A stretch of DNA of 64,000 nucleotides from Parasphingopyxis marina. Lineage in GTDB: Bacteria > Pseudomonadota > Alphaproteobacteria > Sphingomonadales > Sphingomonadaceae. Position 1 is the first letter of the stretch; every line of letters starts with the position of its first letter. Position numbers and translations under genes: made by a program. This document shows, piece after piece, positions 1-64,000 of this stretch. The notes beneath the pieces are model-generated. The model worked only from the letters and a program-made list of their open reading frames with translations. It ran no database searches and was not told the DNA's origin. The DNA lies in assembly GCF_014237875.1 (NCBI RefSeq), contig NZ_JACJVJ010000002.1, forward strand, positions 897,300 through 961,299. Reading direction: 5' to 3'.

Positions 1-984
1 GGATCGCTCACTGTTTCGGCCTTCGGCTATGGCTGTATGGGGCTGAGCCACGCCTATGACACGGCGCCCGAGATCGAACATTCCACAAAGGTGCTGAACA
101 AGGCGCTCGATCTCGGCGTCACCATGCTCGACACCGCAGCGCTTTACGGCTTCGGCAAGAATGAGGAACTGCTCGGCAACGCGGTCATGCACCGCCGGGA
201 CGAGTTCACCCTCGCCAGCAAATGCGTGCTCGACGTGATCGACGGCAAGCGCGGGCTGGACGCCTCTCCCAAGGCCATCGCCAATACGCTGGATGCGGCG
301 CTGAAACGGCTCAAGACCGATTTCATCGATCTCTATTATCTCCACCGGTTCGACAAGAATGTGCCGATCGAGGAATCGATGGGCGCGCTCGTCCGCGCCA
401 AGGAAGACGGCAAGATCGGCGCCATCGGCGTTTCCGAAATGTCGGCGGAAACCATTCGCCGCGCCCATGCCGTTCATCCGCTCGCCGCCGTGCAGAGCGA
501 ATATTCGCCGGTCGTTCGCAATCCGGAAATCGCCGTGCTCGACGCCTGCGAGGAACTCGGCATCGGTTTCGTCGCCTTTTCGCCGACGGCGCGCGGGCTG
601 CTCGCCGATTCCATCCATGACGACAATTATGCCGAAGGCGATCTACGCGCTGCGATGCCGCGCTTCACCGAGCCGCTGCTGAGCCACAATCTGAAGGCGG
701 TGGCGAAGTTCAACGCGCTCGCCGCAGAACTTGGCCATACCCCCGCGCAGCTTTCGCTTGCCTGGGTATCGGCTCGCCGCCCCTTCATCGTGCCGATCGC
801 CGGTACGCGCAGTTTCGAGCATCTTGAGGAGAATATTGCCGCTACGGAAATAAGGCTTTCCGAGGAGTCGATCTTGGAGATCGAAAAGATTTTTTCCGGC
901 GACGCGATCAGGGGTCCGCGTTATGCGGCTGTTCCGCAGTCGCAAATCGACACCGAAACCTTCGCCGATGAGGAGCTTGCCTAG
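1..984 (+). CDS. Aldo/keto reductase, 5' end cut by the window
   Basis: NAD(P)H-dependent reductase of aldehydes or ketones, soluble TIM barrel. The reading frame is open from base 1 and reads GSLTVSAFGYGCMG, the family's first strand, so only about a dozen N-terminal residues lie outside and the ATG at 37 is internal. The catalytic tetrad is visible: Asp and Tyr in LDTAALYG, Lys in LASKC, His in YYLHRFD. The C-terminal part carries the cofactor-binding PIAGTRS stretch. The stop is 2 bases before purU, so it is the first visible gene of the C1 operon. Substrate unknown; a role in aldehyde detoxification would fit the neighbours but is inference. Confidence 0.85.
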   Translation, partial: GSLTVSAFGYGCMGLSHAYDTAPEIEHSTKVLNKALDLGVTMLDTAALYGFGKNEELLGNAVMHRRDEFTLASKCVLDVIDGKRGLDASPKAIANTLDAALKRLKTDFIDLYYLHRFDKNVPIEESMGALVRAKEDGKIGAIGVSEMSAETIRRAHAVHPLAAVQSEYSPVVRNPEIAVLDACEELGIGFVAFSPTARGLLADSIHDDNYAEGDLRAAMPRFTEPLLSHNLKAVAKFNALAAELGHTPAQLSLAWVSARRPFIVPIAGTRSFEHLEENIAATEIRLSEESILEIEKIFSGDAIRGPRYAAVPQSQIDTETFADEELA

Positions 985-986
985 GC

Positions 987-1850
987 ATGACCGCCCCCAA
1001 TTTCATCCTGACCTTTTCCTGCCAGGACCAGGTCGGCATCGTCGCGACGGTGACCGGAAAGCTTGCCGAGCTTGAAGGCTTCATCCTCGACAGCCAGCAA
1101 TATGCCGATCTCGATCAGGGGCGCTTTTTCATGCGCATCGTCTTCCAGAAGGGCGGCGACGCTTTCCCCGAAGACACCGCGGCCCTGCGCGCGGCGATGG
1201 CGCCGATCGCAAAGCAATTCGATTTCCGCTGGTCGCTGACCGACAGCGAAGACAAGCCGCGTATCGTGATCGCCGTGTCGCAGGGCACCCACTGCCTCAA
1301 CGCGCTGCTGCATCGCTGGAAATCCGGTTTCCTGCCGATCGAGCCGGTCGCCGTCATCTCGAACCACGAAACCTGCCGCTCGCTTACCGAATGGCACGGC
1401 GTGCCGTTCCACTATCTGCCGGTCACCAACGAAAATCGCGCCGAACAGGAAGCGGCGATCCTCGACCTGATGGAGGGCTCAAACGCCGAATATCTGGTGC
1501 TTGCCCGTTATATGCAGATCCTGTCGGACGATTTCAGCACCAAGCTTTCCGGCCGCTGCATCAACATCCATCACAGCTTCCTGCCCGGCTTCAAGGGCGC
1601 GAAACCCTATCACCAGGCGCATGAGCGCGGCGTGAAACTGATCGGAGCGACCGCGCATTTCGTGACGCCGGACCTCGACGAAGGGCCGATCATCGAACAG
1701 CAGGTCGAGCGCGTCGACCATCGCGCCACGGCGGACTTCATGGCCCGCATCGGCCGCGACATCGAAGCGCAGACCCTGGCGCGCGCGATCCACTGGGTTG
1801 CCGAGCGGCGCGTGATCCTCAACGGCAAGCGCACGGTGGTGTTCCGGTGA
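987..1850 (+). CDS. purU: Formyltetrahydrofolate deformylase PurU
   Basis: Hydrolyses 10-formyl-tetrahydrofolate to formate and free tetrahydrofolate in the cytoplasm. The 287 residues match the family length: an N-terminal ACT domain (about 7-85) and a formyltransferase fold whose signature INIHHSFLPGFKGAKPY carries the catalytic His, with the conserved DLDEGPIIEQ stretch near residue 235. Its stop overlaps the fghA start. Placement directly ahead of S-formylglutathione hydrolase and formate dehydrogenase means the formate it makes can be oxidised on the spot. Together with folD at 41322 it would complete a folate-linked route for methyl groups taken from methoxylated aromatics; that role is inference. 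Confidence 0.95.
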   Translation: MTAPNFILTFSCQDQVGIVATVTGKLAELEGFILDSQQYADLDQGRFFMRIVFQKGGDAFPEDTAALRAAMAPIAKQFDFRWSLTDSEDKPRIVIAVSQGTHCLNALLHRWKSGFLPIEPVAVISNHETCRSLTEWHGVPFHYLPVTNENRAEQEAAILDLMEGSNAEYLVLARYMQILSDDFSTKLSGRCINIHHSFLPGFKGAKPYHQAHERGVKLIGATAHFVTPDLDEGPIIEQQVERVDHRATADFMARIGRDIEAQTLARAIHWVAERRVILNGKRTVVFR

Positions 1851-2686
1851 CCTTCGAGACCGTTTCCGAGAACAAGGCGTTCGGCGGAACGCAGGGCGTC
1901 TATTCGCATGCCAGCGGCGAGACGGGCACGCCGATGACCTTTTCGGTTTTCGTACCGGACCATGCGGACGGCGCGAAGCTGCCGGTCCTCTGGTATCTGT
2001 CCGGTCTCACCTGCACCTATGCCAATGTCACCGAAAAGGGCGAATTTCGCGCGGCCTGCGCCGAGCAGGGCATCATTTTCGTCGCTCCCGACACAAGCCC
2101 GCGCGGCGACGACGTGCCCGATGACGAGGCCTATGATTTCGGCAAGGGCGCGGGCTTTTATGTCGATGCGACCGAAAGCCCCTGGGCCGCCAATTTCCGC
2201 ATGAAGAGCTATATCGAGGCCGAGCTTCCCGCGTTGATCGCCGAACGCTTTCCCGCCGCCGATATGACGCGGCAGGGCATTACCGGTCATTCGATGGGCG
2301 GCCATGGCGCGCTCACCATCGCGCTGCGCAGCCCCGACCGCTTCCGCAGCGTTTCGGCCTTCGCGCCGATCGTCTCGCCGCTCAATTGCCCCTGGGGCGA
2401 AAAGGCGTTGACCGGCTATATCGGCGCGGACCGTGCGGACTGGCGTTCCTATGATGCCTGCGCGCTGATCGAGGACGGCGCCCGCCTGCCCGATATTCTC
2501 GTCGACCAGGGATTGGCCGATAATTTCCTCGAAGAGCAGCTGAAGCCGGAACTCCTGGAAAAGGCCTGCGCCGACGCCGGTATCGCGCTCACTTTGAATA
2601 GGCGCGAGGGCTATGATCACAGCTATTATTTCATCTCGACCTTCATGGCCGATCATGTGCGCTGGCACGCGGAGAGGCTGAAATGA
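1847..2686 (+). CDS. fghA: S-formylglutathione hydrolase
   Basis: Hydrolyses S-formylglutathione to glutathione and formate, the second step of glutathione-dependent formaldehyde oxidation; partner enzyme adhC lies at 12378. The alpha/beta-hydrolase (esterase D) fold has the nucleophile in GHSMGGHG near residue 145, a catalytic Asp around 225 and the His in YDHSYYF near 258. At 279 residues it has normal length. The start is GTG at 1847, read from the GTGA that overlaps the purU stop by 4 bases, so translation is probably coupled. The next gene, fdsG, overlaps its stop in the same way. Confidence 0.95.
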   Translation: MTFETVSENKAFGGTQGVYSHASGETGTPMTFSVFVPDHADGAKLPVLWYLSGLTCTYANVTEKGEFRAACAEQGIIFVAPDTSPRGDDVPDDEAYDFGKGAGFYVDATESPWAANFRMKSYIEAELPALIAERFPAADMTRQGITGHSMGGHGALTIALRSPDRFRSVSAFAPIVSPLNCPWGEKALTGYIGADRADWRSYDACALIEDGARLPDILVDQGLADNFLEEQLKPELLEKACADAGIALTLNRREGYDHSYYFISTFMADHVRWHAERLK

Positions 2687-3135
2687 CGACCGCCACGACC
2701 ACAAACACACAGCGCGAAAATCCGCGGCTCGACGAAATTATCGCCGCGCATCAGGGGCGCGAAGCGCCGCTGATGCCGATCCTCAACGATGTGCAGGCAG
2801 AATTCGGCTGCGTTTCCGAGGACACAAAGCGGCATATCGCCGAGGCGCTGAACCTGACGCGCGCCGAAGTGCACGGCATGGTGAGCTTCTATCACGATTA
2901 TCACGAAACCAAGGCAACGCTGCCGATCCTCAAACTGTGCCGGGCCGAAGCCTGTCAGTCGCGCGGATCCGAAGCGCTCGCCGCCAAGGCCGAAGCGATG
3001 GCCAATGGCCGGGCGGAGATCGAATCGGTGTACTGCCTCGGCCTGTGCAGCGTCGGCCCCAATGCGATGATAGGCGGGAGCGTCCATGCCCGGCTCGACG
3101 AACCGGCGCTCGAAGCGCTGATCCGGGAGCTATAG
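2683..3135 (+). CDS. fdsG: Formate dehydrogenase gamma subunit (NuoE-like)
   Basis: Small [2Fe-2S] subunit of the soluble NAD-dependent molybdenum formate dehydrogenase. It resembles the 24-kDa subunit of complex I: an N-terminal helical part with the NDVQAEFGCVS and VHGMVSFYHDY stretches, then a thioredoxin-like domain with cluster cysteines in LCRAEACQSRG and YCLGLCSVGPN. 150 residues is typical. The ATG overlaps the fghA stop by 4 bases. It passes electrons between the FdsA iron-sulphur chain and the FdsB flavin site; assignment follows from order and homology. Confidence 0.95.
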   Translation: MTTATTTNTQRENPRLDEIIAAHQGREAPLMPILNDVQAEFGCVSEDTKRHIAEALNLTRAEVHGMVSFYHDYHETKATLPILKLCRAEACQSRGSEALAAKAEAMANGRAEIESVYCLGLCSVGPNAMIGGSVHARLDEPALEALIREL

Positions 3136-3138
3136 GCC

Positions 3139-4674
3139 ATGCGTATCGCCATATCCGACGACGCGCTCGCCATCGCCTGCGGCGCCGACAAACTGGCAGA
3201 AGCCTTCGCCAAGGCCGCGCCCGACGCCGAGATCGTCCGCACATCCAGCTGGGGCATGCAATGGCTCGAACCGCTGGTCGATATCGACGGCATGGGCTTC
3301 GGCCCGGCGACGCCCGGCGACGTCGCCGCGATCCTCGATGGATCTTCGGACAAGGCGATCGGCAAGATCGAAGACCACCCGTTCATTGCGAAGCAGCAGC
3401 GACTGACCTTCGCGCGTGCCGGCAAGACGCAGCCATTAAGCCTTGAAGACTATAGTGAAACTGGCGGCTGGGCGGGACTGAAGAAAGCCCATGAAATCGG
3501 CCCCGAGGCGACCATAGAGATGGTCACCGAATCCGGCCTGCGCGGCCGCGGCGGGGCGGGCTTCCCGGCCGGGATCAAGTGGAAGACGGTCGCCGGCGCG
3601 ATTGCCGACCAGAAATATATCGTCTGCAACGCGGACGAAGGCGACAGCGGCACCTTTGCCGATCGCATGCTGATGGAAGGCGATCCCTATTGCCTGATCG
3701 AGGGCATGGCGATCGCCGGCCACGCGGTCGGCGCGACCAAAGGCTATATCTATCTGCGGTCCGAATATCCGCACGCGGTCGCCAAGATGGACGCCGCGAT
3801 CAAGGCCTCGGCGCATCTCGTTTCGCCGTTCGAACTGGAAGTGCGCGTTGGCGCGGGCGCCTATGTCTGCGGCGAGGAAACCTCACTCCTCAACAGCCTG
3901 GAGGGCAAGCGCGGCGAAGTGCGCGCCAAGCCTCCCCTGCCCGCGCTCGAAGGCCTGTTCGGCAAGCCCACGGTCGTCAACAATGTCCTCACCCTCGCCG
4001 CCGTGCCTTACGTGCTCGCCGAGGGTGCGAAAGCCTATGCGGACTATGGCATGGGCCGGTCGCGCGGCACGATGCCGGTCCAGCTTGCCGGAAACATCAA
4101 ACATGGCGGGCTCTACGAAATCGCCTTCGGCATCACACTGGGCGAGCTTGTCGAGGAGATCGGCGGCGGCACGGACAGCGGGCGGCCGGTGAAAGCCGTG
4201 CAGGTCGGCGGCCCGCTGGGCGCCTATTTCCCGCCTTCGATGTTCCACCTGCCGTTCGACTATGAAGCCTTTACCGAAGCCGACGGCCTGATCGGCCATG
4301 GCGGCATCGTAGTGTTCGACGACACCGCCGACATGCTGAACCAGGCCCATTTCGCGATGGAATTCTGCGCCGTCGAAAGCTGCGGCAAGTGCACGCCCTG
4401 CCGCATCGGCGCGGTGCGCGGCCAGGAAACGCTGGAGCGCATCCGGGCCGGCGGCCGCGGAGCCGGCGCTTTCGAAGCGCTGCCCCAGATGCACAATGCG
4501 AAGTCCGCCGAGCGCAGCCTCGAGGACGAAGTCGTGCTGCTGACCGATCTTTGCGAAACGATGAAGTTCGGCTCGCTCTGCGCGCTGGGCGGGTTCACCC
4601 CCTATCCGGTGATGAGCGCGCTGACCCACTGGCCGGAAGATTTCGGGATCAGGGAAACGGAAGCCGCCGAATGA
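3139..4674 (+). CDS. fdsB: Formate dehydrogenase beta subunit (NuoF-like, NAD and FMN binding)
   Basis: Diaphorase subunit that reduces NAD+ in the soluble formate dehydrogenase complex. Residues 1-100 form a thioredoxin-like N-terminal domain found in FdsB but not in NuoF. The 51-kDa core follows, with the glycine-rich NADH site GRGGAGFPAGIKW near 135, the FMN region NADEGDSGTF near 167, and the [4Fe-4S] ligands ESCGKCTPCR near 413. The 511-residue length is as expected. It lies 3 bases after fdsG and overlaps mobA by 4. Confidence 0.95.
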   Translation: MRIAISDDALAIACGADKLAEAFAKAAPDAEIVRTSSWGMQWLEPLVDIDGMGFGPATPGDVAAILDGSSDKAIGKIEDHPFIAKQQRLTFARAGKTQPLSLEDYSETGGWAGLKKAHEIGPEATIEMVTESGLRGRGGAGFPAGIKWKTVAGAIADQKYIVCNADEGDSGTFADRMLMEGDPYCLIEGMAIAGHAVGATKGYIYLRSEYPHAVAKMDAAIKASAHLVSPFELEVRVGAGAYVCGEETSLLNSLEGKRGEVRAKPPLPALEGLFGKPTVVNNVLTLAAVPYVLAEGAKAYADYGMGRSRGTMPVQLAGNIKHGGLYEIAFGITLGELVEEIGGGTDSGRPVKAVQVGGPLGAYFPPSMFHLPFDYEAFTEADGLIGHGGIVVFDDTADMLNQAHFAMEFCAVESCGKCTPCRIGAVRGQETLERIRAGGRGAGAFEALPQMHNAKSAERSLEDEVVLLTDLCETMKFGSLCALGGFTPYPVMSALTHWPEDFGIRETEAAE

Positions 4675-5204
4675 CGAGATTGGGCGCCATCCTTGCGGGC
4701 GGAAAATCCTCCCGCTTCGGGTCGGACAAGGCCGAAGCGATGCTCGACGGGCGGCCGCTGGTCGAGCATGTGTTCGCCGGCCTGCGCAACCAGTGCGACG
4801 AGATCGTACTGTGCGGGCGCGAGCGCGAGGGCATGACATCCCTTCCCGACCGCCCCGGCCCCGATCAGGGCCCGCTCGGCGGCCTCAATGCGGCACTCCA
4901 CCATGCTGCCGAGCGCGGCCATGACGAGGTGTTGAGCGCGGCCTGCGACAATGCCGGCCTGCCCGCCGACCTCGCCGATCAGCTTTCCCCGCCCCCCGCC
5001 TATGCGGACGGCCAGCCGGTAATCGGGCTGTGGCCCGCGCATCTCGCGCCGCTGCTCGACGACTGGATGGCGCGGCAGGATAATCGCGCGATGATGGGAT
5101 GGATCGACGCCTGCGGCGCGCGTTCGGTGCGCCTTAAGGAAAAACCTGCTAATATCAATCAACCCGAAGATCTTACGGAACTGGAGGATCGCCATGGGCT
5201 ATGA
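4671..5204 (+). CDS. mobA: Molybdenum cofactor guanylyltransferase MobA, inserted in the fds operon
   Basis: Attaches GMP to molybdopterin to build the bis-MGD cofactor that FdsA needs. The 177-residue protein opens with the nucleotidyltransferase motif LGAILAGGKSSRFGSDKA; the phosphate loop and Lys are intact, and DQGPLGGLNAAL near 65 is also typical. The usual LxxxDxP acidic motif appears as SAACDNAGLP, with Asn where Met or Thr is common. The ATG is read from an ATGA overlap with fdsB, and the 3' end overlaps fdsA by 11 bases. Known fds operons often end in fdsC/fdhD and fdsD; a mobA between the beta and alpha genes is less usual and suggests cofactor supply matched to apo-enzyme. Confidence 0.9.
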   Translation: MTRLGAILAGGKSSRFGSDKAEAMLDGRPLVEHVFAGLRNQCDEIVLCGREREGMTSLPDRPGPDQGPLGGLNAALHHAAERGHDEVLSAACDNAGLPADLADQLSPPPAYADGQPVIGLWPAHLAPLLDDWMARQDNRAMMGWIDACGARSVRLKEKPANINQPEDLTELEDRHGL

Positions 5205-8043
5205 ACCGCAAAAGGATTTCGGCACGCCTGCGAGCCGATCCGAGAAAATGGTCACCCTGACCATCGACGGCGAGCAAGTGACCGTACCCGAAGGATCGAG
5301 CGTGATGCGCGCGGCCGCGGAGATGAACACCCATATCCCCAAACTCTGCGCGACCGATAACATGAAATCGTTCGGCTCGTGCCGGATGTGCCTCGTCGAG
5401 ATCGAGGGCGCGCGCGGAACCCCGGCATCCTGCACGACGCCCGCTGCCGAAGGCATGGTCGTCCGCACCCAGACGCCGAAGATCGAAAAGCTGCGCCGCG
5501 GCGTGATGGAACTTTACATCTCCGATCACCCGCTCGATTGCCTGACCTGCTCCGCCAATAACGATTGCGAACTGCAGGACGAAGCCGCCGCCGTCGGCCT
5601 GCGCGACGTGCGCTACGGCTATGAGGGCGAGAACCATCTCGAGCTCGAGACCGACAGCTCCAACCCCTATTTCGATTTCGATCCTTCGAAATGCATCGTC
5701 TGTTCGCGCTGCGTGCGCGCCTGTGACGAGGTGCAGGGCACCCTCGCGCTCGCCATCGAGGGCCGCGGTTTCGAATCCAAGGTTTCCGCCGGCACGCCGA
5801 TGGATGACTTTATGTCGAGCGAATGCGTTTCGTGCGGCGCCTGCGTGCAGGCCTGCCCGACCGCGACCCTGCAGGAGAAATCCGTCAAGGAAATCGGCCT
5901 GCCCGACAAGGCGGTCGTCACCACCTGCGCCTATTGCGGCGTCGGCTGCACCTTCCGCGCCGAAATGCGCGGCGAGCAGCTGGTGCGCATGGTGCCGTGG
6001 AAGGACGGCAAGGCCAATCGCGGGCACAGCTGCGTGAAGGGCCGTTTCGCCTGGGGCTATGCAAACCATCAGGAACGCATTCTCAACCCGATGGTCCGCG
6101 AGAGCATCGACCAGCCCTGGCGCGAAGTCAGCTGGGAAGAAGCGCTCACCCATGCGGCCTCCGAGATCAAGCGCATCCAGCAAAAATACGGCACGCGGTC
6201 GGTCGGCGGTATCACCTCGAGCCGCTGCACCAACGAGGAAACCTTCCTCGTCCAGAAGCTGATCCGTGCCGGTTTCCACAATAACAATGTCGATACCTGT
6301 GCCCGGGTCTGCCATTCGCCGACCGGCTATGGCCTCAAGACGACCTTCGGCACATCGGCGGGTACGCAGGATTTCGACAGCGTGGAGGAGAGCGATGTCA
6401 TCCTCGTTTGCGGCGCCAACCCGACCGACGCGCATCCGGTGTTTGCGAGCCGGATGAAGAAGCGGCTGCGCGAAGGCGCGAAGCTGATCGTCATCGATCC
6501 GCGCCGCATCGACCTTGTCCGCACGCCGCATGTCGAGGCCGATCATCATCTCCCGCTCCAGCCCGGCACCAATGTCGCCGTTCTGACCAGCCTCGCCCAT
6601 GTCATCGTCACCGAAGGCCTGGCCGATGAGGATTTCATCCGCGAACGCTGCGACTGGGACGAATATCAGGATTGGGCGGCGTTCGTGTCCGACGAAACCC
6701 ATTCGCCGGAGCGTCTGGAAGCCGTGACCAAGGTTCCGGCCGAAACACTGCGTGAAGCGGCGCGGCTTTTCGCCACAGGCGGCAACGGCGCGATCTATTA
6801 CGGCCTTGGCGTGACCGAACACTCGCAGGGTTCGTCGACCGTCATGGCGATCGCCAACCTCGCCATGGTGACCGGCAATATCGGCCGCAAGGGCGTCGGC
6901 GTGAACCCGCTACGCGGCCAGAATAATGTGCAGGGCGCCTGCGACATGGGCAGCTTCCCGCACGAACTGCCCGGCTATCGCCATATTTCGGACGACGAGA
7001 CGCGCAAGCTGTTCGAAGACGATTGGGGCGTCGAGCTCGATCCCGAACCCGGCCTGCGCATCCCCAACATGCTCGATGCCGCCACCGACGGCGCCTTCAA
7101 GGCGATCTATGTGCAGGGCGAGGACATCCTCCAGTCCGATCCCAACACCAAGCACGTCGCGGCCGGCCTCGAAGCCATGGAATGCGTGATCGTCCACGAT
7201 CTCTTCCTGAATGAAACCGCCAATTACGCGCATATCTTCCTGCCCGGTTCGACCTTCCTCGAGAAGAACGGCACCTTCACCAATGCCGAGCGGCGCATCC
7301 AGCTCGTTCGCCGCGTGATGGAACCGATGAACGGCTATGAGGACTGGGAAGTGACGCAGGAGCTCGCGCGCGCGATGGGCCTCGACTGGAATTACACCCA
7401 CCCCTCGCAGATCATGGACGAGATCGCCCGCCTGACCCCGACCTTCGCCGGCGTCAGCTTCGACAAGATCGACGAGCTGGGATCCATCCAGTGGCCCGCC
7501 AACGACGCCACGCCCGAAGGCACGCCGGTCATGCATGAAGCAGGCTTTGTGCGCGGCAAGGGCAAGTTCGTCGTCACCGACTATGTGCCGACCGACGAGA
7601 AGACCGGGCCGCGTTTCCCGCTGCTGCTCACCACGGGGCGTATCCTGTCGCAGTACAATGTCGGCGCGCAGACCCGGCGGACGGAAAATTCCCGCTGGCA
7701 CGAGGAGGATATCCTCGAAATGCATCCTTCGGACGCCGAAAATCGCGGCCTGAAAACCGGCGACTGGACCAAACTCGCCAGCCGCTCGGGCGAAACCACA
7801 TTGCGGCTGCTCGTCACCGATCGGGTTGCGCCGGGCGTCGTCTACACGACCTTCCACCACCCGGCGACGCAGGCCAATGTCGTTACCACCGACTATTCGG
7901 ACTGGGCGACCAACTGCCCGGAATATAAGGTAACCGCGGTGCAGATCACGCCGTCCAACGGACCGACCGACTGGCAGGAAAGCTATGAGGACTTGGCCGA
8001 ACGTTCGCGCCGGATCGCGGAAACCGTGGAAGCGGCCGAATGA
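5194..8043 (+). CDS. fdsA: Formate dehydrogenase alpha subunit (molybdopterin, Fe-S)
   Basis: Catalytic subunit that oxidises formate to CO2. Of 949 residues, the first 100 form a [2Fe-2S] plant-type domain (cysteines in CATDNMKSFGSCRMC), followed by a Cys-rich linker, two [4Fe-4S] motifs (CIVCSRCVRAC and CVSCGACVQAC) and a further cluster in CAYCGVGC. The bis-MGD domain has the molybdenum ligand at Cys373 in RVCHSPTG, a cysteine and not selenocysteine. The ATG has a good GGAGG ribosome site 6 bases upstream, inside mobA. It receives electrons in the cytoplasm and hands them to FdsG and FdsB. Confidence 0.96.
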   Translation: MGYEPQKDFGTPASRSEKMVTLTIDGEQVTVPEGSSVMRAAAEMNTHIPKLCATDNMKSFGSCRMCLVEIEGARGTPASCTTPAAEGMVVRTQTPKIEKLRRGVMELYISDHPLDCLTCSANNDCELQDEAAAVGLRDVRYGYEGENHLELETDSSNPYFDFDPSKCIVCSRCVRACDEVQGTLALAIEGRGFESKVSAGTPMDDFMSSECVSCGACVQACPTATLQEKSVKEIGLPDKAVVTTCAYCGVGCTFRAEMRGEQLVRMVPWKDGKANRGHSCVKGRFAWGYANHQERILNPMVRESIDQPWREVSWEEALTHAASEIKRIQQKYGTRSVGGITSSRCTNEETFLVQKLIRAGFHNNNVDTCARVCHSPTGYGLKTTFGTSAGTQDFDSVEESDVILVCGANPTDAHPVFASRMKKRLREGAKLIVIDPRRIDLVRTPHVEADHHLPLQPGTNVAVLTSLAHVIVTEGLADEDFIRERCDWDEYQDWAAFVSDETHSPERLEAVTKVPAETLREAARLFATGGNGAIYYGLGVTEHSQGSSTVMAIANLAMVTGNIGRKGVGVNPLRGQNNVQGACDMGSFPHELPGYRHISDDETRKLFEDDWGVELDPEPGLRIPNMLDAATDGAFKAIYVQGEDILQSDPNTKHVAAGLEAMECVIVHDLFLNETANYAHIFLPGSTFLEKNGTFTNAERRIQLVRRVMEPMNGYEDWEVTQELARAMGLDWNYTHPSQIMDEIARLTPTFAGVSFDKIDELGSIQWPANDATPEGTPVMHEAGFVRGKGKFVVTDYVPTDEKTGPRFPLLLTTGRILSQYNVGAQTRRTENSRWHEEDILEMHPSDAENRGLKTGDWTKLASRSGETTLRLLVTDRVAPGVVYTTFHHPATQANVVTTDYSDWATNCPEYKVTAVQITPSNGPTDWQESYEDLAERSRRIAETVEAAE

Positions 8044-8327
8044 ACTCGCTCGAGCATCTCGTCTATATGGCGAACCAGATCGCGCGAAACTTCGCGACAA
8101 TGAACGATGTCGATGCGAGCGCCGCTGTGGCCGATCATATCGCCAGTTTCTGGGATCCGCGGATGAAACAGATGATCTTCGATTATCTGGATGATGATGG
8201 GCAGGAGCTTTCGCCGGTCGCCCATAGCGCGATCGTGCAACTGCAAAGCAAGGGGGCACCGCCTCCGCAAACGCGCGCGACCGAATTCAATGCCGTCGAC
8301 GAAGGCGGCCGTTCGGACGCGGGTTGA
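8040..8327 (+). CDS. fdsD: Formate dehydrogenase delta subunit
   Basis: Small accessory subunit of the soluble formate dehydrogenase, needed for assembly or stability in characterised relatives. The 95-residue product has the family pattern: VYMANQIARNF at 8-18, a central AVADHIASFWDPRM and the acidic FDYLDDDGQELSPV. It overlaps the fdsA stop by 4 bases and closes the fds operon. The last 25 residues are low-complexity. No terminator is visible in the 62 bases to the next gene. Confidence 0.92.
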   Translation: MNSLEHLVYMANQIARNFATMNDVDASAAVADHIASFWDPRMKQMIFDYLDDDGQELSPVAHSAIVQLQSKGAPPPQTRATEFNAVDEGGRSDAG

Positions 8328-8389
8328 TATTCCATTGCGCTCTCGCCTCTTGCCGTCGATACAGACGCAATGAGGCGGAGGGGTAATCA

Positions 8390-9469
8390 GTGAACGATTA
8401 CGGATCACCGAGCGGCTTCGTGCGGCGCTGTTTCGCGGTGCTTGCCATCGTGGCCTTTGCCGCGGCCGTGCTCGCCCTCAGCGAGCTTCTGATGATGATC
8501 TTCGCAGCGGTCGTGATCGCCGTCATCGTGCGCGCAATCGCGCGGATATTTCTGCGCTTCGGCATTCCCGAGGGGTTCGCCGTCACCCTCGCCGTGTTTT
8601 CGCTGCTCAGTATATTGACCGGGCTGACATGGACCTTTGGCGGCCTCGTCGCTTCGCAATTCGCCGCGCTGCTCGCCCGCATTCCCGAGGCGATCGATGC
8701 GACCCAGCAAACTTTCGACGGCTGGGGCATCGACTATGATGTCCGCCAGGCGGCCGCCGACATCTCCGAACAGATGCAGGGCATGACGTCGCAGGCCGGC
8801 AGCTTCGCGCTTTCGGCGGGCGGCGTCGTCACCAATATCCTGCTGATCCTCGCCGGCGCGATCTTCTTCGCCGCCCAGCCCGAACTGTATCGCCAGGGAT
8901 TGATGCGGCTCGTCCCCAAGGACCGCGAAGAGGTCGCCGAAACCGCCTTCGCCGATAGCGGCCGCGCGCTCGGCCTCTGGCTGCAGGCGCAGATCCTTTC
9001 CTCGATCGTCGTCGTCATCCTCACCTATATCGGTCTCGTTCTCGTCGGCGTGCCTTCGGCCGCGGCGCTGGCGATCATCGCCGGCCTGCTCGATTTCATT
9101 CCCTTTATCGGCCCGGTGATCGCCGGCATCCCCGCGGTGCTGATCGCCTTCAGCGTCAGCCCCTCGACCGCGCTGTGGACGGTCGGCGTCTATGTCGTCA
9201 TCCAGCAGTTGCAGGGCAATATCCTCCAACCGCTGATCCAGAAGCGCTCGGTCGATCTCTCCCCCGCCGTGCTGCTGTTCGCGGTCGTCGCGGCGGGCAG
9301 CCTGTTCGGGCTGATCGGCGTGATCCTGTCGGCGCCGCTCACCGTAGTCGGCTTCGTCCTCATCCAGCGTCTCTATATCGAGCAGGTGCTGGGCAAAGAG
9401 GCGAAAACGCCGGGACCGGGCGGCCTTGGAGACGAAGCGCCCGCCAAAGCCGCGAGCGAAGAGGCCTAG
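8390..9469 (+). CDS. AI-2E/PerM family membrane transporter
   Basis: Multi-pass inner-membrane protein of the AI-2 exporter/PerM family. Across 359 residues about eight hydrophobic segments are visible: paired helices near 14-60, one near 68-95, a long soluble loop around 100-150, then the C-terminal block with family motifs PFIGPVIAGIPAV and IQQLQGNILQPLI. The start is GTG at 8390, preceded by GGCGGAGGGG. Substrate is unknown and members are rarely characterised. It may be cotranscribed with fdsD (62-base gap). Its TAG stop lies in a CTAG shared with fdhD on the other strand. Confidence 0.85.
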   Translation: MNDYGSPSGFVRRCFAVLAIVAFAAAVLALSELLMMIFAAVVIAVIVRAIARIFLRFGIPEGFAVTLAVFSLLSILTGLTWTFGGLVASQFAALLARIPEAIDATQQTFDGWGIDYDVRQAAADISEQMQGMTSQAGSFALSAGGVVTNILLILAGAIFFAAQPELYRQGLMRLVPKDREEVAETAFADSGRALGLWLQAQILSSIVVVILTYIGLVLVGVPSAAALAIIAGLLDFIPFIGPVIAGIPAVLIAFSVSPSTALWTVGVYVVIQQLQGNILQPLIQKRSVDLSPAVLLFAVVAAGSLFGLIGVILSAPLTVVGFVLIQRLYIEQVLGKEAKTPGPGGLGDEAPAKAASEEA

Positions 9470-10239
9470 CGCGCCGCCAGTATCGCGTCCTGCCGCGCCA
9501 GAACGACAAGGTTGAGCCCGGCGTCCTGCGCGCGATCGAGCGCAAGACTGGTCGGAGCGGAAATCGTCACCAGCGACGGACATCCGGCCAGTACCGCCTT
9601 TTCCACAAGCTCGAAGGAACAGCGCGCCGATAGCAGCGCAAAGCCCCCGTCCCAATCCAGCCCCTCGCGCAGCATCGCGCCGATCAGCTTGTCGAAGGCG
9701 TTGTGGCGTCCGACATCCTCGCGCGCGAGACGGATCGCGCCATCGCCCGAACATAAAGCCGCCGCATGGACCGCGCCGGTCGCGTGGTTAAGCGGCTGGT
9801 GATCGCGCAACCCCGCCAGCGCCGCGAAGATCGCCGGACGGTCGGGCAGCGAGGATTGGGTCAGCGCGGGCAGCGGCCGCAACGCCTGTTCGAGATTTTC
9901 GATACCACACAGGCCGCAACTCGATTCCGAAGTGCGATGGCGGATGCGGCCAATCACGCGTTCCGCGAGCGCATCGGCAACGGTGATCCGCAGAATCGTG
10001 CCCGCATCGGTGTCGTGGAGATCGACATCGAGGATGTCGGCGGCGCCGTCGATCAGTCGCTCGGCGCTGGCGAAACCGAAGGCGAAATCTTCAAGCTCGG
10101 CCGGCGTCGCCATCATCACGGCATAGCCCAGGCCGTTGACCTCGATCGCGATCGGTTGTTCGACGGGCACTTCGCGCTCGATCTTGTCGCTTTCGCCCGC
10201 CGGGGCGATCCGTTCGAAGCTGTACGATTTGCTGCGCAT
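9466..10239 (-). CDS. fdhD: Formate dehydrogenase accessory sulfurtransferase FdhD
   Basis: Transfers sulphur from a cysteine desulfurase to the molybdenum cofactor, which formate dehydrogenases need for activity. The 257-residue product shows the catalytic cysteine loop SSCGLCG near 107 and the conserved REDVGRHNAFDKLIG near 170. In Rhodobacter-type loci the equivalent gene is fdsC inside the operon; here it stands opposite, tail to tail with the transporter gene, with a 4-base stop overlap. It presumably has its own promoter in the 95-base gap it shares with the gene at 10335. Confidence 0.95.
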   Translation of the reverse strand: MRSKSYSFERIAPAGESDKIEREVPVEQPIAIEVNGLGYAVMMATPAELEDFAFGFASAERLIDGAADILDVDLHDTDAGTILRITVADALAERVIGRIRHRTSESSCGLCGIENLEQALRPLPALTQSSLPDRPAIFAALAGLRDHQPLNHATGAVHAAALCSGDGAIRLAREDVGRHNAFDKLIGAMLREGLDWDGGFALLSARCSFELVEKAVLAGCPSLVTISAPTSLALDRAQDAGLNLVVLARQDAILAAR

Positions 10240-10334
10240 GGCGAATAACTAGTCGCTTCGCCGGGCAGCGTCCAATGGCGTGGCCCGGCCGCCATGGATC
10301 GTGCAAAGCGGCCGCAACCATGATAGCCTAAGCT

Positions 10335-11093
10335 ATGATCTGGAGATTTTCGCTCGCCCTAATCGGCCTGTTTTTCGCGGCTGCGGCTCCGGCCCAGGCA
10401 CAATCCGGCAGCGCGGGGAATTTTTGCGCGGCCGCTCCGGTCGAAACGCTCCAGTCGCTCGATGGCAGCTGGCGAATCACCCAGGGCCCGGGGCTGGCGA
10501 GAGCCGCAGGCATGGCCATTCCCCTGCCCGGACACCCGGCCCAGGCCCTTTCGCTCGACTATGATCCGTTGAGCGGCACCGCACTGCTCGAAGGGGCGGC
10601 GCCCGACGAACTACTGGTCCTGTTGCCCGCCTCCGCCGAAGATGCCGGGATCGCGGCAGAAGCGCTCGCTGAAAATGGCGGGGCGCCGGCGAACGGCGGG
10701 GAATGCAACTGGGCCTCGCTGCCGCTGATGATCGGAAGCAACGTTTATGAGCTCCGGCCGGGGCCGCAAAGCACCAATAACGCCGTGTACGGTCAGGTGT
10801 TGGGCTTCGCATTCGGCTATTGCTACAATGGCTCCATCGATCCGTCGGAATCGAGTTTCCAGATTTTCGAAGGCGGCCTCGGCCCGATACCGCTGCCGGT
10901 TTATGCGGAGGAATCCACGACCAACGCGTGCAACCCACCCCCCGAGGCTCCCCGGCCCGCTCCCGGGCAGATGGTCATGACCATGATCGTACGATTCGAC
11001 AGTCAGAATTCGGGAAGCGGCCTGCTGCTTTTCGAAGGCCGGCAGGGCGGAAATTCCTTTTCGGCAACGGCGCCGATAACAATTTCGCGCTAG
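10335..11093 (+). CDS. Predicted secreted protein of unknown function
   Basis: I do not recognise the family. The first 23 residues form a clear Sec signal peptide: hydrophobic SLALIGLFFAAAAP, then a cleavage site after AQA. The mature part of about 230 residues is Gly/Ala/Pro-rich, has six cysteines (a possible disulphide pattern) and no membrane segment, so it is probably periplasmic or outer-surface. It is divergent from fdhD and 45 bases ahead of the aminotransferase gene. Nothing in sequence or context fixes a function. Confidence 0.7.
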   Translation: MIWRFSLALIGLFFAAAAPAQAQSGSAGNFCAAAPVETLQSLDGSWRITQGPGLARAAGMAIPLPGHPAQALSLDYDPLSGTALLEGAAPDELLVLLPASAEDAGIAAEALAENGGAPANGGECNWASLPLMIGSNVYELRPGPQSTNNAVYGQVLGFAFGYCYNGSIDPSESSFQIFEGGLGPIPLPVYAEESTTNACNPPPEAPRPAPGQMVMTMIVRFDSQNSGSGLLLFEGRQGGNSFSATAPITISR

Positions 11094-11138
11094 CGGCACA
11101 TTGCCGCCCAGCGGGCGCGGCTGATATATGCTTACGCG

Positions 11139-12296
11139 ATGAACCCGGTTTTCTCCAATCTCCCGACGACGATCTTCGAGGAAATGTCCGGCCGGGCTCG
11201 GGAAACCGGCGCGATCAATCTCGGCCAGGGCTTTCCCGACGGCGACGGGCCCGAAGACGTCCGTCAGGCAGCCGCCGAGGCCGTGCTCAACGGCTATAAT
11301 CAATATCCGCCGATGCGCGGCCTGCCCGGCCTGCGGGCGGCGATTTCCGCCCATTATGCCCATCATCAGGACCTGGAGATCGATCCGGCCGAGGAAATCA
11401 CCGTCACCTCCGGCGCGACCGAAGCGCTGGCCGCGTCGATCCTGGGCCTGGTGACGCCCGGCGACGAGGTGATCCTCGTCCAGCCGGCCTATGACGCCTA
11501 TGCCCCGCTTGTTCGCGCGGCAGGAGGCACACCGCGTTTCGTGACGCCGGGACCGCCGGCATGGATGCTGACCGAAACGATGCTCGAAGCCGCGGTATCC
11601 GACCGCACCCGCGCGATCATCCTCAACAGCCCGCATAACCCGCTCGGCACGATGCTGGGCGAAGACGAACTGGCGCTCCTCGCCAGCTTCTGCACGGCGC
11701 ACGATCTCGTCGCGATCTGCGACGAGGTGTGGGAACATGTCCTGTTCGACGGCCGCCGCCATCGTTCGCTGCTGGACATGCCGGGCATGCGCGCGAGGAC
11801 GGTGAAGATCGGATCGGCGGGCAAGATCTTTTCGCTGACCGGCTGGAAGGTCGGTTGGGCGATCGCCGCCCCTGCCCTGCTCCACGCCATAGCCAGGACG
11901 CACCAGTTCCTGACCTTCACGACGCCGCCCAATCTCCAGTCCGCAGTCGCCTACGGCTTGGCCAAGAGCGACGGTTATTTCACCGAGATGCGTGCCGGCT
12001 ACCAGGCGTCGCGCGACCGGCTGGCCGCAGCGCTCGCCCATGCGGGCTATGCCGTCCAGACCAGCGCGGCGACCTATTTTCTCTCGATCGACCTCCCTGC
12101 CTCCGGCCTTTCGTTGACCGACCGGGAATTTTGCGACCGGCTGATCGACGAAGCCGGCGTCGCCGCGATCCCGGTTTCGGCCTTTTACGACGAGGACCCC
12201 GTCACCACTATCGTCCGGCTCTGTTTCGCCAAGCGAAACGAAACGCTGGACGATGCGGCGGATTGCCTCCGCAAGGCGCGAAGCCTGTTCGCTTGA
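11139..12296 (+). CDS. PLP-dependent class I aminotransferase
   Basis: Fold-type I aminotransferase of 385 residues, close to the methionine/kynurenine/glutamine transaminase group. Early motif INLGQGFPDGDGP (about 25-37), substrate-site YNQYPPMRG, NSPHNPLG near 168, the cofactor Asp in ICDEVWEHV and the Schiff-base Lys in SAGKIFSLTGWKVGW near 230 are all present. Substrate cannot be fixed; a role with sulphur or aromatic amino acids is likely from the family. It has no obvious link to the neighbouring one-carbon genes. Confidence 0.88.
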   Translation: MNPVFSNLPTTIFEEMSGRARETGAINLGQGFPDGDGPEDVRQAAAEAVLNGYNQYPPMRGLPGLRAAISAHYAHHQDLEIDPAEEITVTSGATEALAASILGLVTPGDEVILVQPAYDAYAPLVRAAGGTPRFVTPGPPAWMLTETMLEAAVSDRTRAIILNSPHNPLGTMLGEDELALLASFCTAHDLVAICDEVWEHVLFDGRRHRSLLDMPGMRARTVKIGSAGKIFSLTGWKVGWAIAAPALLHAIARTHQFLTFTTPPNLQSAVAYGLAKSDGYFTEMRAGYQASRDRLAAALAHAGYAVQTSAATYFLSIDLPASGLSLTDREFCDRLIDEAGVAAIPVSAFYDEDPVTTIVRLCFAKRNETLDDAADCLRKARSLFA

Positions 12297-12377
12297 GCTC
12301 CGTCCTGCGCTAAACTCTGGACGAGTCGGACACACGAATAGTATGCCTTGCCGACAAATTTTACCCAGGAGAGATGC

Positions 12378-13490
12378 ATGAAGACCCGCGCCGCCGTTGC
12401 GTTCGAAGCCAAGAAGCCTCTGGAGATCGTCGAACTCGATCTGGAAGGGCCGAAGCAAGGCGAAGTGCTGGTCGAGATCATGGCGACCGGCATCTGCCAT
12501 ACCGACGCCTATACGCTCGACGGGCTGGACAGCGAGGGGCTGTTTCCCTCGATCCTCGGCCATGAAGGCGCCGGGATTGTCCGCGAGATCGGCGCAGGAG
12601 TGACCTCGGTCGCATCGGGCGATCACGTCATCCCGCTCTACACGCCCGAATGCCGCCAGTGTAAAAGCTGCCTGTCCGGCAAAACCAATTTGTGCACCGC
12701 GATCCGCGCGACCCAGGGCCAGGGCCTGATGCCCGACGGCACCAGCCGGTTCAGCTATAAAGGCGAGACGATCTTCCATTATATGGGCTGCTCGACCTTC
12801 TCGAACTTCACCGTGCTGCCCGAGATCGCGGTCGCGAAAATCCGCGAGGATGCGCCGTTCGAGAGCAGCTGCTATATCGGGTGCGGCGTCACCACCGGCG
12901 TCGGCGCAGTGACGAACACGGCAAAAGTGGAACCCGGCGACAATGTCGTCGTCTTCGGTCTCGGCGGCATCGGGCTCAACGTGCTGCAGGGCGCGCGGCT
13001 GGCCGGCGCCGACAAGATTATCGGCGTCGACATCAACCCCGACCGCGAGGAATGGGGCCGCAAGTTCGGCATGACCCATTTCCTCAATACCAAGGGGATG
13101 AGCCGTGACGAGACGATCGCCAAGATCCTCGATCTGACCGATGGCGGCGCCGACTATACTTTCGATTGCACCGGCAATACCGAAGTCATGCGCACCGCGC
13201 TCGAGGCCTGCCATCGCGGCTGGGGCACGAGCATCATCATCGGCGTGGCCGAGGCGGGCAAGGAAATCTCCACCCGACCGTTCCAGCTGGTGACCGGACG
13301 CAACTGGCGCGGCACCGCGTTCGGCGGCGCCAAGGGCCGTACCGACGTTCCCAAAATCGTCGACTGGTATATGAACGGCAAGATCGAAATCGACCCGATG
13401 ATCACCCACACGCTCAGCCTCGAAGAGATCAACAAGGGCTTCGACCTCATGCATGCCGGCGAATCCATCCGGAGCGTCGTCGTCTACTGA
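12378..13490 (+). CDS. adhC: S-(hydroxymethyl)glutathione dehydrogenase (class III alcohol dehydrogenase)
   Basis: Oxidises S-hydroxymethylglutathione, the adduct of formaldehyde and glutathione, to S-formylglutathione with NAD+. The 370 residues match class III zinc alcohol dehydrogenases: catalytic zinc ligands in GICHTDAYT and GHEGAG, the structural-zinc loop [15 protein letters not shown], Rossmann motif [12 protein letters not shown] and the class-typical ending. The ATG at 12378 is chosen because it follows AGGAGAG. Product goes to FghA, then Fds. The cupin gene overlaps its stop by one base, followed by two VOC genes. Confidence 0.95.
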
Positions 13491-13846
13491 TGCCCGGCAA
13501 GACGGACCTCGCTGAGAAACTCGCAGGATTTTCCGATCAATGGGCGCCGCGGATCGTGGCGCGCTACAATGACAATGAGGTTCGCCTGGTCAAAGCCGGC
13601 GGCGCATTCCAGTGGCACAGCCATGCGGACACCGACGAGCTGTTCCTCGTCCTCAAAGGCCGGCTCGACATCGAATTTCGGGACGGAACGGTAACTTTGG
13701 ACGAAGGCCAGCTTTGCGTCGTACCGCGCGGCGTGGAGCATCGTCCGGTCGTAAGGGAGGGCGAAGCGCATCTCCTCCTCATCGATCCGGCAGACACCCC
13801 CAATACAGGCAATAGCGAAACCGCGACCCAAGCGGTCTCAATCTGA
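13490..13846 (+). CDS. Small single-domain cupin
   Basis: 118-residue cupin_2-type barrel. Metal-binding motif 1 reads WHSHADTDELFLVLKG (two His and a Glu) near 41-56, and motif 2 PRGVEHRPV gives the third His near 89. Such proteins are often annotated as mannose-6-phosphate-isomerase-like but are functionally diverse. The ATG shares a base with the adhC stop (TGATG), so it is translated with the formaldehyde dehydrogenase. A role with a small thiol or aldehyde adduct is conceivable but unproved. Confidence 0.75.
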   Translation: MPGKTDLAEKLAGFSDQWAPRIVARYNDNEVRLVKAGGAFQWHSHADTDELFLVLKGRLDIEFRDGTVTLDEGQLCVVPRGVEHRPVVREGEAHLLLIDPADTPNTGNSETATQAVSI

Positions 13847-13859
13847 AGGAGAGCAAGCA

Positions 13860-14246
13860 ATGTTCACGCACATCATGGTTGGCAGCAACGATGTCGACAA
13901 ATCCAAGCAGTTCTACGATGCCGCGCTCGGCGCGCTCGGCGTTCCCGAAGGCCAGGCGTTCCGCCCGGGCTCAGCATTCTATTCGCACAATGGCGGCGCA
14001 TTCGGTGTCGGTACCCCGGCCAATGGCGAAGAGGCCTGCTATGCCAATGGCGGAACCATCGGCTTCCAGGCCGAAACCAAGGAACAGGTCGACGCCTTTC
14101 ATGCGGCGGGACTTGCCAATGGCGGCAGCGACGAGGGCGCACCGGGCAAACGACCACAGGCGCCGGGCAATGCCTATGGCGCCTATCTGCGCGATCCGGA
14201 CGGCAACAAGATCTGTTCTTTCTGCCAGCTTCCCGAAGGCGCATAA
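13860..14246 (+). CDS. VOC-family (glyoxalase/bleomycin resistance) protein
   Basis: 128-residue vicinal-oxygen-chelate protein. It begins with the typical MFTHIMVGSNDVDKSKQFYD, giving one metal-ligand His, and ends with YGAYLRDPDGNKICSF, where the family usually has metal-binding residues. It lies 13 bases after the cupin gene behind AAGGAGAG. It is a paralogue of the next gene, with the same start and end motifs, so the pair arose by tandem duplication. Substrate unknown; glutathione conjugates are possible given adhC upstream. Confidence 0.8.
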   Translation: MFTHIMVGSNDVDKSKQFYDAALGALGVPEGQAFRPGSAFYSHNGGAFGVGTPANGEEACYANGGTIGFQAETKEQVDAFHAAGLANGGSDEGAPGKRPQAPGNAYGAYLRDPDGNKICSFCQLPEGA

Positions 14247-14276
14247 AAGGCCGTCAAACCGGGAAGGACGAAAGCC

Positions 14277-14657
14277 ATGTACAGCCATATGATGGTCGGC
14301 AGTAACGACCTCGAAAAGTCCAAGGCCTTTTACGACGCGCTGTTCGGCGCGGTCGGCGGCAAGCCGGGAATCACCGACGACAAGGGCCGCCTGATCTATA
14401 TGCACAAGGACGGCATCTTTCTCGTCACCGCGCCGATCGACGGCAATCCGGCAACCGTTTCGAACGGTGCGACGGTCGGCTTCACGATGGACAATCCTGA
14501 ACAGGCTGATGCCTGGCACAAGGCCGGCGTCGAGGCCGGCGGTAAGGCTATCGAGGATCCTCCCGGCATACGCGAAGGCAGCTTCGGCCAGCTCTATCTC
14601 GCCTATCTGCGCGATCCGGACGGCAACAAGCTCTGCGCGTTACACCGCTTGGCCTGA
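14277..14657 (+). CDS. VOC-family protein, tandem paralogue
   Basis: 126-residue VOC protein, the second copy of a duplicated pair; MYSHMMVGSNDLEKSKAFYD and YLAYLRDPDGNKLCAL align directly with the upstream gene, while the middle has diverged. It is the last gene of the adhC operon and is followed within 35 bases by a strong terminator. Function not predictable beyond a small metal-binding enzyme of the glyoxalase/dioxygenase superfamily. Confidence 0.8.
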   Translation: MYSHMMVGSNDLEKSKAFYDALFGAVGGKPGITDDKGRLIYMHKDGIFLVTAPIDGNPATVSNGATVGFTMDNPEQADAWHKAGVEAGGKAIEDPPGIREGSFGQLYLAYLRDPDGNKLCALHRLA

Positions 14658-14690
14658 TCCCCGAACGCTATCGGGTTCCGCAAAGAAAAA

Positions 14691-14722
14691 GGGCGGCGTC
14701 TTGCGACGCCGCCCTTTTTTTT
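14691..14722 (+). terminator. Intrinsic terminator of the adhC operon
   Basis: A perfect 10-bp stem, GGGCGGCGTC / GACGCCGCCC, closes a TTGC loop and is followed by eight T. Five A precede the stem on the plus strand, so it can also work for the converging TonB-receptor transcript. It is the strongest terminator I see in the window. Confidence 0.92.
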
Positions 14723-14742
14723 CGTCGGCGAACAGGGTTCGC

Positions 14743-17112
14743 CTAGAACTCCTTGCGCACAGTCAGCGCCCATTCGCGCGGCTCGCCAACCTGGCTATAG
14801 GCCGTGCCGGCGAAGCCGTAGAGCGCGTCGAACCCGAACGGAATATAATATTCGTCGAACAGGTTGCTGACCTCGAGCGAGATGCTGAGATCATCGTCCG
14901 CATTGCGCCATGTGAGTCGTGCATTGGCGATCGTATAGTCGTCGCGATACAGGAACACGCTGGGATCGAGACCGCGGCCGCGGGCCTGCTCGCCCCGGAA
15001 GGCAACATCGAAGCGCGGCGTCAGCGTGCCCCAGCTGCCATTGGCGCTGAGATCGATCACATATTGGATGCCGAAGCTCCACTGCCATTCGGGCGTCACG
15101 ATCGGATCCTGCAGTTGCAGGCCCGCACCGACCGCCGGATTGATCGACGTATATTCGCCGTCGAGCCAGCTCAGCGCACCGTCGATCGTCAGGCCGTCGA
15201 CGGGCTCGGCGAAGAGCTCCATCTCGATGCCGTAAATCTCGCCGTCGCCGGCATTGGCGACAACCGCGCAGGGCCCGCCGCCATAGGCCGAACAATCGGA
15301 CAGCGGCGTCTGGATGTCGGTATAGTCGTTATAGAAGCCGGCAACGTTGAACCGGACGCGGCGATCGAAGAGATCGGTCTTGAGACCGATTTCATACGCG
15401 GTCACCGTTTCCGGGCCGAACGTGCCCTGAATGGCATGCTGCGGCAGGAACGGCCGCGGCGTCACGCCGCCGCCCTTGAAGCCCGTGCCGACCGTAATAT
15501 AGGCGAGCACTTCGGGCGAGAAGCGATAATCGGCGGAAAGACGCCAATCGATCTGGTCCCCCGAATATTCGGCCGTCAGGCCTTCGAGCGGACCGAGGCC
15601 GAACGGATCGGGCGTCAGCGGCGTGCTGTAATCGAGGTTATGGCGGTGGAAGGTGTAATCCTTCGCCTCCTCGGTATAGCGCAGGCCGCCGGTGATCGTC
15701 AGATCCTCGACCGGGCGCCAGATGACGGTACCGAACAGCGCGAAGGAATCGGCGTTGACCGGATCGTCCCCGACGAACTGGAGCGGCAGGTTGGGAACGA
15801 TGTAGCGGATGTCCTGCTGGGTGAAGTAGGTCGTCCGCTGGTCCGAATAGAAGGCGCCAAGGGTGAAATCGACATTGTCGCCAATCTGGCCGTTGAGGCG
15901 CAGTTCCTGGCTGAAGAACCAATAGTCGAGATCGTTGATACCCGTCGCACCGTTGATCGGCGTGTAATCGTCATCGGTCACGAAAAACTGGGTATATTCG
16001 CGATAGGCCGTGATCGATTGTAGCTGCAGCGAAGAGCTGACATCGAAATCGGCGTGGAACGACAGGCCCCAGCTATCGAGCTCCTTGCGGGGCTCCAGCG
16101 TGTAGGCACCGGTTTGGCCGGACGCAGTCGCCGACCAGTTCGCATAGGTGCAGAAACGGCCGCAGACGAAATAGCTGCCGGGAAGCGGGTTGTTCGCCGC
16201 GCCTGACGTAACCGACAGGGCGCCGAACGTCGCCTGGTTAAAATCGGTGACCGTTTCGGCGGCCTGGTTGGTGTCCGACGTCACATAATAGCCGGTAAGC
16301 ATCAGGTCGATGTCCGGCGTCGGTTGCCATAGCAACGCACTGCGAATACCCGAATAGTTCGTGTCGCCGAGTTCCGCGACAACGCATGAATCGCTGTCGT
16401 TGTTTGCCGGGAGCATACGCTCGATATTGTCGGCGCGGTTGGGGTAGCGGCAGCCATAATCGACCTGGTCGACATAACCGTCCTGTTCCTTGTGGACACC
16501 CGCGACGCGCATGAAGAGCGTATCGGTAAGCGGGAAGTTCGCACCGGCTCGCACGCTGATATAGTCGCGCGCGCCATAGGAGACTTCTGCATAGCCCGAT
16601 GTTTCGGCGTTCGGCCGCTGCGAGATGACGCGGATGGCGCCACCGATCGAGTTACGGCCGGTCAGCGTGCCCTGGGGGCCACGCAGCACTTCGACGCGCT
16701 CGATATCGAGAAGGTCGAAATTCGCGCCGGTCAGCGATGAATAATAGACATCGTCGATATAGATGCCGACGCCGGGCTCGAAGGCCGGGTTGAAGTCGAA
16801 CTGGCCGATACCGCGGATCGACGCGCCCAGCGAATCGCCATAAGCGCCGCCCATTTCGTTGAGGAACACACTCGGCGCCTGGGCCGCGATCGCCTCGACG
16901 TCGGTCTGGTTGCGAGACCGCAGAAGCTCGGCGTCGATGGCTGTGATCGACAGCGGCGTATCCTGAAGCGCTTGCTCGCGGAACTGAGCCGTCACGACGA
17001 TGACACTGCGCTCAGCATCCGCCTCGGCCTGCGCATAAGCCGGCGTCGCGGCCGCGACAGCGGCGAACATGCTGCCTCCGGCCAACAGTGCACGAGTGAT
17101 ATTCCTCTTCAT
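14743..17112 (-). CDS. TonB-dependent outer-membrane receptor
   Basis: 789-residue receptor that takes up a ligand through the outer membrane using TonB energy. Signal peptide of about 27 residues ending in PAYAQA; a TonB-box-like VIVVTAQ near 38; a plug domain with SLGASIRGIGQFD and IERVEVLRGPQGTLTGRNSIGGAI; then a 22-strand barrel ending in an aromatic terminal residue, ALTVRKEF. It lies downstream of the lignostilbene dioxygenase gene on the same strand. In sphingomonads such receptors import lignin-derived biaryls, so a dimeric aromatic is a fair guess for the ligand. The 168-base leader holds a 12-bp palindrome. Confidence 0.93.
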   Translation of the reverse strand: MKRNITRALLAGGSMFAAVAAATPAYAQAEADAERSVIVVTAQFREQALQDTPLSITAIDAELLRSRNQTDVEAIAAQAPSVFLNEMGGAYGDSLGASIRGIGQFDFNPAFEPGVGIYIDDVYYSSLTGANFDLLDIERVEVLRGPQGTLTGRNSIGGAIRVISQRPNAETSGYAEVSYGARDYISVRAGANFPLTDTLFMRVAGVHKEQDGYVDQVDYGCRYPNRADNIERMLPANNDSDSCVVAELGDTNYSGIRSALLWQPTPDIDLMLTGYYVTSDTNQAAETVTDFNQATFGALSVTSGAANNPLPGSYFVCGRFCTYANWSATASGQTGAYTLEPRKELDSWGLSFHADFDVSSSLQLQSITAYREYTQFFVTDDDYTPINGATGINDLDYWFFSQELRLNGQIGDNVDFTLGAFYSDQRTTYFTQQDIRYIVPNLPLQFVGDDPVNADSFALFGTVIWRPVEDLTITGGLRYTEEAKDYTFHRHNLDYSTPLTPDPFGLGPLEGLTAEYSGDQIDWRLSADYRFSPEVLAYITVGTGFKGGGVTPRPFLPQHAIQGTFGPETVTAYEIGLKTDLFDRRVRFNVAGFYNDYTDIQTPLSDCSAYGGGPCAVVANAGDGEIYGIEMELFAEPVDGLTIDGALSWLDGEYTSINPAVGAGLQLQDPIVTPEWQWSFGIQYVIDLSANGSWGTLTPRFDVAFRGEQARGRGLDPSVFLYRDDYTIANARLTWRNADDDLSISLEVSNLFDEYYIPFGFDALYGFAGTAYSQVGEPREWALTVRKEF

Positions 17113-17138
17113 AGCATCCTCCCTCTATTTGTTTCCCG

Positions 17139-17175
17139 TCCCGATTTTTCGGGATCAGGTCTTTAACAATTGTTA
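17139..17175. promoter_or_regulatory. Hairpin and 12-bp palindrome ahead of the TonB receptor gene
   Basis: TAACAATTGTTA at 17164-17175 is a perfect palindrome about 52 bases upstream of the receptor start codon; a 6-bp stem TCCCGA-TTTT-TCGGGA sits between it and the gene at 17139-17154. The palindrome has the size and AT-rich character of a MarR-type operator, and two MarR genes lie close by. Function is inference. Confidence 0.45.
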
Positions 17176-17280
17176 TGAGGGATAATCAGTTCGAGATCGC
17201 GGCACAAGATGGTTCAGGACAAAAGCAGCACGGTGTTGCCAATCTGAAACACACGAAAAATTTGGATAAATCGCAAGGCC

Positions 17281-18756
17281 TTACGCGGCATCCAAAAGGG
17301 CTAGCTGGTCGCTATCGGCCCAGTTGCCGTGCAGGCCGAAACGCAACCGTACCGGAATCTTGGCCCGGGCGATCGGCCCCTTTTCAATATCGGTCGCATC
17401 GAACAGCAACAAATCGGAGCGCTGCTCGTCATGACGATTGGCGACCATGACAATCCAGCCATCGCCCTCGGGCGCGTCGGGCGAGCGCGGAATGAAGCAG
17501 GGTTCCTGCAGGGTCGTCACCGGCCCTGCCCACCATTTCTGCTCCTTGCCGGTTTCGTGATCGACCATACCGAGCGTGTTCATGATCAAGCCGCCGGCGC
17601 TGCCCCCGGCATTTTCCACCGGCTGCGACATATCCATCACGAGCATCCAGCCATAGCGATATTTGCGGCCCTGGAACCGCTCGTCGATACGCGGAAATTC
17701 ACCCAGCATGTCGGTCAGCTGCTCGACGCTTTCAAACTCTTCGGAGTTCGAATTCATGTCGACCGTCCAGCGCGTCAGATGGCTGGCCGCCTCCATCGGA
17801 TTAAACGGCGCGCCATGCACGTCCGGGAAGAAGGGGAACATGTTGTTCTTGGCTTCGGGCGTATCGAAATGGATCTTCGATCCTTCCTGGAAGGCGTTCA
17901 TCACATGGCTGGCGAAGCAATTGTCGCGCTTGAACCAGCGAATATCCTCCTGGGTCGTATCGGCGCGGCGCGGGATAATGCCGAGATAAACAGGCTTGGT
18001 CGTATCGAAACCGAAATGCGGGAGCCCCTGTTCCAACCGTTCCCAGCTGCCGATCGAGGGCACGATATGCAGCACCAGATAATCCGGCGTGATGCCGAAA
18101 TCGTGCATCATGCAATAATAGGGCACCTTGAACCAAACCTCGTGGATCAGCTTCCCTTGCGCGTCGATCTCGTAATAGGTGACATCGTCCGTGCACAGGC
18201 CGCTCGCCGCATAGCCGATCGCCACCATGTTGCCGGTATCGGGATCGATCTTGGGATGGGCGGTGAACGTCTGCCCCGTCATCTTGCCCTCGAAATTCGT
18301 ATAGCCTTCGGTCTCCAGCGTGTTCAGGTCCATCAGCACCGCCGGGGAATCTTCCTTCAGCGCCCAGAGCTTGCCGCCATGGACATAGGCATTGGTGTTC
18401 GCCGTACCGCGATACATGCCCTCCACCGAAGGATCGTCGCCAATCGGATTGCGATAGGCGCCGAACAGCGCCTTGCCCGCCTTGCGCTCCGCGACGAATT
18501 TGTCGGTGCGCACCCAGCGCTGATGAAAGTCGATCCGGCCGTCCTGGAAGCGGAACATGCTGACCGAACCGTCGCCGTTGAAGGCGATGTCGTCGCCCAG
18601 CCGCGGAGGGAATTGGGGATCGGGCTGCACCCGGTAGAAGGCGCCGTCGACCTCCGCCGGAACCTCTCCCTCGATATCCAGGTTGAGCACTTCCCCCTCG
18701 AACCGCGACGGTGTGTTGAAGCCGTTAAAGGAGGGAGTATCCGGAAATTTCGTCAT
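17281..18756 (-). CDS. Lignostilbene-alpha,beta-dioxygenase (carotenoid cleavage oxygenase family)
   Basis: Non-haem iron enzyme that splits the central double bond of hydroxystilbenes such as lignostilbene into two aldehydes (vanillin). The 491-residue protein parallels LsdA along its length. By my count Phe59, Tyr101 and Lys134, the residues that grip the phenol ring in LsdA, are at the same positions. The iron ligands fall at His167, His218, His284 and His476. The start is the ATG at 18756, which follows GAGG at a sensible distance; a TTG 9 bases upstream is less likely. It is divergent from a MarR gene and upstream of the TonB receptor. A natural supplier of its substrate is the LdpA-like gene at 21368. 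Confidence 0.9.
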
Positions 18757-18778
18757 GGGTGACAATCCTCAATCGAGT

Positions 18779-18797
18779 TAGTATGTTGTGCGTACCA
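18779..18797. promoter_or_regulatory. Candidate operator between the dioxygenase and MarR genes
   Basis: TAGTATG-TTGTG-CGTACCA matches 11 of 14 half-site bases of the repeat TTGTATG-N5-CATACAA found at 30753. It lies 23 bases upstream of the dioxygenase start codon, in the 149-base gap shared with the divergent MarR gene, a natural place for that regulator to bind. Confidence 0.4.
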
Positions 18798-18905
18798 TAA
18801 TAGACGATTTGAGGGGAAAAGCCATGCCATCCAGCTTGACTTGGTCCTATTAGATCGCATGAGAACCGTGAACACACGGCAACGAAGGGGCCTAGAGGCA
18901 ACATA

Positions 18906-19361
18906 ATGGGCGACACCGCCGGTACCAAAACCATACCCGAAGAAGGCTTGGGGGCTCTCGACGAGATCCTCGGTTTTCATATCCGCCTCGCGCACAATGC
19001 CGTATACCGGCATTTCACCGAGACATTCGCCGACCTCGGCCTGACGCAGAAACAGGTTTCCGTGCTCTGGCTGATCGAGGATAGCGACGATATCGCGCAG
19101 ACCGATCTCGGCCGCAGGCTGCAGATCGACCGGGCCACGATCATGGCGATCGTCAACCGGCTGCAATCGCGCGGCTATGTCGAGCGGTCGCAGTCAAAGA
19201 CCGACGGACGGCGCCAGACGCTGCACATTACCCCGGCGGGTCATGACGCGCTGCAAAAGGCCTGGACGGCGAACCGCATTCACGAGGAATGGCTCAAGAG
19301 CAAGTTCACGCCGGAAGAGGTCGACGTCTTGATCAACTTCCTGCGCCGCATCCACGACTGA
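18906..19361 (+). CDS. MarR-family transcriptional regulator
   Basis: 151-residue winged-helix regulator. The recognition region reads TQKQVSVLWLIE...AQTDLGRRLQIDRATIMAIVNRLQSRGYVERSQSKTDGRRQTLHIT, split here only by a short linker, which is the classic MarR layout with the wing at DGRRQ. MarR proteins usually repress a divergent gene and are released by a small phenolic ligand. The divergent gene here encodes the lignostilbene dioxygenase, so that gene and the receptor behind it are the likely targets. Its tail faces the MFS gene 26 bases away. Confidence 0.88.
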   Translation: MGDTAGTKTIPEEGLGALDEILGFHIRLAHNAVYRHFTETFADLGLTQKQVSVLWLIEDSDDIAQTDLGRRLQIDRATIMAIVNRLQSRGYVERSQSKTDGRRQTLHITPAGHDALQKAWTANRIHEEWLKSKFTPEEVDVLINFLRRIHD

Positions 19362-19387
19362 GGGCTGCTACGGGCGGATGGACCCGG

Positions 19388-20746
19388 CTAGCCGGCGGGC
19401 TTGCCGGCCGGCGCCTCCGCCAGGTCCGCATCCGCGTCGCGGATCGGCAGCCGCCACAGCAGAAACGCCGAGACGATCGACCCAAGCGCCATGATCGTCG
19501 ATACGGCGAGCAGCTCGTCATTGCCGAGCAGCGTGAACAGATAGCCCGCGATGATCGGCGAGCCGGCCGCGCCCAGGCGGCCGACCCCCAGAACGAAGCC
19601 GGTGCCGGTCGCCCGGGCATAGGCCGGGAAGCCGCGCGCGAAGGCGGCATAATAACCGACGATGGCGGCGTTGGTGAAGAAGCCCGTGGCGACCGTTGCC
19701 CAGCGCCAGCCTTCCAGTGAATCCCGCCCCAGGCCGAAGGTCATGACGGCAGCGCTACCGAGCAGCAGCATGGCGATGGTCGGCCATTTGATATCCCATT
19801 TGCTCAGCAGGAAGCCGAACAGAAAGCCGCCCGCCGCGCCGCCGATATTGGCATAGGTCAGCACGCTGGCGGCCATGGCCGGCGCATAGCCCGGCGGGTA
19901 ATCGGCGACGATCTGCACCGCCCATTTGAGGATATAATAGAAGGTTATGGTGTGGAACATGTAGCCGAACGCGAGCAGCAGGGTGACCGGGCGTAGCCGC
20001 GGGTTGGAGAGGATCGCGGTAACCTTCGGCTTGACCGCATTTTCCGCCAGGATGGGCAGCGCCGAGATCTCGGTCTTTGCGTAGGCCCGGAGCGAGCGGT
20101 TGATCTTCGCGACCGCGCCCTCTGGACGGAGCGCTGCATAATAGGCCGGGGTTTCGGGAATCAGCAGCCACACGATCGGGATCAACGCCGCGGTGACGAT
20201 CGCGCCGAACAGAAAGATAGCGCGCCAGTCATACTCCACGAGCAGCCAGCCCTGCGCCACAAAGCCGCCGATGACCGCGCCGAGCGGATAGCCGATGACA
20301 TAAAGCGCCATCGAAATGCTGCGGCCCTTCTTGCTCGAAGATTCGGCGGTGACCGCATTGGTCGCGGCGAGCATTCCGCCGATGCCGATACCGGTGAGGA
20401 AGCGCCAGATCGTCAGTATGGTCACCCCTGTCGCGGCGTGTGCCATGTACATTCCGACGGCCATCACGGAGAGGCAGAGAAGTATGGTCGGCTTGCGCCC
20501 CATCTTGTCGGCCACGCCGCCAAGAAAAATCGAGCCGAAGCCCATGCCGACAAGCTCTGCGGAGAGTACGATCCCCAAGGCATCGCGCGACACTCCCCAT
20601 TCCTGGGTAATACCCGGCGCCGCAAAGGCGCTCGAAAGCACGTCGAACCCGTCCAGCGCGTTGAGCGCGATCATCAGGAACACGACGACATATTGCCGCC
20701 AGTTCATCGGGTTTTCGTCGATAATCACCCGCGGATCATTACTCAT
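19388..20746 (-). CDS. MFS transporter, aromatic acid:H+ symporter (AAHS) type
   Basis: 452-residue inner-membrane transporter with 12 predicted helices. The first helix carries ALDGFDVLSSAFA, the DGFD signature of the AAHS branch (PcaK, VanK, BenK), and the loop between helices 2 and 3 reads GGVADKMGRKPTI, the MFS motif A. A large central loop lies around 205-245. It is 24 bases downstream of a MarR gene on the same strand, so the pair is one unit. Import of a monoaromatic acid such as vanillate is the best guess; substrate cannot be read from sequence. Confidence 0.85.
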   Translation of the reverse strand: MSNDPRVIIDENPMNWRQYVVVFLMIALNALDGFDVLSSAFAAPGITQEWGVSRDALGIVLSAELVGMGFGSIFLGGVADKMGRKPTILLCLSVMAVGMYMAHAATGVTILTIWRFLTGIGIGGMLAATNAVTAESSSKKGRSISMALYVIGYPLGAVIGGFVAQGWLLVEYDWRAIFLFGAIVTAALIPIVWLLIPETPAYYAALRPEGAVAKINRSLRAYAKTEISALPILAENAVKPKVTAILSNPRLRPVTLLLAFGYMFHTITFYYILKWAVQIVADYPPGYAPAMAASVLTYANIGGAAGGFLFGFLLSKWDIKWPTIAMLLLGSAAVMTFGLGRDSLEGWRWATVATGFFTNAAIVGYYAAFARGFPAYARATGTGFVLGVGRLGAAGSPIIAGYLFTLLGNDELLAVSTIMALGSIVSAFLLWRLPIRDADADLAEAPAGKPAG

Positions 20747-20770
20747 GGCACATTCCCCTCGTCCGCGCTC

Positions 20771-21244
20771 CTAACCCTCGGCGCAAATCCTTTGCAACAG
20801 TTCGATCAGCCGGGCCTTCTCGCCGGAACTGATCTCGGCCAGCATCTTTTCTTCATGGGCCTCGACACGTCGAAAACACTCGGCGAGCATCGCCTCGCCG
20901 TCCGGCGTCAGGTGCAAGGCGAAAGCGCGCTTGTCGCCGGGTACGTCGCGGCGTTCGACGAGACCGCGGTCCATCAGCCCGCCGACGAGCGACACCATGT
21001 TCGCGCGTTGGATCGACAGGGCGCGGCCGAGCTGGCCCTGGTTCAAGCCGGGATTGGCATCGATGACCGCCATGATGGAAACCAGGGTCGGACGCATCCC
21101 GGTGCCCTGCATGGCCTCCCCGAAATCGGTCGCCATGACATTGATCGATCGCCGCAGCCAAAAGCCGGTAAAATCGTTCAGCCTCCCCAGGCTGATCGCT
21201 TCGTCATTGGCAGGCACAACCGTTTGATTTTCGGTTTGAACCAC
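20771..21244 (-). CDS. MarR-family transcriptional regulator
   Basis: 157-residue MarR-type repressor. The DNA-binding part includes NQGQLGRALSIQRANMVSLVGGLMDRG and the wing DVPGDKRAFALHLTPDG. N-terminal residues 20-40 (LNDFTGFWLRRS) form the dimer and ligand region. It is upstream of the AAHS transporter gene and divergent from the NTF2-like/LigW-like pair at 21368, so both could be controlled by its ligand. A spaced inverted repeat lies 13 bases upstream of its start. Confidence 0.88.
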   Translation of the reverse strand: MVQTENQTVVPANDEAISLGRLNDFTGFWLRRSINVMATDFGEAMQGTGMRPTLVSIMAVIDANPGLNQGQLGRALSIQRANMVSLVGGLMDRGLVERRDVPGDKRAFALHLTPDGEAMLAECFRRVEAHEEKMLAEISSGEKARLIELLQRICAEG

Positions 21245-21256
21245 ATCCCCTCCTTG

Positions 21257-21280
21257 AATGTTGTCAATCAGAACAATATT
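21257..21280. promoter_or_regulatory. Inverted repeat in the MarR / NTF2-like intergenic region
   Basis: AATGTTGT, an 8-base spacer, then ACAATATT: 7 of 8 positions are complementary. It is in the 123-base divergent gap, close to the MarR start, where an autoregulatory operator would sit. It shares the core ACAAT with the palindrome ahead of the TonB receptor gene. Confidence 0.45.
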
Positions 21281-21367
21281 GGACGAACGTCAAGAGGCCT
21301 GCCTGTGCCGAGAGGCGCGGCGATGTCAAGAAACAGCCCGGATACTATCGGGCGGGGGAGAGGATAT

Positions 21368-22054
21368 ATGAGCGAGATCGACGAATTGAAGGAAAGCGTC
21401 GCGGCGCTGAGCCACCGTGTGACGCTGATCGAGGATCAGCAGGCGATCCGCAAGCTGCACTACGCCTATGGCTATTATATCGACTATAACTGGCCGCATG
21501 CCGTTGCCGACCTTTTCGCCGAGAATGGCGAGGTCATCTTCCTTTCCGGCATCTATCGCGGGCGCGACAGCATCTACCGGCTTTACGGCACCTGGTTCCA
21601 GGAATTCTTTACGCATAGCGAGCCGGGTCCGGTCGACGGCTTCCTGCTCGATCATTTCCAGATGCAGGACATCATTACCGTCGCCGAAGACGGGCAAACC
21701 GCCAAGGGCCGCTTCCGCGCGTTGCTCGCCGGCGGCAACCACGAGAGCCGCGACTATCATCCCGAAGGCCTGCCCGAGCAATTCTACGAGGCCGGCATCT
21801 ACGAGAATGACTACGTCAAGGAAGACGGCGTCTGGAAAATCAAGCGGCTCGATTATGTCGTCCAGTGGCAGGCCGAATATGCGGACGGCTGGGCAAAGAC
21901 CGAGAGCCACCTGCAACCGGCCGTCGAAACCTATCCCGGCAATCCGCTCGGCCCCGACGAACTGCTGCCCGAACAGCGGCTTACCTGGCCGCACCGCTCG
22001 CCGCTGCATATGCACTATGCGCATCCGGTGATCGGAAAAGCCGTACGGGGATAG
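21368..22054 (+). CDS. NTF2/SnoaL-like protein, candidate LdpA-type diarylpropane lyase
   Basis: 228-residue protein with a short N-terminal coiled stretch (SEIDELKESVAALSHRV) and an NTF2-like cone fold (LIEDQQAIRKLHYAYGYYIDYNWPH...LFAENGEVIF). In Novosphingobium a cofactor-free lyase of this fold, LdpA, removes formaldehyde from diarylpropane diols to give lignostilbene (recalled, not checked). Here the gene sits 2.6 kb from a lignostilbene dioxygenase and 7 kb from glutathione-dependent formaldehyde oxidation, which is the context such a lyase needs. The start has GGGGGAGAGG upstream. NTF2-like proteins also include dehydratases and ring-hydroxylase small subunits, so the reaction is inference. 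Next gene is 52 bases on. Confidence 0.7.
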   Translation: MSEIDELKESVAALSHRVTLIEDQQAIRKLHYAYGYYIDYNWPHAVADLFAENGEVIFLSGIYRGRDSIYRLYGTWFQEFFTHSEPGPVDGFLLDHFQMQDIITVAEDGQTAKGRFRALLAGGNHESRDYHPEGLPEQFYEAGIYENDYVKEDGVWKIKRLDYVVQWQAEYADGWAKTESHLQPAVETYPGNPLGPDELLPEQRLTWPHRSPLHMHYAHPVIGKAVRG

Positions 22055-22106
22055 GCCTCGCAATCGCCGCCGGGGCGGGACGTGGGAAAGCAAGGAGGGG
22101 AACGGT

Positions 22107-23237
22107 ATGGCCGACCAATTGAAATCCGACGGCAGCGTATTGGGTCTGAGCGGCCTCCTGCCCGAACGCACGCCGCGCAAGCGGGTGGGCATGGCGCCTT
22201 CCCCCGGCGAGATCGATCGCAACCCGCCGTATAAGCGCATCGCGACCGAAGAGGCCTGGACCTTTCCCGATCTGGTGAAGGCCCAGGTCGCCTACGCCGA
22301 AAGCGCCGACGCGCCCGACGACCCGTCACTGCGCATGGGAACGATGTTCGCGGGCAACGCGCCGCTGCAGGAAATGCTGCAGGATCTCGGCGATCTGCGC
22401 CTTTCGCATATGGACGATTACGGCATTGACCGGCAGCTGTTGCTGCTGACCTCCCCAGGCGTGCAGGTCGTGCGCCCCGGCGACGGGACTGCACTCGCCC
22501 GTGAAGCCAATGACATCGCCGCCGAAGCCTGCCGCAACCATCCCGATCGCTTCTCCGCCTGCCTCGCCTTCGATCCGCGCGACGTAGCGGGGTCGGTCAA
22601 GGAAATCGAGCGCGGGATGAAGGAGCTCGACCTCGCGGGCGCGGTGCTCAATTCGCATTTCCAGGGTCGCTATATCGACGAGCCCGACTATGAGCCGATC
22701 ATCGAGGCGCTCGCGGCCAACGACGCCGCGCTCTATATCCACCCGACCGCGCCCTGGTTTTCGAAACCCTATGGCGATCGGGGCTTTTTCGGCGCGCTGG
22801 GCGGATTCCCGCACGATGTATGGATCCACACGCTGGGCATCGTCTTTTCGGGGCTGTTCGACAAATATCCCGACTTCCGGCTAGTGATCGGCCATCTCGG
22901 CGAATGCCTGCCGCTGCATCTCTATCGTTTCGACTGGATGCAGAACAATGCCGATGGCATTCCGGGCATGCGCGGCGGCCAGCCGGCGGTAACCCTGAAG
23001 CATCCGGTCAGCCATTATTTCCGCAACAATATCTGGATCACGACCAGCGGCGTCGGCTACGAGCCCGCGGTCAAATTCTGCATGCAGGAAATGGGCGCGG
23101 ACCGCGTACTCTACGCGATGGACTACCCCTATCAGCAAAGCTCCGACGAGGTTGCCGCCTATGACCGCATGGACATCAGCGACGCGGACAAGCTCAAGCT
23201 GATGCAGACCAATGCGGAGGCCGTGTTCCGCCTTTAG
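22107..23237 (+). CDS. LigW-family metal-dependent decarboxylase/hydrolase (amidohydrolase family 2)
   Basis: 376-residue TIM-barrel enzyme of the ACMSD/LigW group. First-strand motif YKRIATEEAW supplies the metal Glu; ALYIHPTAPW, VIGHLGECLPLHLYRFDWM and LYAMDYPYQ supply two His and the Asp, as in LigW. It has an extra N-terminal tail of about 40 residues compared with the paralogues at 28542 and 52862, and an insert around 215-230 (DRGFFGALGGFPHD). Probably removes a carboxyl group from, or hydrolyses, an aromatic acid. It follows the NTF2-like gene; its stop overlaps the SRPBCC stop on the other strand by 4 bases. Confidence 0.82.
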   Translation: MADQLKSDGSVLGLSGLLPERTPRKRVGMAPSPGEIDRNPPYKRIATEEAWTFPDLVKAQVAYAESADAPDDPSLRMGTMFAGNAPLQEMLQDLGDLRLSHMDDYGIDRQLLLLTSPGVQVVRPGDGTALAREANDIAAEACRNHPDRFSACLAFDPRDVAGSVKEIERGMKELDLAGAVLNSHFQGRYIDEPDYEPIIEALAANDAALYIHPTAPWFSKPYGDRGFFGALGGFPHDVWIHTLGIVFSGLFDKYPDFRLVIGHLGECLPLHLYRFDWMQNNADGIPGMRGGQPAVTLKHPVSHYFRNNIWITTSGVGYEPAVKFCMQEMGADRVLYAMDYPYQQSSDEVAAYDRMDISDADKLKLMQTNAEAVFRL

Positions 23238-23701
23238 GCCTCGGCTTTCGCTTCGGCCTCGCAAATCTCGGCAAGCTGAGCCGCGACCGCGCTCCAGCCG
23301 GTCGTGAAGCCCATTTCCTCATGCTGCTTCATCGCCTCTTCGGTCCAATGCCGGGCGCGGCCGGTAAAGCGTGTCCCCTCGCCTTCGGCCCCGATTTCCC
23401 AAAACCCGATCATGAACGGTCCGGAGGGACTATGATCGGCGGTGACCGCATCGGTCGTCACGAACCGCTTTCCCTCCGTCCATTCGAGGAAGATACCCTC
23501 ATTGGGCATCACCTCGCCATCGGGGCCGTACATTGTCATCGCGCATCGTCCACCGGCACGGCGATCCTGCTCGACGATTTCGACCCGCCAGGGTTTCGGA
23601 CACCACCATTCCTCCATCCGCTCCGAGAGTATTTCCCAGACGAGATCAGGCGGCGCATCGATATAACGGCTGATTTCGAGCTCGAATTGCTGATCGGTCA
23701 T
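23234..23701 (-). CDS. SRPBCC (AHSA1-like) domain protein
   Basis: 155-residue START/Bet v1-like fold, the AHSA1 type. Landmarks are ISRYIDAPPDLVWEILSERMEEWWCPKPW at the N-terminus, the GGRCAMTMYGPDGE turn, and WTEEAMKQHEEMGFTTGW at the C-terminus. Such proteins bind hydrophobic ligands; few have a known role. Start at 23701 chosen because the domain begins there and the ATG overlaps the VOC stop by 4 bases. Last gene of the HxlR-linked operon. Confidence 0.82.
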   Translation of the reverse strand: MTDQQFELEISRYIDAPPDLVWEILSERMEEWWCPKPWRVEIVEQDRRAGGRCAMTMYGPDGEVMPNEGIFLEWTEGKRFVTTDAVTADHSPSGPFMIGFWEIGAEGEGTRFTGRARHWTEEAMKQHEEMGFTTGWSAVAAQLAEICEAEAKAEA

Positions 23702-24087
23702 GACATGGCTCCTCGGTCGTACGGGTTCGTGATGATTTCCAGCAGATGACCGTCGGGGTCCGCGAAATACACGCCGCGGCCGCCGAAATGGGTGTTGATC
23801 TCGCCGGGTTTGGTGCGGGCCGGATCGGCCCAATAGGCGATCCCCGCCGCTTCGATCCTAGCGAAGGCGGCGTCGAATTCGGCGTCGCTCATCAGGAAGG
23901 CGTAGTGCTGGGGCGACACCTGGCCGTCCTTTTCCATGAAATCGACCGAGACCTGGTTGGAGAGATCGACGACCAGAAAATGGAGGAAAGGTTCGGGTTC
24001 GCCGACGCCCAGAATATCGGCCAGGAAATGTGCCGAGGCCCGTTTGTCGCTGCACCAGATGATGGTGTGGTTGAGCTGGACCGCCAT
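23698..24087 (-). CDS. VOC-family protein
   Basis: 129-residue glyoxalase-fold protein: first strand VQLNHTIIWCSDKRASAHFLADILG, second half ending GGRGVYFADPDGHLLEIITNPYD, with the His and Glu that usually bind the metal. Start at 24087 is the ATG just before the domain. It overlaps the SRPBCC gene by 4 bases and lies 4 bases after the GST gene. Substrate unknown. Confidence 0.82.
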   Translation of the reverse strand: MAVQLNHTIIWCSDKRASAHFLADILGVGEPEPFLHFLVVDLSNQVSVDFMEKDGQVSPQHYAFLMSDAEFDAAFARIEAAGIAYWADPARTKPGEINTHFGGRGVYFADPDGHLLEIITNPYDRGAMS

Positions 24088-24091
24088 TGTC

Positions 24092-24739
24092 TCAATCCCG
24101 GTCCGGCGCGCCCAGCGGGAAGAGTTCGCGATAGGGCCGGGCGTCCTCGACGCAGCGGCTGACCGATGGCAGGGCCAGAAGCTCCGCGCGCAGCGCGGCA
24201 AGGCGCGGGCAATCTTCGGGTATGCGCTCCACCCAGTCGGCGTAGAATAGCGACGGTGCCGCTGCGCAGGTCGCGAGCGAAACATGGGATGGGAATTCAT
24301 TCTCACCGAGCCATTTTTCGAGCCAGGCATAGGAGCGTTTGAGGCCCGTGCTCGCCGCTTCGAGCTGCTTCGGGTCGGGGTTTTCGGGATCGGCGATATA
24401 GGCGCCGACCGCATGCTGCGCGGTTGCCATCACATAATTGTCGAAGATCCGGTCGAGCATCCGCACCGTGACGGCCTCGCGAGGATCGGTGGGGATCAAC
24501 CTCTTCGCCGTCTCTTGTGTCGCCGCGAGATATTCGATGATCGCTGTCGCCTCGACGATCACCGTATCGCCGTCGCACAGCACCGGGAACTTGCCCGCCG
24601 GATGCGCCTGCTGGACGAACGCGTAATTGTCCGGATTGTCGGCATCGATCGCCCGGAACTCGACCGGGATTTCACAGGCGTAGAGAGGAATCAGCCCCTT
24701 CCACGTGTAGGATGAAAAAAGATGGCCGTAGATTAGCAT
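24092..24739 (-). CDS. Glutathione S-transferase
   Basis: 215-residue cytosolic GST. The thioredoxin-like half (1-75) has the glutathione-site segment GKFPVLCDGDTVIVEATAIIEYL, with the cis-Pro and the Glu-Ala/Thr pair that hold the gamma-glutamyl group; the helical half starts near 85. It lacks the FEQHSDWF and KWRxAR signatures of the LigF group, so it is more likely a general conjugating enzyme. It is 2 bases downstream of the dihydrofolate-reductase-like gene. Confidence 0.85.
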   Translation of the reverse strand: MLIYGHLFSSYTWKGLIPLYACEIPVEFRAIDADNPDNYAFVQQAHPAGKFPVLCDGDTVIVEATAIIEYLAATQETAKRLIPTDPREAVTVRMLDRIFDNYVMATAQHAVGAYIADPENPDPKQLEAASTGLKRSYAWLEKWLGENEFPSHVSLATCAAAPSLFYADWVERIPEDCPRLAALRAELLALPSVSRCVEDARPYRELFPLGAPDRD

Positions 24740-24741
24740 CG

Positions 24742-25413
24742 TTACCAGCTCCCGTCCGCCATCTGCCGCTGGCGCTCCTTCTCGCGGTCGCTCTTGCTCG
24801 GTTCGGGCGCATAAGGCGGATACGGCGGGAGCGCTCCGCCGGGCCCGTAGCTCACGATCACCGTGCCCTTGGCGGTGACCTTGTGCTCGATCATCGGCAG
24901 CATCTGGGCTTCCGTCCCTTCGCCGAACAGGCGCTTGCCGCCGCCCAGCGTTACCGGGAAGATAACCAGCGTCAGCCGGTCGATCAGGCCCGCGGCAAGC
25001 AGCCCTGGATAAAGCGTGCTCGATCCCTGGATCACGAGGTCCGGCCCGTCGCCCTGTTTGAGCGCCGCAACATCGTCGATGCTCGCGAGCCGATGGCTGT
25101 TCTCCCAGTCGAGGGGCCGGTCGCCGCGCGTCAGCACATATTTGTTGGCGCGCGTGAACGCTTGCCCCATCCCGGCCTCCTCGCCTTCTACATAAGGCCA
25201 GTAGGCGGCGAAGATATCGTAGGTGCGCCTGCCGAGCAGCAGATCATAGTCGCCCGCGAACAATGCGCCGATCACCTCTTCTACGCCTTCGTCCCAAAGC
25301 TTGAAAACCCAGCCGCCCTCGTCGAACCCGCCGGTGGGGTCTTCCAAAGGGCCGCCCGGTCCCTGGATCACGCCATCGAGCGAGACGAAGGCGCTGGCGA
25401 TGATCCTGCGCAT
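24742..25413 (-). CDS. Dihydrofolate reductase-like (RibD C-terminal domain) protein
   Basis: 223-residue protein of the RibD_C/dihydrofolate-reductase-like family, often YyaP/YwjB-like. Landmarks: RRIIASAFVSLDGVIQGPGG at the start, LLLGRRTYDIFAAYWP near 58, IQGSSTLYPGLLAAGLIDRLTLVIFPVTLGGGKRLF near 125-160. These are NADPH-binding reductases, mostly of unknown substrate, and not the housekeeping FolA. The last 30 residues are Pro/Lys/Arg-rich and look disordered. 4 bases separate it from the upstream PhnB-like gene. Confidence 0.82.
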   Translation of the reverse strand: MRRIIASAFVSLDGVIQGPGGPLEDPTGGFDEGGWVFKLWDEGVEEVIGALFAGDYDLLLGRRTYDIFAAYWPYVEGEEAGMGQAFTRANKYVLTRGDRPLDWENSHRLASIDDVAALKQGDGPDLVIQGSSTLYPGLLAAGLIDRLTLVIFPVTLGGGKRLFGEGTEAQMLPMIEHKVTAKGTVIVSYGPGGALPPYPPYAPEPSKSDREKERQRQMADGSW

Positions 25414-25417
25414 CGCC

Positions 25418-25897
25418 TTATTCTCCCTTCAGCGCCGCTTCGATCGTCGCGATGTCGATCTTCTTCATGTCCATCATCGCCGTGAAGGCGCGCTTGGCTG
25501 CGGCCTTGTCGGGATTCGCGATCGCGTCGGTCAATATCTTGGGCGTGATCTGCCAGTTGAGGCCCCATTTGTCCTTGCACCAGCCGCAGGCGCTTTCCGC
25601 ACCGCCGTTGCCGACGATCGCGTCCCAATAGCGGTCGGTTTCCTCCTGGGTGTCGGTGCCGATCTGGAAGGAAAAGGCCTCGTCATGGGTGAAGGCCGGG
25701 CCGCCATTGAGGCCGAGGCACGGGATGCCGAGCACGGTGAATTCGACGGTGAGGACATCGCCTTCCTCGCCGGACGGAAAATCACCCGGCGCCCGGTGGA
25801 CCGCCTTCACCGCGCTGCCGGGAAAGGTCTCGGCGTAGAAATTCGCCGCCGCTTCGGCATCCTTGTCGTACCAGATACAGATCGTGTTGGTCGTCAT
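25418..25897 (-). CDS. PhnB-like VOC protein (3-demethylubiquinone methyltransferase fold)
   Basis: 159-residue VOC-superfamily member of the PhnB/YbbN-like glyoxalase_3 type. Signature pieces are CIWYDKDAEAAANFYAETFPGS at the N-terminus, the FTHDEAFSFQIGTDTQEETDRYWDAI core and CGWCKDKWGLNWQITPKIL. Despite the database name, these are not ubiquinone methyltransferases. It is 12 bases after the DUF1428 gene in the HxlR-linked operon. Confidence 0.83.
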   Translation of the reverse strand: MTTNTICIWYDKDAEAAANFYAETFPGSAVKAVHRAPGDFPSGEEGDVLTVEFTVLGIPCLGLNGGPAFTHDEAFSFQIGTDTQEETDRYWDAIVGNGGAESACGWCKDKWGLNWQITPKILTDAIANPDKAAAKRAFTAMMDMKKIDIATIEAALKGE

Positions 25898-25909
25898 GAT
25901 CCTCTCTCC

Positions 25910-26632
25910 TTATGCCTTGCCAGTATCGAGGATCGGTTCGAAGCCGCCGAAGATCATGCGCTTGCCCTCGAATGGCATGGCGCCGGGGGCCGGCATGCGC
26001 TCGTCTTCGTGCATCTTCGCCATGGCTGCCTCCAGGGTCGCCCGGTCCGGCCATTCGATGAAGCTGAATACGACCGCCTCGTCTGCTTTCGCCTTCACGC
26101 CATGCTTGAAATCGACGACCTTGCCGTCGGCGATATCCTCGGCCCAGCCGTCGAACGTGTAGAGCGCGCCATAATCCTGAAAGACGGCGCTCGCGCTCCG
26201 CGCCATCTCCGCATAGGCCTCGCGATTGGCCTTGGGCACGGGGATGACGCATCCTTGCACATAAGCGCCTGCGCCGGACGTCCCCGTCTCGACGACCGTT
26301 TCGAACTCGGCGAAAACCATGCGCATGCCGTCGAACGGCATTTCCTTGGGCATCTCCATTGTTTCGTCCTCGGAAAAGGCCTTGTGCGCCTTTTCCCAGC
26401 CCTCTCTGGAACCCCAATCCACCCAGGAGAAGACGACCGTCTCGCCTTCTTCCGCCATCACTGCGCCATACATGTCGGTGGTCTCGCCGCGCGGCAGATA
26501 ATCGCCCCAGCATTCGACCATCCGTTGCATACCGTGCTTCTCGAACATCGGAACCGCGCTCGCCGCCATTTCGCGATAGGCCGCCTTGTTGCCTTCGGGT
26601 ACCGGCACCAGAAATCCTTGAATGAACGTCAT
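25910..26632 (-). CDS. Tandem DUF1428 protein (two fused YbaA-like domains)
   Basis: 240-residue protein made of two similar halves. Residues 1-120 start TFIQGFLVPVPEGNKAAYREMA and end MPFDGMRMVFAEFETV; residues 123-240 start YVQGCVIPVPKANREAYAEMA and end MPFEGKRMIFGGFEPI. Single-domain members such as YbaA have about 117 residues, so this is an internal duplication. The fold is a dimeric ferredoxin-like barrel; fusing two units would make a monomeric pseudo-dimer. Function of the family is unknown. Confidence 0.85.
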   Translation of the reverse strand: MTFIQGFLVPVPEGNKAAYREMAASAVPMFEKHGMQRMVECWGDYLPRGETTDMYGAVMAEEGETVVFSWVDWGSREGWEKAHKAFSEDETMEMPKEMPFDGMRMVFAEFETVVETGTSGAGAYVQGCVIPVPKANREAYAEMARSASAVFQDYGALYTFDGWAEDIADGKVVDFKHGVKAKADEAVVFSFIEWPDRATLEAAMAKMHEDERMPAPGAMPFEGKRMIFGGFEPILDTGKA

Positions 26633-26672
26633 CCTCTTTCTCCTCTTTTCTCGACCGCTAGCCGCTCCAGGC

Positions 26673-27320
26673 TCAGTCGAAAGCCGCCATATGCGCGTCG
26701 AGCGCGCGTTCGAATGCCGGCCGCGCCTCGCAGCGCGCCTTGTACGCCTCCAAGGTCGGGAAGCCGGACAGGATCTCGGTGTGTCGCGGGATCCGCAAGA
26801 CGGTGGACATCAGTAGGTCGCCGGCGGTGAATTCGCCCTCGAGATACTCCTTGTCGCCAAGCGCGGCCGCGACCTCGCCGAGCTTCGCTTCGATCTCCGC
26901 GACGACGCCGGGGCGGCGCAGTTTCGCCCATTCCTCGTCGGCGGCGAAAACGTCCACCGTCGCGATCTGCTGGACATAAGGTTCGACGCTGTTGAGCGCG
27001 GCAAACATCCAGCCGATGGCGCGGGCCCGAGCACCGGCATCGGCGGGCAGCAAGGTACCCGTCTGCTCGGCGATGTAGAGGACGATCGCGCCGCTTTCGA
27101 ACAGGGTCACGGCGGCGTCTCGATAGACCGGCACCTGACCGAAGGGCTGGCGCTGGCGATACTCGTCGGTCTTGATATTCGGATGTTCGAGCAGCTCGGT
27201 ATCATAGGCGACACTCGCCTCCTCTAGCGCCCAGCGGACGCGCAGGTCACGCACCAGCCCCTGGGCGAAGGGCGGGACCGGAGCGACGGTCGTGATCACG
27301 GGATTGCTGATCGGCATCAT
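26673..27320 (-). CDS. Glutathione S-transferase
   Basis: 215-residue GST. The N-terminal half contains VRDLRVRWALEEASVAYDTELLEH and GQVPVYRDAAVTLFESGAIVLYIAEQ, with the cis-Pro and Glu-Ser that bind glutathione; the C-terminal helical half ends in the usual RPAFERALDAHM. It resembles the widespread beta/nu-like bacterial GSTs and not the LigF group. Second gene of the HxlR-linked operon, 24 bases after the first VOC gene. Confidence 0.85.
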   Translation of the reverse strand: MMPISNPVITTVAPVPPFAQGLVRDLRVRWALEEASVAYDTELLEHPNIKTDEYRQRQPFGQVPVYRDAAVTLFESGAIVLYIAEQTGTLLPADAGARARAIGWMFAALNSVEPYVQQIATVDVFAADEEWAKLRRPGVVAEIEAKLGEVAAALGDKEYLEGEFTAGDLLMSTVLRIPRHTEILSGFPTLEAYKARCEARPAFERALDAHMAAFD

Positions 27321-27344
27321 ATCTCTCCCTCTTTATTGCCGCGA

Positions 27345-27773
27345 TCAGGCCGCGTGCTCGGCTTCCATCGCGCTCGCGGCGTCCATATCCATCCAGAAAA
27401 TTTCCCAGTGATGCCCGTCGGGATCCTCGAAGCTGCGACCGTACATGAAGCCGTGATCCTGCACCGGTCCCGGATCCGCCTTGCCGCCTCCGCCGGTCGC
27501 GCGTGCAACCGTCGCATCGACTTCCTCGCGGGAATCGCCGGACAGCGCGAGCAACACGCCGCTAGATCCGTGCGCGTCGGCAATCGGCTTGTCGGTGAAG
27601 CCTTCATATTTGGGATGGGTCAAGAGCATGACGTAGATCGTCTCCGATAGAACCATGCAGGCCGCCGTCTCGTCAGAGAATTGCGGGTTCTTCTCGGCAC
27701 CGATCGCCTCGTAGAACGAGATCGATCGATCGAGATCGGTCACGGGCAGGTTCACGAAAATCATCTTTGCCAT
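27345..27773 (-). CDS. VOC-family protein, first gene of the HxlR-linked operon
   Basis: 142-residue glyoxalase-like protein of the type often annotated as lactoylglutathione lyase-like: MIFVNLPVTDLDRSISFYEAIG at the start and FMYGRSFEDPDGHHWEIFWMD near the end, which includes His and Glu positions. Start at 27773 is preceded by GGAGAGAG. It reads away from the HxlR gene, and the 70-base gap between them must hold both promoters. Substrate unknown. Confidence 0.83.
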   Translation of the reverse strand: MAKMIFVNLPVTDLDRSISFYEAIGAEKNPQFSDETAACMVLSETIYVMLLTHPKYEGFTDKPIADAHGSSGVLLALSGDSREEVDATVARATGGGGKADPGPVQDHGFMYGRSFEDPDGHHWEIFWMDMDAASAMEAEHAA

Positions 27774-27825
27774 CGTCTCTCTCCTTGCGACTCGGCGACT
27801 CGACATTTGACGGTGATGCTCATTT

Positions 27826-27863
27826 GAGTTATAAAAAGCAACTATGGAGTTACAAAAAAGAAC
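27826..27863. promoter_or_regulatory. 21-bp-period direct repeat at the HxlR / VOC divergent promoter
   Basis: GAGTTATAAAAAGCAAC at 27826 and GAGTTACAAAAAAGAAC at 27847 match at 14 of 17 positions and are spaced exactly 21 bp, two helical turns, so one protein could contact both on the same face. The second copy covers the annotated HxlR start codon region, which supports the in-frame ATG at 27868 as an alternative start. Confidence 0.55.
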
Positions 27864-28545
27864 CAAAATGGGTTCAGCTGAGCGAAAACGCTGGTACGAC
27901 GATGCCTGCGGCACCGCCTTCGCCCTCGACATGATCGGCGAACGCTGGTCGATCCTGATCATGCGCGAACTGATGTTCGGCCCGCGCCGCTTCAACGAAT
28001 TGCGCGCCGACCTGCCCGGAATCAGCGCGAATATCCTCACCCAGCGGCTGGAGCGGCTGGAGGATTTGCGTATCCTGAAGAAGCGCAAGCTCCCTCCCCC
28101 GGCTTCCGCCCAGGTCTATGAGCTTACCCAATGGGGCTATGAGGCCGAACCGATCACCCAGGTGCTCGGGAAATGGGCGACCCGCCATCCCGATCACGAT
28201 CCGACCCTGCCGCTGAGCGCGGCGTCGATCATGATGTCGTTCCGCACGATGATCGACGCCGACCGCGCCAAGGGCTTCAAGGCGAAAATCGGCTTCCGGT
28301 TCGGCGAGGACGGTTTCGTCGTGACCCTGGACGGCGGAGAACTGATAACCGAGCGGCGAGAGCCCGACGATGTCGATCTTCTTCTCGCGTGCGAACCGAC
28401 TGTTCTGGCCGCGCTGGTTTACGGCGGCCAACCTGCCGGGGCGCTCGAAAAGGCCGGTGCGCTCGCAATCGAGGGCGACGGTGCCGTCCTCGATCGCTTC
28501 GTGACTTTATTTCCCCTGCCGGAAAAGCTTTTCGGCGAAGACTAG
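27844..28545 (+). CDS. HxlR-family regulator with a C-terminal sterol-carrier-like domain
   Basis: 233-residue regulator. Residues 15-105 are a winged helix of the HxlR type (DDACGTAFALDMIGERWSILIMRELMFGPRRFNELRADLPGIS...). The remaining 125 residues (IMMSFRTMIDADRAKGFKAKIGFRFGEDGF...LLACEPTVLAALVYG) resemble an SCP2-like ligand pocket, so a hydrophobic effector may be sensed. Divergent from the eight-gene operon ending at 23234 and probably its regulator. Start uncertain: ATG 27844 has no ribosome site, ATG 27868 (MGSAERKRWYD) is equally plausible. Its TAG stop overlaps the next gene's stop by 4 bases, tail to tail. Confidence 0.85.
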   Translation: MELQKRTKMGSAERKRWYDDACGTAFALDMIGERWSILIMRELMFGPRRFNELRADLPGISANILTQRLERLEDLRILKKRKLPPPASAQVYELTQWGYEAEPITQVLGKWATRHPDHDPTLPLSAASIMMSFRTMIDADRAKGFKAKIGFRFGEDGFVVTLDGGELITERREPDDVDLLLACEPTVLAALVYGGQPAGALEKAGALAIEGDGAVLDRFVTLFPLPEKLFGED

Positions 28546-29582
28546 GCGCCCACCGGCCCATCGATGTGGAACAGCCCGCGGGCGTTATCCTCCCAGAATT
28601 TTTTCTTCTGGGCGTCGGGCACGCCTTCTTCGGTCATCGGCACTTCCTCGCGGTCCATCTCATAGGGATAGTCCATCGCGTATAGGATATGGTCCTCGCC
28701 CATCTGCTTGGTCGCGAACTTGATCGGTTCGGGGGCGGGCATGCCGCTCGTCGTGATCCAGATATTGCGGCGGATATAGTCGGAGATGTTGGGAAGCTCG
28801 CGCTTGACGGGATTGGGCCGCATCTTGAGGTTCGGCCGGTCGGTCGAATATTGCATATAATCGAAACGGTAGAGCCAATAGGGCAGCCCCTCGCCGAGGT
28901 GACCAAGCACGAATTTGAGCTTGGGGAAGCGGTCGAGCGCGCCCGACAGAATGATCGTCAGCATGTGGGTCGAGACTTCCACCGCGAAGCCGTAAAAGGC
29001 CAGGTCGATGCCGTAATCGGTGAATGCCTTGAGACCGGTCATCGGCGTTTGGGGATGGATATAGATCGGCATGTCGTTGGCTTCGGCCGCTTCGAGGATC
29101 GGCCAGAATTTCTCGTCCGACAGCCATTCGTCATGGGTGTGGCTGTTGATCATGACGCCGCCGAGATCCAGCTTCGTGCGCGCGCGTTCGATCTCGCGGG
29201 CGCTCGCCTCGGGATCCTGCGGCGCGATGCTGGCAAGGCCGGCGAAGCGCGTCGGGTGGCGAGCGATCACATCGACCAGATAATCGTTGACGTCCGGCAT
29301 CGCGCCGACGGCGGTATCCTTGTCGAAAATCTGCAGGCCGGGCGCGGTTTGCGCGAGGACGTGCATGTCGATACCCGCCGCGTCCATTTCGGGAATGCGC
29401 CCTTCCTCGAGATCGAGCAGTAGCGGCAGCTTCACCGTGTCGGGCGCGAACAGCAGCTTGTACATGCCCACGAAACCGGGATCGGAGATCGAGCCGTCCT
29501 CGACGCCCTTCTTGAACAGATCCACGACGAGCGGTGTCATGAATGCTTCTTCGGTGCCGATACGCTTATAGTCTTGAGTCAT
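28542..29582 (-). CDS. LigW-family metal-dependent decarboxylase/hydrolase
   Basis: 346-residue amidohydrolase-2 enzyme close to LigW in layout: YKRIGTEEAF (metal Glu), PIYIHPQTP (His), VLGHLGEGLPYWLYRFDYM (His), LYAMDYPYEMDREEV (Asp). The segment NSHTHDEWLSDEKFWPI parallels NSHTKGEYLDDPKFDPI of the paralogue at 52862. It is probably a decarboxylase of a hydroxylated or methoxylated benzoate, perhaps with a different ring pattern from 52862. 27 bases downstream of the methyltransferase gene in one unit. Confidence 0.83.
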   Translation of the reverse strand: MTQDYKRIGTEEAFMTPLVVDLFKKGVEDGSISDPGFVGMYKLLFAPDTVKLPLLLDLEEGRIPEMDAAGIDMHVLAQTAPGLQIFDKDTAVGAMPDVNDYLVDVIARHPTRFAGLASIAPQDPEASAREIERARTKLDLGGVMINSHTHDEWLSDEKFWPILEAAEANDMPIYIHPQTPMTGLKAFTDYGIDLAFYGFAVEVSTHMLTIILSGALDRFPKLKFVLGHLGEGLPYWLYRFDYMQYSTDRPNLKMRPNPVKRELPNISDYIRRNIWITTSGMPAPEPIKFATKQMGEDHILYAMDYPYEMDREEVPMTEEGVPDAQKKKFWEDNARGLFHIDGPVGA

Positions 29583-29609
29583 TGAAGATCCTCTCCTGCC
29601 CGCAGCCGT

Positions 29610-30455
29610 TCAGGCCGGGTTTCGTACGGTGATGAACCAGGCCGAGGCGTCCATCCTGATGGCGCCTGCCCGGTGATAGGGTTTGACGATTTCGACAACG
29701 TCCCGCCGCACATCGGCGATGATGTCCGCTCCGCTGTCCTTCAGCGCTTCGCCGATCCCGAGCGCGCCCATGACGAAATCGGCGGCGCTTTCCGGATCGG
29801 CACCCATGCCGCCCAGATGCTGCTCGCCGCGCCACAGGTCGATCTCGATGAAATCGTATCCGGCTTCGCGCAGCATGGCCTCGGTGGCTTGCGCATCGGC
29901 GAGGCGAAAGGGCCCCGGCCCCGCCGGATCGCGCAGCGGCATCGCGACGTGCCGGCCAACGATTTCCGCGACGAACCCGATCCAGGGATTTTCCCCAGGC
30001 GGTCCCCAACAGGAGAAAGTGAAATGGCCGCCGGGCTTCAGCCAGCCGCGCATATTGGCGAACGCTGCCTGGGTATCGTCGAAGAACATCACCCCGAAGC
30101 GCGAGAAGAGCCTGTCGAACGGCGCAGCATCGGGAATCCCGGTCTGCGCGTCGGCCTGCACGAACGCGACGTTGGACAGTCCGGCAGCGGCCCGCCTTTC
30201 TTCCGCCTTTGCGAGCAATTTTCCCGAGACATCGATCCCGGTCACCCGCCCCTCGGCGCCGACGATCCTGGCGATATCGAAACTGTTGGGGCCGCAGCCG
30301 CAGCCGATATCGGCGACCGCCTCGCCGGGGCCGATCGACGCCTTGGTCAAGAGGGCCTCGCCCACCGGGGCGATCATCGATTCGAAGGCATCGATATTGG
30401 CGAGCCAGCGTTCGCCCAGTGCGCCGTTCCAATCATCGACGGGCGGCTCGGTCAC
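29610..30455 (-). CDS. SAM-dependent class I methyltransferase
   Basis: 281-residue Rossmann methyltransferase. Motif I is VADIGCGCGPNSFDIA near 48; motif II VTGIDVSGKLLAKAEE near 71; DRLFSRFGVMFFDD near 115 is motif IV; WLKPGGHFTFSCWG follows. The closest remembered families are UbiE/COQ5-like and small-molecule methyltransferases. Substrate cannot be told. It heads a two-gene unit with the LigW-like gene and is divergent from the tandem GST operon across a 555-base gap. Confidence 0.82.
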   Translation of the reverse strand: MTEPPVDDWNGALGERWLANIDAFESMIAPVGEALLTKASIGPGEAVADIGCGCGPNSFDIARIVGAEGRVTGIDVSGKLLAKAEERRAAAGLSNVAFVQADAQTGIPDAAPFDRLFSRFGVMFFDDTQAAFANMRGWLKPGGHFTFSCWGPPGENPWIGFVAEIVGRHVAMPLRDPAGPGPFRLADAQATEAMLREAGYDFIEIDLWRGEQHLGGMGADPESAADFVMGALGIGEALKDSGADIIADVRRDVVEIVKPYHRAGAIRMDASAWFITVRNPA

Positions 30456-30615
30456 GCAGCGTTATCCGGATTGCGCGTCCGCCCGGGAAGACCGGTGCCC
30501 GTAGCAGGCATCGCTGCGCGGCGCGGATCGACACCGGTGTCTATCCGCGGCTCCGAATCCCTAGGATCCGGAAAATCGATCCTGTCCATTATCGCCACTC
30601 GCACCCACCACCGCG

Positions 30616-30635
30616 TTATAATGTTTCGCATACAA
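30616..30635. promoter_or_regulatory. Degenerate copy of the TTGTATG-N5-CATACAA repeat
   Basis: TTATAATG-TTTCG-CATACAA: the right half is perfect, the left half keeps ATG. It includes a TATAAT hexamer (30617-30622) but no good -35 box. It lies 161 bases upstream of the methyltransferase start and 118 bases before the stronger copy. Confidence 0.35.
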
Positions 30636-30734
30636 TACGCGACGGACAACAGATCGCAACGCCGTTCTGAGATAGCAAAGGGGTAAAAGGTTCAGAGGAG
30701 GACGTTCCAATCCTCGCACTGTATCGAGCGGACG

Positions 30735-30771
30735 TTGACATTTCCGGTTTCATTGTATGTAACACATACAA
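30735..30771 (+). promoter_or_regulatory. Promoter of the tandem GST operon with an overlapping palindromic operator
   Basis: TTGACA (30735-30740), 17 bases, TGTAAC (30758-30763) make a sigma70-like promoter reading toward the GST genes. TTGTATGTAACACATACAA (30753-30771) is a perfect 8-bp inverted repeat with a 3-base centre that covers the -10 box. A protein bound there would block polymerase, so repression released by an inducer is the simplest model. Confidence 0.6.
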
Positions 30772-30787
30772 ATAAGAGCCGAAGAAA

Positions 30788-30961
30788 ATGGCCGAGTCGC
30801 CGAAAGGCGGCATGAGAGGATACCGATCTGGAAATGGGACCGAGCCGTGCTTCTGCTGCGCTATGCCGATGGCATGGCGGCAGGATGGCCGCGCATCCGA
30901 ATTGCACGAAGTGAAATGTGCCGAACCCACCGGTTGCAGGCACCCGACACCGCACCAATAA
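30788..30961 (+). CDS. Possible small Cys-rich protein in the GST operon leader
   Basis: A 57-codon frame begins ATG GCC GAG 17 bases after the operator and ends TAA at 30961, 49 bases before the first GST gene. The product has five Cys (CFCC around 21-24, then near 44 and 50) and several His near the end, as in a small metal-binding or leader peptide. Against it: several codons rare in the neighbouring genes (AGA, CGA, TCT, GGA), a weak ribosome site, and no family I recognise. Confidence 0.25.
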   Translation: MAESPKGGMRGYRSGNGTEPCFCCAMPMAWRQDGRASELHEVKCAEPTGCRHPTPHQ

Positions 30962-31010
30962 CCGCCGAGCTCCCGGAAAGAGGGGCCGGCATGAAAAGGA
31001 GTGAATGCCG

Positions 31011-31781
31011 ATGACCGAACAGGTCGCGCTCTACCACTGGGAGCCCAATGCAAATTCCGGCAAGCCGATGTTGGCGCTCGCCGAAAAGGGCGTCGCCTAT
31101 GAAAGCCATTACACCGATCTTCTGAGTTTCGATCAGCACAAGCCGGAATATCTGAAGATGAATCCGAACGGCACCATCCCCGTGATGAAACATGGCGACC
31201 GCGTGCTGACCGAGTCCACCGCCATCATGGAATATGTGAACGAGGCGTTCGATGGCACGGCCCTGATGCCGGAGGATGTTCAGGCCCGCTGGCGGATCCG
31301 CTGGTGGATGAAGTTCATGGACCAGTGGCTCGGCCCATCCTTCTCCATGCTGGGCTGGAGCATGTTCGTCGGCCCCTCGGTGCGCCAGAAAGACCCGGCG
31401 GAGCTCGACGCCGCCATCGAGCGCATCCCCCTGCCCGAACGCCGGACCGCCTGGCGCAAGGCGATCTCGGGCAACTTCTCCGACGCGGAAATGGCCGAAT
31501 CGAAGCGCCGCGTCGCGCTGGGCGTGGAGATGCTCGAGGCCGAACTCGGCCGTCACGACTATGTCGCCAGCGACGAATATTCGCTCGCCGACATCAACTG
31601 GTTCAACTCGACCTATTCGCTGCCGCTGGGGCAGCCCGATCTCGCGGGAAAAGACAGAACCCCCAACATCATGCGCTGGCTGAAGCAGGTCTATCACCGA
31701 CCGGCGGTCCAGGAGACCTGGACCAAGGGCCGCACCGATCTCGCTTCGAGATACCGGCTCGTCATGGAGGAGATCGACTGA
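31011..31781 (+). CDS. LigF-type glutathione S-transferase, first of an overlapping pair
   Basis: 256-residue GST with the LigF layout: WEPNANSGKPMLALAEKGVAYESHY at the N-terminus, FDQHKPEYLKMNPNGTIPVMKHGDRVLTESTAIMEYVNEAF (LigF has FEQHSDWF, INPRGQVP, VVTESTVICEYLEDVF at these places), and RIPLPERRTAWRKA where LigF has its KWRRAR helix. Candidate beta-aryl-ether cleaving enzyme or half of one. Start at 31011 chosen over an ATG at 31005 because AAGGAG is 9 bases ahead. It shares one base with the next GST gene, and acyl-CoA ligase and dehydrogenase genes follow. Confidence 0.8.
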   Translation: MTEQVALYHWEPNANSGKPMLALAEKGVAYESHYTDLLSFDQHKPEYLKMNPNGTIPVMKHGDRVLTESTAIMEYVNEAFDGTALMPEDVQARWRIRWWMKFMDQWLGPSFSMLGWSMFVGPSVRQKDPAELDAAIERIPLPERRTAWRKAISGNFSDAEMAESKRRVALGVEMLEAELGRHDYVASDEYSLADINWFNSTYSLPLGQPDLAGKDRTPNIMRWLKQVYHRPAVQETWTKGRTDLASRYRLVMEEID

Positions 31782-32563
31782 TGGGCATGATGACCCTCTA
31801 TCACGGAGAACCCAACGGCCCTTCACTGACTGTGCTCGCCGCGCTCTACGAAACCGGTCTGGACGCCGATCTGGTCCCGATCGACCTGTCGCTCGGCGAA
31901 CGCCATCGCAAGGCGCCGCTCGGCGTCGAAAGCGCGATGAGCATCGAGGGCGAAGGCCCCGTGCTGGAAGTGAATGGCGAAGCGATGGCGGATTCGGTGT
32001 TCCTCGCCCAATATCTCGACGAACGGGCGGGCGGGGCCGGGCTACAACCGTCAGACCCCTTGGCGCATTGGGAAATGATGATGTGGTGCCGCTACATCAT
32101 CGAGCGTGTCGCGCCGGCCGCTGCCTATCTCGGCAACCGTGCGCACGGAACCGCCAGACTAAAGAATCTGGATGGTCCAGCCTTCGATATGCTCACCGAC
32201 GCTATCTCGTCGGTGGATCTGAAGCAGCGCTGGATCGACATCCGAAACGGCGATTTCGACGAGGCCAAGGTCGCAGATTCGGCGACCAAGATTTCCGAAG
32301 CCGTCGACAAGCTGGAGGAGCGGCTTGCCGATGGTCGCGACTGGCTGATGGGCGATTTTTCGATCGCCGATCTTGAAAGCTATGCCTGGCTCGCCGGGAT
32401 GGTTTCGATCCTGCCGAGCGCTTTTGACAGGGCGGAGAATGCGACGGCCTGGATGGTGCGCGTCAAGGCCCGTCCTTCGGTCGCCGCGGCACTGGCGTGC
32501 GCACAATCCGACGATCCGACAACCGCCTGGGCCCCCGGGCCCGAAATCAACCGCTGGGGCTGA
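31781..32563 (+). CDS. Divergent LigF-type GST, second of an overlapping pair
   Basis: 260-residue GST starting at the ATG inside TGATG of the upstream stop. The fold outline matches its neighbour (LYHGEPNGPSLTVLAALYETGLDADL; helix DLKQRWIDIRNGDFDEAKVADSATKISEAVDKLEERL; DWLMGDFSIADLESYAW), but the glutathione-site segment is altered: VP is replaced by EGPVLEVNG, and Ser of the TES motif by ADS. Such an asymmetric pair recalls the heterodimeric beta-etherase BaeA/BaeB of Novosphingobium (recalled). It may be a structural or regulatory partner instead of an independent enzyme. Confidence 0.72.
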   Translation: MGMMTLYHGEPNGPSLTVLAALYETGLDADLVPIDLSLGERHRKAPLGVESAMSIEGEGPVLEVNGEAMADSVFLAQYLDERAGGAGLQPSDPLAHWEMMMWCRYIIERVAPAAAYLGNRAHGTARLKNLDGPAFDMLTDAISSVDLKQRWIDIRNGDFDEAKVADSATKISEAVDKLEERLADGRDWLMGDFSIADLESYAWLAGMVSILPSAFDRAENATAWMVRVKARPSVAAALACAQSDDPTTAWAPGPEINRWG

Positions 32564-32567
32564 ACGC

Positions 32568-34148
32568 ATGCGATCCATAGACTATTTCGACCGCGGGCAC
32601 GACCGCGACCCGAACCGCCCCTGCATCGTCGATACCGAAACCGGCGAAAGCTGGACTTTCGCCGAGGTGAAGGCGGAGACCGAACGGGTGGCCGCGGCGA
32701 TGCAGAAGGCGGGCTTCAAAAGCCAGGATCATGTCGGGCTATACGGCCCCAATGGCGGCATGCTGCTGATCGTTTTGCTCGCCATCTGGCGGGTCAACGG
32801 CAAGTGGATCCCGGTCAATACGCGTAACGCCATGGACGCCAATGTCGGCTATATCGATTATGTCCGCTGCCAGTGGATGTTTTACCATTCCAGCCTCGCA
32901 GACGGCGTTACCGAGTTGCGCAGCCGTTGCGATACGCTCGACACCTTTGTCTGTATCGACAAGCCTTGCAGCACGAGCGCGGGCAGCGACGATCCCTCGC
33001 TCGAACAGTTTACCGATGGAGTCTCCGCGGACGATTTCGTCGAGCCCGAGATCGATGCTTTCGGCAACCTTGAAGATATCGTGCTGATCGCGCCGACCGG
33101 CGGCACCACGGGGCCGTCCAAGGGCGCGAACGTCACCAATCTCGGCTGGGGCACGATGATCGAAACCGCTTCGGACGCGATGGGCGGGCGCACCGACAAT
33201 CCGGTGGCGCTGGTATCGGCTCCGATCACCCATGCCGCCGGGCCGATCGCGCTCGCAACCCTGTGCCTTGGCGCGACCCAGGTGATCCTGCCCGGCTTCG
33301 ATGCCGAGCGCGTACTGCGGACGATCGAGGAGTATAAGGTCAGCCACATGTACCTGCCGCCGACGGCCATGTACCAGCTGCTCGCCTCGCCGGAGATCGA
33401 CAAGCACGATTATTCGAGCCTGCGCATCTTCATTCTCGTCGGCTCCCCGTGCAGCCCCGAAAAACTGCGCATCGCCGTCGATACCTTCGGCCCGTGCATG
33501 TGCCAGAGCTATGGCCAGGTCGAATGCCCGATGATCATCGCCTGGCTGCCGCCCGAAGACGTCGCGAAATTCGCGCGCGAGGCCCCCGAAAAGCTCGCTT
33601 CGTGCGGCAAGATATCGCGGTCCATCAAGGTCGCGCTGCTCGACGATGACGGGAACCAGGTGCCGCTCGGCGAAGCCGGCGAGATTTGCGCCCGCGGCGC
33701 GCTGGTCACGCACAGCTATTTCGAGATGCCCGAAGCGACGGCCGAGGCGCGGCAGTTCGGCTGGCACCATACCGGCGATGTCGGCAAGTTCGACGAGGAA
33801 GGCTATCTCTATATCGTCGACCGCAAGAAGGACATGATCGTGTCGGGCGGGTTCAACGTCTTCACCGCCGAAGTCGAGGCGGCGATCACCGAACTGGCGC
33901 AAGTGCGCGAGGCCGTGGTCTTCGGGATTCCGCACGAAAAATGGGGCGAGCAGGTCCACGCCACCGTCGTCGCCGACGGAATCACCGAGGACGAGATCAT
34001 CGCCCATGCCAAGGCTCGGCTCGGCGGCGTCAAGGCGCCCAAGACTGTCGAGTTCGTCGACAGCATTCCGCGTACCGCGGCGGGCAAGATGGACAAGAAG
34101 GTCCTGCGCCGGAAATATTGGGGAGACAGCGACCGGCTCGTCAATTAG
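32568..34148 (+). CDS. AMP-forming acyl-CoA synthetase
   Basis: 526-residue ANL-superfamily ligase that activates a carboxylic acid to its CoA thioester through an acyl-AMP. The phosphate loop APTGGTTGPSKGA is at 175-187, the adenine-site SYGQVECP near 300, the GWHHTGD motif near 400, and the catalytic Lys in AAGKMDKK near 510. It resembles long-chain/aryl-CoA ligases; with GSTs upstream and dehydrogenases downstream, an arylpropanoid acid is plausible. It starts 4 bases after the second GST stop. Confidence 0.88.
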   Translation: MRSIDYFDRGHDRDPNRPCIVDTETGESWTFAEVKAETERVAAAMQKAGFKSQDHVGLYGPNGGMLLIVLLAIWRVNGKWIPVNTRNAMDANVGYIDYVRCQWMFYHSSLADGVTELRSRCDTLDTFVCIDKPCSTSAGSDDPSLEQFTDGVSADDFVEPEIDAFGNLEDIVLIAPTGGTTGPSKGANVTNLGWGTMIETASDAMGGRTDNPVALVSAPITHAAGPIALATLCLGATQVILPGFDAERVLRTIEEYKVSHMYLPPTAMYQLLASPEIDKHDYSSLRIFILVGSPCSPEKLRIAVDTFGPCMCQSYGQVECPMIIAWLPPEDVAKFAREAPEKLASCGKISRSIKVALLDDDGNQVPLGEAGEICARGALVTHSYFEMPEATAEARQFGWHHTGDVGKFDEEGYLYIVDRKKDMIVSGGFNVFTAEVEAAITELAQVREAVVFGIPHEKWGEQVHATVVADGITEDEIIAHAKARLGGVKAPKTVEFVDSIPRTAAGKMDKKVLRRKYWGDSDRLVN

Positions 34149-34186
34149 GCCGGACGGAAAACAAGAAGAGCGGAAAGAGGATCGCC

Positions 34187-36304
34187 ATGAGGGTATTTGC
34201 GGGGATTTGTTTGGGATTGGCGCTGGCTGCCTGTGCGAACAGCGGCAGCGATGACGGCGTCGATACCGCGCGCCTGCTCGCGGCAAACGAAACGCCCGGA
34301 GAGTGGCTATCGGTCGGTCGCACCTATGACGAGCAGCGCTACAGCCCGCTCGATGCGATCAACCGCGACAATGTTTCCGAACTCGGCCTTGCCTGGTTTG
34401 CCGATCTCGATACCGCACGCGGGCAGGAAGCGACGCCGCTGATGATCGACGGCGTGCTCTATGTGTCGACCGCCTGGTCGATGGTGAAGGCCTATGACGC
34501 GCGCAGCGGCGAGCTGCTCTGGTCCTACGATCCCGAGGTACCGCGCGAACGCGTCGTCATGGCCTGTTGCGACGCGGTCAATCGCGGCGTTGCGGCTTGG
34601 GGCAACCGGCTTTTCGTCGGCACGCTCGACGGACGGCTGGTGGCGCTTGACCGTGCGACCGGCGAAGAAGCCTGGAGCGTCGTTACCGTCGATCAGGAGC
34701 AGCCCTATACGATCACCGGCGCGCCGCGGATCATCGACGGCAAGGTCATCATCGGCAATGGCGGCGCCGAATATGGCGTGCGCGGTTATGTTACCGCCTA
34801 TGACGCGGACAATGGCGAGCAGCTCTGGCGTTTCTACACGGTGCCGGACAATCCCGCGAACGGCGAGCAGCCGGAATATCTGCAAGCCGCGGCTGAAACC
34901 TGGCACGGCGAATGGTGGGAGCTGGGCGGCGGCGGCACCGTCTGGGATTCGATGGCCTACGACCCCGAGCTCGATCTGCTGTATATCGGCGTCGGCAACG
35001 GATCGCCGTGGAACCAGGCTTATCGCTCACCCGCGCCCGAGGGCGAGGACGTCAACAACGACAATCTCTATCTCTCCTCGATCGTGGCGATCCGCCCGGA
35101 CACCGGTGAATATGTCTGGCATTTCCAGGAAACGCCGGGCGAGACATGGGACTTTACCGCAACCCAGCACATGATCCTCGCCGATCTCGAAATCGATGGC
35201 GAAACGCGGCATGTGCTGATGCAGGCGCCGAAAAACGGCTTCTTCTACGTTATCGACCGCGAGACCGGCGAATTCATTTCGGCCAATAATTATGTGCCGA
35301 TGAACTGGGCAACCGGCGTCGACCCCGAAACCGGCCGGCCGATCGAAAATCCCGAGGCGCGCTACGACCGGACCGGCCTGCCGTTCCTCTCCATGCCCGG
35401 CGCAGGCGGAGCGCATAATTGGCACCCGATGGCCTATGACCCCAATAGCGGGCTCGTCTTCATTCCTGCCGCCGAAGCGGCCTTCCCTTATTTCCCGGAA
35501 GCCGACTGGCTGCCCGCGGTGCTCGGCTTTAATGTCGGCATCGACATGGCGGCGGGCGCGATGCCCGCCGATGCGGGTGCCCGTGCCGGCGCGATGGCGG
35601 CAACGCGCGGCGCGCTGATCGCCTGGGATCCGGTGGCGCAGGAAGAGCGGTGGCGGGTCCAGTATCAGGGCCCGTGGAATGGCGGCGTGCTGGCGACGGG
35701 GGGCGGGCTCGTCTTCCAGGGCTCGGCGGCCGGTAATTTTGCAGCGTTCAGCACCGAAGATGGATCGGAACTCTGGTCGATGCCGGTACAGACCGGCGTC
35801 GTCGCGGCGCCGATGACCTATGAGATTGACGGCGAACAATATGTCGCCGTGCTTGCGGGATGGGGCGGCGTCTGGTCGATGGCGCCCGGTCTGCTGGCCA
35901 GCACCTCCGGCGTACTGCCCAATATCAGCCGGCTCCTCGTCTTCAAGATCGGCGGCACCGCAGAACTGCCGGATGCAGCGGATTATCCGCAGCTGGCGCT
36001 GGATCCGCCCCCGCAGCGCGGCACGCCGGAACAGATCGCCGAAGGCGGCTATCTGTTCGGTCGCTATTGTGGCGCCTGCCATGGCGATGCCGCGATCGCC
36101 GGCACGATCGTTCCCGATCTTCGCCGCTCGGGCACGCTCGAAAATAGCGAAAGCTGGAATGCGGTGGTGATGGACGGTGCCCTCGCATCGCGCGGGATGG
36201 TATCGTTCAGCCCGGTGCTGAGCGCCGAACAGGCGCAGGCAATCCGGCATTATGTGATCGCGCGCGCGCATCAGGACCGCGATCTCGAAGCCGCAGGCGG
36301 TTGA
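34187..36304 (+). CDS. Quinohaemoprotein (PQQ, cytochrome c) alcohol dehydrogenase, predicted lipoprotein
   Basis: 705-residue periplasmic enzyme that oxidises an alcohol with PQQ and passes electrons to its own haem. The N-terminus MRVFAGICLGLALAACANSG is a lipoprotein signal with the lipobox LAAC. The eight-bladed propeller has the vicinal Cys pair in MACCDAV and the active-site Asp in GETWDFTATQ. No second Asp follows, so calcium and not a lanthanide is expected. The C-terminal cytochrome c domain has CGACH at 628 and a Met ligand near 671. PQQ synthesis genes are not in the window. Confidence 0.9.
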   Translation: MRVFAGICLGLALAACANSGSDDGVDTARLLAANETPGEWLSVGRTYDEQRYSPLDAINRDNVSELGLAWFADLDTARGQEATPLMIDGVLYVSTAWSMVKAYDARSGELLWSYDPEVPRERVVMACCDAVNRGVAAWGNRLFVGTLDGRLVALDRATGEEAWSVVTVDQEQPYTITGAPRIIDGKVIIGNGGAEYGVRGYVTAYDADNGEQLWRFYTVPDNPANGEQPEYLQAAAETWHGEWWELGGGGTVWDSMAYDPELDLLYIGVGNGSPWNQAYRSPAPEGEDVNNDNLYLSSIVAIRPDTGEYVWHFQETPGETWDFTATQHMILADLEIDGETRHVLMQAPKNGFFYVIDRETGEFISANNYVPMNWATGVDPETGRPIENPEARYDRTGLPFLSMPGAGGAHNWHPMAYDPNSGLVFIPAAEAAFPYFPEADWLPAVLGFNVGIDMAAGAMPADAGARAGAMAATRGALIAWDPVAQEERWRVQYQGPWNGGVLATGGGLVFQGSAAGNFAAFSTEDGSELWSMPVQTGVVAAPMTYEIDGEQYVAVLAGWGGVWSMAPGLLASTSGVLPNISRLLVFKIGGTAELPDAADYPQLALDPPPQRGTPEQIAEGGYLFGRYCGACHGDAAIAGTIVPDLRRSGTLENSESWNAVVMDGALASRGMVSFSPVLSAEQAQAIRHYVIARAHQDRDLEAAGG

Positions 36305-36342
36305 CGAATCAAGAATGACGCGGCTTTTGCCGGTCTGTTATA

Positions 36343-36352
36343 GGTTATAACC
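36343..36352. promoter_or_regulatory. 10-bp palindrome ahead of the aldehyde dehydrogenase gene
   Basis: GGTTATAACC lies in the 82-base gap between the quinohaemoprotein and aldehyde dehydrogenase genes, 34 bases before the latter. It could be a small operator or chance; no clear promoter boxes flank it. Confidence 0.25.
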
Positions 36353-36386
36353 AAGTTTTGAAGCGACTCACGGAGAGGAAAGTCCC

Positions 36387-37895
36387 ATGAACGAGATGAC
36401 CAACATCATGGCCCAGCCCGAATATTCGGGCGAGGCGAAAAAGGCGCTCGAGCGCAAGCCGCAGCTTTTCATCAACGGCGATTGGGTCGATTCCACGCAT
36501 GAAGCGACGCTGGCCGTCATCGATCCGTCGAACGGCAAGGAAGTGTCGCGCTTTGTCGATGCTTCGGATGCCGATGTCGATAAAGCCGTCGCCGCCGCGC
36601 GCACGGCTTTTGACGACGGCCGTTGGACCGGGCTGATGCCGATCGCACGTGAGACGATGATCCATGCGCTGGCCAACCAGATATCCGAGCGCGGCCATCT
36701 GTTCGCCGAACTCGAGGCCATCGACAACGGCAAACCGATGACCATCGCCGGTGAGCTCGACGTGCCGGCAGCCGCCGGCATGCTTCACTATATGGCGGGC
36801 TGGGCTACGAAGGTCGGCGGCAACTGCATCGATCCGATGGCCGCCCCGTCGGGTGCCTTCCACGCTTATGTCCGGCAGGAACCGGTTGGCGTTGCCGCCC
36901 AGATCGTGCCGTGGAACTTCCCGCTGCTGATGGCCTGCCTCAAGATCGCACCGGCACTCGCCGCAGGCTGCACGGTGATCCTGAAACCGGCCGAGCAGAC
37001 CTCGCTGACCGCGCTTTTGCTGGCCGATATGGTGCAGGCTGCGGGCTTCCCGCCGGGTGTCATTAACATCGTCACCGGCAACGGTCACACCGCCGGCGAC
37101 CGGCTGGTCAAGCATCCCGACGTCGACAAGGTCGCCTTCACCGGTTCGACCGAAATCGGCAAGGTTATCAACAAGAACGCGACCGACTCGCTGAAAAATG
37201 TGACGCTGGAACTCGGCGGCAAATCGCCAGTCGTGGTTCTGCCGGACGTGGATGTCGAGAAGACCTCTGGCGGCGCGGCCAACGCGATCTTCTTCAATGC
37301 CGGGCAGGTCTGCGTCGCCGGTTCCCGCCTCTATGCGCACAAGGATATTTTCGACCAGCTCGTCGAGGGTGTGGCGAATGCAGCGCAAAAATGGAGGGTC
37401 GGGCCGTCGCTCGCACCCGATTCCCAGATGGGACCGCTGGTTTCCGACGAACAGCACAAGCGGGTGATGGACTATATCGACCAGGGCAAAAAGGCCGGGG
37501 CATCGATCGCAACAGGCGGCGAAGCGCTTGGCCCGAACGGCTATTATGTCAGCCCGACGGTGATGGTCGATGTCAATCCGGACATGACGGTGGTGAAGGA
37601 GGAAATTTTCGGACCCGTCGTCGTCGCCCAGCGGTTCGACGATCTCGACGAGGTCGCCCGCCAGGCGAACGATACGCCTTTCGGCCTTGCCGCCTCGGTC
37701 TGGACCCGCGACGTCTCCGCCATGCACCATCTCGCTGCCAAGCTGAAAGCCGGCACCGTTTGGGGCAATTGCCACATGGTCATCGATCCGGCGCTGCCCT
37801 TCGGCGGTTTCAAACAGTCCGGCCTTGGCCGTGAACAGGGCCGCGAAGGTGTTGAAGCCTATATGGAAACCAAGTCGGTCATTATCGCGCTCTAA
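36387..37895 (+). CDS. NAD(P)-dependent aldehyde dehydrogenase
   Basis: 502-residue ALDH. Visible landmarks: IVPWNFPLLMAC near 170 (cofactor site), FTGSTEIGK near 250, catalytic Glu in LELGGKSP near 274, nucleophile Cys in FNAGQVCVAGS near 308, and the C-terminal LPFGGFKQSGLGRE. It fits the general betaine/phenylacetaldehyde/coniferyl-aldehyde group. The periplasmic alcohol dehydrogenase upstream makes aldehydes, so the two may act in sequence. A strong hairpin terminator follows its stop. Confidence 0.9.
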   Translation: MNEMTNIMAQPEYSGEAKKALERKPQLFINGDWVDSTHEATLAVIDPSNGKEVSRFVDASDADVDKAVAAARTAFDDGRWTGLMPIARETMIHALANQISERGHLFAELEAIDNGKPMTIAGELDVPAAAGMLHYMAGWATKVGGNCIDPMAAPSGAFHAYVRQEPVGVAAQIVPWNFPLLMACLKIAPALAAGCTVILKPAEQTSLTALLLADMVQAAGFPPGVINIVTGNGHTAGDRLVKHPDVDKVAFTGSTEIGKVINKNATDSLKNVTLELGGKSPVVVLPDVDVEKTSGGAANAIFFNAGQVCVAGSRLYAHKDIFDQLVEGVANAAQKWRVGPSLAPDSQMGPLVSDEQHKRVMDYIDQGKKAGASIATGGEALGPNGYYVSPTVMVDVNPDMTVVKEEIFGPVVVAQRFDDLDEVARQANDTPFGLAASVWTRDVSAMHHLAAKLKAGTVWGNCHMVIDPALPFGGFKQSGLGREQGREGVEAYMETKSVIIAL

Positions 37896-37909
37896 CTTGT
37901 AAACGATAC

Positions 37910-37939
37910 CGCCCCGGCCATCGTGCCGGGGCGATTTTC
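37910..37939 (+). terminator. Intrinsic terminator after the aldehyde dehydrogenase gene
   Basis: A 9-bp stem CGCCCCGGC / GCCGGGGCG with a 6-base loop is followed by ATTTTC. It ends the GST-to-ALDH unit only 10 bases ahead of the next start codon, so transcription of the next genes must depend on read-through, or on a promoter inside the ALDH gene. Confidence 0.75.
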
Positions 37940-37949
37940 TGGAAGACCC

Positions 37950-38816
37950 ATGGATATTTCCAAGCTCAAGGCGATCGACGTTCATGTCCACGCCGAAGTC
38001 TCGTGCCACGATCCGGAAGACCCGGTGATGGGCGAGTTTTTCGACGCGGCATCGGCCTATTTCAAGGCGCCGCGCGAACGGCCGAAAATGCCCGAGATCA
38101 TCGAGCTGTATCGCGAAGAGCAGATCGCCTTTTGCATGTTCACCGTCGATGCAGAGACCGGCATGGGCGCGAAACGGGTGTCCAACTACGAGATCGCCGA
38201 ATTGGCCGCCGACAATCTCGACATCATGATCCCTTTCGCCTCTATCGATCCGCACAAGGGCAAATATGGCGCCCGCGAAGCGCGGGACCTGGTCGAGAAT
38301 TACGGCGTGAAAGGCTTTAAGTTCCACGGCATCGCGCAAAACGCGCACCCGGCGGATCGCATGGCCTATCCGATCTACGAAGTGATCAACGAATATAAAT
38401 TGCCCGTGATCTTCCACACCGGCCATTCGGGCATGGGCACGGGAATGCGCGGCGGCGGCGGCATGCGCCTGAAATATGGCCGGCCGATGCTGATCGACGA
38501 TGTCGCGGTCGATTTTCCCGACATGAAAATCATCCTCGCCCATCCCAGCTGGCCCTGGGTGGACGAGAGCCTGTCGATGGCGCTCCACAAGGAGAATGTC
38601 TTCATCGACCTGTCCGGCTGGAGCCCCAAATATTTCATGCCTCAGATTATCCAGTACGCGAACACGCAGTTGAAGCATAAGATGATGTTCGGCAGCGATT
38701 TCCCGCTCATCCATCCGATGAAATGGCTGAAGGCCGCGCAGGAAGTGGGCTTCAAGGAAGAGGTGCTGCCGCTGATCATGAAGGACAACGCGGCGCGCGT
38801 TCTGGGCCTTTCATGA
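37950..38816 (+). CDS. Amidohydrolase family 2 protein (ACMSD-like, HxH type)
   Basis: 288-residue TIM-barrel metal enzyme with the canonical first-strand motif DVHVH, a second His in LPVIFHTGHSG, ILAHPSWPW, and the Asp in MMFGSDFPLIHP. It is clearly distinct from the three Glu-type LigW-like proteins in the window. Decarboxylases, hydratases and lactonases all occur in this branch, so the reaction is open. The start is the ATG at 37950, just after the terminator hairpin. It overlaps the SDR gene by 4 bases. Confidence 0.83.
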   Translation: MDISKLKAIDVHVHAEVSCHDPEDPVMGEFFDAASAYFKAPRERPKMPEIIELYREEQIAFCMFTVDAETGMGAKRVSNYEIAELAADNLDIMIPFASIDPHKGKYGAREARDLVENYGVKGFKFHGIAQNAHPADRMAYPIYEVINEYKLPVIFHTGHSGMGTGMRGGGGMRLKYGRPMLIDDVAVDFPDMKIILAHPSWPWVDESLSMALHKENVFIDLSGWSPKYFMPQIIQYANTQLKHKMMFGSDFPLIHPMKWLKAAQEVGFKEEVLPLIMKDNAARVLGLS

Positions 38817-39571
38817 GCGATTCTTCCCGGTTCGAAGGCAAGCATATAGCTGTTACCGGCGCCTCCAGCGGCATCGGGCTCGTCACCGCTCAGATGCTCG
38901 CCAGCCGCGGCGCGAGGGTTTCGATGTTCGCCCGGCGCAAGGACGTGCTCGACGAAGAGGTCGCCGGTATCGGCGATCACGCTGCCGGCTTTGCCGCCGA
39001 CGTCGGTGACAAGAACCAGCTCGAGGGGGCGCTCGATGCCGCCGCTAGTCATTTCGGGCCCATCGAAGCCCTGTTCGCCAATGCCGGGCTGACGGGCGGC
39101 TTCACGCCGGCTGTCGAGTTCCCGGCCGACGCCTTCGAGGAAACGATCCGGGTTAATCTGATCAGCGTTTTCTGGGCGATCCAGAAGGTGCTGCCGCCAA
39201 TGATCGCGGCGAAAAGGGGCGCGATCCTCGTCACCGGCAGCATGGGATCGAAGCGTGGCATGGCGATGAACCCGGCCTATGTCGCTTCCAAACACGGCGT
39301 GCTGGGCCTCACCCGCGCGATCGCGGTGGAAATGGCCCCGCATAATGTGCGCGCCAACTGCATCATTCCCGGTTTCATTCGTACCGAGGCGCTCGACCGC
39401 ATCCCCCCTGAACAGAAGGGCAAGATCGACGCGCGCATTCCGCAGGGGCGGATGGGGTCGCCGGAAGAGCTGGCCGAGGTCGCGGCCTTCCTGCTGTCGG
39501 ACGCTGCCAGCCACGTCACCGGGCAAGACTGGGCGGTCGATGGCGGCGTGCTCGAATCCCTGGAAGTCTGA
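38813..39571 (+). CDS. Short-chain dehydrogenase/reductase, classical type
   Basis: 252-residue FabG-like SDR. TGASSGIG (about 15-22) binds the cofactor, NAGL is near 88, catalytic Ser in VTGSMGS, and YVASK gives the Tyr-Lys pair near 158. The C-terminus GQDWAVDGGV is typical. ARRKD after strand 2 suggests NADP(H) preference. It differs from the longer LigD-like SDRs elsewhere in the window. The ATG overlaps the amidohydrolase stop. Substrate unknown. Confidence 0.88.
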   Translation: MSDSSRFEGKHIAVTGASSGIGLVTAQMLASRGARVSMFARRKDVLDEEVAGIGDHAAGFAADVGDKNQLEGALDAAASHFGPIEALFANAGLTGGFTPAVEFPADAFEETIRVNLISVFWAIQKVLPPMIAAKRGAILVTGSMGSKRGMAMNPAYVASKHGVLGLTRAIAVEMAPHNVRANCIIPGFIRTEALDRIPPEQKGKIDARIPQGRMGSPEELAEVAAFLLSDAASHVTGQDWAVDGGVLESLEV

Positions 39572-39592
39572 AGCCAATACGGGAGAGGAAGT

Positions 39593-40438
39593 ATGGCAAC
39601 GGCGGTTGAGAAGACGCGAACGATCGAAGCGGACGTCAACTATGTCGCGGCGATGGATTCCATGCCCTATTTCTACGCCAAGGATCATGAGCGCGACAAT
39701 CTCGATCTCGAAACCCATCGCGTGTCCATCATCGATACGCGCGATGCCGAAGACCGGCCGCAGATCGAACGCGATGGCTTCGAACTGGTCGATCATGAAA
39801 GCGCCGTCGGCGATTTCAACGATCCCGAGGAAGTGGCCGAAACCTACACCGCCGAGATCGAAAAACTGATCCGCGAAAAAATGGGTGCCGATCACGTCGT
39901 CGTCACCAAAGGCGGCGTGCTGCGCTTTTCTCAGAAAACGCCGCGCCCCGATCTCGTCAATTCGATGCCCGCGGGCTTTGCCCATATCGATTATTCGCGC
40001 GCCAGTTTCGACGAGTTCGCCGTCCGGCATCTGGCCGATCACCCGGACAAGGACGCCCTGCTTGCCGGGGGCTATGCCGCCTATAATATCTGGCGCGTCC
40101 TCTCGCCGCCGCCGCAGGACATGCCGCTCACCGTCTGCGCCGCGCCGTCCATGGCCGATAGCGACCGACTGGAAGGCGAAGCGCGGATCGACGGACCGGG
40201 TATGACCGAGGCCGACGAAATCCGGTTTGGCTCCTCGCTGATCAAGGCGAACCCCGAACATCGCTGGTACTGGTTCAGCAACATGACGCCCGGCGAAGCT
40301 TTGCTGTTCAAGGCCTTCGACAGCGACCTCGATCGCGTTCAGGGCTGCCCGCATACGGCCTTCGAAAATCCCGATCCCGACGCCAATCCGCGCGCTTCCA
40401 TCGAAACGCGCGCCTATGTCTATTGGAAAGCCCGCTAA
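39593..40438 (+). CDS. CmcJ/NvfI-type oxidoreductase (GA4-desaturase-like)
   Basis: 281-residue protein of a family known mainly from fungi (GA4 desaturase, AsaB, NvfI) and cephamycin CmcJ. The putative iron site is His131-x-Asp133 in FAHIDYS and His254 in CPHTAF, with Arg267 in the conserved RASIETRAYVYW as a likely 2-oxoglutarate contact. RWYWFSNMTPGEALLFKAFDS is also family-typical. The product may be a 2-oxoglutarate-dependent or related oxygenase. Its stop shares one base with the start of a LigF-like GST gene, so the two are made together; a joint reaction on an aryl ether is inference. Confidence 0.72.
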   Translation: MATAVEKTRTIEADVNYVAAMDSMPYFYAKDHERDNLDLETHRVSIIDTRDAEDRPQIERDGFELVDHESAVGDFNDPEEVAETYTAEIEKLIREKMGADHVVVTKGGVLRFSQKTPRPDLVNSMPAGFAHIDYSRASFDEFAVRHLADHPDKDALLAGGYAAYNIWRVLSPPPQDMPLTVCAAPSMADSDRLEGEARIDGPGMTEADEIRFGSSLIKANPEHRWYWFSNMTPGEALLFKAFDSDLDRVQGCPHTAFENPDPDANPRASIETRAYVYWKAR

Positions 40439-41217
40439 TGACCCTGAAATATTACCATGCGGAGCCGCTGGCGAATTCGCTGAAATCGATGATTCCTCTC
40501 AAGGAAAAGGGGCTCGAATATGAGTCCCACTATGTCGATCTGCACCAGTTCGAGCAGCATTCGGATTGGTTCGTCGCGATCAACCCCGAGGGCCAGGTGC
40601 CGGTGCTCGATCATGACGGGACGATCATCACCCACACGACCGTCATCAACGAATATCTCGAAGACGCTTTCCCCAATGACCAGCCGGAATCAGGGCCGCT
40701 GCGCCCGCGCGATCCGGTGGGCGCGGCGCGGATGCGCTACTGGAACAAGTTTGTCGACGAGCAGGTGATGAACTTCGTCTCTATGCATGGCTGGCACCGG
40801 CTGATCCGGGTCGTCACCCAATCGATCGAGGACGACAAGTTCGAGGAACTGATGAGCCACATCCCCCTGCCCGACCAGCAGAAGAAATGGCGCACGGCGC
40901 GATCGGGCTTTTCCGAGGCCGATCTTGCCAACGCCACCGAGAAGATCGTGTACGCGCTCGACAAGATCGAGGCGCATCTGGACGACACTGCCTATCTTGC
41001 CGGCGACGCCTATACGCTCGCGGATATCAACTTCTATTCGCATTGCGGGTTGATGGTGAACCGCATGTTCCCGGACCTGGGTGTCGATGAGAAATATCCC
41101 AATCTCGTGCGCTGGCGCGAGACGATTTCCGACCGGCCTGCCGTGCAGGAAGCGCTCAAAGCCGAGGACCGCACGAAACCGGGCTTGCGTACCTGGAGCG
41201 GAGACGGCAGGGAATAA
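40438..41217 (+). CDS. LigF-like glutathione S-transferase (candidate beta-etherase)
   Basis: 259-residue GST, the closest LigF match in the window (LigF has 257). It keeps ANSLKSMIPLKEKGLEYE, FEQHSDWFVAINPEGQVPVLDHDG, INEYLEDAFP and IPLPDQQKKWRTARSGF, all near-identical to LigF as I recall it. LigF-type enzymes use glutathione to cleave the beta-O-4 ether of C-alpha-oxidised lignin dimers, releasing guaiacol and a glutathionyl ketone. The LigD-like dehydrogenases that make the ketone are at 49144-50996. ATG overlaps the CmcJ-type gene; folD follows after 104 bases. Confidence 0.85.
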   Translation: MTLKYYHAEPLANSLKSMIPLKEKGLEYESHYVDLHQFEQHSDWFVAINPEGQVPVLDHDGTIITHTTVINEYLEDAFPNDQPESGPLRPRDPVGAARMRYWNKFVDEQVMNFVSMHGWHRLIRVVTQSIEDDKFEELMSHIPLPDQQKKWRTARSGFSEADLANATEKIVYALDKIEAHLDDTAYLAGDAYTLADINFYSHCGLMVNRMFPDLGVDEKYPNLVRWRETISDRPAVQEALKAEDRTKPGLRTWSGDGRE

Positions 41218-41225
41218 TTGTAAGC

Positions 41226-41239
41226 AACTATGCATAGTT
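41226..41239. promoter_or_regulatory. 14-bp perfect palindrome before folD
   Basis: AACTATGCATAGTT is fully self-complementary and sits 8 bases after the GST stop and 82 before the folD start. The position suits an operator for a folD promoter, or a weak mRNA processing or termination element. No U-tract follows. Confidence 0.45.
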
Positions 41240-41321
41240 TGCCGTAAAGCCGGTGCCGCCGATTCGCGCGACCGGCTGAAGCCGTCGCCAATTTCCGCGC
41301 CGGCCTGTGGAGAGGTAAGAC

Positions 41322-42191
41322 ATGACTGCGCAGATCATCGACGGGCGCGCGCTGGCTCGTAAGGTACTCGAAGACGTGGGCAAGGGCGCCGCGCAACTGG
41401 CCCGCAGACCGGGTCTTGCCGTGATAATCGCCGGCGACGACCCGGCGAGCCATGTCTATGTCCGCAACAAGGTTCGCCGCGCGGAGGAACTCGGCTTTCT
41501 CACCGAAACGATCCAGTTGCCCGACGATATCGACGAGGGTGCAGTTCTCGACGAGGTCGCCACGCTCAATGCGCGCGACGAGATCGACGGCATTCTCGTC
41601 CAGCTTCCGCTCCCCGAACATGTGAACACGCTGCGGGTTATGGCGGCGGTCGATCCGGCCAAGGATGTCGACGGGTTGCATGCACTCAACGCCGGGCGGC
41701 TGACCCAGGGCAGCGGCGGGCTCATCCCCTGTACGCCCTCGGGCTGCATGAAGTTGATCCAGTCGATCATTCCGGACCTTACCGGCTTTCACGCCGTGGT
41801 CATCGGGTCATCGAATATCGTCGGCAAGCCGATGGCTGCGTTGCTGCTCGAGGCCAAGGCGACGGTTACCCAAACGCATATCCATACGCGCGACACGCGT
41901 TTCATCGCTCGCGGCGCGGACATATTGATCAGCGCGGTCGGCAGGCCTGGCCTCGTCCGGGGCGACTGGATCAAGCCCCGCGCCATCGTCATCGATGTCG
42001 GCACGACCCGCGTGCCCAAGGTCGAGGGCGGATACCGCATTGTCGGCGATGTCGATTTCGAGGAAGCGCGCGATGTCGCGGGCGCGATCACGCCGGTTCC
42101 CGGCGGGGTCGGCCCCATGACCATCGCCTGCCTGATGGAAAATACGCTCAACGCCGCGCTCGTGCGGCAGGGAGAGCTTGTTTCCGCATGA
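41322..42191 (+). CDS. folD: Methylene-tetrahydrofolate dehydrogenase/cyclohydrolase FolD
   Basis: Bifunctional enzyme converting 5,10-methylene- to 10-formyl-tetrahydrofolate with NADP+. 289 residues; catalytic Tyr and Lys in SHVYVRNK near 50, ILVQLPLPEH near 93, DVDGLH near 118, VIGSSNIVGKP near 163 (most members have GRSNIVG) and PVPGGVGPMT near 265. In a sphingomonad lignin locus, folate carries methyl groups from O-demethylation, so this copy may serve catabolism with purU. Whether it is the only folD cannot be known here. It overlaps the esterase gene by 4 bases. Confidence 0.95.
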   Translation: MTAQIIDGRALARKVLEDVGKGAAQLARRPGLAVIIAGDDPASHVYVRNKVRRAEELGFLTETIQLPDDIDEGAVLDEVATLNARDEIDGILVQLPLPEHVNTLRVMAAVDPAKDVDGLHALNAGRLTQGSGGLIPCTPSGCMKLIQSIIPDLTGFHAVVIGSSNIVGKPMAALLLEAKATVTQTHIHTRDTRFIARGADILISAVGRPGLVRGDWIKPRAIVIDVGTTRVPKVEGGYRIVGDVDFEEARDVAGAITPVPGGVGPMTIACLMENTLNAALVRQGELVSA

Positions 42192-42925
42192 GCACATTCG
42201 TCCTGATCCATGGCGCCTGGCATGGCGGCTGGTGCTACGACCAGTTGCGCCCGCTGCTCGAGGCCGAAGGCCATGCGGTAATCGCGCCGGACCTTCCCGG
42301 CATGGGCGGTACCGACGAGGAATTGGCCGCGGTCACCCTGCAGGGCTGGGCCGAGTTCGTCGCCGATCTGTGCCGCAACGCGCCGCAAAAGCCGGTCATC
42401 CTGGCCGGCCATAGCCGCGCGGGCGTCGTTATCGGCCCGGCCGCGGAGCTTGCGCCTGAAGCTATCGATGCGCTTGTCTATATTTGCGCGATGCTCGTGC
42501 CGCGGGGCCTGTCGCGCGCCGAATTCCGCGAACAGCAGGTGAGCAACCCGGATTTCATGGCGATCCGCCTGCCCCATCCTTCCGGCAAGGCGACGGTAAT
42601 CGACGGGCCCAATGCGATCCCCGTCTTCGCCCAGCTCTCACCGCGCGACCTTGCCGAGGCGGCGGTCGAGCGGCTCGTCGCCGAACCCAACGCGCCGACC
42701 GAGACGAAGCAGGAGCTCAGCGACGAGCGGTTCGGTTCGGTGCCGCGCCACTATATCGAATGCGTCCATGATCGTACGATCCCGATCGAAGACCAGCGCA
42801 CGATGCACGAATTGACGCCCTGCAAGACCGTGACGACGCTGGAGGCCGACCATAGCCCGTTCCTCTCGACGCCCGAAGAGCTCGCAGCAGCTCTGCTCAA
42901 GATCGCCGCCAACCCTGAAGGTTAG
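42188..42925 (+). CDS. Alpha/beta-hydrolase of the methylesterase/hydroxynitrile-lyase type
   Basis: 245-residue hydrolase like plant methyl-salicylate esterases and hydroxynitrile lyases: start STFVLIHGAWHGGWCYDQL with the oxyanion HG, nucleophile Ser in LAGHSRAG near 78, acid Asp near 197 in HDRTIPIEDQ, and His in EADHSPFLS near 222. It probably cleaves a small ester or C-C bond of an aromatic compound. Overlaps folD by 4 bases and converges on the GMC oxidase gene. Confidence 0.83.
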   Translation: MSTFVLIHGAWHGGWCYDQLRPLLEAEGHAVIAPDLPGMGGTDEELAAVTLQGWAEFVADLCRNAPQKPVILAGHSRAGVVIGPAAELAPEAIDALVYICAMLVPRGLSRAEFREQQVSNPDFMAIRLPHPSGKATVIDGPNAIPVFAQLSPRDLAEAAVERLVAEPNAPTETKQELSDERFGSVPRHYIECVHDRTIPIEDQRTMHELTPCKTVTTLEADHSPFLSTPEELAAALLKIAANPEG

Positions 42926-42928
42926 GCG

Positions 42929-44590
42929 CTAGGCCGCCGCCACCTGTTTCGCGTCGGCAAGGATCATGTCGGCGCCCTTTTCGCCGATCATCATGGTTGC
43001 CGCATTGGTGTTGCCCGAGACGATCTTGGGCATCACCGAGGCGTCGATCACGCGCAGGCCCTCCACGCCGCGCACGCGCAGCCGCGCATCGACGACCGCC
43101 TTCTCGTCATGGCCCATCCGGCAGGTGCCGACCGGGTGATAAAGCGTACCGCCGGCAAGCTGCGCATAGGCGAACATCTCCTCATCGGTCGCGCCGAAGG
43201 GATCGGGTTCGGCCAGATATTGCGCGATCGCCGGCTGCTGCCAGATGTTCCGGGTCATCTTGAGCTGGGTAACCGCCATATCGCGGTCGATCGGATCGGA
43301 GAGATAGTTGGGTGTAATCTTCGGATAGACGGTACCGTCCGGCGATTTGGCATGGATATGCCCACGCGATTCCGGGCGTAGCTGGCAAGGGTTGGACGCG
43401 AGCCCTGGTAGCTTTTCGAGCTGCAATGCCTGAGTCGTATTCAGCACCTCGAGGTCCATGCTGGCCGCCATCACATGGATCTGGACGTCCGGCACTTCGA
43501 GCCCTTCGCGCGATTTGGCGAAGGCGGTGCCGTGGGCGACCGCATAGCTGAGCAGCCCTTTCCGCGTGAGGCCGTATTTGGCGATTTCCTTCACCAACGA
43601 AAAGCCGCTCGCCAGGTCGTTGACTGAAGGCGTCCCGGGTTTCAGCCGCGCCTGGCAGCCGATCATATAATGGTCCTGCAGATTTTCGCCGACGCCCGAA
43701 AGTTCATGGACGACCGGGACGCCAAGCTCCTGCAGCACCGCGCCCTGCCCGACGCCCGACACCTCGAGCAGCTTGGGGCTTTCTACCGACCCCGCCGCGA
43801 GGATCACCTCACGCCGCGCACGAACCGTCCGTTTTGTGCCGTTCTGGACGAACTCGACGCCAATCGCGCGCTTGCCCTCGAACAGGATTCGCGTCGTCAT
43901 CGCCCGGGTTTCGACGGTCAGGTTGGAACGGTGCATGACCGGATGGAGATAGGCGACCGCCGCCGAACAGCGCTTGCCCTTCTTCCAGGTAAGCTGAAAC
44001 CAGGTCACGCCTTCCTGCTCGCCGGTGTTGATATCGTCGCGATAGGGGATACCCGCTTCGACACAGGCGTCGATGAGCGCCTTGGAGATCGGGTGCTTTC
44101 CGGGGAAATCGGCGACGTTGAGCCCACCGCCCGTGGCATGGCAATCGTTCGCCCCGCGCTCCTGATTTTCCTCCTTCAGGAAATAGGGCAGCACATCGTC
44201 ATAGGACCAGCCCTCGCAACCCATCTGCCGCCAGCCGTCATAATCCGCCGATTGCCCGCGAATATAGAGCAGTCCGTTGATCGAGGAGGAACCGCCCAGG
44301 ACCTTGCCCTTGGGCCATTTATGCGGCCGCCCGCCCGAACCCTCGTCGACCTCTGTCTCGTAGAGCCAGTTGACCTTGGGATCGTTCAAGGTTTTGCCGA
44401 AACCGATCGGCGTATGAACCATCATGTTGGACCAGAACTGGCCGAGCCCGCCCTTGCTCGGCCGGTCGTCGGCGCCGGCTTCCAGCAACACCACCTGGTT
44501 TTCCGGATTCGCGGACAGCCGGTTGGCGAGCACGCAGCCCGCGCTCCCCGCGCCCACGATTACATAATCGGCGACCTGTTCTTCAGCCAT
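42929..44590 (-). CDS. GMC-family FAD oxidoreductase (choline dehydrogenase-like)
   Basis: 553-residue flavoprotein that oxidises a primary alcohol to an aldehyde. FAD motif [19 protein letters not shown] at 8-26, GMC signatures [14 protein letters not shown] near 100 and [15 protein letters not shown] near 268, and the catalytic His in [10 protein letters not shown] near 480 with Asn in [11 protein letters not shown]. HpvZ, which oxidises hydroxypropiovanillone after beta-ether cleavage in Sphingobium, is a GMC enzyme (recalled). This gene, last in the LigD-like operon, could play that part. Substrate unproved. Confidence 0.87.
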
Positions 44591-44615
44591 TTATATCCTC
44601 TCCTCAGCCGCCCGA

Positions 44616-45626
44616 TCATTCGCCGGGCTTTATCAATACCTTGCAGTCATGCGTCCGCTGTTTCAGCGCCTCGAAGCGCATGGGCACATCGCCCAGCGCA
44701 ATGGTGTCGGTCACGAGCGTGCGCGGTTCCGCAGCGCCCTTTTCCAACACGTCGAGCGAGGCCTGATATTCCTGCACCGTGAAGAAGGCCGACGTCTGGA
44801 TGCGGACCTCCTTCGAAAGCGCGGTGAACGGCACGAAGCTGTCGGGCTTGGTGCAGAGGCCGAGCACGAGCACCGTGCCCTTGACCCGCACCTGATCGAC
44901 CGCCTGCGCGATCAGCCCCGGAACGCCCACGCATTCGAAAACGATATCGGCCTTGCCGCCCAGCGCGCGTTCGGCGGCGCCGACCGGATCGTGCTTGTCG
45001 ACGATGAAGCGCGACGCGCCCATCTCCATCGCGCGGCTCTCTTGCCAGTCGGCGATGTCCTGCACCACGACCTCTCCGGCACCGAAATGCCGCGCCCAGA
45101 AGGCAGTGGCGAGACCGATCGGCCCCGCGCCGAGCACGAGCACCTTGTCGCCCCTTTGCAGCCCCGAAAGGTTCACGCCGTGCAGCGCCACGGCGACGGG
45201 CTCGATGATCGCGCCATCGGAGAGGCTCAGTCCGTCCGGCAGCTTCACGCATTGATGTTCCATCGTCGCCGCGAACTCGGCATAGCCGCCGCCCTGCAAC
45301 ATCATCTGGCTGCACCAGGCGGGTTCGCCCGCCTTGCAGCTCTCGCACTGCCCGCAGCCGCGGATCGGGATGACCGAGACGAGATCGCCGGGCTTCAGCG
45401 CCGACACACCCGATGCCGCTTCGACCACTTCACCGGCAAATTCGTGGCCGAGAATATCGCCCGCGCTCACGCCGAAAGCCTCGTCCTCCGTCATATGCAG
45501 GTCCGACCCGCAAATGCCGCAGCGGCCAACCTTGAGCACCACCTGCCCGGCCTCGGGCGCCGGATCGTCGACGGCCTCGACCGCGAGCGGCTTGTGCAGC
45601 CCCTGCATGACGGCGGCTTTCATCAT
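44616..45626 (-). CDS. Zinc-dependent alcohol dehydrogenase (sorbitol/threonine-dehydrogenase type)
   Basis: 336-residue MDR enzyme. Catalytic zinc: GICGSDLH and GHEFAGEVVE; structural zinc: CGQCESCKAGEPAWC; cofactor fold GAGPIGLATAFWARHFGAGEVVV near 165. The family covers NAD-linked oxidation of polyols, threonine or benzylic alcohols. It is 7 bases after the aryl-alcohol-type gene and 25 before the GMC gene in one operon. An ATGATG start allows 45626 or 45623. Confidence 0.87.
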   Translation of the reverse strand: MMKAAVMQGLHKPLAVEAVDDPAPEAGQVVLKVGRCGICGSDLHMTEDEAFGVSAGDILGHEFAGEVVEAASGVSALKPGDLVSVIPIRGCGQCESCKAGEPAWCSQMMLQGGGYAEFAATMEHQCVKLPDGLSLSDGAIIEPVAVALHGVNLSGLQRGDKVLVLGAGPIGLATAFWARHFGAGEVVVQDIADWQESRAMEMGASRFIVDKHDPVGAAERALGGKADIVFECVGVPGLIAQAVDQVRVKGTVLVLGLCTKPDSFVPFTALSKEVRIQTSAFFTVQEYQASLDVLEKGAAEPRTLVTDTIALGDVPMRFEALKQRTHDCKVLIKPGE

Positions 45627-45633
45627 CGCGCTC

Positions 45634-46749
45634 CTATTCCGGCATCTTCAACACGGGCTTGACGACCTCGCCGCTTTCGCCCGCATGAAAAGCCTCGTTG
45701 ATCTCGTCGAACGGAAACACGCGGATCAGGCCTTCATAGGGGAAGCGCCCGGCGACATGATGCTCGATTAGCTCTTCGAGAAAGCCCTGGATATTCGAAT
45801 CCCCGCCAAGAATGCCGATGACCCTCTTGCCGCCCCCCATCAGCGCGGATTCATTGAGCGCAAGCATGTCGGTCGGCGGCGAGGCACCGACCAGGCCGAG
45901 TATGCCCTTGGGCGCGACCAGGCCGAAGGCGTCCTCGATCACCGATTTGAGCCCGGTCGTATCGAAGGCATAGGCGAGGCCCTGCGGGCAAAGCTCGGCA
46001 ATCTTCGCGATAGGATCGCCCTTCGCGTTGAAGACATGGGTCGCGCCGCGTTCGCGCGCCAACTCAAGACGCGCGTCGTGGACATCGACGGCGATGATCG
46101 GATCGGCGCCGGCGATCTTCGCGGCCATGATTGCGCCAAGGCCGACCGCGCCGGTGCCGAACACCGCGATCGGCATGCCCTTGCGGACTGCCATGCTGCG
46201 GAGGACGGCCCCTGCCCCCGTCATCAACCCGCAGCCGAGCGGCGCAAGTTGCTCCAGCGGAATATCGGCGGCACTGGTCGGAACCTTCACGACATTGCGT
46301 TCATGGGCCAGCGCGCGGGTCGCGAAAGAGGACTGGCCGAAGAAATTGGCCTGCACCGGTGCCTCGCCGATATGCACTGTATGGCTGCCATCGGCGCGCA
46401 AGCCGGAAAAATTGTTCGGCCCGAAATTGTAGCAATAGGTTGGCGCGTCGGTGTCGCAGTTGGGACAATCGCCGCAGCTGTTGAAGCTGATGATCACGCG
46501 GTCGCCGGGTTTCACATGGGTCACGCCCTCGCCGACCTGCTCCACCGTTCCCGCGCCTTCATGGCCGAGGATGATCGGCTTCGGGATCGGGATATGATCG
46601 TCGCGCACCGCCATATCGGTGTGGCATATGCCGCAGGCGGCAATCCGCACGACCAGTTCGCCCGCGCGCGGCTCGTCTAAAGTCACTTCCTCGATCGTGA
46701 AGGGCGTATCGGGCGAGCGGCAGATCGCGGCGTTCGCGGAAATTCCCAT
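45634..46749 (-). CDS. Zinc-dependent aryl-alcohol dehydrogenase type enzyme
   Basis: 371-residue MDR dehydrogenase of the XylB/benzyl-alcohol and geraniol group: zinc motifs [11 protein letters not shown] and [12 protein letters not shown], structural cysteines [31 protein letters not shown] and [31 protein letters not shown] for NAD binding. These enzymes interconvert benzylic alcohols and aldehydes such as vanillyl alcohol and vanillin. Located between the FAD oxidase and the second alcohol dehydrogenase. Confidence 0.88.
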
Positions 46750-46783
46750 GGTCGTGTTTCTCCTGCTTTCAGATCGGGCTTTT

Positions 46784-48202
46784 TCAGATCACCTTACCGG
46801 GATTGAGTATGCCAGTCGGATCGAGCGCGACCTTCAGGCGGCGCATCAGCGCGATCTCTTCAGGCCCGCGCGAATGGTGGAGGAATTCCTTCTTCACCGT
46901 GCCGATGCCGTGCTCGGCGGAGATCGATCCGCCCCACTCGCCGGTCGCCGAATAGACGACATCGTCGATCGCATGGACCGGCATCGGATCCTCGTCGAGA
47001 TGAACCGACAAATGCAGGTTGGAATCCGCGATATGGCCAAAGAAAACGAGCCCCGCCTCGGGCCAGCGCTCCAGCAACCGCCCGCGCAACAGATCAACGA
47101 AATCGCCGATCTTCCCTGCCGGCAGGCTGACGTCGAAGCTGATTTGCGGCCAGAACACCTTGGGGAATTCGCCGGGACAATCGCGTATCGACCAGATGTC
47201 GCCGCGCTGCTGTTCGGACTGGGCGATCACAGCATCCTCGGCGATCCCCTTTTCAAGAATATCGGCCAGCGTCTGCTCGAACGCCGCCTGGTCGCGCTCG
47301 GCATCGGTGCCCAGCGTCTCGACCAGCACATAAACCCCAGCGCCGTGCGGTAGCGGCGGCTGGCGATCCAGCGCGGTCGTGCCGAGATGGTAGAAATCGG
47401 GCCACATAACCTCGAACGCGGCAAGTGTGCCGCCAAATGCCGCTTTCACTTCCTGCATCAGCGCCAGCGCCGAAGCATAGTCTTTTACCGCGACCAGCCC
47501 GGTCGAAACGCTGCGCGCCTCGGGGAACAGCCGCAGTACGACGCGGGTGACGATGCCCAGCGTACCTTCGGTGCCGATGAAGAGCTGCTTCAGATCGTAG
47601 CCGGCATTGTTCTTGAGCATCGTGTTCATCGAGCTCACGACCGTGCCGTCAGCCAGCACCGCTTCGAGCCCGAGCACCAGTTCACGCATCATCCCATAAC
47701 GCAGCACCCGGTTGCCGCCGGCATTGGTCGAAACATTGCCGCCGATCTGCGCCGTGCCCCGCCCGCCAAGATCGAGCGGGAAGAACATGCCGGCTTCGGC
47801 CGCCGCCTCCTGCACCGCCTGGAGCACGACACCGGCTTCGACCGTGATCGTCGCGCCGGCCGGATCGATCTCCTCGATCTTGCGCATCCGTTCGAGCGAC
47901 AAGAGCAGCGCGGGGACGTTGGGTACGGCCCCGCCCGCCAGTCCCGTCATCCCGCCCTGCGGCGTCACCGGGACGCCTTCTTCACAGCAGATGGCAAGTA
48001 TCTGCGAGACCTGCTCGGTCGATCGCGGATAGGCGATGCCAGCAATTTCAAGACCTTCGGGCATGGTATTGATGAAGTCGTGCGAATGGCGTGCGATATC
48101 CGCCTCGCCCGGCCCATGGACGATATCCGCGCCGAGCTCCCTCTGGAGCCGCGCCACGGCCTCGGCGAAAGGCGCGGGCGATATGGTTGTCTGCGTCGCC
48201 AT
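46784..48202 (-). CDS. FAD-linked oxidase (GlcD/D-2-hydroxyacid dehydrogenase type)
   Basis: 472-residue flavoenzyme with a PCMH-type FAD domain (TPQGGMTGLAGGAVPNVPALLLSLERM and LGGRGTAQIGGNVSTNAGGNRVLRYG) and a FAD-oxidase C-terminal domain with GHIADSNLHLSVH and SAEHGIGTVKK, where family members bind a metal and the hydroxyacid carboxylate. It likely oxidises an alpha-hydroxy acid. Start set at 48202, the ATG of MATQTTIS, one base after the cupin stop; upstream codons belong to the cupin gene. Confidence 0.86.
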   Translation of the reverse strand: MATQTTISPAPFAEAVARLQRELGADIVHGPGEADIARHSHDFINTMPEGLEIAGIAYPRSTEQVSQILAICCEEGVPVTPQGGMTGLAGGAVPNVPALLLSLERMRKIEEIDPAGATITVEAGVVLQAVQEAAAEAGMFFPLDLGGRGTAQIGGNVSTNAGGNRVLRYGMMRELVLGLEAVLADGTVVSSMNTMLKNNAGYDLKQLFIGTEGTLGIVTRVVLRLFPEARSVSTGLVAVKDYASALALMQEVKAAFGGTLAAFEVMWPDFYHLGTTALDRQPPLPHGAGVYVLVETLGTDAERDQAAFEQTLADILEKGIAEDAVIAQSEQQRGDIWSIRDCPGEFPKVFWPQISFDVSLPAGKIGDFVDLLRGRLLERWPEAGLVFFGHIADSNLHLSVHLDEDPMPVHAIDDVVYSATGEWGGSISAEHGIGTVKKEFLHHSRGPEEIALMRRLKVALDPTGILNPGKVI

Positions 48203-48203
48203 G

Positions 48204-48737
48204 CTAGAGATAGAGCTGCTTGTTGATTTCGAGCCCATGCTCTTCGCAATAGGTCTCATAGTGGTTCATGAACCACCAGACATCGAGGGTTTCGACGAAC
48301 TTGCCGTCCTCATCGTAAAACTCGTTGGCGCCCTGCATCCAGAACAGCGCCTTCATGCCGTTCGGATCGTCGGTGACGAGCGTGTGTGCGGTGCCCGGCG
48401 TCTCGGTGATGAACTCGCCCGGCTTGCAGACCCAGTCATATTCAAGATAGCGGAACGTGCCTTCGAGCCCGATCGCCCAGACCGGGCCGCGATGCTTGTG
48501 CGTGCCAATCACGCCCGGGCCCTTGATCCAGAGAATGTTGCAATAAACGTTCTGACGCACGTCGAAGGCGAGATGGCGGATCGCGGCGTTGTCGCCAAAC
48601 GGCACCCAGGGGCTCTCGTCTTCGGAGGCACCGACATAAGTGCCTTCAATGCCGGCGCGCTTGATGAGATGGCCATAGGGCTCCTCGACATCGACGATCT
48701 CGTATTTGGTGCTGGAAGGTGCGGTGAGTGTGGCCAT
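48204..48737 (-). CDS. Cupin resembling 2,4'-dihydroxyacetophenone dioxygenase
   Basis: 177-residue cupin, the length of the dihydroxyacetophenone dioxygenase (DAD) family. Metal ligands are His80 and His82 in GTHKHRGP, probably Glu99 or Glu108, and His118 in PGTAHTL; the His80-His118 spacing of 38 equals that of DAD as I remember it. DAD splits Ar-CO-CH2OH to ArCOOH and formate with Fe(II) and O2. Next to LigD-like and LigF-like functions that generate aryl ketones, such a step makes sense and would feed formate dehydrogenase. Other cupins of this branch have unknown roles. Confidence 0.72.
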   Translation of the reverse strand: MATLTAPSSTKYEIVDVEEPYGHLIKRAGIEGTYVGASEDESPWVPFGDNAAIRHLAFDVRQNVYCNILWIKGPGVIGTHKHRGPVWAIGLEGTFRYLEYDWVCKPGEFITETPGTAHTLVTDDPNGMKALFWMQGANEFYDEDGKFVETLDVWWFMNHYETYCEEHGLEINKQLYL

Positions 48738-48755
48738 GGTTGCTCTCCCGGTTGG

Positions 48756-49154
48756 CTATTCTGCGAAGAAGTTGAGTTCGAGGAGGACGCCGTTGGGGTC
48801 CTCGGTAAAGATCTGCCTCAGGTTGATCGCCTCGACGAGATTGACCTGATAGCCGGCGCCGCGCGCATCGAGTTTTGCGATCATCCGATCATAGCCCCGG
48901 CAGCGCAGCGCGATGTGATGGATCGATCCGGTCGGCCCCGGCGCGACTTCCCGGTCATAGGCGCGGATGCAATCGAGGCTGTTGATATGGAGGATCGCGC
49001 GGCCTTCCTTGTCGAACATCCATTGCGCGGTGGTCGGCGTCAGCGGCGGCGGCCCGTCGCGGCGGTCCAGGTCGAGCAGCTCGGCGTAGAAGTTCGCCGT
49101 CCCGTCGAGATCGCCGGTGATGATGTTTACATGATCGAGCGCTTCAACCTGCAT
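48756..49154 (-). CDS. VOC-family protein (catechol-dioxygenase-like fold)
   Basis: 132-residue VOC protein: VEALDHVNIITGDLDGTANFYAELLDLD gives the first His, SIHHIALRCRGYDRMIAKLDARG the second, and IFTEDPNGVLLELNFF the Glu. All three expected metal ligands are present, so it may be an active small dioxygenase or isomerase. Start at 49154 is inside the end of the SDR gene (11-base overlap). Substrate unknown. Confidence 0.8.
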   Translation of the reverse strand: MQVEALDHVNIITGDLDGTANFYAELLDLDRRDGPPPLTPTTAQWMFDKEGRAILHINSLDCIRAYDREVAPGPTGSIHHIALRCRGYDRMIAKLDARGAGYQVNLVEAINLRQIFTEDPNGVLLELNFFAE

Positions 49155-50082
49155 CGCTTCCTCCTCGGCCGACGTCTTTCGCCTTTCGGCGCGTTTCGGC
49201 GAAACTGTCGCGGCGCATCTTTTCGAACGCGACGCGCTGATCATAACCGCTATCTTCCGGATAGTCGCGATAGTCCCCGATGATCTCGTCCATCAGTTCG
49301 CGCAGCTCCTCCTTGTGGTCCGGGTGCGTGAAGATGTTGGCGCGGTTCTCGGCGATGCCGTCGAGGATGCGCGCGGCGATCACATCGGGCTCCATGCCGA
49401 ATTCGTGGAGACCCGCCAGCCGCTCGACCGCCTCCTTGTCGACCGCCTTCATCGCGCCTTTCAGCCCATCGGGGCGGATATCGTCGCTGGCGTAGATATA
49501 GCTCTTCACCAGCCCCGGATGCACGACCGAAACGCCGATGCCATAATCGCACATCGAATGGCGCAGCGAATAGCTGAGGCCCCGGACGGCGAATTTCGCG
49601 GTGTTGTAGATGCCCGGCGCGCCGCCGGCGATAAAGCTCGCCATGCTGGCGGTGTTGGTGATGTGCCCGCCCTTCACCTCGCCCGAAAGGGCGCGGTCCT
49701 TCATGCGCGGCGCGAAGGTCTGCACGCCGTTGATGACCCCGTGGAGATTGACGCCGAGCACCCAGTCCCAATCGTCATAGGAGGAATCCTCGATCGTCTG
49801 GAACAGGTTGATGCCGGCATTGTTGAAGAGCAGGCTGACCGGACCGAACTCGGCTTCCACCGTGTCCGCGGCGTCGGCATAGCCTTCGCGGTCCATGACG
49901 TTGAGCTGCACGCCCATCACCTCGCGATTGTCGAGGCTGGAGAGCGCCTTTTCGATCGCGTCCTCGCGGATATCGGCGATCGCGACCTTCGCGCCCGCTT
50001 CGAGTAGCGCACGGACAAGGCCGATGCCGACGCCATTGGCGCCGCCGGTCACGAAAGCCGTGCGGCCTGCAATATCGATCAT
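49144..50082 (-). CDS. LigD-like C-alpha dehydrogenase (SDR)
   Basis: 312-residue SDR with the long C-terminus seen in LigD/LigL/LigN. TGGANGVGIG binds NAD (IADIREDA fits an acidic residue after strand 2), YDDWDWVLGVNLHGVINGVQTFAPRM closely parallels the LigD segment as recalled, catalytic Tyr-Lys in YNTAK. LigD-type enzymes oxidise the benzylic C-alpha alcohol of beta-aryl ethers to the ketone LigF-type GSTs need. It overlaps the first SDR gene by 4 bases. Substrate stereochemistry cannot be told. Confidence 0.82.
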   Translation of the reverse strand: MIDIAGRTAFVTGGANGVGIGLVRALLEAGAKVAIADIREDAIEKALSSLDNREVMGVQLNVMDREGYADAADTVEAEFGPVSLLFNNAGINLFQTIEDSSYDDWDWVLGVNLHGVINGVQTFAPRMKDRALSGEVKGGHITNTASMASFIAGGAPGIYNTAKFAVRGLSYSLRHSMCDYGIGVSVVHPGLVKSYIYASDDIRPDGLKGAMKAVDKEAVERLAGLHEFGMEPDVIAARILDGIAENRANIFTHPDHKEELRELMDEIIGDYRDYPEDSGYDQRVAFEKMRRDSFAETRRKAKDVGRGGSDAG

Positions 50083-50996
50083 TGGGGTTCTCCCGCATTG
50101 AGCCTCGACTGGCGCTCCACTTCGGCGGCGTGAATCGGATTGCGGAACAGCATCGCGAAGGTCGCCTTATATTCCTCATTCTCCGGCAGGTCGGGCACCG
50201 CCGCGACCATCGCCGCCGCGCGATCCTCTATGCCCGGGCGGAACTCGCTATGGGTGAGGATATAGAGCTCGTCGGCAAGGATGCCGCGCAGCACGCGCTG
50301 CCCGACTTCTTCCTTGGTCTGGAACAGGTGCGACATATCTCCCGCCTGCTGGCGGCGCTTGTCGGCCTGGCCATAGCCGGTATCCGACAGATCGGCCGGG
50401 CGCGTTTCCTGCGATTTCTGGATATTGGTCGCGACCGCGCCGGGGCAAAAGGCCGAGCAGATGATGCCGCGCCCTTCCAGTTCGCCGCGCATCGATTCCA
50501 TCATGCTGACGACCGCGCCCTTGGTGGTGACATATATCGTGGCGCCGGGATGCGGCATGACACCGGACATCGAAGCGGTTGAAACGATATGCCCGCCCTC
50601 GCCATGCGCCACCATGCGCGGCAGGACCGTGACGATGCCGTTGATCACGCCGCCGAGATTGACGTTCATCAGCCAGTCCCAGTCCGCATAGGTCGCCAGC
50701 TCGGTCGGCCCGACCACGCCGACCCCGGCATTGTTGACGAGGATATGGATATTGCCGAACCGCGCCTGCGCTTCGTCGGCCGCTTTCGCATAGGCGTCCC
50801 GGTCGGTGATATCGAGCTTCAGCGCCAGCACCCTATCGGGCGAGCCCAGCTCTTCGCCGGCTTCGGCGAGATGATCGTCGCGGATATCGGCGATGACGAC
50901 ATTCATGCCCGCGCCGAGCAGCGCCTTGGCGATGCCGAGCCCGATGCCGCTGGCGCCGCCGGTCACGAACGCGGTTTTTCCCTCGATATTCTGCAC
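50079..50996 (-). CDS. LigD-like C-alpha dehydrogenase (SDR), GTG start
   Basis: 305-residue SDR, the same length as LigD. TGGASGIGLG, YADWDWLMNVNLGGVINGIVTVLPRM, STASMSG and Tyr-Lys in YVTTK are in place; the C-terminal extension (SHLFQTKEEVGQRVLRGILADELYILTHSE) matches the LigD type. Start set at GTG 50996: GAGGAG lies 7 bases upstream and the domain begins directly (VQNIEGKTAFVTGG), whereas upstream codons look non-coding. First gene of the eight-gene minus operon. Two adjacent enzymes may cover the two C-alpha epimers, as LigD and LigL/N do. Confidence 0.83.
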   Translation of the reverse strand: MQNIEGKTAFVTGGASGIGLGIAKALLGAGMNVVIADIRDDHLAEAGEELGSPDRVLALKLDITDRDAYAKAADEAQARFGNIHILVNNAGVGVVGPTELATYADWDWLMNVNLGGVINGIVTVLPRMVAHGEGGHIVSTASMSGVMPHPGATIYVTTKGAVVSMMESMRGELEGRGIICSAFCPGAVATNIQKSQETRPADLSDTGYGQADKRRQQAGDMSHLFQTKEEVGQRVLRGILADELYILTHSEFRPGIEDRAAAMVAAVPDLPENEEYKATFAMLFRNPIHAAEVERQSRLNAGEPQ

Positions 50997-51410
50997 GCTT
51001 CTACTCCTCGTCGTCCGGGTTGCCGTCATGCGCGGCAGGGAGAAGAAGGGGCGATCGGCCAGACGCGCTACCCAATACGGGCCGCGCTTCCAGGCGCACC
51101 ATTCCATGAATCGCCGCTCGGCTGTCGGTGGCGATCGCCATCATCCTCTCCAACGGTTCGCCCTCCGCTGTTGCCGCGGTTAGGCACAATATCCTGCCTC
51201 CGATTCGGCAGATTGCTATGTATTGCATACAAACTCGACATTCGCACGCAACAAACATATATGGATTTCTCAATGATCGGGCCAACATCCGGCCTGTAAC
51301 AAGACGAATGGCAAGGCCGGCAGGCCGGCGCGCACGGACAGGCCATCGCGGCCCCGCACGCGCCGTGTTAGGGACCGGCCAGACTGTTGGGGAAGGCCGA
51401 AAGGACAAGC
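50997..51410. other. 414-base divergent promoter region
   Basis: The gap between the LigD-like operon (minus) and the aldehyde dehydrogenase operon (plus) has no convincing gene. Its AT-rich centre (51190-51290) holds the inverted repeat at 51214 and a promoter toward the aldehyde dehydrogenase. The leader toward 51411 is about 140 bases. I see no clear -35/-10 pair for the minus operon. Confidence 0.6.
51214..51263 (+). promoter_or_regulatory. Operator-like repeat and promoter of the aldehyde dehydrogenase / LigW-like operon
   Basis: TGCTATG-TATTG-CATACAA (51214-51232) keeps the right half and the TATG of the repeat at 30753, with identical 5-base spacing. Two bases later TCGACA (51235-51240), 17 bases and TATATG (51258-51263) form a plausible sigma70 promoter. 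The repeat is upstream of the -35 box, a place usual for an activator or a repressor of the divergent operon. Confidence 0.5.
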
Positions 51411-52844
51411 ATGACCGATTATCCCGATTCTCTCTACATGGTGATCGACGGCGAACGCGTAACAGGCGGCGGCCGCGACACGTTCGATGTCGTCAATCCG
51501 GCAACCGGCGAGAAGATCGGCGACCTGCCGCTCGCTACCGAATCCGATCTCGATCGCGCCCTCGATACGGCGCAAAAGGGCTTCAAGATCTGGCGCGACA
51601 CCCCGGCCGCGGAGCGCGCGAGAGTTCTGCAGGGTGCAGCGCGGCTGATGACCGAGCGCGCCGACGATATCGCCCGGGTCGCGACGATGGAGGAGGGCAA
51701 GCCCTTCGCCGAAGCGCGTATCGAGGTGATGATGAATGTCGGCCTGTTCAATTTTTACGCCGGCGAATGCCAGCGCATCTATGGCCGCACATTGGTCCGC
51801 CCCACGGGGATGCGCTCGACGGTCGTCAAGGAGCCGGTCGGCCCGGTCGCGGCGTTCAGCCCATGGAACTTCCCGATCGGCAATCCCGGCCGCAAGCTCG
51901 GCGCGCCGATCGCGGCGGGCTGTTCGGTGATCATGAAATCCGCCGAAGAGACCCCGGCCTCCGCGCTGATGGTGATCCAGTCGCTCTACGACGCCGGCTT
52001 GCCCAAGGAAGTGGCCCAGGCCGTGTTCGGCGTGCCGGACATGGTTTCCCGGCACCTGCTGGGCTCCCCGATCATCCGCAAATTGAGCTTCACCGGTTCG
52101 ACCGTGGTCGGCAAGCATCTGATGCAGCTCGCGGCCGAAGACATGAAGCGCACGACGATGGAATTGGGCGGCCATGGGCCGGTGCTGGTGTTCGACGATG
52201 TCGATGTCGACAGGGTGCTCGATACGATGGTGCCGCACAAATACCGGAATTGCGGCCAGGTCTGCGTTTCGCCGACCCGCTTCATCGTCCAGGAAAATAT
52301 CTACGAGAAGTTCCGCACCGGCTTTGCCGAGCGTGCGGAGACGATCCAGGTCGGCGACGGCATGGCGGACGGGACCCAGATGGGCCCGATGGCCAATCCG
52401 CGCCGCCCCGACGCGATGGACCGGATGATCGGCGACGCGAAGGACAAGGGCGCGACCTTGCACACCGGCGGCGAGCGCATCGGCAACAAGGGCTATTTCT
52501 ATGCGCCCACCGTGCTGTCCGATATCCCGCTCGAGGCCGAGATCATGAACGAGGAGCCGTTCGGCCCCGTCGCGCTGATCAACCCGTTCAAGGGCGAGGA
52601 AGACATGATCGCCGAAGCGAACCGCCTTCCCTACGGCCTCGCGGCCTATGCCTGGACCGCCGATTCGGCGCGCCAGAAGCGGATCGCCCGCGAAATCGAA
52701 AGCGGCATGGTCGGCATCAATTCGACGATGATCGGCGGCGCGGATTCGCCGTTCGGCGGCGTCAAATGGTCGGGCCATGGCGCGGAAGACGGGCCCGAAG
52801 GCCTCGAAGCCTGTCTCGTCACAAAGGCCGTGCACGAAGCCTAG
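51411..52844 (+). CDS. NAD(P)-dependent aldehyde dehydrogenase (semialdehyde type)
   Basis: 477-residue ALDH of the succinate-semialdehyde/vanillin dehydrogenase group. AFSPWNFPIGNPGRK near 150, FTGSTVVGK near 228, Glu in MELGGHGPV near 250, Cys in NCGQVCVSPTR near 284. Asp/Glu pattern VGINSTMIGGADSPFGGVKWSG ends the protein. It could turn vanillin or a vanilloyl aldehyde into the acid. Start at 51411 has AAAGGAC upstream; a frame extension to 51387 lacks family residues. LigW-like gene follows after 17 bases. Confidence 0.88.
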   Translation: MTDYPDSLYMVIDGERVTGGGRDTFDVVNPATGEKIGDLPLATESDLDRALDTAQKGFKIWRDTPAAERARVLQGAARLMTERADDIARVATMEEGKPFAEARIEVMMNVGLFNFYAGECQRIYGRTLVRPTGMRSTVVKEPVGPVAAFSPWNFPIGNPGRKLGAPIAAGCSVIMKSAEETPASALMVIQSLYDAGLPKEVAQAVFGVPDMVSRHLLGSPIIRKLSFTGSTVVGKHLMQLAAEDMKRTTMELGGHGPVLVFDDVDVDRVLDTMVPHKYRNCGQVCVSPTRFIVQENIYEKFRTGFAERAETIQVGDGMADGTQMGPMANPRRPDAMDRMIGDAKDKGATLHTGGERIGNKGYFYAPTVLSDIPLEAEIMNEEPFGPVALINPFKGEEDMIAEANRLPYGLAAYAWTADSARQKRIAREIESGMVGINSTMIGGADSPFGGVKWSGHGAEDGPEGLEACLVTKAVHEA

Positions 52845-52861
52845 AAAAAAGCGGAGAAGAC

Positions 52862-53911
52862 ATGACCCACGAACTCAAGACCGGGGGCGATCGCGGCTAT
52901 CTGCGTATCGCCACCGAGGAAGCCTTCGCTACCCAGGAGCAGATCGACGGTTTCCTGCGCCTCGTGCGCGAGGGCAAGGCCGACAAGGGCACGGTATCGC
53001 TCTGGGGCTTCTATGCCACATCCCCTTCGGAACGCGCCCAGGCGATCATGTCGGGCCTGCTCGATCTCGACGAGCAGCGTATCCGTCACATGGACGAGAC
53101 CGGCATCGACATCGCCATCCTCTCGCTCACCGCGCCGGGGGTCCAGGTGTTCGAGGCGGAAGAGGCCAAGGGCATCGTTTCGCGCGCCAACGACTATCTG
53201 AAGGACGCCGTCGACCGGCACCCCGAACGCTATGTCGGCATGACCTCGATCGCGCCGCAGGATCCCGAATGGTCGGCCCGCGAAATCGCGCGCGGCAAGG
53301 ATCTCGGCTTCAGGGGCGTGATGGTCAACAGCCATACCAAGGGCGAATATTTGGACGATCCCAAATTCGATCCGATCATCCGCGCCTGCGCCGAGGCGGA
53401 CCAGCCGCTCTATATCCACCCGCAATCGCCGCCCGATGCGATGATCGACCCGTTCCTCGAAGCGGGCCTCGACGGCGCGGTTTTCGGCTTCGGCGTCGAA
53501 GTCGGCCTGCACCTGTTGCGGCTGATCACCATCGGCGTGTTCGACCGCTATCCGAACCTGCAGATCATCGTCGGCCATGGCGGCGAGGCGCTGCCCTACT
53601 GGCTCTACCGGCTCGATTACATGCATCAGGCCGGCGTCAAATCGGGCCGCTACGAGCGGATGAAGCCGCTGAAAAAGACGATCACGGAATATATGCAGCA
53701 GAATGTCTGCATCACCACGAGCGGCATGGCCTGGGAGCCGCCGATCAAATATTCGCTCGACGTGCTCGGCGAGGACCGGGTGATGTACGCGATGGACTAT
53801 CCCTATGAATTCGTCGCCGACGAGGTCCGCGCGCACGATCTGCTCGACATTCCGCTCGAAACCAAGAAGAAGCTGATGCAGACCAACGCGGAGAGGGTCT
53901 TCAAGCTTTGA
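52862..53911 (+). CDS. ligW: 5-Carboxyvanillate decarboxylase LigW-like
   Basis: 349-residue metal-dependent decarboxylase, the closest LigW homologue here. LigW removes the 5-carboxyl of 5-carboxyvanillate, from biphenyl-type lignin dimers, to give vanillate. Long stretches agree with LigW as remembered (YLRIATEEAFAT; ADKGTVSLWGFYATSPSERA; APQDPEWSAREI). Metal residues fall at Glu19, His186, His239 and Asp312, two places short of LigW's His188, His241 and Asp314. The other genes of that branch (ligX, ligZ, ligY) are not in the window, so the substrate may differ. MFS gene overlaps its stop. Confidence 0.85.
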   Translation: MTHELKTGGDRGYLRIATEEAFATQEQIDGFLRLVREGKADKGTVSLWGFYATSPSERAQAIMSGLLDLDEQRIRHMDETGIDIAILSLTAPGVQVFEAEEAKGIVSRANDYLKDAVDRHPERYVGMTSIAPQDPEWSAREIARGKDLGFRGVMVNSHTKGEYLDDPKFDPIIRACAEADQPLYIHPQSPPDAMIDPFLEAGLDGAVFGFGVEVGLHLLRLITIGVFDRYPNLQIIVGHGGEALPYWLYRLDYMHQAGVKSGRYERMKPLKKTITEYMQQNVCITTSGMAWEPPIKYSLDVLGEDRVMYAMDYPYEFVADEVRAHDLLDIPLETKKKLMQTNAERVFKL

Positions 53912-55563
53912 ACACGCCAGCGGCAGAGACCGGGAAAAATCCCTATCTGAAAGCCTCGGGGGAACTCGGCAGCCGCACCGCTATCTATGCGATGATCCTC
54001 ATCGTGCTGATGCAGGCCATGTCGATGGTCGATCGCCAGATCCTCGCCATCCTGCTGCCGCGCATCAAGGCCGACCTGCAGGTCGGCGACACCGAGATGG
54101 GCCTGCTCTACGGCACGGTTTTCGCGCTGTTCTACGCGATTTTCTCCCTGCCCCTGGGCCGTCTGGCCGATGGCTGGGTGCGCACCAAGCAATTGGGGCT
54201 GTCGCTCGCCGCCTGGTCGTTCGCGACCGCGCTGGCGGGCTTCGCCAACGGGTTCGGCCTGCTCGCGGCATCGCGGCTCGGCGTCGGTATCGGCGAAGCC
54301 AGCGCGCAGCCCGCAGGGCTCTCACTCCTCTCCGATGCTTTCCCGAAACGGTGGCGCGGCAGGATCGGCGCGGCTTTCGCGGTCGCCGTCTCGATCGGCC
54401 TCGGCGCGGCGCTGGTTATCGGCGGCTCGATCGCCGACTGGTGGGACGCCGCCTATCCCGGCCGCGTCGGCGCGCCGCTGGCGCTTGCCGGCTGGCAGGC
54501 CGCCTTTATCGGCGCGGCGCTTCCCGGGCTCGTTCTCGCGGTACTGATCTGGCGGCTCCCGGAGCCGATCCGCGGCGTCGCCGACGGCGTCATCGCCAAA
54601 CCCGATCCCGCCCCCTTCAAGGCCAGCGGCCATGTTCTCGCATCGATCCTGCCGATCGGAGTGTGGATCAGCTTCCTGCGGACCCGCGCGGGCCCGAAAA
54701 ACTGGGCGATCAATATCGGCGGCCTCGCCCTGATCGTGATCGGCGTGATGCTGTTGACCGCCTGGACCGATTCCCTGCGCGATGTGAACCCGATCGCGAT
54801 TCCCATCGGCGGCGGGGGCCTTACCGGCAACGCCGTGCAATGGGTCGTCTCGGGATTCGGCGCCTATGTCCTGCTCAACTGGTTCCAGACGCTGCGGATC
54901 AGCGACCGTCCCGCCTTCGCAACGATCGGCGGCAATCCGGCCCTGCTCGTCGTCGTCCTGGTCGCCTCGCTGCAGACCGTGATCAACTATGGCATCATGG
55001 GATTCACGCCCGCCTATCTGATCAACGAATTCGATCTTACCGCGACCCAGGTCGGCCTGGTCTTCGGCCCGTTCATCACGATCCTGGGCATTGCCGGGCC
55101 GCTGATCGCCGGGCCGGTTTCGGACTGGGCGGAAAGCCGGACCAAGGCCGGGCGGCTGATGGTGACCTTCCTGTCCCTCACCATTTCTCCGGTTTTTGCG
55201 ATCTACACCTATACGACTGAATCCCTGTTCGGATTTTATGCCGGCTTTACCGTGTACAGCTTGACGCTCACCATGTGGCTGCCGTCCATCTATGCCAGCC
55301 TGCTGGAACTGGTGCTGCCGCGGATGCGCGGGATGGTGATCAGCTTCTACATCCTGTCGATGACGATCATCGGCCTCGGCCTCGGTCCGTATTCGGTGGG
55401 CCTGATCAGCGATCTCAATGGCGGCGACCTGGGCCAGGCGATCCTGTCGCTCTACTGGCTGGCCGCGCCGATCGCGCTGCTTTCGGGCTATGCCGTGCTG
55501 CGCTACCGGAAAGACGAGCCCAGGGTATTGGACCGCGCCCGGGCTGCCGGAGAACCGGTCTAG
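53908..55563 (+). CDS. MFS transporter, spinster-like, with two extra helices
   Basis: 551-residue inner-membrane transporter. Helix 1 contains MSMVDRQILAILLPRIKADL and the first loop SLPLGRLADGWVRTKQL, as in spinster-like sphingomonad transporters. Between helices 6 and 7 an insert of about 70 residues (262-330) has two more hydrophobic spans (AINIGGLALIVIGVMLL and VQWVVSGFGAYVLLNWF), giving 14. The start is TTG at 53908, overlapping the ligW-like TGA; GAGAGGG lies 10 bases upstream. Uptake of the operon's aromatic substrate is likely by position. Confidence 0.83.
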   Translation: MNTPAAETGKNPYLKASGELGSRTAIYAMILIVLMQAMSMVDRQILAILLPRIKADLQVGDTEMGLLYGTVFALFYAIFSLPLGRLADGWVRTKQLGLSLAAWSFATALAGFANGFGLLAASRLGVGIGEASAQPAGLSLLSDAFPKRWRGRIGAAFAVAVSIGLGAALVIGGSIADWWDAAYPGRVGAPLALAGWQAAFIGAALPGLVLAVLIWRLPEPIRGVADGVIAKPDPAPFKASGHVLASILPIGVWISFLRTRAGPKNWAINIGGLALIVIGVMLLTAWTDSLRDVNPIAIPIGGGGLTGNAVQWVVSGFGAYVLLNWFQTLRISDRPAFATIGGNPALLVVVLVASLQTVINYGIMGFTPAYLINEFDLTATQVGLVFGPFITILGIAGPLIAGPVSDWAESRTKAGRLMVTFLSLTISPVFAIYTYTTESLFGFYAGFTVYSLTLTMWLPSIYASLLELVLPRMRGMVISFYILSMTIIGLGLGPYSVGLISDLNGGDLGQAILSLYWLAAPIALLSGYAVLRYRKDEPRVLDRARAAGEPV

Positions 55564-56024
55564 GTCACCCGCCAGACCCACAGCTTGATGCCGTTCCTGA
55601 AACGCGCGCCGGCGCAGACGAAGATCGACTTGTTGAGCCAGTCATATTTGCCGGTCGGCGCGATGAATTCGGGCACGGTGCGGAAATAATATTCGGCCGG
55701 ATCGACCTCCTCGCCGCTCATCATCCGTTCCAGCACTTCGGGCGGGCCGTGGCGCAGGCCGCGGTTGCGGATCTGGATGACGACATCGTCGTCGGTCTTG
55801 ATCGCGTAGATCGCATCGGCAACCGTAACGCCGTCATGGCGGGTCAACTGCCAGTCGGCGCCGCCGCCGAACAATCGGCCCTTGATCTTCGGCCCTTCGA
55901 CCGGCCCTTCATAGATCGGGATCATCCGCCGCGTGCCGTCCGGCGTCTCGCCGATCGGCACGGGATCGCCGAGCTCCCCGCCCGCTTCATAGACAAATTC
56001 CAGCCCCGGCTCGATCCGCATCAT
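55560..56024 (-). CDS. DUF3237-family protein
   Basis: 154-residue beta-barrel protein of the DUF3237 family, common in aromatic-degradation loci and of unknown role. Typical elements are IKGRLFGGGADWQLTRHDGVTVADAIYAIKTDDDVVIQIRNRG and PEYYFRTVPEFIAP-like AEYYFRTVPEFIAPTGKYDWLN. Its stop shares a CTAG with the MFS stop. The start ATGATG has GGGAGAGG immediately before it, so the second ATG (56021) is the likelier site. It is divergent from the SDR gene at 56093. Confidence 0.8.
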   Translation of the reverse strand: MMRIEPGLEFVYEAGGELGDPVPIGETPDGTRRMIPIYEGPVEGPKIKGRLFGGGADWQLTRHDGVTVADAIYAIKTDDDVVIQIRNRGLRHGPPEVLERMMSGEEVDPAEYYFRTVPEFIAPTGKYDWLNKSIFVCAGARFRNGIKLWVWRVT

Positions 56025-56092
56025 CCTCTCCCGCTTTGCTTGTCGGTAACGATAACAATGTTTAGCGTGCGCGCCGAGAGGATGGAATTGGC

Positions 56093-57013
56093 ATGAGCGA
56101 ATATCAGGGGCGCAACGCGCTCGTTACGGGCGGCGTCAGCGGACTCGGCTTCGGGATCTGCAAGGCCTTTGCCGGCGCCGGGATGAACTGCATCATCGGC
56201 TATCGCAACGAGGAGCATCGCGAGGAAACGGCGCGCTGGTTCGCAGATAACGGCCATGCCGAGCCGCTGTTCGTAAAGCTCGACGTCGCGGACCGCGACA
56301 ATTGGGCGGAGGTTCGCGATCGCATCGCGGCCGAACGCGGCAACCTCCATATTCTTTGCAACAATGCCGGGGTCAGCGTCTTCGGCCCGATGGAAGAGGC
56401 GACCTATGACGATTGGGACTGGATCATGGGCGTCAATTTCGGCGGCATCGTTAACAGCCTCGTGACGATGCTCCCCGGCATGAAGGCCCATGGCGAACCC
56501 GGCCATGTCGTCAATGTCGCGTCGATGGCCGCGCATCTCGCCGGGCCGCAGGCGGGCATCTACACGGCAAGCAAGTTCGCGGTGCGCGGGCTGACCGAAT
56601 CGCTGCGCTACAATCTCGCGCCGACCAACCTCAAAACCTCGATCATGTGCCCCGGGCTCATCGCGTCGAATGCGTGGAATGCCGGGCTGAACCGTCCCGA
56701 ACAGTATAAGGAAAGCGGGCTCGGCACCGACAGCTATGAGGTGCTCGCGCCGCTGAAGGATGCCTTTGCGAACGGCATGAGCATCGAGGAAGCCGGGCAG
56801 CGGCTGCTCGCGGGCATGCAGCGCGGCGATTTCTGGATTTTCAGCCATGGCGAATACACGCAGGATTTCGACGAGATCCATGACGAGCTGATCGCCGCCT
56901 TGCCCAAGGAGGATTTCCCGGCCGAGCGGCTGAAAGTCGAGGAAGACCGCCGCCGCGCCAACAAGCTGGCGCTGACGCAGAAGACCGGTATCGACCAGAT
57001 GGTCGGCGAATAG
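56093..57013 (+). CDS. LigD-like C-alpha dehydrogenase (SDR), third copy
   Basis: 306-residue SDR of the extended LigD/LigL kind: TGGVSGLGFG near 12, CNNAGVSVFGPMEEATYDDWDWIMGVNFGGIVNSLVTMLPGM near 86-127, Ser in VNVASMA, Tyr-Lys in YTASK, and the C-terminal SIEEAGQRLLAGMQRGDFWIFSH. GYRNEE after strand 2 has an Arg, so cofactor preference may be NADP(H), unlike the pair at 49144-50996. Four bases separate it from the MFS gene. Confidence 0.82.
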   Translation: MSEYQGRNALVTGGVSGLGFGICKAFAGAGMNCIIGYRNEEHREETARWFADNGHAEPLFVKLDVADRDNWAEVRDRIAAERGNLHILCNNAGVSVFGPMEEATYDDWDWIMGVNFGGIVNSLVTMLPGMKAHGEPGHVVNVASMAAHLAGPQAGIYTASKFAVRGLTESLRYNLAPTNLKTSIMCPGLIASNAWNAGLNRPEQYKESGLGTDSYEVLAPLKDAFANGMSIEEAGQRLLAGMQRGDFWIFSHGEYTQDFDEIHDELIAALPKEDFPAERLKVEEDRRRANKLALTQKTGIDQMVGE

Positions 57014-57017
57014 GCAG

Positions 57018-58376
57018 GTGAGCGCCGCTTCCCCGACCGCCGCAGCCAAGCCCCCGCCGCTCGCACCCGGCACGATCTGGACGATCGCGCTGCTGACGGC
57101 GATCTACACCTTCGCCTTTATCGACCGGCAGATCCTCGCCGCGCTCGCCGAACCGATCCGGCAGGATCTCGGCCTTTCCGACACGCAGATCGGCCTGCTC
57201 GGCGGGCTCGCCTTTGCTTTCCTCAACGCCTTTGCCAGTCTGCCGCTCGCCCGCTTCGCCGAGCATCGGGGACGGACCGGGATCATCGCCGTCGGCATCA
57301 CGGCATGGTCGGTAATGACGATGCTGTGCGGCGCGGCGGTCAGCTATTGGCATCTGCTGCTCGCGCGTATGGGCGTCGGCGTCGGCGAAGCCGTACAGCC
57401 CGCGATGATCGCGCTGATCGCGGACAAGGTGCCCGCCGCGCGGCGGGCTTCGATGCTCGCCATCTACAATCTCTCCATTCCCATGGGCGCCTTTGCCGGG
57501 GCCGCGGGCGGCGGCCTGATTGCCTCACTGCTCGACTGGCGCTGGGCCTTCGTGATCGCGGGCGCGCCCGGGCTCCTTCTCGCCCTTCTCTTCCGGCTCA
57601 CGGTGCGCGATGTGGAACAGACGCACAGCGCCGCCGACGTCCCCTCCACCCTCGACGTCGCCAAGCACCTGCTCGGCAAAAAGAGCTTCATCCACGGCAT
57701 TGGCGGGATCATGATCGCGACCTTCTGCGTCTTCGCGATCATGTTCTTCCTGCCGGCCTGGCTCGTCCGCAAGCACGGTTTCGATTTTGCCCAGGCCGGG
57801 CTGACCCTCGGCCTGCTGTCCAGCGTCCCTGCGATGCTGTCGATGCTCGCCGGTGGCTTCATGGCGGACCGGCTGGGGCGGCGGGACCTGCGCTGGTATG
57901 TTTGGCTGCCGGCGATACCGCTCGCCCTGTGCGTCCCGCTCTATCTGTTCGCCCTGCCGCAGGCGGACTGGCAGCTGGCGCTGATTGCCCTCATCCTGAT
58001 CGCCTTTCTCCAATATACGCAAACGCCGCTGCTCACCGCGATCACCCAGAATATGGTCGGGAACCGGATGCGCGCGACCGCCTCGGCGCTGGTCGGGATC
58101 GTCGTCAATCTCTTCTCGGCGGGCCTGGGGCCCTGGTTCATGGGACGGCTCAGCGATATCCTTACCGCCCGCGCCTATGGCGGAAACTTCGCGGCCGATT
58201 GCCTGGTCGATGCGCCATCGGCGGCCTGCGCCGCCGCCTCGGCGGACGGATTGACCCAGGCGATGATGGCTATCGCCTGCCTGTTCCTCTGGGCGATCTT
58301 CCACCTGCTGCTGGCCTCGCGCTGGATTCGAGACGAACTCAACGAGGATCCCACCCGCCCGCCGTTGCGCAATTAA
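57018..58376 (+). CDS. MFS transporter, spinster-like
   Basis: 452-residue, 12-helix transporter. TFAFIDRQILAALAEPIRQDL at 32-52 and SLPLARFAEHRGRTGII show it belongs to the same group as the 53908 protein but without the inserted pair of helices. RMGVGVGEAVQPAMIALIADKVPAARRASML near 110-140 is typical. GTG start at 57018, 4 bases after the LigD-like gene, so transporter and dehydrogenase are one unit. Substrate probably aromatic; unproved. Confidence 0.85.
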   Translation: MSAASPTAAAKPPPLAPGTIWTIALLTAIYTFAFIDRQILAALAEPIRQDLGLSDTQIGLLGGLAFAFLNAFASLPLARFAEHRGRTGIIAVGITAWSVMTMLCGAAVSYWHLLLARMGVGVGEAVQPAMIALIADKVPAARRASMLAIYNLSIPMGAFAGAAGGGLIASLLDWRWAFVIAGAPGLLLALLFRLTVRDVEQTHSAADVPSTLDVAKHLLGKKSFIHGIGGIMIATFCVFAIMFFLPAWLVRKHGFDFAQAGLTLGLLSSVPAMLSMLAGGFMADRLGRRDLRWYVWLPAIPLALCVPLYLFALPQADWQLALIALILIAFLQYTQTPLLTAITQNMVGNRMRATASALVGIVVNLFSAGLGPWFMGRLSDILTARAYGGNFAADCLVDAPSAACAAASADGLTQAMMAIACLFLWAIFHLLLASRWIRDELNEDPTRPPLRN

Positions 58377-58512
58377 ATTGCCCAAACTTCACGAACTTCC
58401 CACTCAGCCTTGTGTGAGGGGCGCTTCCCTTTCGAGAGGGGGCTCCGCCTAAGATCCGCCAACGCCAAACGCGATCATGACCGGCTGTCTGCTCGACGGC
58501 AAATAGGATCGG
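58377..58512. other. Convergent intergenic region
   Basis: 136 bases between the MFS gene and the ammonia-lyase gene. A short imperfect hairpin (CCCTTTCGAGAGGG near 58430) is the only structure; there is no T-run, so it is a weak terminator at best. Confidence 0.3.
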
Positions 58513-60153
58513 CTAGCCGCGCCGGATGGCCGTCCGCACTTCGCCCAGCGCCGAAAGAATCGGGCCCCCGGCACCCATCGCCGCGATCACGCCTTCGATC
58601 TTGGGTTGGATGAATTCGTCGAAATCGTCCCAATGGACCGGCTGGTCGGCGCGGGGCGCCTCTTTCGCCGCAGTACGCGCGGCCTCGTAGAGCTTTGCCG
58701 TGCCCGGCGAGAGCATCTCGCGCGCGTCGTAGCTATCGGCCGCCAGCTTGGCGCGCAGCTCCACCGCCTGCACCGCCGAAAACAAAGCGACGGCGAGGAA
58801 GTGTTCGAACGCGTCGAGGCTCTCGCGCGCCAGATTGGCCGCGTTCATCGCCTGGCTGTTGACGTTCTGGTTGAACTGTTCGGCATGGGTCGGGAAGCGG
58901 TCGACGATCGGCTGGCCGAGATGGAGGAGCAGCGGCATCAGCGAACTCGTCGTCACCTGCAGCGATTTCAGCCCGATATTGATCGGGTTGTCGCTGTTGC
59001 CGACCAGCGAGGGCGCAAGGCCATAATTGAATTCGGGCGTAACGAGGATCGCCAGCTGCGCATCGAGATGCTTGGCCATCATGCCGATATGAAAGCGCAG
59101 CTGGTCCATCGCGATGCCCGTGTATTGGGCGAGGAAATTGCCGGTATGGAAGATCTCGCCCGTATCGGGGTCGATCAGCGGATTGTCGTTGGCGCAGCTC
59201 GCCTCGATTTCAACCTGCCCGGCGGCGACGCGCAGCGCGTCGATGCAGGGGCCGAGGAACTGCGGCAAACAGCGCAAGGAATAGCGGTCCTGGATCAGCT
59301 TGCCCTTGCGGTGGCCGCGCTTGCCCGCCGCCTCGTCGCGGATCAGCGCCGAACCGCGGGTGAGCCCGTCCATCGCCCCGGCCACCCAGACCTGCCCTGC
59401 GTGCGGCTTCATCGCGTGGATGAAGGGCGCATAGCTCTGGTTGGTCGCGAGCAGCGCCTGGGCGCACAGCGCCTGCACGCCCAAGGTAAGCGCGGCGAGA
59501 TCGAGCCCCCGGTCCATCGCGTTCGACGCGATGCCGGTGCAGGCGCCGGTGCCGTTGTTGAGCGCCAGTCCTTCCTTGGGCAGCAGTTCGAGCGGCTCAT
59601 AGCCGAGCTTCGCCAGCACATCGGTGCAGGCCATTTCCGCGCCCTCGAAATCGACCATGAAGGCCGGATCGAGCCCGATCACAGACGCGCCGATATAGGT
59701 AAGCGGCACGAGATCGCCCGACGCACCGATCGATCCGCGCTGGAAAACATGCGGCACGGCGTCCGCGTTGAGAAAGGTCGCATAGCGCTCGATAATCTCG
59801 AAGCGCACGCCCGACACGCCCTTCATCAAGGAATTGGCGCGCAGCGCCATCGCCGCGCGAACGTCTTCATGCGCGACGCGCGGGCCGGTGGTGCTCTTGT
59901 GCTGCCAGAGCGCGATCTTCTGAACATCGGCCAGTAGCTCGGGCACGACATAGCGATCGGCCATCCCGCCGAAGAGGGTCGAAACGCCGTAAATCTCCTC
60001 GCCGCGTTCGATGGCGTCGGCCACGGCCTGTCGGGATGCCTCGATCCGGGAACGCACGGCCTCGTCGTCGCTCAGGGATACCTGCGCGCCGCGCGCGATG
60101 GCGGCGATGTCCTCGATGGAAAGATCGCCGCCCGATATTTCGATGATGCTCAT
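58513..60153 (-). CDS. Aromatic amino-acid ammonia-lyase (HAL/PAL superfamily)
   Basis: 546-residue MIO enzyme that removes ammonia from an aromatic amino acid to give a cinnamate-type acid. Ala144-Ser145-Gly146 in GSIGASGDLVPL forms the MIO group and Tyr55 in YGVSTLFGG is the catalytic base. HutH has NQEDH near the C-terminal site; this protein has AEQFNQNVNSQAM, like PAL/TAL (EQHNQDVNS), so histidine is an unlikely substrate. The selectivity pair at 84-85 is Gln-His, neither the His-Leu of known TAL nor the Phe-Leu of PAL. An aminomutase is also possible. Last gene of the biotin-carboxylase operon, 89 bases after the SDR. Confidence 0.85.
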   Translation of the reverse strand: MSIIEISGGDLSIEDIAAIARGAQVSLSDDEAVRSRIEASRQAVADAIERGEEIYGVSTLFGGMADRYVVPELLADVQKIALWQHKSTTGPRVAHEDVRAAMALRANSLMKGVSGVRFEIIERYATFLNADAVPHVFQRGSIGASGDLVPLTYIGASVIGLDPAFMVDFEGAEMACTDVLAKLGYEPLELLPKEGLALNNGTGACTGIASNAMDRGLDLAALTLGVQALCAQALLATNQSYAPFIHAMKPHAGQVWVAGAMDGLTRGSALIRDEAAGKRGHRKGKLIQDRYSLRCLPQFLGPCIDALRVAAGQVEIEASCANDNPLIDPDTGEIFHTGNFLAQYTGIAMDQLRFHIGMMAKHLDAQLAILVTPEFNYGLAPSLVGNSDNPINIGLKSLQVTTSSLMPLLLHLGQPIVDRFPTHAEQFNQNVNSQAMNAANLARESLDAFEHFLAVALFSAVQAVELRAKLAADSYDAREMLSPGTAKLYEAARTAAKEAPRADQPVHWDDFDEFIQPKIEGVIAAMGAGGPILSALGEVRTAIRRG

Positions 60154-60242
60154 ATGGTAGAGGCTACCTACTGGAGTGCGGCAAAGCCAACCGCGATTTC
60201 AAAATGCCCTGCCCATCAAGGAGAAGGGGATTTCCGTTTTCG

Positions 60243-61103
60243 CTATTCCTCAGCCCATTCCAGCGGCTTCACCCCGCCCAGCGCCATGCCGCCATCGATC
60301 ATCACATGGCTGCCGATCATGTAGCTGCCGGCGTCGGACGCAAGGAGCAAAGCGAGCGGCTTGATCTGATAGGTTTCGGCGACCGAGCCGGCGGGCATCA
60401 ACGCATCCCAGGCCTTTTTCGCCGCCGGATCCTTTTTCAGCCAGCCACCGCCGATATTGGTGACGAACGGGCCGGGCGCGATCGCGTTCACCCGGATGCC
60501 GAAGGCGGCAAGCTCGAACGCGGCATGGCGCACGAGGTGCCGGACGCCGGCCTTGGCGGGCATATAGGGCAAGCCGACGATTGCCTCGTTGACGATCGCC
60601 GCGTTGGACGAAGTCGCAATGATGCTGCCGCCGCGGCGGCCGCTATTGGCCTCGTTCTGCTTCATCACCCGCGCGGCTTCGCGGATCGTGCGGAAGATGC
60701 CCGACAGGTTGACGTTGATCGAGTTTTCCCAGCGCTCCATGTCGTACACGTCGATCTGGCCCTTGGGGTTGCGCTTGCCCTCGGGCGTCCAGAAGCCCTC
60801 GCCGGCATCATAGCCGGCATTGGCGAAGGCGATATCGCAGCTGCCATAAGCTTCGACATGGCTGTCGAAAGCCGCCGCCACCTCGTCGATGTTGCGGACG
60901 TCGGCCTTCACCGCGCGCGCCTCGGCGCCCTCGCCCCGCAACCGCTCGGCCTCGCGCTCGGCGCCCTCCTCGTCGATATCGACGAGCGTCACCTTCGCCC
61001 CCGCCTCGGCCAGGGTTTCGGCATAGGCAAGGCCGATGCCCGAGGCCGCGCCGGTGACAATCCCCGACCGTCCGGCGATATCGAACTGGTCCAGCGTTTT
61101 CAT
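60243..61103 (-). CDS. Short-chain dehydrogenase/reductase
   Basis: 286-residue SDR. TGAASGIGLA near 19 and VDIDEEGAE (acidic, NAD-type) bind the cofactor; FANAGYDAGEGFWTPEGKRN is an unusual long loop after the NAG motif; Ser in IATSSNAA and the active-site region YMPAKAG (Tyr-x-x-x-Lys kept). The C-terminus SHVMIDGGMALGG is classical. Start at 61103 follows GGGAGAGG; a TTG codon 15 bases upstream is less likely. Part of the carboxylase operon; substrate unknown, perhaps a beta-hydroxy or keto acid made there. Confidence 0.85.
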   Translation of the reverse strand: MKTLDQFDIAGRSGIVTGAASGIGLAYAETLAEAGAKVTLVDIDEEGAEREAERLRGEGAEARAVKADVRNIDEVAAAFDSHVEAYGSCDIAFANAGYDAGEGFWTPEGKRNPKGQIDVYDMERWENSINVNLSGIFRTIREAARVMKQNEANSGRRGGSIIATSSNAAIVNEAIVGLPYMPAKAGVRHLVRHAAFELAAFGIRVNAIAPGPFVTNIGGGWLKKDPAAKKAWDALMPAGSVAETYQIKPLALLLASDAGSYMIGSHVMIDGGMALGGVKPLEWAEE

Positions 61104-61146
61104 ATCATCCTCTCCCAACTCTTTGGTATAGCGCGCCTTTTCGGCA

Positions 61147-62016
61147 TCACTTCAGAAACGGTATCAACGGCTCCAGCGAATCCAATATCAGATGCGGGCG
61201 CTTGGCTTCGGGCAGCGCGGCGAAACTTTCCGCATCGGTCAGCCCCGTCGTCATCGCCACGGAAACCGCCCCGGCATTGCGCGCCATCTCGGCCTCGAGC
61301 AGCGGATCGTCGCCGAAGACGACAACCGCGGGCGCGTCTTCCGGCGCGAGACCCATCGAGGCGAGGGCCGCGTCGAAAGCAACCTGCGAGGGCTTGCCGA
61401 GCACCTTCGCCTCCACATCGGTCAGCGCGGTGATCATCGTGTTGATCGCGAAGCTGGTGCCGATCCCCCTGCCCCCCTCGGTGGCGAAGAAAGGCACATG
61501 GCTCGCCGAGACGAGCTGGGCACCGTCCCACACCGAATGGCAGGCGGCTTCGAGATCGGGATAGCTGAAGGTGCGGAACCAGGCGGTGTAGACGGCTTCC
61601 ACGCCCTCCGCTTCGTCCCGTGGCCCGACGACCTCGATCCCCGCTTCGATCAGCGGCACGCTGCCGTCTTCGGTGCCGAGCACGCGCACTTTGCCGATGC
61701 CCTGCTCCGAGAGCCAGCGGGCCGTTGAGGAGGACGGGGTCATGAACTCCCCGTCATCCAGCTCGAAGCCCGCGGCGCGCAGGATGCCCGCATAAGTGGC
61801 CGGCGAACTCGCCGTGCCGTTGGTGAAGGCGCGGAACGGGATGTTCCTGCGGCGAAAGGCGGAAAGCAGGTCGAGCGCGCCGGGCAGCGCCTTGTGCCCG
61901 CCCGATTCCTTGTCGCCGAGGGCAATCGTGCCATCCATGTCGAGGATCACGCCCTTGGCGTTGGCGATCTTCGCGGCGATATTTTCGTCAAGCTGCACCG
62001 GTGGATGCTCCTGCAT
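61147..62016 (-). CDS. HAD-superfamily IIA phosphatase (NagD/4-nitrophenylphosphatase type)
   Basis: 289-residue HAD phosphatase: motif I ILDMDGTIALGD near 24, motif II FTNGTASSP near 64, then a C2 cap, Lys in LGKPSQVAF near 206 and motif IV FGDDPLLEAEMA near 233. Class IIA members act on small phosphates, including aryl phosphates in vitro. The first 29 bases overlap the carboxyltransferase gene, so translation is linked. A role on a phosphorylated aromatic intermediate is a guess from context. Confidence 0.83.
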   Translation of the reverse strand: MQEHPPVQLDENIAAKIANAKGVILDMDGTIALGDKESGGHKALPGALDLLSAFRRRNIPFRAFTNGTASSPATYAGILRAAGFELDDGEFMTPSSSTARWLSEQGIGKVRVLGTEDGSVPLIEAGIEVVGPRDEAEGVEAVYTAWFRTFSYPDLEAACHSVWDGAQLVSASHVPFFATEGGRGIGTSFAINTMITALTDVEAKVLGKPSQVAFDAALASMGLAPEDAPAVVVFGDDPLLEAEMARNAGAVSVAMTTGLTDAESFAALPEAKRPHLILDSLEPLIPFLK

Positions 62017-63472
62017 GAAGGGCGAGGCGGAAGCCCGGCCGTTCGATTACGATGTCGCGAGCGGCCGGACGGGCGGCGATTTCTTTCAAAAGCTCCAGCA
62101 CCGGCGCGGCTTCGGGCGTATAGTGCGATCCGCTCGGCCCGGCGGCGAGCATCGCGTCGACCTGGTCCCCGGGCATTACCGCGCGGAGCAGAAACTCCTC
62201 GTCGGGCATGGACTCGCCGAAGCGTTTGCGGAGATCCGCATAGTCGGGAAAGTCGGGTTCGCTCGCGATTTCCTTCGCGCGCGGCCGGTCCATGATGGCG
62301 TCCAGCACTTCGGGATCGAGCGGACTGGTCGGCCGGCCGAGCTTGCCGAGCGCGTAGCGCAGGATCTGGTCGGACACCTGGCTGTAACGCTGGCCGCTGA
62401 CGATGTTGGTCGTCGCCTGGGTCATCACCATCTGCGGGAAGGGCGTCACCATGATCGGATAGCCGAGCTCGGCGCGCACCCGTTCGGTCTCCGCGATCAC
62501 GCGCGGAAAGAGATGGCCGAGCTGCAACTCCTCGAGCTGGCGCAAGGTGGTCGTCATCACGCCGCCGGCGATCTGGTGGCGCAGGAAGCTCGCGTCGAAG
62601 GCCTGCGGGGTTCCCGGCGCGAGGTTCTGGGCTTCGGCCAGCCGCCACCAATAGTCCGAGACATTGGCGAGCGCCTTGTCGTCGATCGGCACCTCATGCC
62701 CGGCCTCGCGCAGGTTCGCGACCATCCGCCCCGCTTCCGGCAGCGAACTGCCATCGCCGAGCGGCCCGATACCGACATGCACCGCATCGATGATGCCGAG
62801 ATCGGCGGCGGCGAGGCTCGTCACCGGCCCATAGCCGATCGTGCAATGCGCATGGATTTCCAGCCGCTTGTCTCCGATCGCGGCCTTGACCGCCGGCGCG
62901 AGGGTCCGCACCCGCTCGGGAGACATCAGCCCGCCCGGATCTTTCAGGTAGAACAGGTCGATATGCGGCGAGGTCGCGAGCTTGGCCGCGAAATCGGCAT
63001 AGAACTGGTCGTCATGGACTTCGCTCAAGGTGAAGGTCAGCGCGCCCATCACCTCGGCATCGCCTTCTTCCTTGGCGATGCGCGCGGCCTCGATCACGGC
63101 ATCGGCATCGTGCATCGGATCGAGGATGATGAAGCGGCGGATGCCGTTCTTCTGCAAGGTGCGATAGACGACGCGCATGAAATCCGGCCCCGCCTGCTGC
63201 CAGGCGATAAAGCGCAGGCCGGTGGTGATAAGCTGCAGCGGCGAATGGGGCATCGCGGCGCGGACCCGGCGGATGCGTTCCCAGGGATTGTTTTTGAAAT
63301 AGCGCACGGCAACGGCCATGTGCGTCGAGGAAGTGAAATCGATCGCATGGAAGCCGACCCGGTCGAGCTGGCCGGCAATCTCCAATATCTGCGCCGTATC
63401 GAGCCCGGTCGCACCCCAGAGCGACTGGTTGCCGTCGCGGATCGACACATCGACAAGCTTGATCTCAGCCAT
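61988..63472 (-). CDS. Biotin-dependent carboxyltransferase (pyruvate carboxylase/OadA-like)
   Basis: 494-residue HMGL-like TIM barrel of the PC/OadA carboxyltransferase kind. Metal and substrate residues are in VSIRDGNQSLWGA near 10-22 and EIHAHCTIGYGP near 210; the Lys in LFYLKDPGG takes the place of the carboxylated Lys in PC (KDMAG). After about 280 the funnel-like PYC_OADA part follows (ASFLRHQIAGGVMTTTLRQLEE). There is no biotinyl domain, so a separate carrier must exist. Start at 63472 is the ATG of MAEIKLVD, overlapping the biotin carboxylase by 8 bases. The substrate need not be pyruvate. Confidence 0.82.
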   Translation of the reverse strand: MAEIKLVDVSIRDGNQSLWGATGLDTAQILEIAGQLDRVGFHAIDFTSSTHMAVAVRYFKNNPWERIRRVRAAMPHSPLQLITTGLRFIAWQQAGPDFMRVVYRTLQKNGIRRFIILDPMHDADAVIEAARIAKEEGDAEVMGALTFTLSEVHDDQFYADFAAKLATSPHIDLFYLKDPGGLMSPERVRTLAPAVKAAIGDKRLEIHAHCTIGYGPVTSLAAADLGIIDAVHVGIGPLGDGSSLPEAGRMVANLREAGHEVPIDDKALANVSDYWWRLAEAQNLAPGTPQAFDASFLRHQIAGGVMTTTLRQLEELQLGHLFPRVIAETERVRAELGYPIMVTPFPQMVMTQATTNIVSGQRYSQVSDQILRYALGKLGRPTSPLDPEVLDAIMDRPRAKEIASEPDFPDYADLRKRFGESMPDEEFLLRAVMPGDQVDAMLAAGPSGSHYTPEAAPVLELLKEIAARPAARDIVIERPGFRLALHAGASTGAA

Positions 63473-64000
63473 GGGCGAACTCCCCGAAGAAGCGCGTGTC
63501 GACACCGCCTTCCATGAAGCGCGGATCGGCGGCGATGGCGGCGTGGAGGCCGGCGGTCGTTTCCATGCCTGCCAGCGCGAAATTGCCCAGCGCTGCGCCG
63601 AGCTTCGCCACCGCTTCGCCCCGGTCCTTGCCGTGAGCGATCAGCTTCCCCGCGAGGGAGTCATAGAAAGGCGGCACCTCTCCGCCGTCGAAGATATGGG
63701 TATCGACGCGAATGCCGGCGCCGGCAGGCCAGCGCACCGCTGACGCAATGCCGGGCGAAGGCTGGAAGTCCTTGCGCCAGTCCTCGGCGTTTATGCGGAC
63801 CTCGATGGCATGACCGAAAGGCCGGACCATCTCCTGGGTCAGCGACAGCGGCGACCCGTCCGCAATGATGATCTGCTGCTCGATCAGGTCGATACCGGTG
63901 ATCGCCTCGGTCACCGGATGTTCGACCTGGATGCGCGCGTTCATTTCCAGGAAGAAGAAATCGAAGGTTTCGGCGTCGACAAGAAACTCGACCGTCCCCG
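63465..64000 (-). CDS. Biotin carboxylase, 5' part outside the window
   Basis: C-terminal 177 or so residues of an ATP-grasp biotin carboxylase. The frame is open to the right edge and reads VEFLVDAETFDFFFLEMNARIQVEHPVTE, whose EMNxRIQVEH motif binds ATP and bicarbonate, so the ATG at 63944 is internal. GHAIEVRINAED and the C-terminal FYDSLAGKLIAHGKDR (normally YDSMIAKLI) follow. It should charge a biotin carrier for the carboxyltransferase gene it overlaps by 8 bases. The carrier gene is probably beyond the edge. Confidence 0.88.
   Translation of the reverse strand, partial: GTVEFLVDAETFDFFFLEMNARIQVEHPVTEAITGIDLIEQQIIIADGSPLSLTQEMVRPFGHAIEVRINAEDWRKDFQPSPGIASAVRWPAGAGIRVDTHIFDGGEVPPFYDSLAGKLIAHGKDRGEAVAKLGAALGNFALAGMETTAGLHAAIAADPRFMEGGVDTRFFGEFAHG

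Follow-up and report, generated by a model that had tools for sequence, protein, structure and literature searches.

Which aromatic substrates are served by a gene cluster that joins an NTF2-type lyase, a lignostilbene dioxygenase and a relative of the decarboxylase LigW is the question raised by a 64,000-nucleotide stretch of Parasphingopyxis marina DNA, referred to here as the window. An initial annotation had read the cluster as a module for beta-1 (diarylpropane) dimers, in which an LdpA-like lyase and an LsdA-type dioxygenase lie beside genes of formaldehyde oxidation. The LdpA lyase of that reading has held up, the LsdA assignment and a conserved formaldehyde linkage have not, and the decarboxylase gene behind ldpA had been overlooked. 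Sequence comparisons suggest that the window probably carries a beta-1 catabolic module, closely resembling the bacterial route already described for this uncommon bond of lignin, with a dedicated LigW-related decarboxylase behind ldpA.

Profile searches located every gene named in that annotation at the position given for it. A TonB-dependent receptor (14743-17112; PF00593, PF07715) and the dioxygenase, a member of the carotenoid oxygenase family (17281-18756; PF03055, 466 bits), occupy the minus strand. Divergent from the dioxygenase is a plus-strand MarR gene (18906-19361) whose product, at 235.6 against the curated cut-off of 200 for NF053777, belongs to the Saro_0803 family. An aromatic-acid-type MFS transporter (19388-20746, minus strand; PF07690, with TIGR00895 as the best match at 271 bits, below its cut-off of 418.55) and a second MarR regulator (20771-21244, minus strand; PF12802) come next, the latter divergent from the lyase gene ldpA (21368-22054, plus strand; NTF2/SnoaL_4, PF13577, 89 bits), which precedes the decarboxylase, an amidohydrolase or "AH" (22107-23237, plus strand; PF04909). 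The proposal that import, deformylation and cleavage are encoded together is largely supported.

The lyase shares 64-66% identity with LdpA of N. aromaticivorans. Its best PDB matches, near full length, are 8abt, 8abu and 8abv (323-306 bits, the next match reaching 28 bits), which we take to be LdpA structures, their listed name being only "SnoaL-like domain-containing protein"; in the alignments position 97 is His in the window protein and in 8abt and Gln in 8abu. Two trees group the protein with both characterized LdpAs (NaLdpA and SpLdpA; support 100/99) and place it away from PcfL and other paralogues, with support of 97/92 in the second tree for the node that unites it with core LdpA. It agrees at 58 of the 60 positions invariant across LdpA and PcfL. 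Of 26 positions diagnostic of LdpA versus PcfL, chosen at 80% agreement from alignments whose 13 "PcfL" rows include one, L184, that is not a PcfL, 22 are LdpA-like and one is PcfL-like; L184, included as a candidate PcfL, shows just 39% identity and joins another branch. As far as the trees and alignments reach, the protein neither groups with dehydratases nor lacks LdpA residues. From this placement, which agrees with the LdpA-like character first proposed, we infer that the 21368-22054 protein is an LdpA-clade gamma-formaldehyde lyase.

A beta-5 (phenylcoumaran) module, in which the NTF2 protein would be a PcfL and act together with LsdD and LigW, would explain several features of the same DNA. 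With the PcfL-LsdD-FerD-LigW pathway of N. aromaticivorans (PMC11323797) the window shares a homologous lyase, the same type of dioxygenase and the same MarR family, and the dioxygenase and MarR genes match the lsdD-marR pair of that beta-5 locus. A ferD-ligW pair also lies within the window, 29 kb away, in a plus-strand beta-5 side cluster of a ferD-like ALDH, ligW (52844-53908; 69% to 4inf) and an MFS gene (51387-55563) that are 72%, 68% and 48% identical, respectively, to the ferD-ligW-MFS row of L142. Yet the identity of the NTF2 protein is 66% with LdpA as opposed to 47% with the PcfL of L142, and the protein lies outside the PcfL clade (100/100), that of the lyases encoded beside ferD-ligW; unlike in that pathway, no PcfL is among the four homologues found in the genome, the other three being at most 52% identical to the L142 PcfL and not PcfL themselves. 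Identity, trees and diagnostic positions together rule out PcfL for 21368, leaving the beta-5 reading very improbable. Gene order and the second tree assign the paralogues L105, L117 and L128 to a third clade, likewise not PcfL.

Within the LdpA group, the window protein sits on a long branch in a five-row sister clade of core LdpA (98/84 in the first tree and 96/81 in the second), along with L070, L078, L073 and L075, so its substrate may differ. It could be a neofunctionalized LdpA relative that acts on another dimer, for example a carboxylated or syringyl one, with the decarboxylase acting before or after it, and the presence in N. ovatum of one copy from each clade (L073, L086) fits such a divergence; set against the LdpA-like residues at nearly all of the invariant and most of the diagnostic positions, this origin is judged unlikely.

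The assignment of the dioxygenase to the LsdA type had drawn on Phe59, Tyr101, Lys134 and iron-binding His residues. The numbering is right when translation starts from the ATG at 18756, and the residues match those of SYK-6 LSD4, to which the protein is 71% identical over 484 residues; all 12 residues compared are the same, with Phe59, Tyr101, Lys134, Ser283 and the iron His conserved. The iron ligands His167, His218, His284 and His476 are all conserved. The PDB scores are nonetheless higher for 5j53 (844 bits) and 6xm6 (841 bits), which we take to be NOV1 and SYK-6 LSD4, than for LsdA of TMY1009 (6ojr, 701 bits), and NF053778 is matched at 900 bits (cut-off 800). By these comparisons the 17281-18756 enzyme is a lignostilbene dioxygenase of the LsdD/NOV1 type, and it differs in this from the LdpA-LsdA beta-1 pathway that PMC12997858 gives for Sphingobium sp. 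SYK-6 and N. aromaticivorans. According to two further sources, an LsdD-type oxygenase serves the beta-5 pathway in N. aromaticivorans (PMC11323797), and lignostilbene and DCA-S are cleaved to a similar extent by a SYK-6 relative of LsdD (PMC8191317).

Two further departures from that beta-1 pathway concern the surroundings of ldpA. No SDR gene adjoins it in the window, where the best match (52% and 55%) to the SDR adjoining ldpA in genomes G210 and G131 is an LdpB candidate at 56093-57013 (plus strand; Pfam adh_short), and ldpA is followed instead by the LigW-like decarboxylase, which was not found in G210 (best relative 44%). G210, with an LdpA that matches the 8abv chain at every residue, is taken to be SYK-6.

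The decarboxylase gene begins 52 bp behind ldpA, with AGGAGG before its ATG, and this arrangement is widespread. Among 397 genomes of the family, 29 carry the decarboxylase, 28 of these also have LdpA, and in all 26 with both on one contig, spanning many genera, it lies directly downstream of ldpA on the same strand, the carriers being related, so that these co-occurrence counts are not independent; the adjacency is also found in G131, from another family. Among the named loci, which comprise the 80 best-matching of 315 relatives, 16 have the gene, always directly downstream of ldpA, a count that is not independent of the former since loci and genomes partly overlap (for example L078/G043, L136/G087). 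Novosphingobium lentum (L094) is one carrier. A class-wide sample yielded 2 of 385 at E 1e-85 or better, and these two come from the same family. No decarboxylase of this group was found in 19 of 47 LdpA genomes, and the LdpA route as known can therefore do without it; in each genome a subset of the first-look candidates was scored (4 to 6 in the case of the decarboxylase), and a miss may not mean absence. Nor was it found in the flanks examined of the sister-clade loci L070, L078, L073 and L075.

The residues of the 22107-23237 protein resemble those of LigW, the 5-carboxyvanillate decarboxylase (4inf/4qrn), in the metal ligands, the general acid and the groups that hold the leaving carboxylate. 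The Mn ligands Glu19, His188 and Asp314 are present together with His241 and Arg252, and across 17 of 17 and 4 of 4 rows Glu19, His188, Phe212, His241, Arg252, Met256, Asp314 and Tyr317 are kept. According to PMC6305744, His241, Arg252 and Asp314 correspond to residues binding the leaving carboxylate, and the C1 carboxylate is held by Tyr51 and Arg58. The protein is unlike LigW in its identity of 44% to 4inf, in Phe for Tyr51 and in a stretch around Arg58 that is five residues shorter. Phe replaces Tyr51 and a gap stands at Arg58 in 21 of 21 decarboxylase rows, the pairwise alignment giving Gln in place of the gap in 3 of 17 and Arg in none. Since both residues are missing throughout, the protein is not classed as LigW. 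Seven LigW comparison rows were taken from the loci; in SYK-6 LigW (4icm) the Arg58 column holds Pro, and Arg stands one place before. The loss is not unique, as a LigW relative in the window (28542-29582) likewise has neither residue. We infer a decarboxylase for 5-carboxyguaiacyl compounds that have no C1 carboxylate, operating in a variant beta-1 pathway.

The relationship to LigW and the residues shared with it would also suit an ordinary decarboxylase of 5-carboxyvanillate or another o-hydroxybenzoate that hitch-hikes beside ldpA in one lineage, as would the relatedness of the carrier genomes and the case of G876 (99%-complete), which gave no LdpA match and has the decarboxylase clustered with three LigW-like genes (32-41%). 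Such an origin is rather doubtful, given that the window already has a LigW at 52844-53908, that the adjacency is invariant across many genera and extends to a second family, and that Tyr51 and Arg58 are lost in every aligned row.

In the favored beta-1 reading, the TonB receptor and MFS transporter would import the dimer, and the lyase, judging by its clade, would release the gamma carbon of an erythro-1,2-diaryl-1,3-propanediol as formaldehyde, leaving a lignostilbene that the dioxygenase, with active-site residues identical to those of LSD4, would cleave to vanillin-type aldehydes. These would pass to protocatechuate 4,5-cleavage genes, which lie just left of the window and end at its left edge, and the formaldehyde to AdhC, FghA and formate dehydrogenase. 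The Mn-type decarboxylase would most likely act on a guaiacyl unit that lacks a para carboxylate, taking off the carboxyl ortho to the phenol; its substrate is perhaps a beta-1 dimer with a 5-carboxyl or the 5-carboxyvanillin that such a dimer releases, and carboxylated beta-1 dimers might in this way also enter the LdpA route. A bolder and more tentative proposal is that ldpA and the decarboxylase form an undescribed two-gene unit, possibly taking the 5-carboxyl off those carboxylated beta-1 units that remain after cleavage of a neighboring beta-5 or 5-5 bond and so turning condensed fragments into LdpA substrates, a branch that SYK-6 would lack. A decarboxylase conserved beside ldpA may open the beta-1 route to further lignin fragments; traveling with LdpA, it is a pointer to natural substrates that offers a clear and cheap assay, and it could become a new means of decarboxylating or carboxylating guaiacyl compounds.

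The genes of formaldehyde oxidation are present as first described. On the plus strand are fghA, for S-formylglutathione hydrolase (1847-2686; TIGR02821 428, cut-off 282), fds-type formate dehydrogenase genes (2683-8043; TIGR01591 and Pfam), and adhC, for S-(hydroxymethyl)glutathione dehydrogenase (12381-13490; TIGR02818 609, cut-off 544), the only copy in the genome above that cut-off. The formate dehydrogenase alpha gene (5194-8043) scores 933 with TIGR01591 (cut-off 666), and the small subunits (2683-3135, 3139-4674) fit fdsG/fdsB at scores below the NCBIfam cut-offs. Their linkage to the lyase is not conserved: no adhC match of at least 40% was found near ldpA in the 80 loci, 61 of which include 7.9 kb or more of sequence upstream of ldpA, and proximity to formaldehyde oxidation is therefore weak functional evidence. 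One adhC-type match of 30% occurs among these loci, in L082.

Uptake and regulation show patterns of their own. Among the features shared with the LdpA-LsdA pathway are a TonB receptor and genes for protocatechuate 4,5-cleavage, which occur near related ldpA loci. In 34 of the 80 loci, the best-matching of 315 relatives, a receptor with about 54-58% identity is found within 3.5 kb downstream of ldpA, on the opposite side of the gene from that in the window. The lsdD-marR pair recurs in 8 of the same best 80 loci. Between lsd and marR, in the window and these 8 loci, a search for an operator found no exact 7-base palindrome with a gap of up to 9; words such as CATACAA are shared there. In a genome of the same genus (L173), a related MarR (50%) and MFS transporter (84%) lie near an LdpA relative.

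Every gene named in the initial annotation is present in the window (G000:C2:897300-961299, from a 3.3-Mb assembly of five contigs), and its finding is real and its interpretation good. The module of LdpA and a lignostilbene dioxygenase is of a kind already known; it is made a variant by a dedicated decarboxylase, encoded by an amidohydrolase-family gene at 22107-23237(+) directly behind the NTF2 gene, and this variant is worth a test at the bench.

The product of the NTF2 gene (21368-22054(+); 228 residues) aligns over almost its whole length with PDB entries 8abt, 8abu and 8abv (323 to 306 bits); the next-best PDB match scores 28 bits. These entries, named only SnoaL-like domain protein, we take to be LdpA. 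Such an identification is consistent with the published PcfL-LdpA identity of 44% (PMC11323797), the value obtained here for the syntenic PcfL of locus L142 being 45%. Position 97 is Gln in 8abu and His in 8abt, and the window lyase has His97. The annotated LdpA-like identity is borne out by two trees in which the lyase groups with both known LdpAs. In the first, of 96 rows, these three and 80 rows from the named loci form a clade of 83 (100/99); inside it, the window lyase is one of five rows that make up a sister clade (98/84) to a core of 70 rows. The second tree, which has 49 rows and includes 12 of PcfL picked by a neighbouring ligW, has the same outcome (LdpA side 100/99, PcfL 100/100). 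At the 26 positions separating core LdpA from PcfL, the window lyase is LdpA-like at 22, PcfL-like at one and neither at three, and it agrees at 58 of the 60 positions invariant in both families; the LdpA active site is described as comprising eleven residues (PMC11323797). Novosphingobium ovatum encodes one sister-clade and one core-clade LdpA in a single genome (L073, L086), a natural test for a functional split between the two clades.

The protein encoded at 17281-18756(-) is indeed a lignostilbene dioxygenase, above the NCBIfam cut-off, of the LsdD type rather than the LsdA type first proposed. It is closest to PDB entries 5j53 and 6xm6, is 71% identical to the latter (LSD4) over 484 residues, and shares with it Phe59, Tyr101, Asn120, Lys134, Ser283, Phe307, Phe309, Glu353, Phe354, Ser386, Ala387 and Leu475. 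Because LSD4 (LsdD) is reported to cleave lignostilbene and DCA-S with similar specificity (PMC8191317), an enzyme of this predicted type can take part in a beta-1 route. In the set of 80 named loci, the best of 315 relatives, a NOV2-type dioxygenase (at least 53% identical to that of this genome) lies near ldpA in 34 and an LsdD-type enzyme (at least 69% to that of the window) in nine; the NOV2-type enzyme of this genome lies away from the window, at L035 (NF053780, 836/650). The neighbouring MarR gene at 18906 scores above the NCBIfam cut-off for the Saro_0803 family and Saro_0802 is LsdD (PMC12997858), so that lsdD-marR is a conserved pair, found also in eight of the same best 80 loci. Words such as GTATGTTGTGC, common to the intergenic region (18757-18905) and to loci L117 and L128, are a possible operator.

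The decarboxylase shares 44% identity with N. aromaticivorans LigW (4inf); LigW proper, at 52844 within a ferD-ligW-MFS cluster (51387-55563), shares 69% with 4inf. Relatives of the 22107 protein split into a group at 64-78% identity versus others at no more than 47%. Across 397 genomes of the family, the 64-78% group occurs in 29 and LdpA in 47 (best hit at least 60% identical to NaLdpA, which leaves out G083 at 48%); 28 carry both, one only the decarboxylase, 19 only LdpA and 349 neither (Fisher p = 2.7e-29, with genomes taken as independent despite their relatedness). The lone carrier, G202, is a 77% complete genome whose gene is a fragment with a stop. In all 26 of the 28 pairs lying on one contig, the decarboxylase follows ldpA on the same strand after a gap of 42 to 1367 bp; the other two genomes, G003 and G184, have the genes on separate contigs of broken assemblies. 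Among 326 genomes of the order, nine of ten decarboxylase carriers also have LdpA (eight of the ten being in the family sample as well), the exception being G876, 99% complete, with its decarboxylase near three LigW-like genes. One of the ten, G131, belongs to another family and has the pair 513 bp apart, and 16 of the best 80 of 315 loci, Parvularcula among them, have a decarboxylase of 70-78% identity, in each case directly downstream of ldpA. Genome G210, which we take to be SYK-6, has an LdpA that agrees with 8abv at all of 222 residues and is encoded beside an SDR gene; a search of this genome found no paired decarboxylase (best relative 44%), so that an organism central to the elucidation of the pathway would not have revealed it. 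In a literature search that covered papers other than the primary LdpA ones, the two found to treat ldpA, lignostilbene and a decarboxylase together make no mention of an amidohydrolase, and SLG_12660 is named in none.

In the LigW mechanism as described, Glu19, His188 and Asp314 bind Mn and Asp314 protonates the carbon, with departure of CO2 (PMC6031855, PMC8187880); His241, Arg252 and Asp314 are counterparts of residues binding the leaving carboxylate, and Tyr51 and Arg58 bind the C1 carboxylate (PMC6305744). All 17 aligned rows of the paired decarboxylase, and four of four further rows, have the complete catalytic set, with Phe at Tyr51 and Arg58 within a five-residue gap; an alternative pairwise alignment places Gln at Arg58 in three rows. 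The seven LigW rows taken from loci keep both Tyr and Arg, as do 4inf and LigW of the window; SYK-6 LigW keeps Tyr, with Arg one column off. On a plain reading of these residues, 22107 would be a decarboxylase with LigW chemistry acting on a substrate lacking the C1 carboxylate, in a pocket perhaps roomier on that side. Candidates suggested by its place beside ldpA are 5-carboxyvanillin, a 5-carboxylated beta-1 dimer and the stilbene derived from that dimer; a choice among these carboxylated compounds is a guess. A third LigW-like decarboxylase of the window (28542-29582; 43% to LigW), adjoining a methyltransferase gene, likewise has Phe and the gap at Tyr51/Arg58.

In 34 of the same best 80 of 315 loci, a TonB receptor sharing about 54-58% identity with that of the window lies within 3.5 kb downstream of ldpA; unlike these, the window receptor lies on the opposite side of ldpA and on the opposite strand. 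The window is immediately preceded on its left by genes that we read as ligI, ligU, ligK, a LysR gene, ligJ, ligA, ligB and ligC. A LigB family match and NF009903 (508/317) stand behind this reading in part; the remaining names are presumed from between-locus similarity and the usual lig order. As adhC is the sole copy over the cut-off in its genome, a housekeeping role fits as well as a dedicated one. A formyltetrahydrofolate deformylase, PurU, over its cut-off (987-1850), and a FolD-type enzyme (41322-42191) are also encoded; folate C1 genes such as these are of the kind needed by tetrahydrofolate-dependent O-demethylation.

Further lyase paralogues form a third clade (97/94 in the 49-row tree), neither LdpA nor PcfL: L037:9469-10149, L088:9107, L096:3622, L099:2157, L105:18701, L109:2163, L111:2157, L117:15225, L128:15026 and L080:8034. 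The genome's own member (L037) is 77-78% identical to the two members compared, and in L096, L099, L109 and L111 the lyase has a PQQ dehydrogenase and an ALDH as neighbours. Two more paralogues of this genome, L035:14946-15659 and L036:8938-9591, fall outside all three clades, at no more than 53% identity to any row compared.

Elsewhere in the window, a PQQ dehydrogenase with a cytochrome domain (33686-36304) is followed by an aldehyde dehydrogenase (36387-37895) close to StyD (619 bits against a cut-off of 850). A GMC oxidoreductase (42929-44590) and a GlcD-like FAD-linked oxidase, below cut-off (46784-48259), are possible dimer oxidases. Within this lignin-type island, an aromatic amino acid lyase (58513-60153; PF00221, 444 bits) scores under the NCBIfam cut-offs for phenylalanine and histidine ammonia-lyase.
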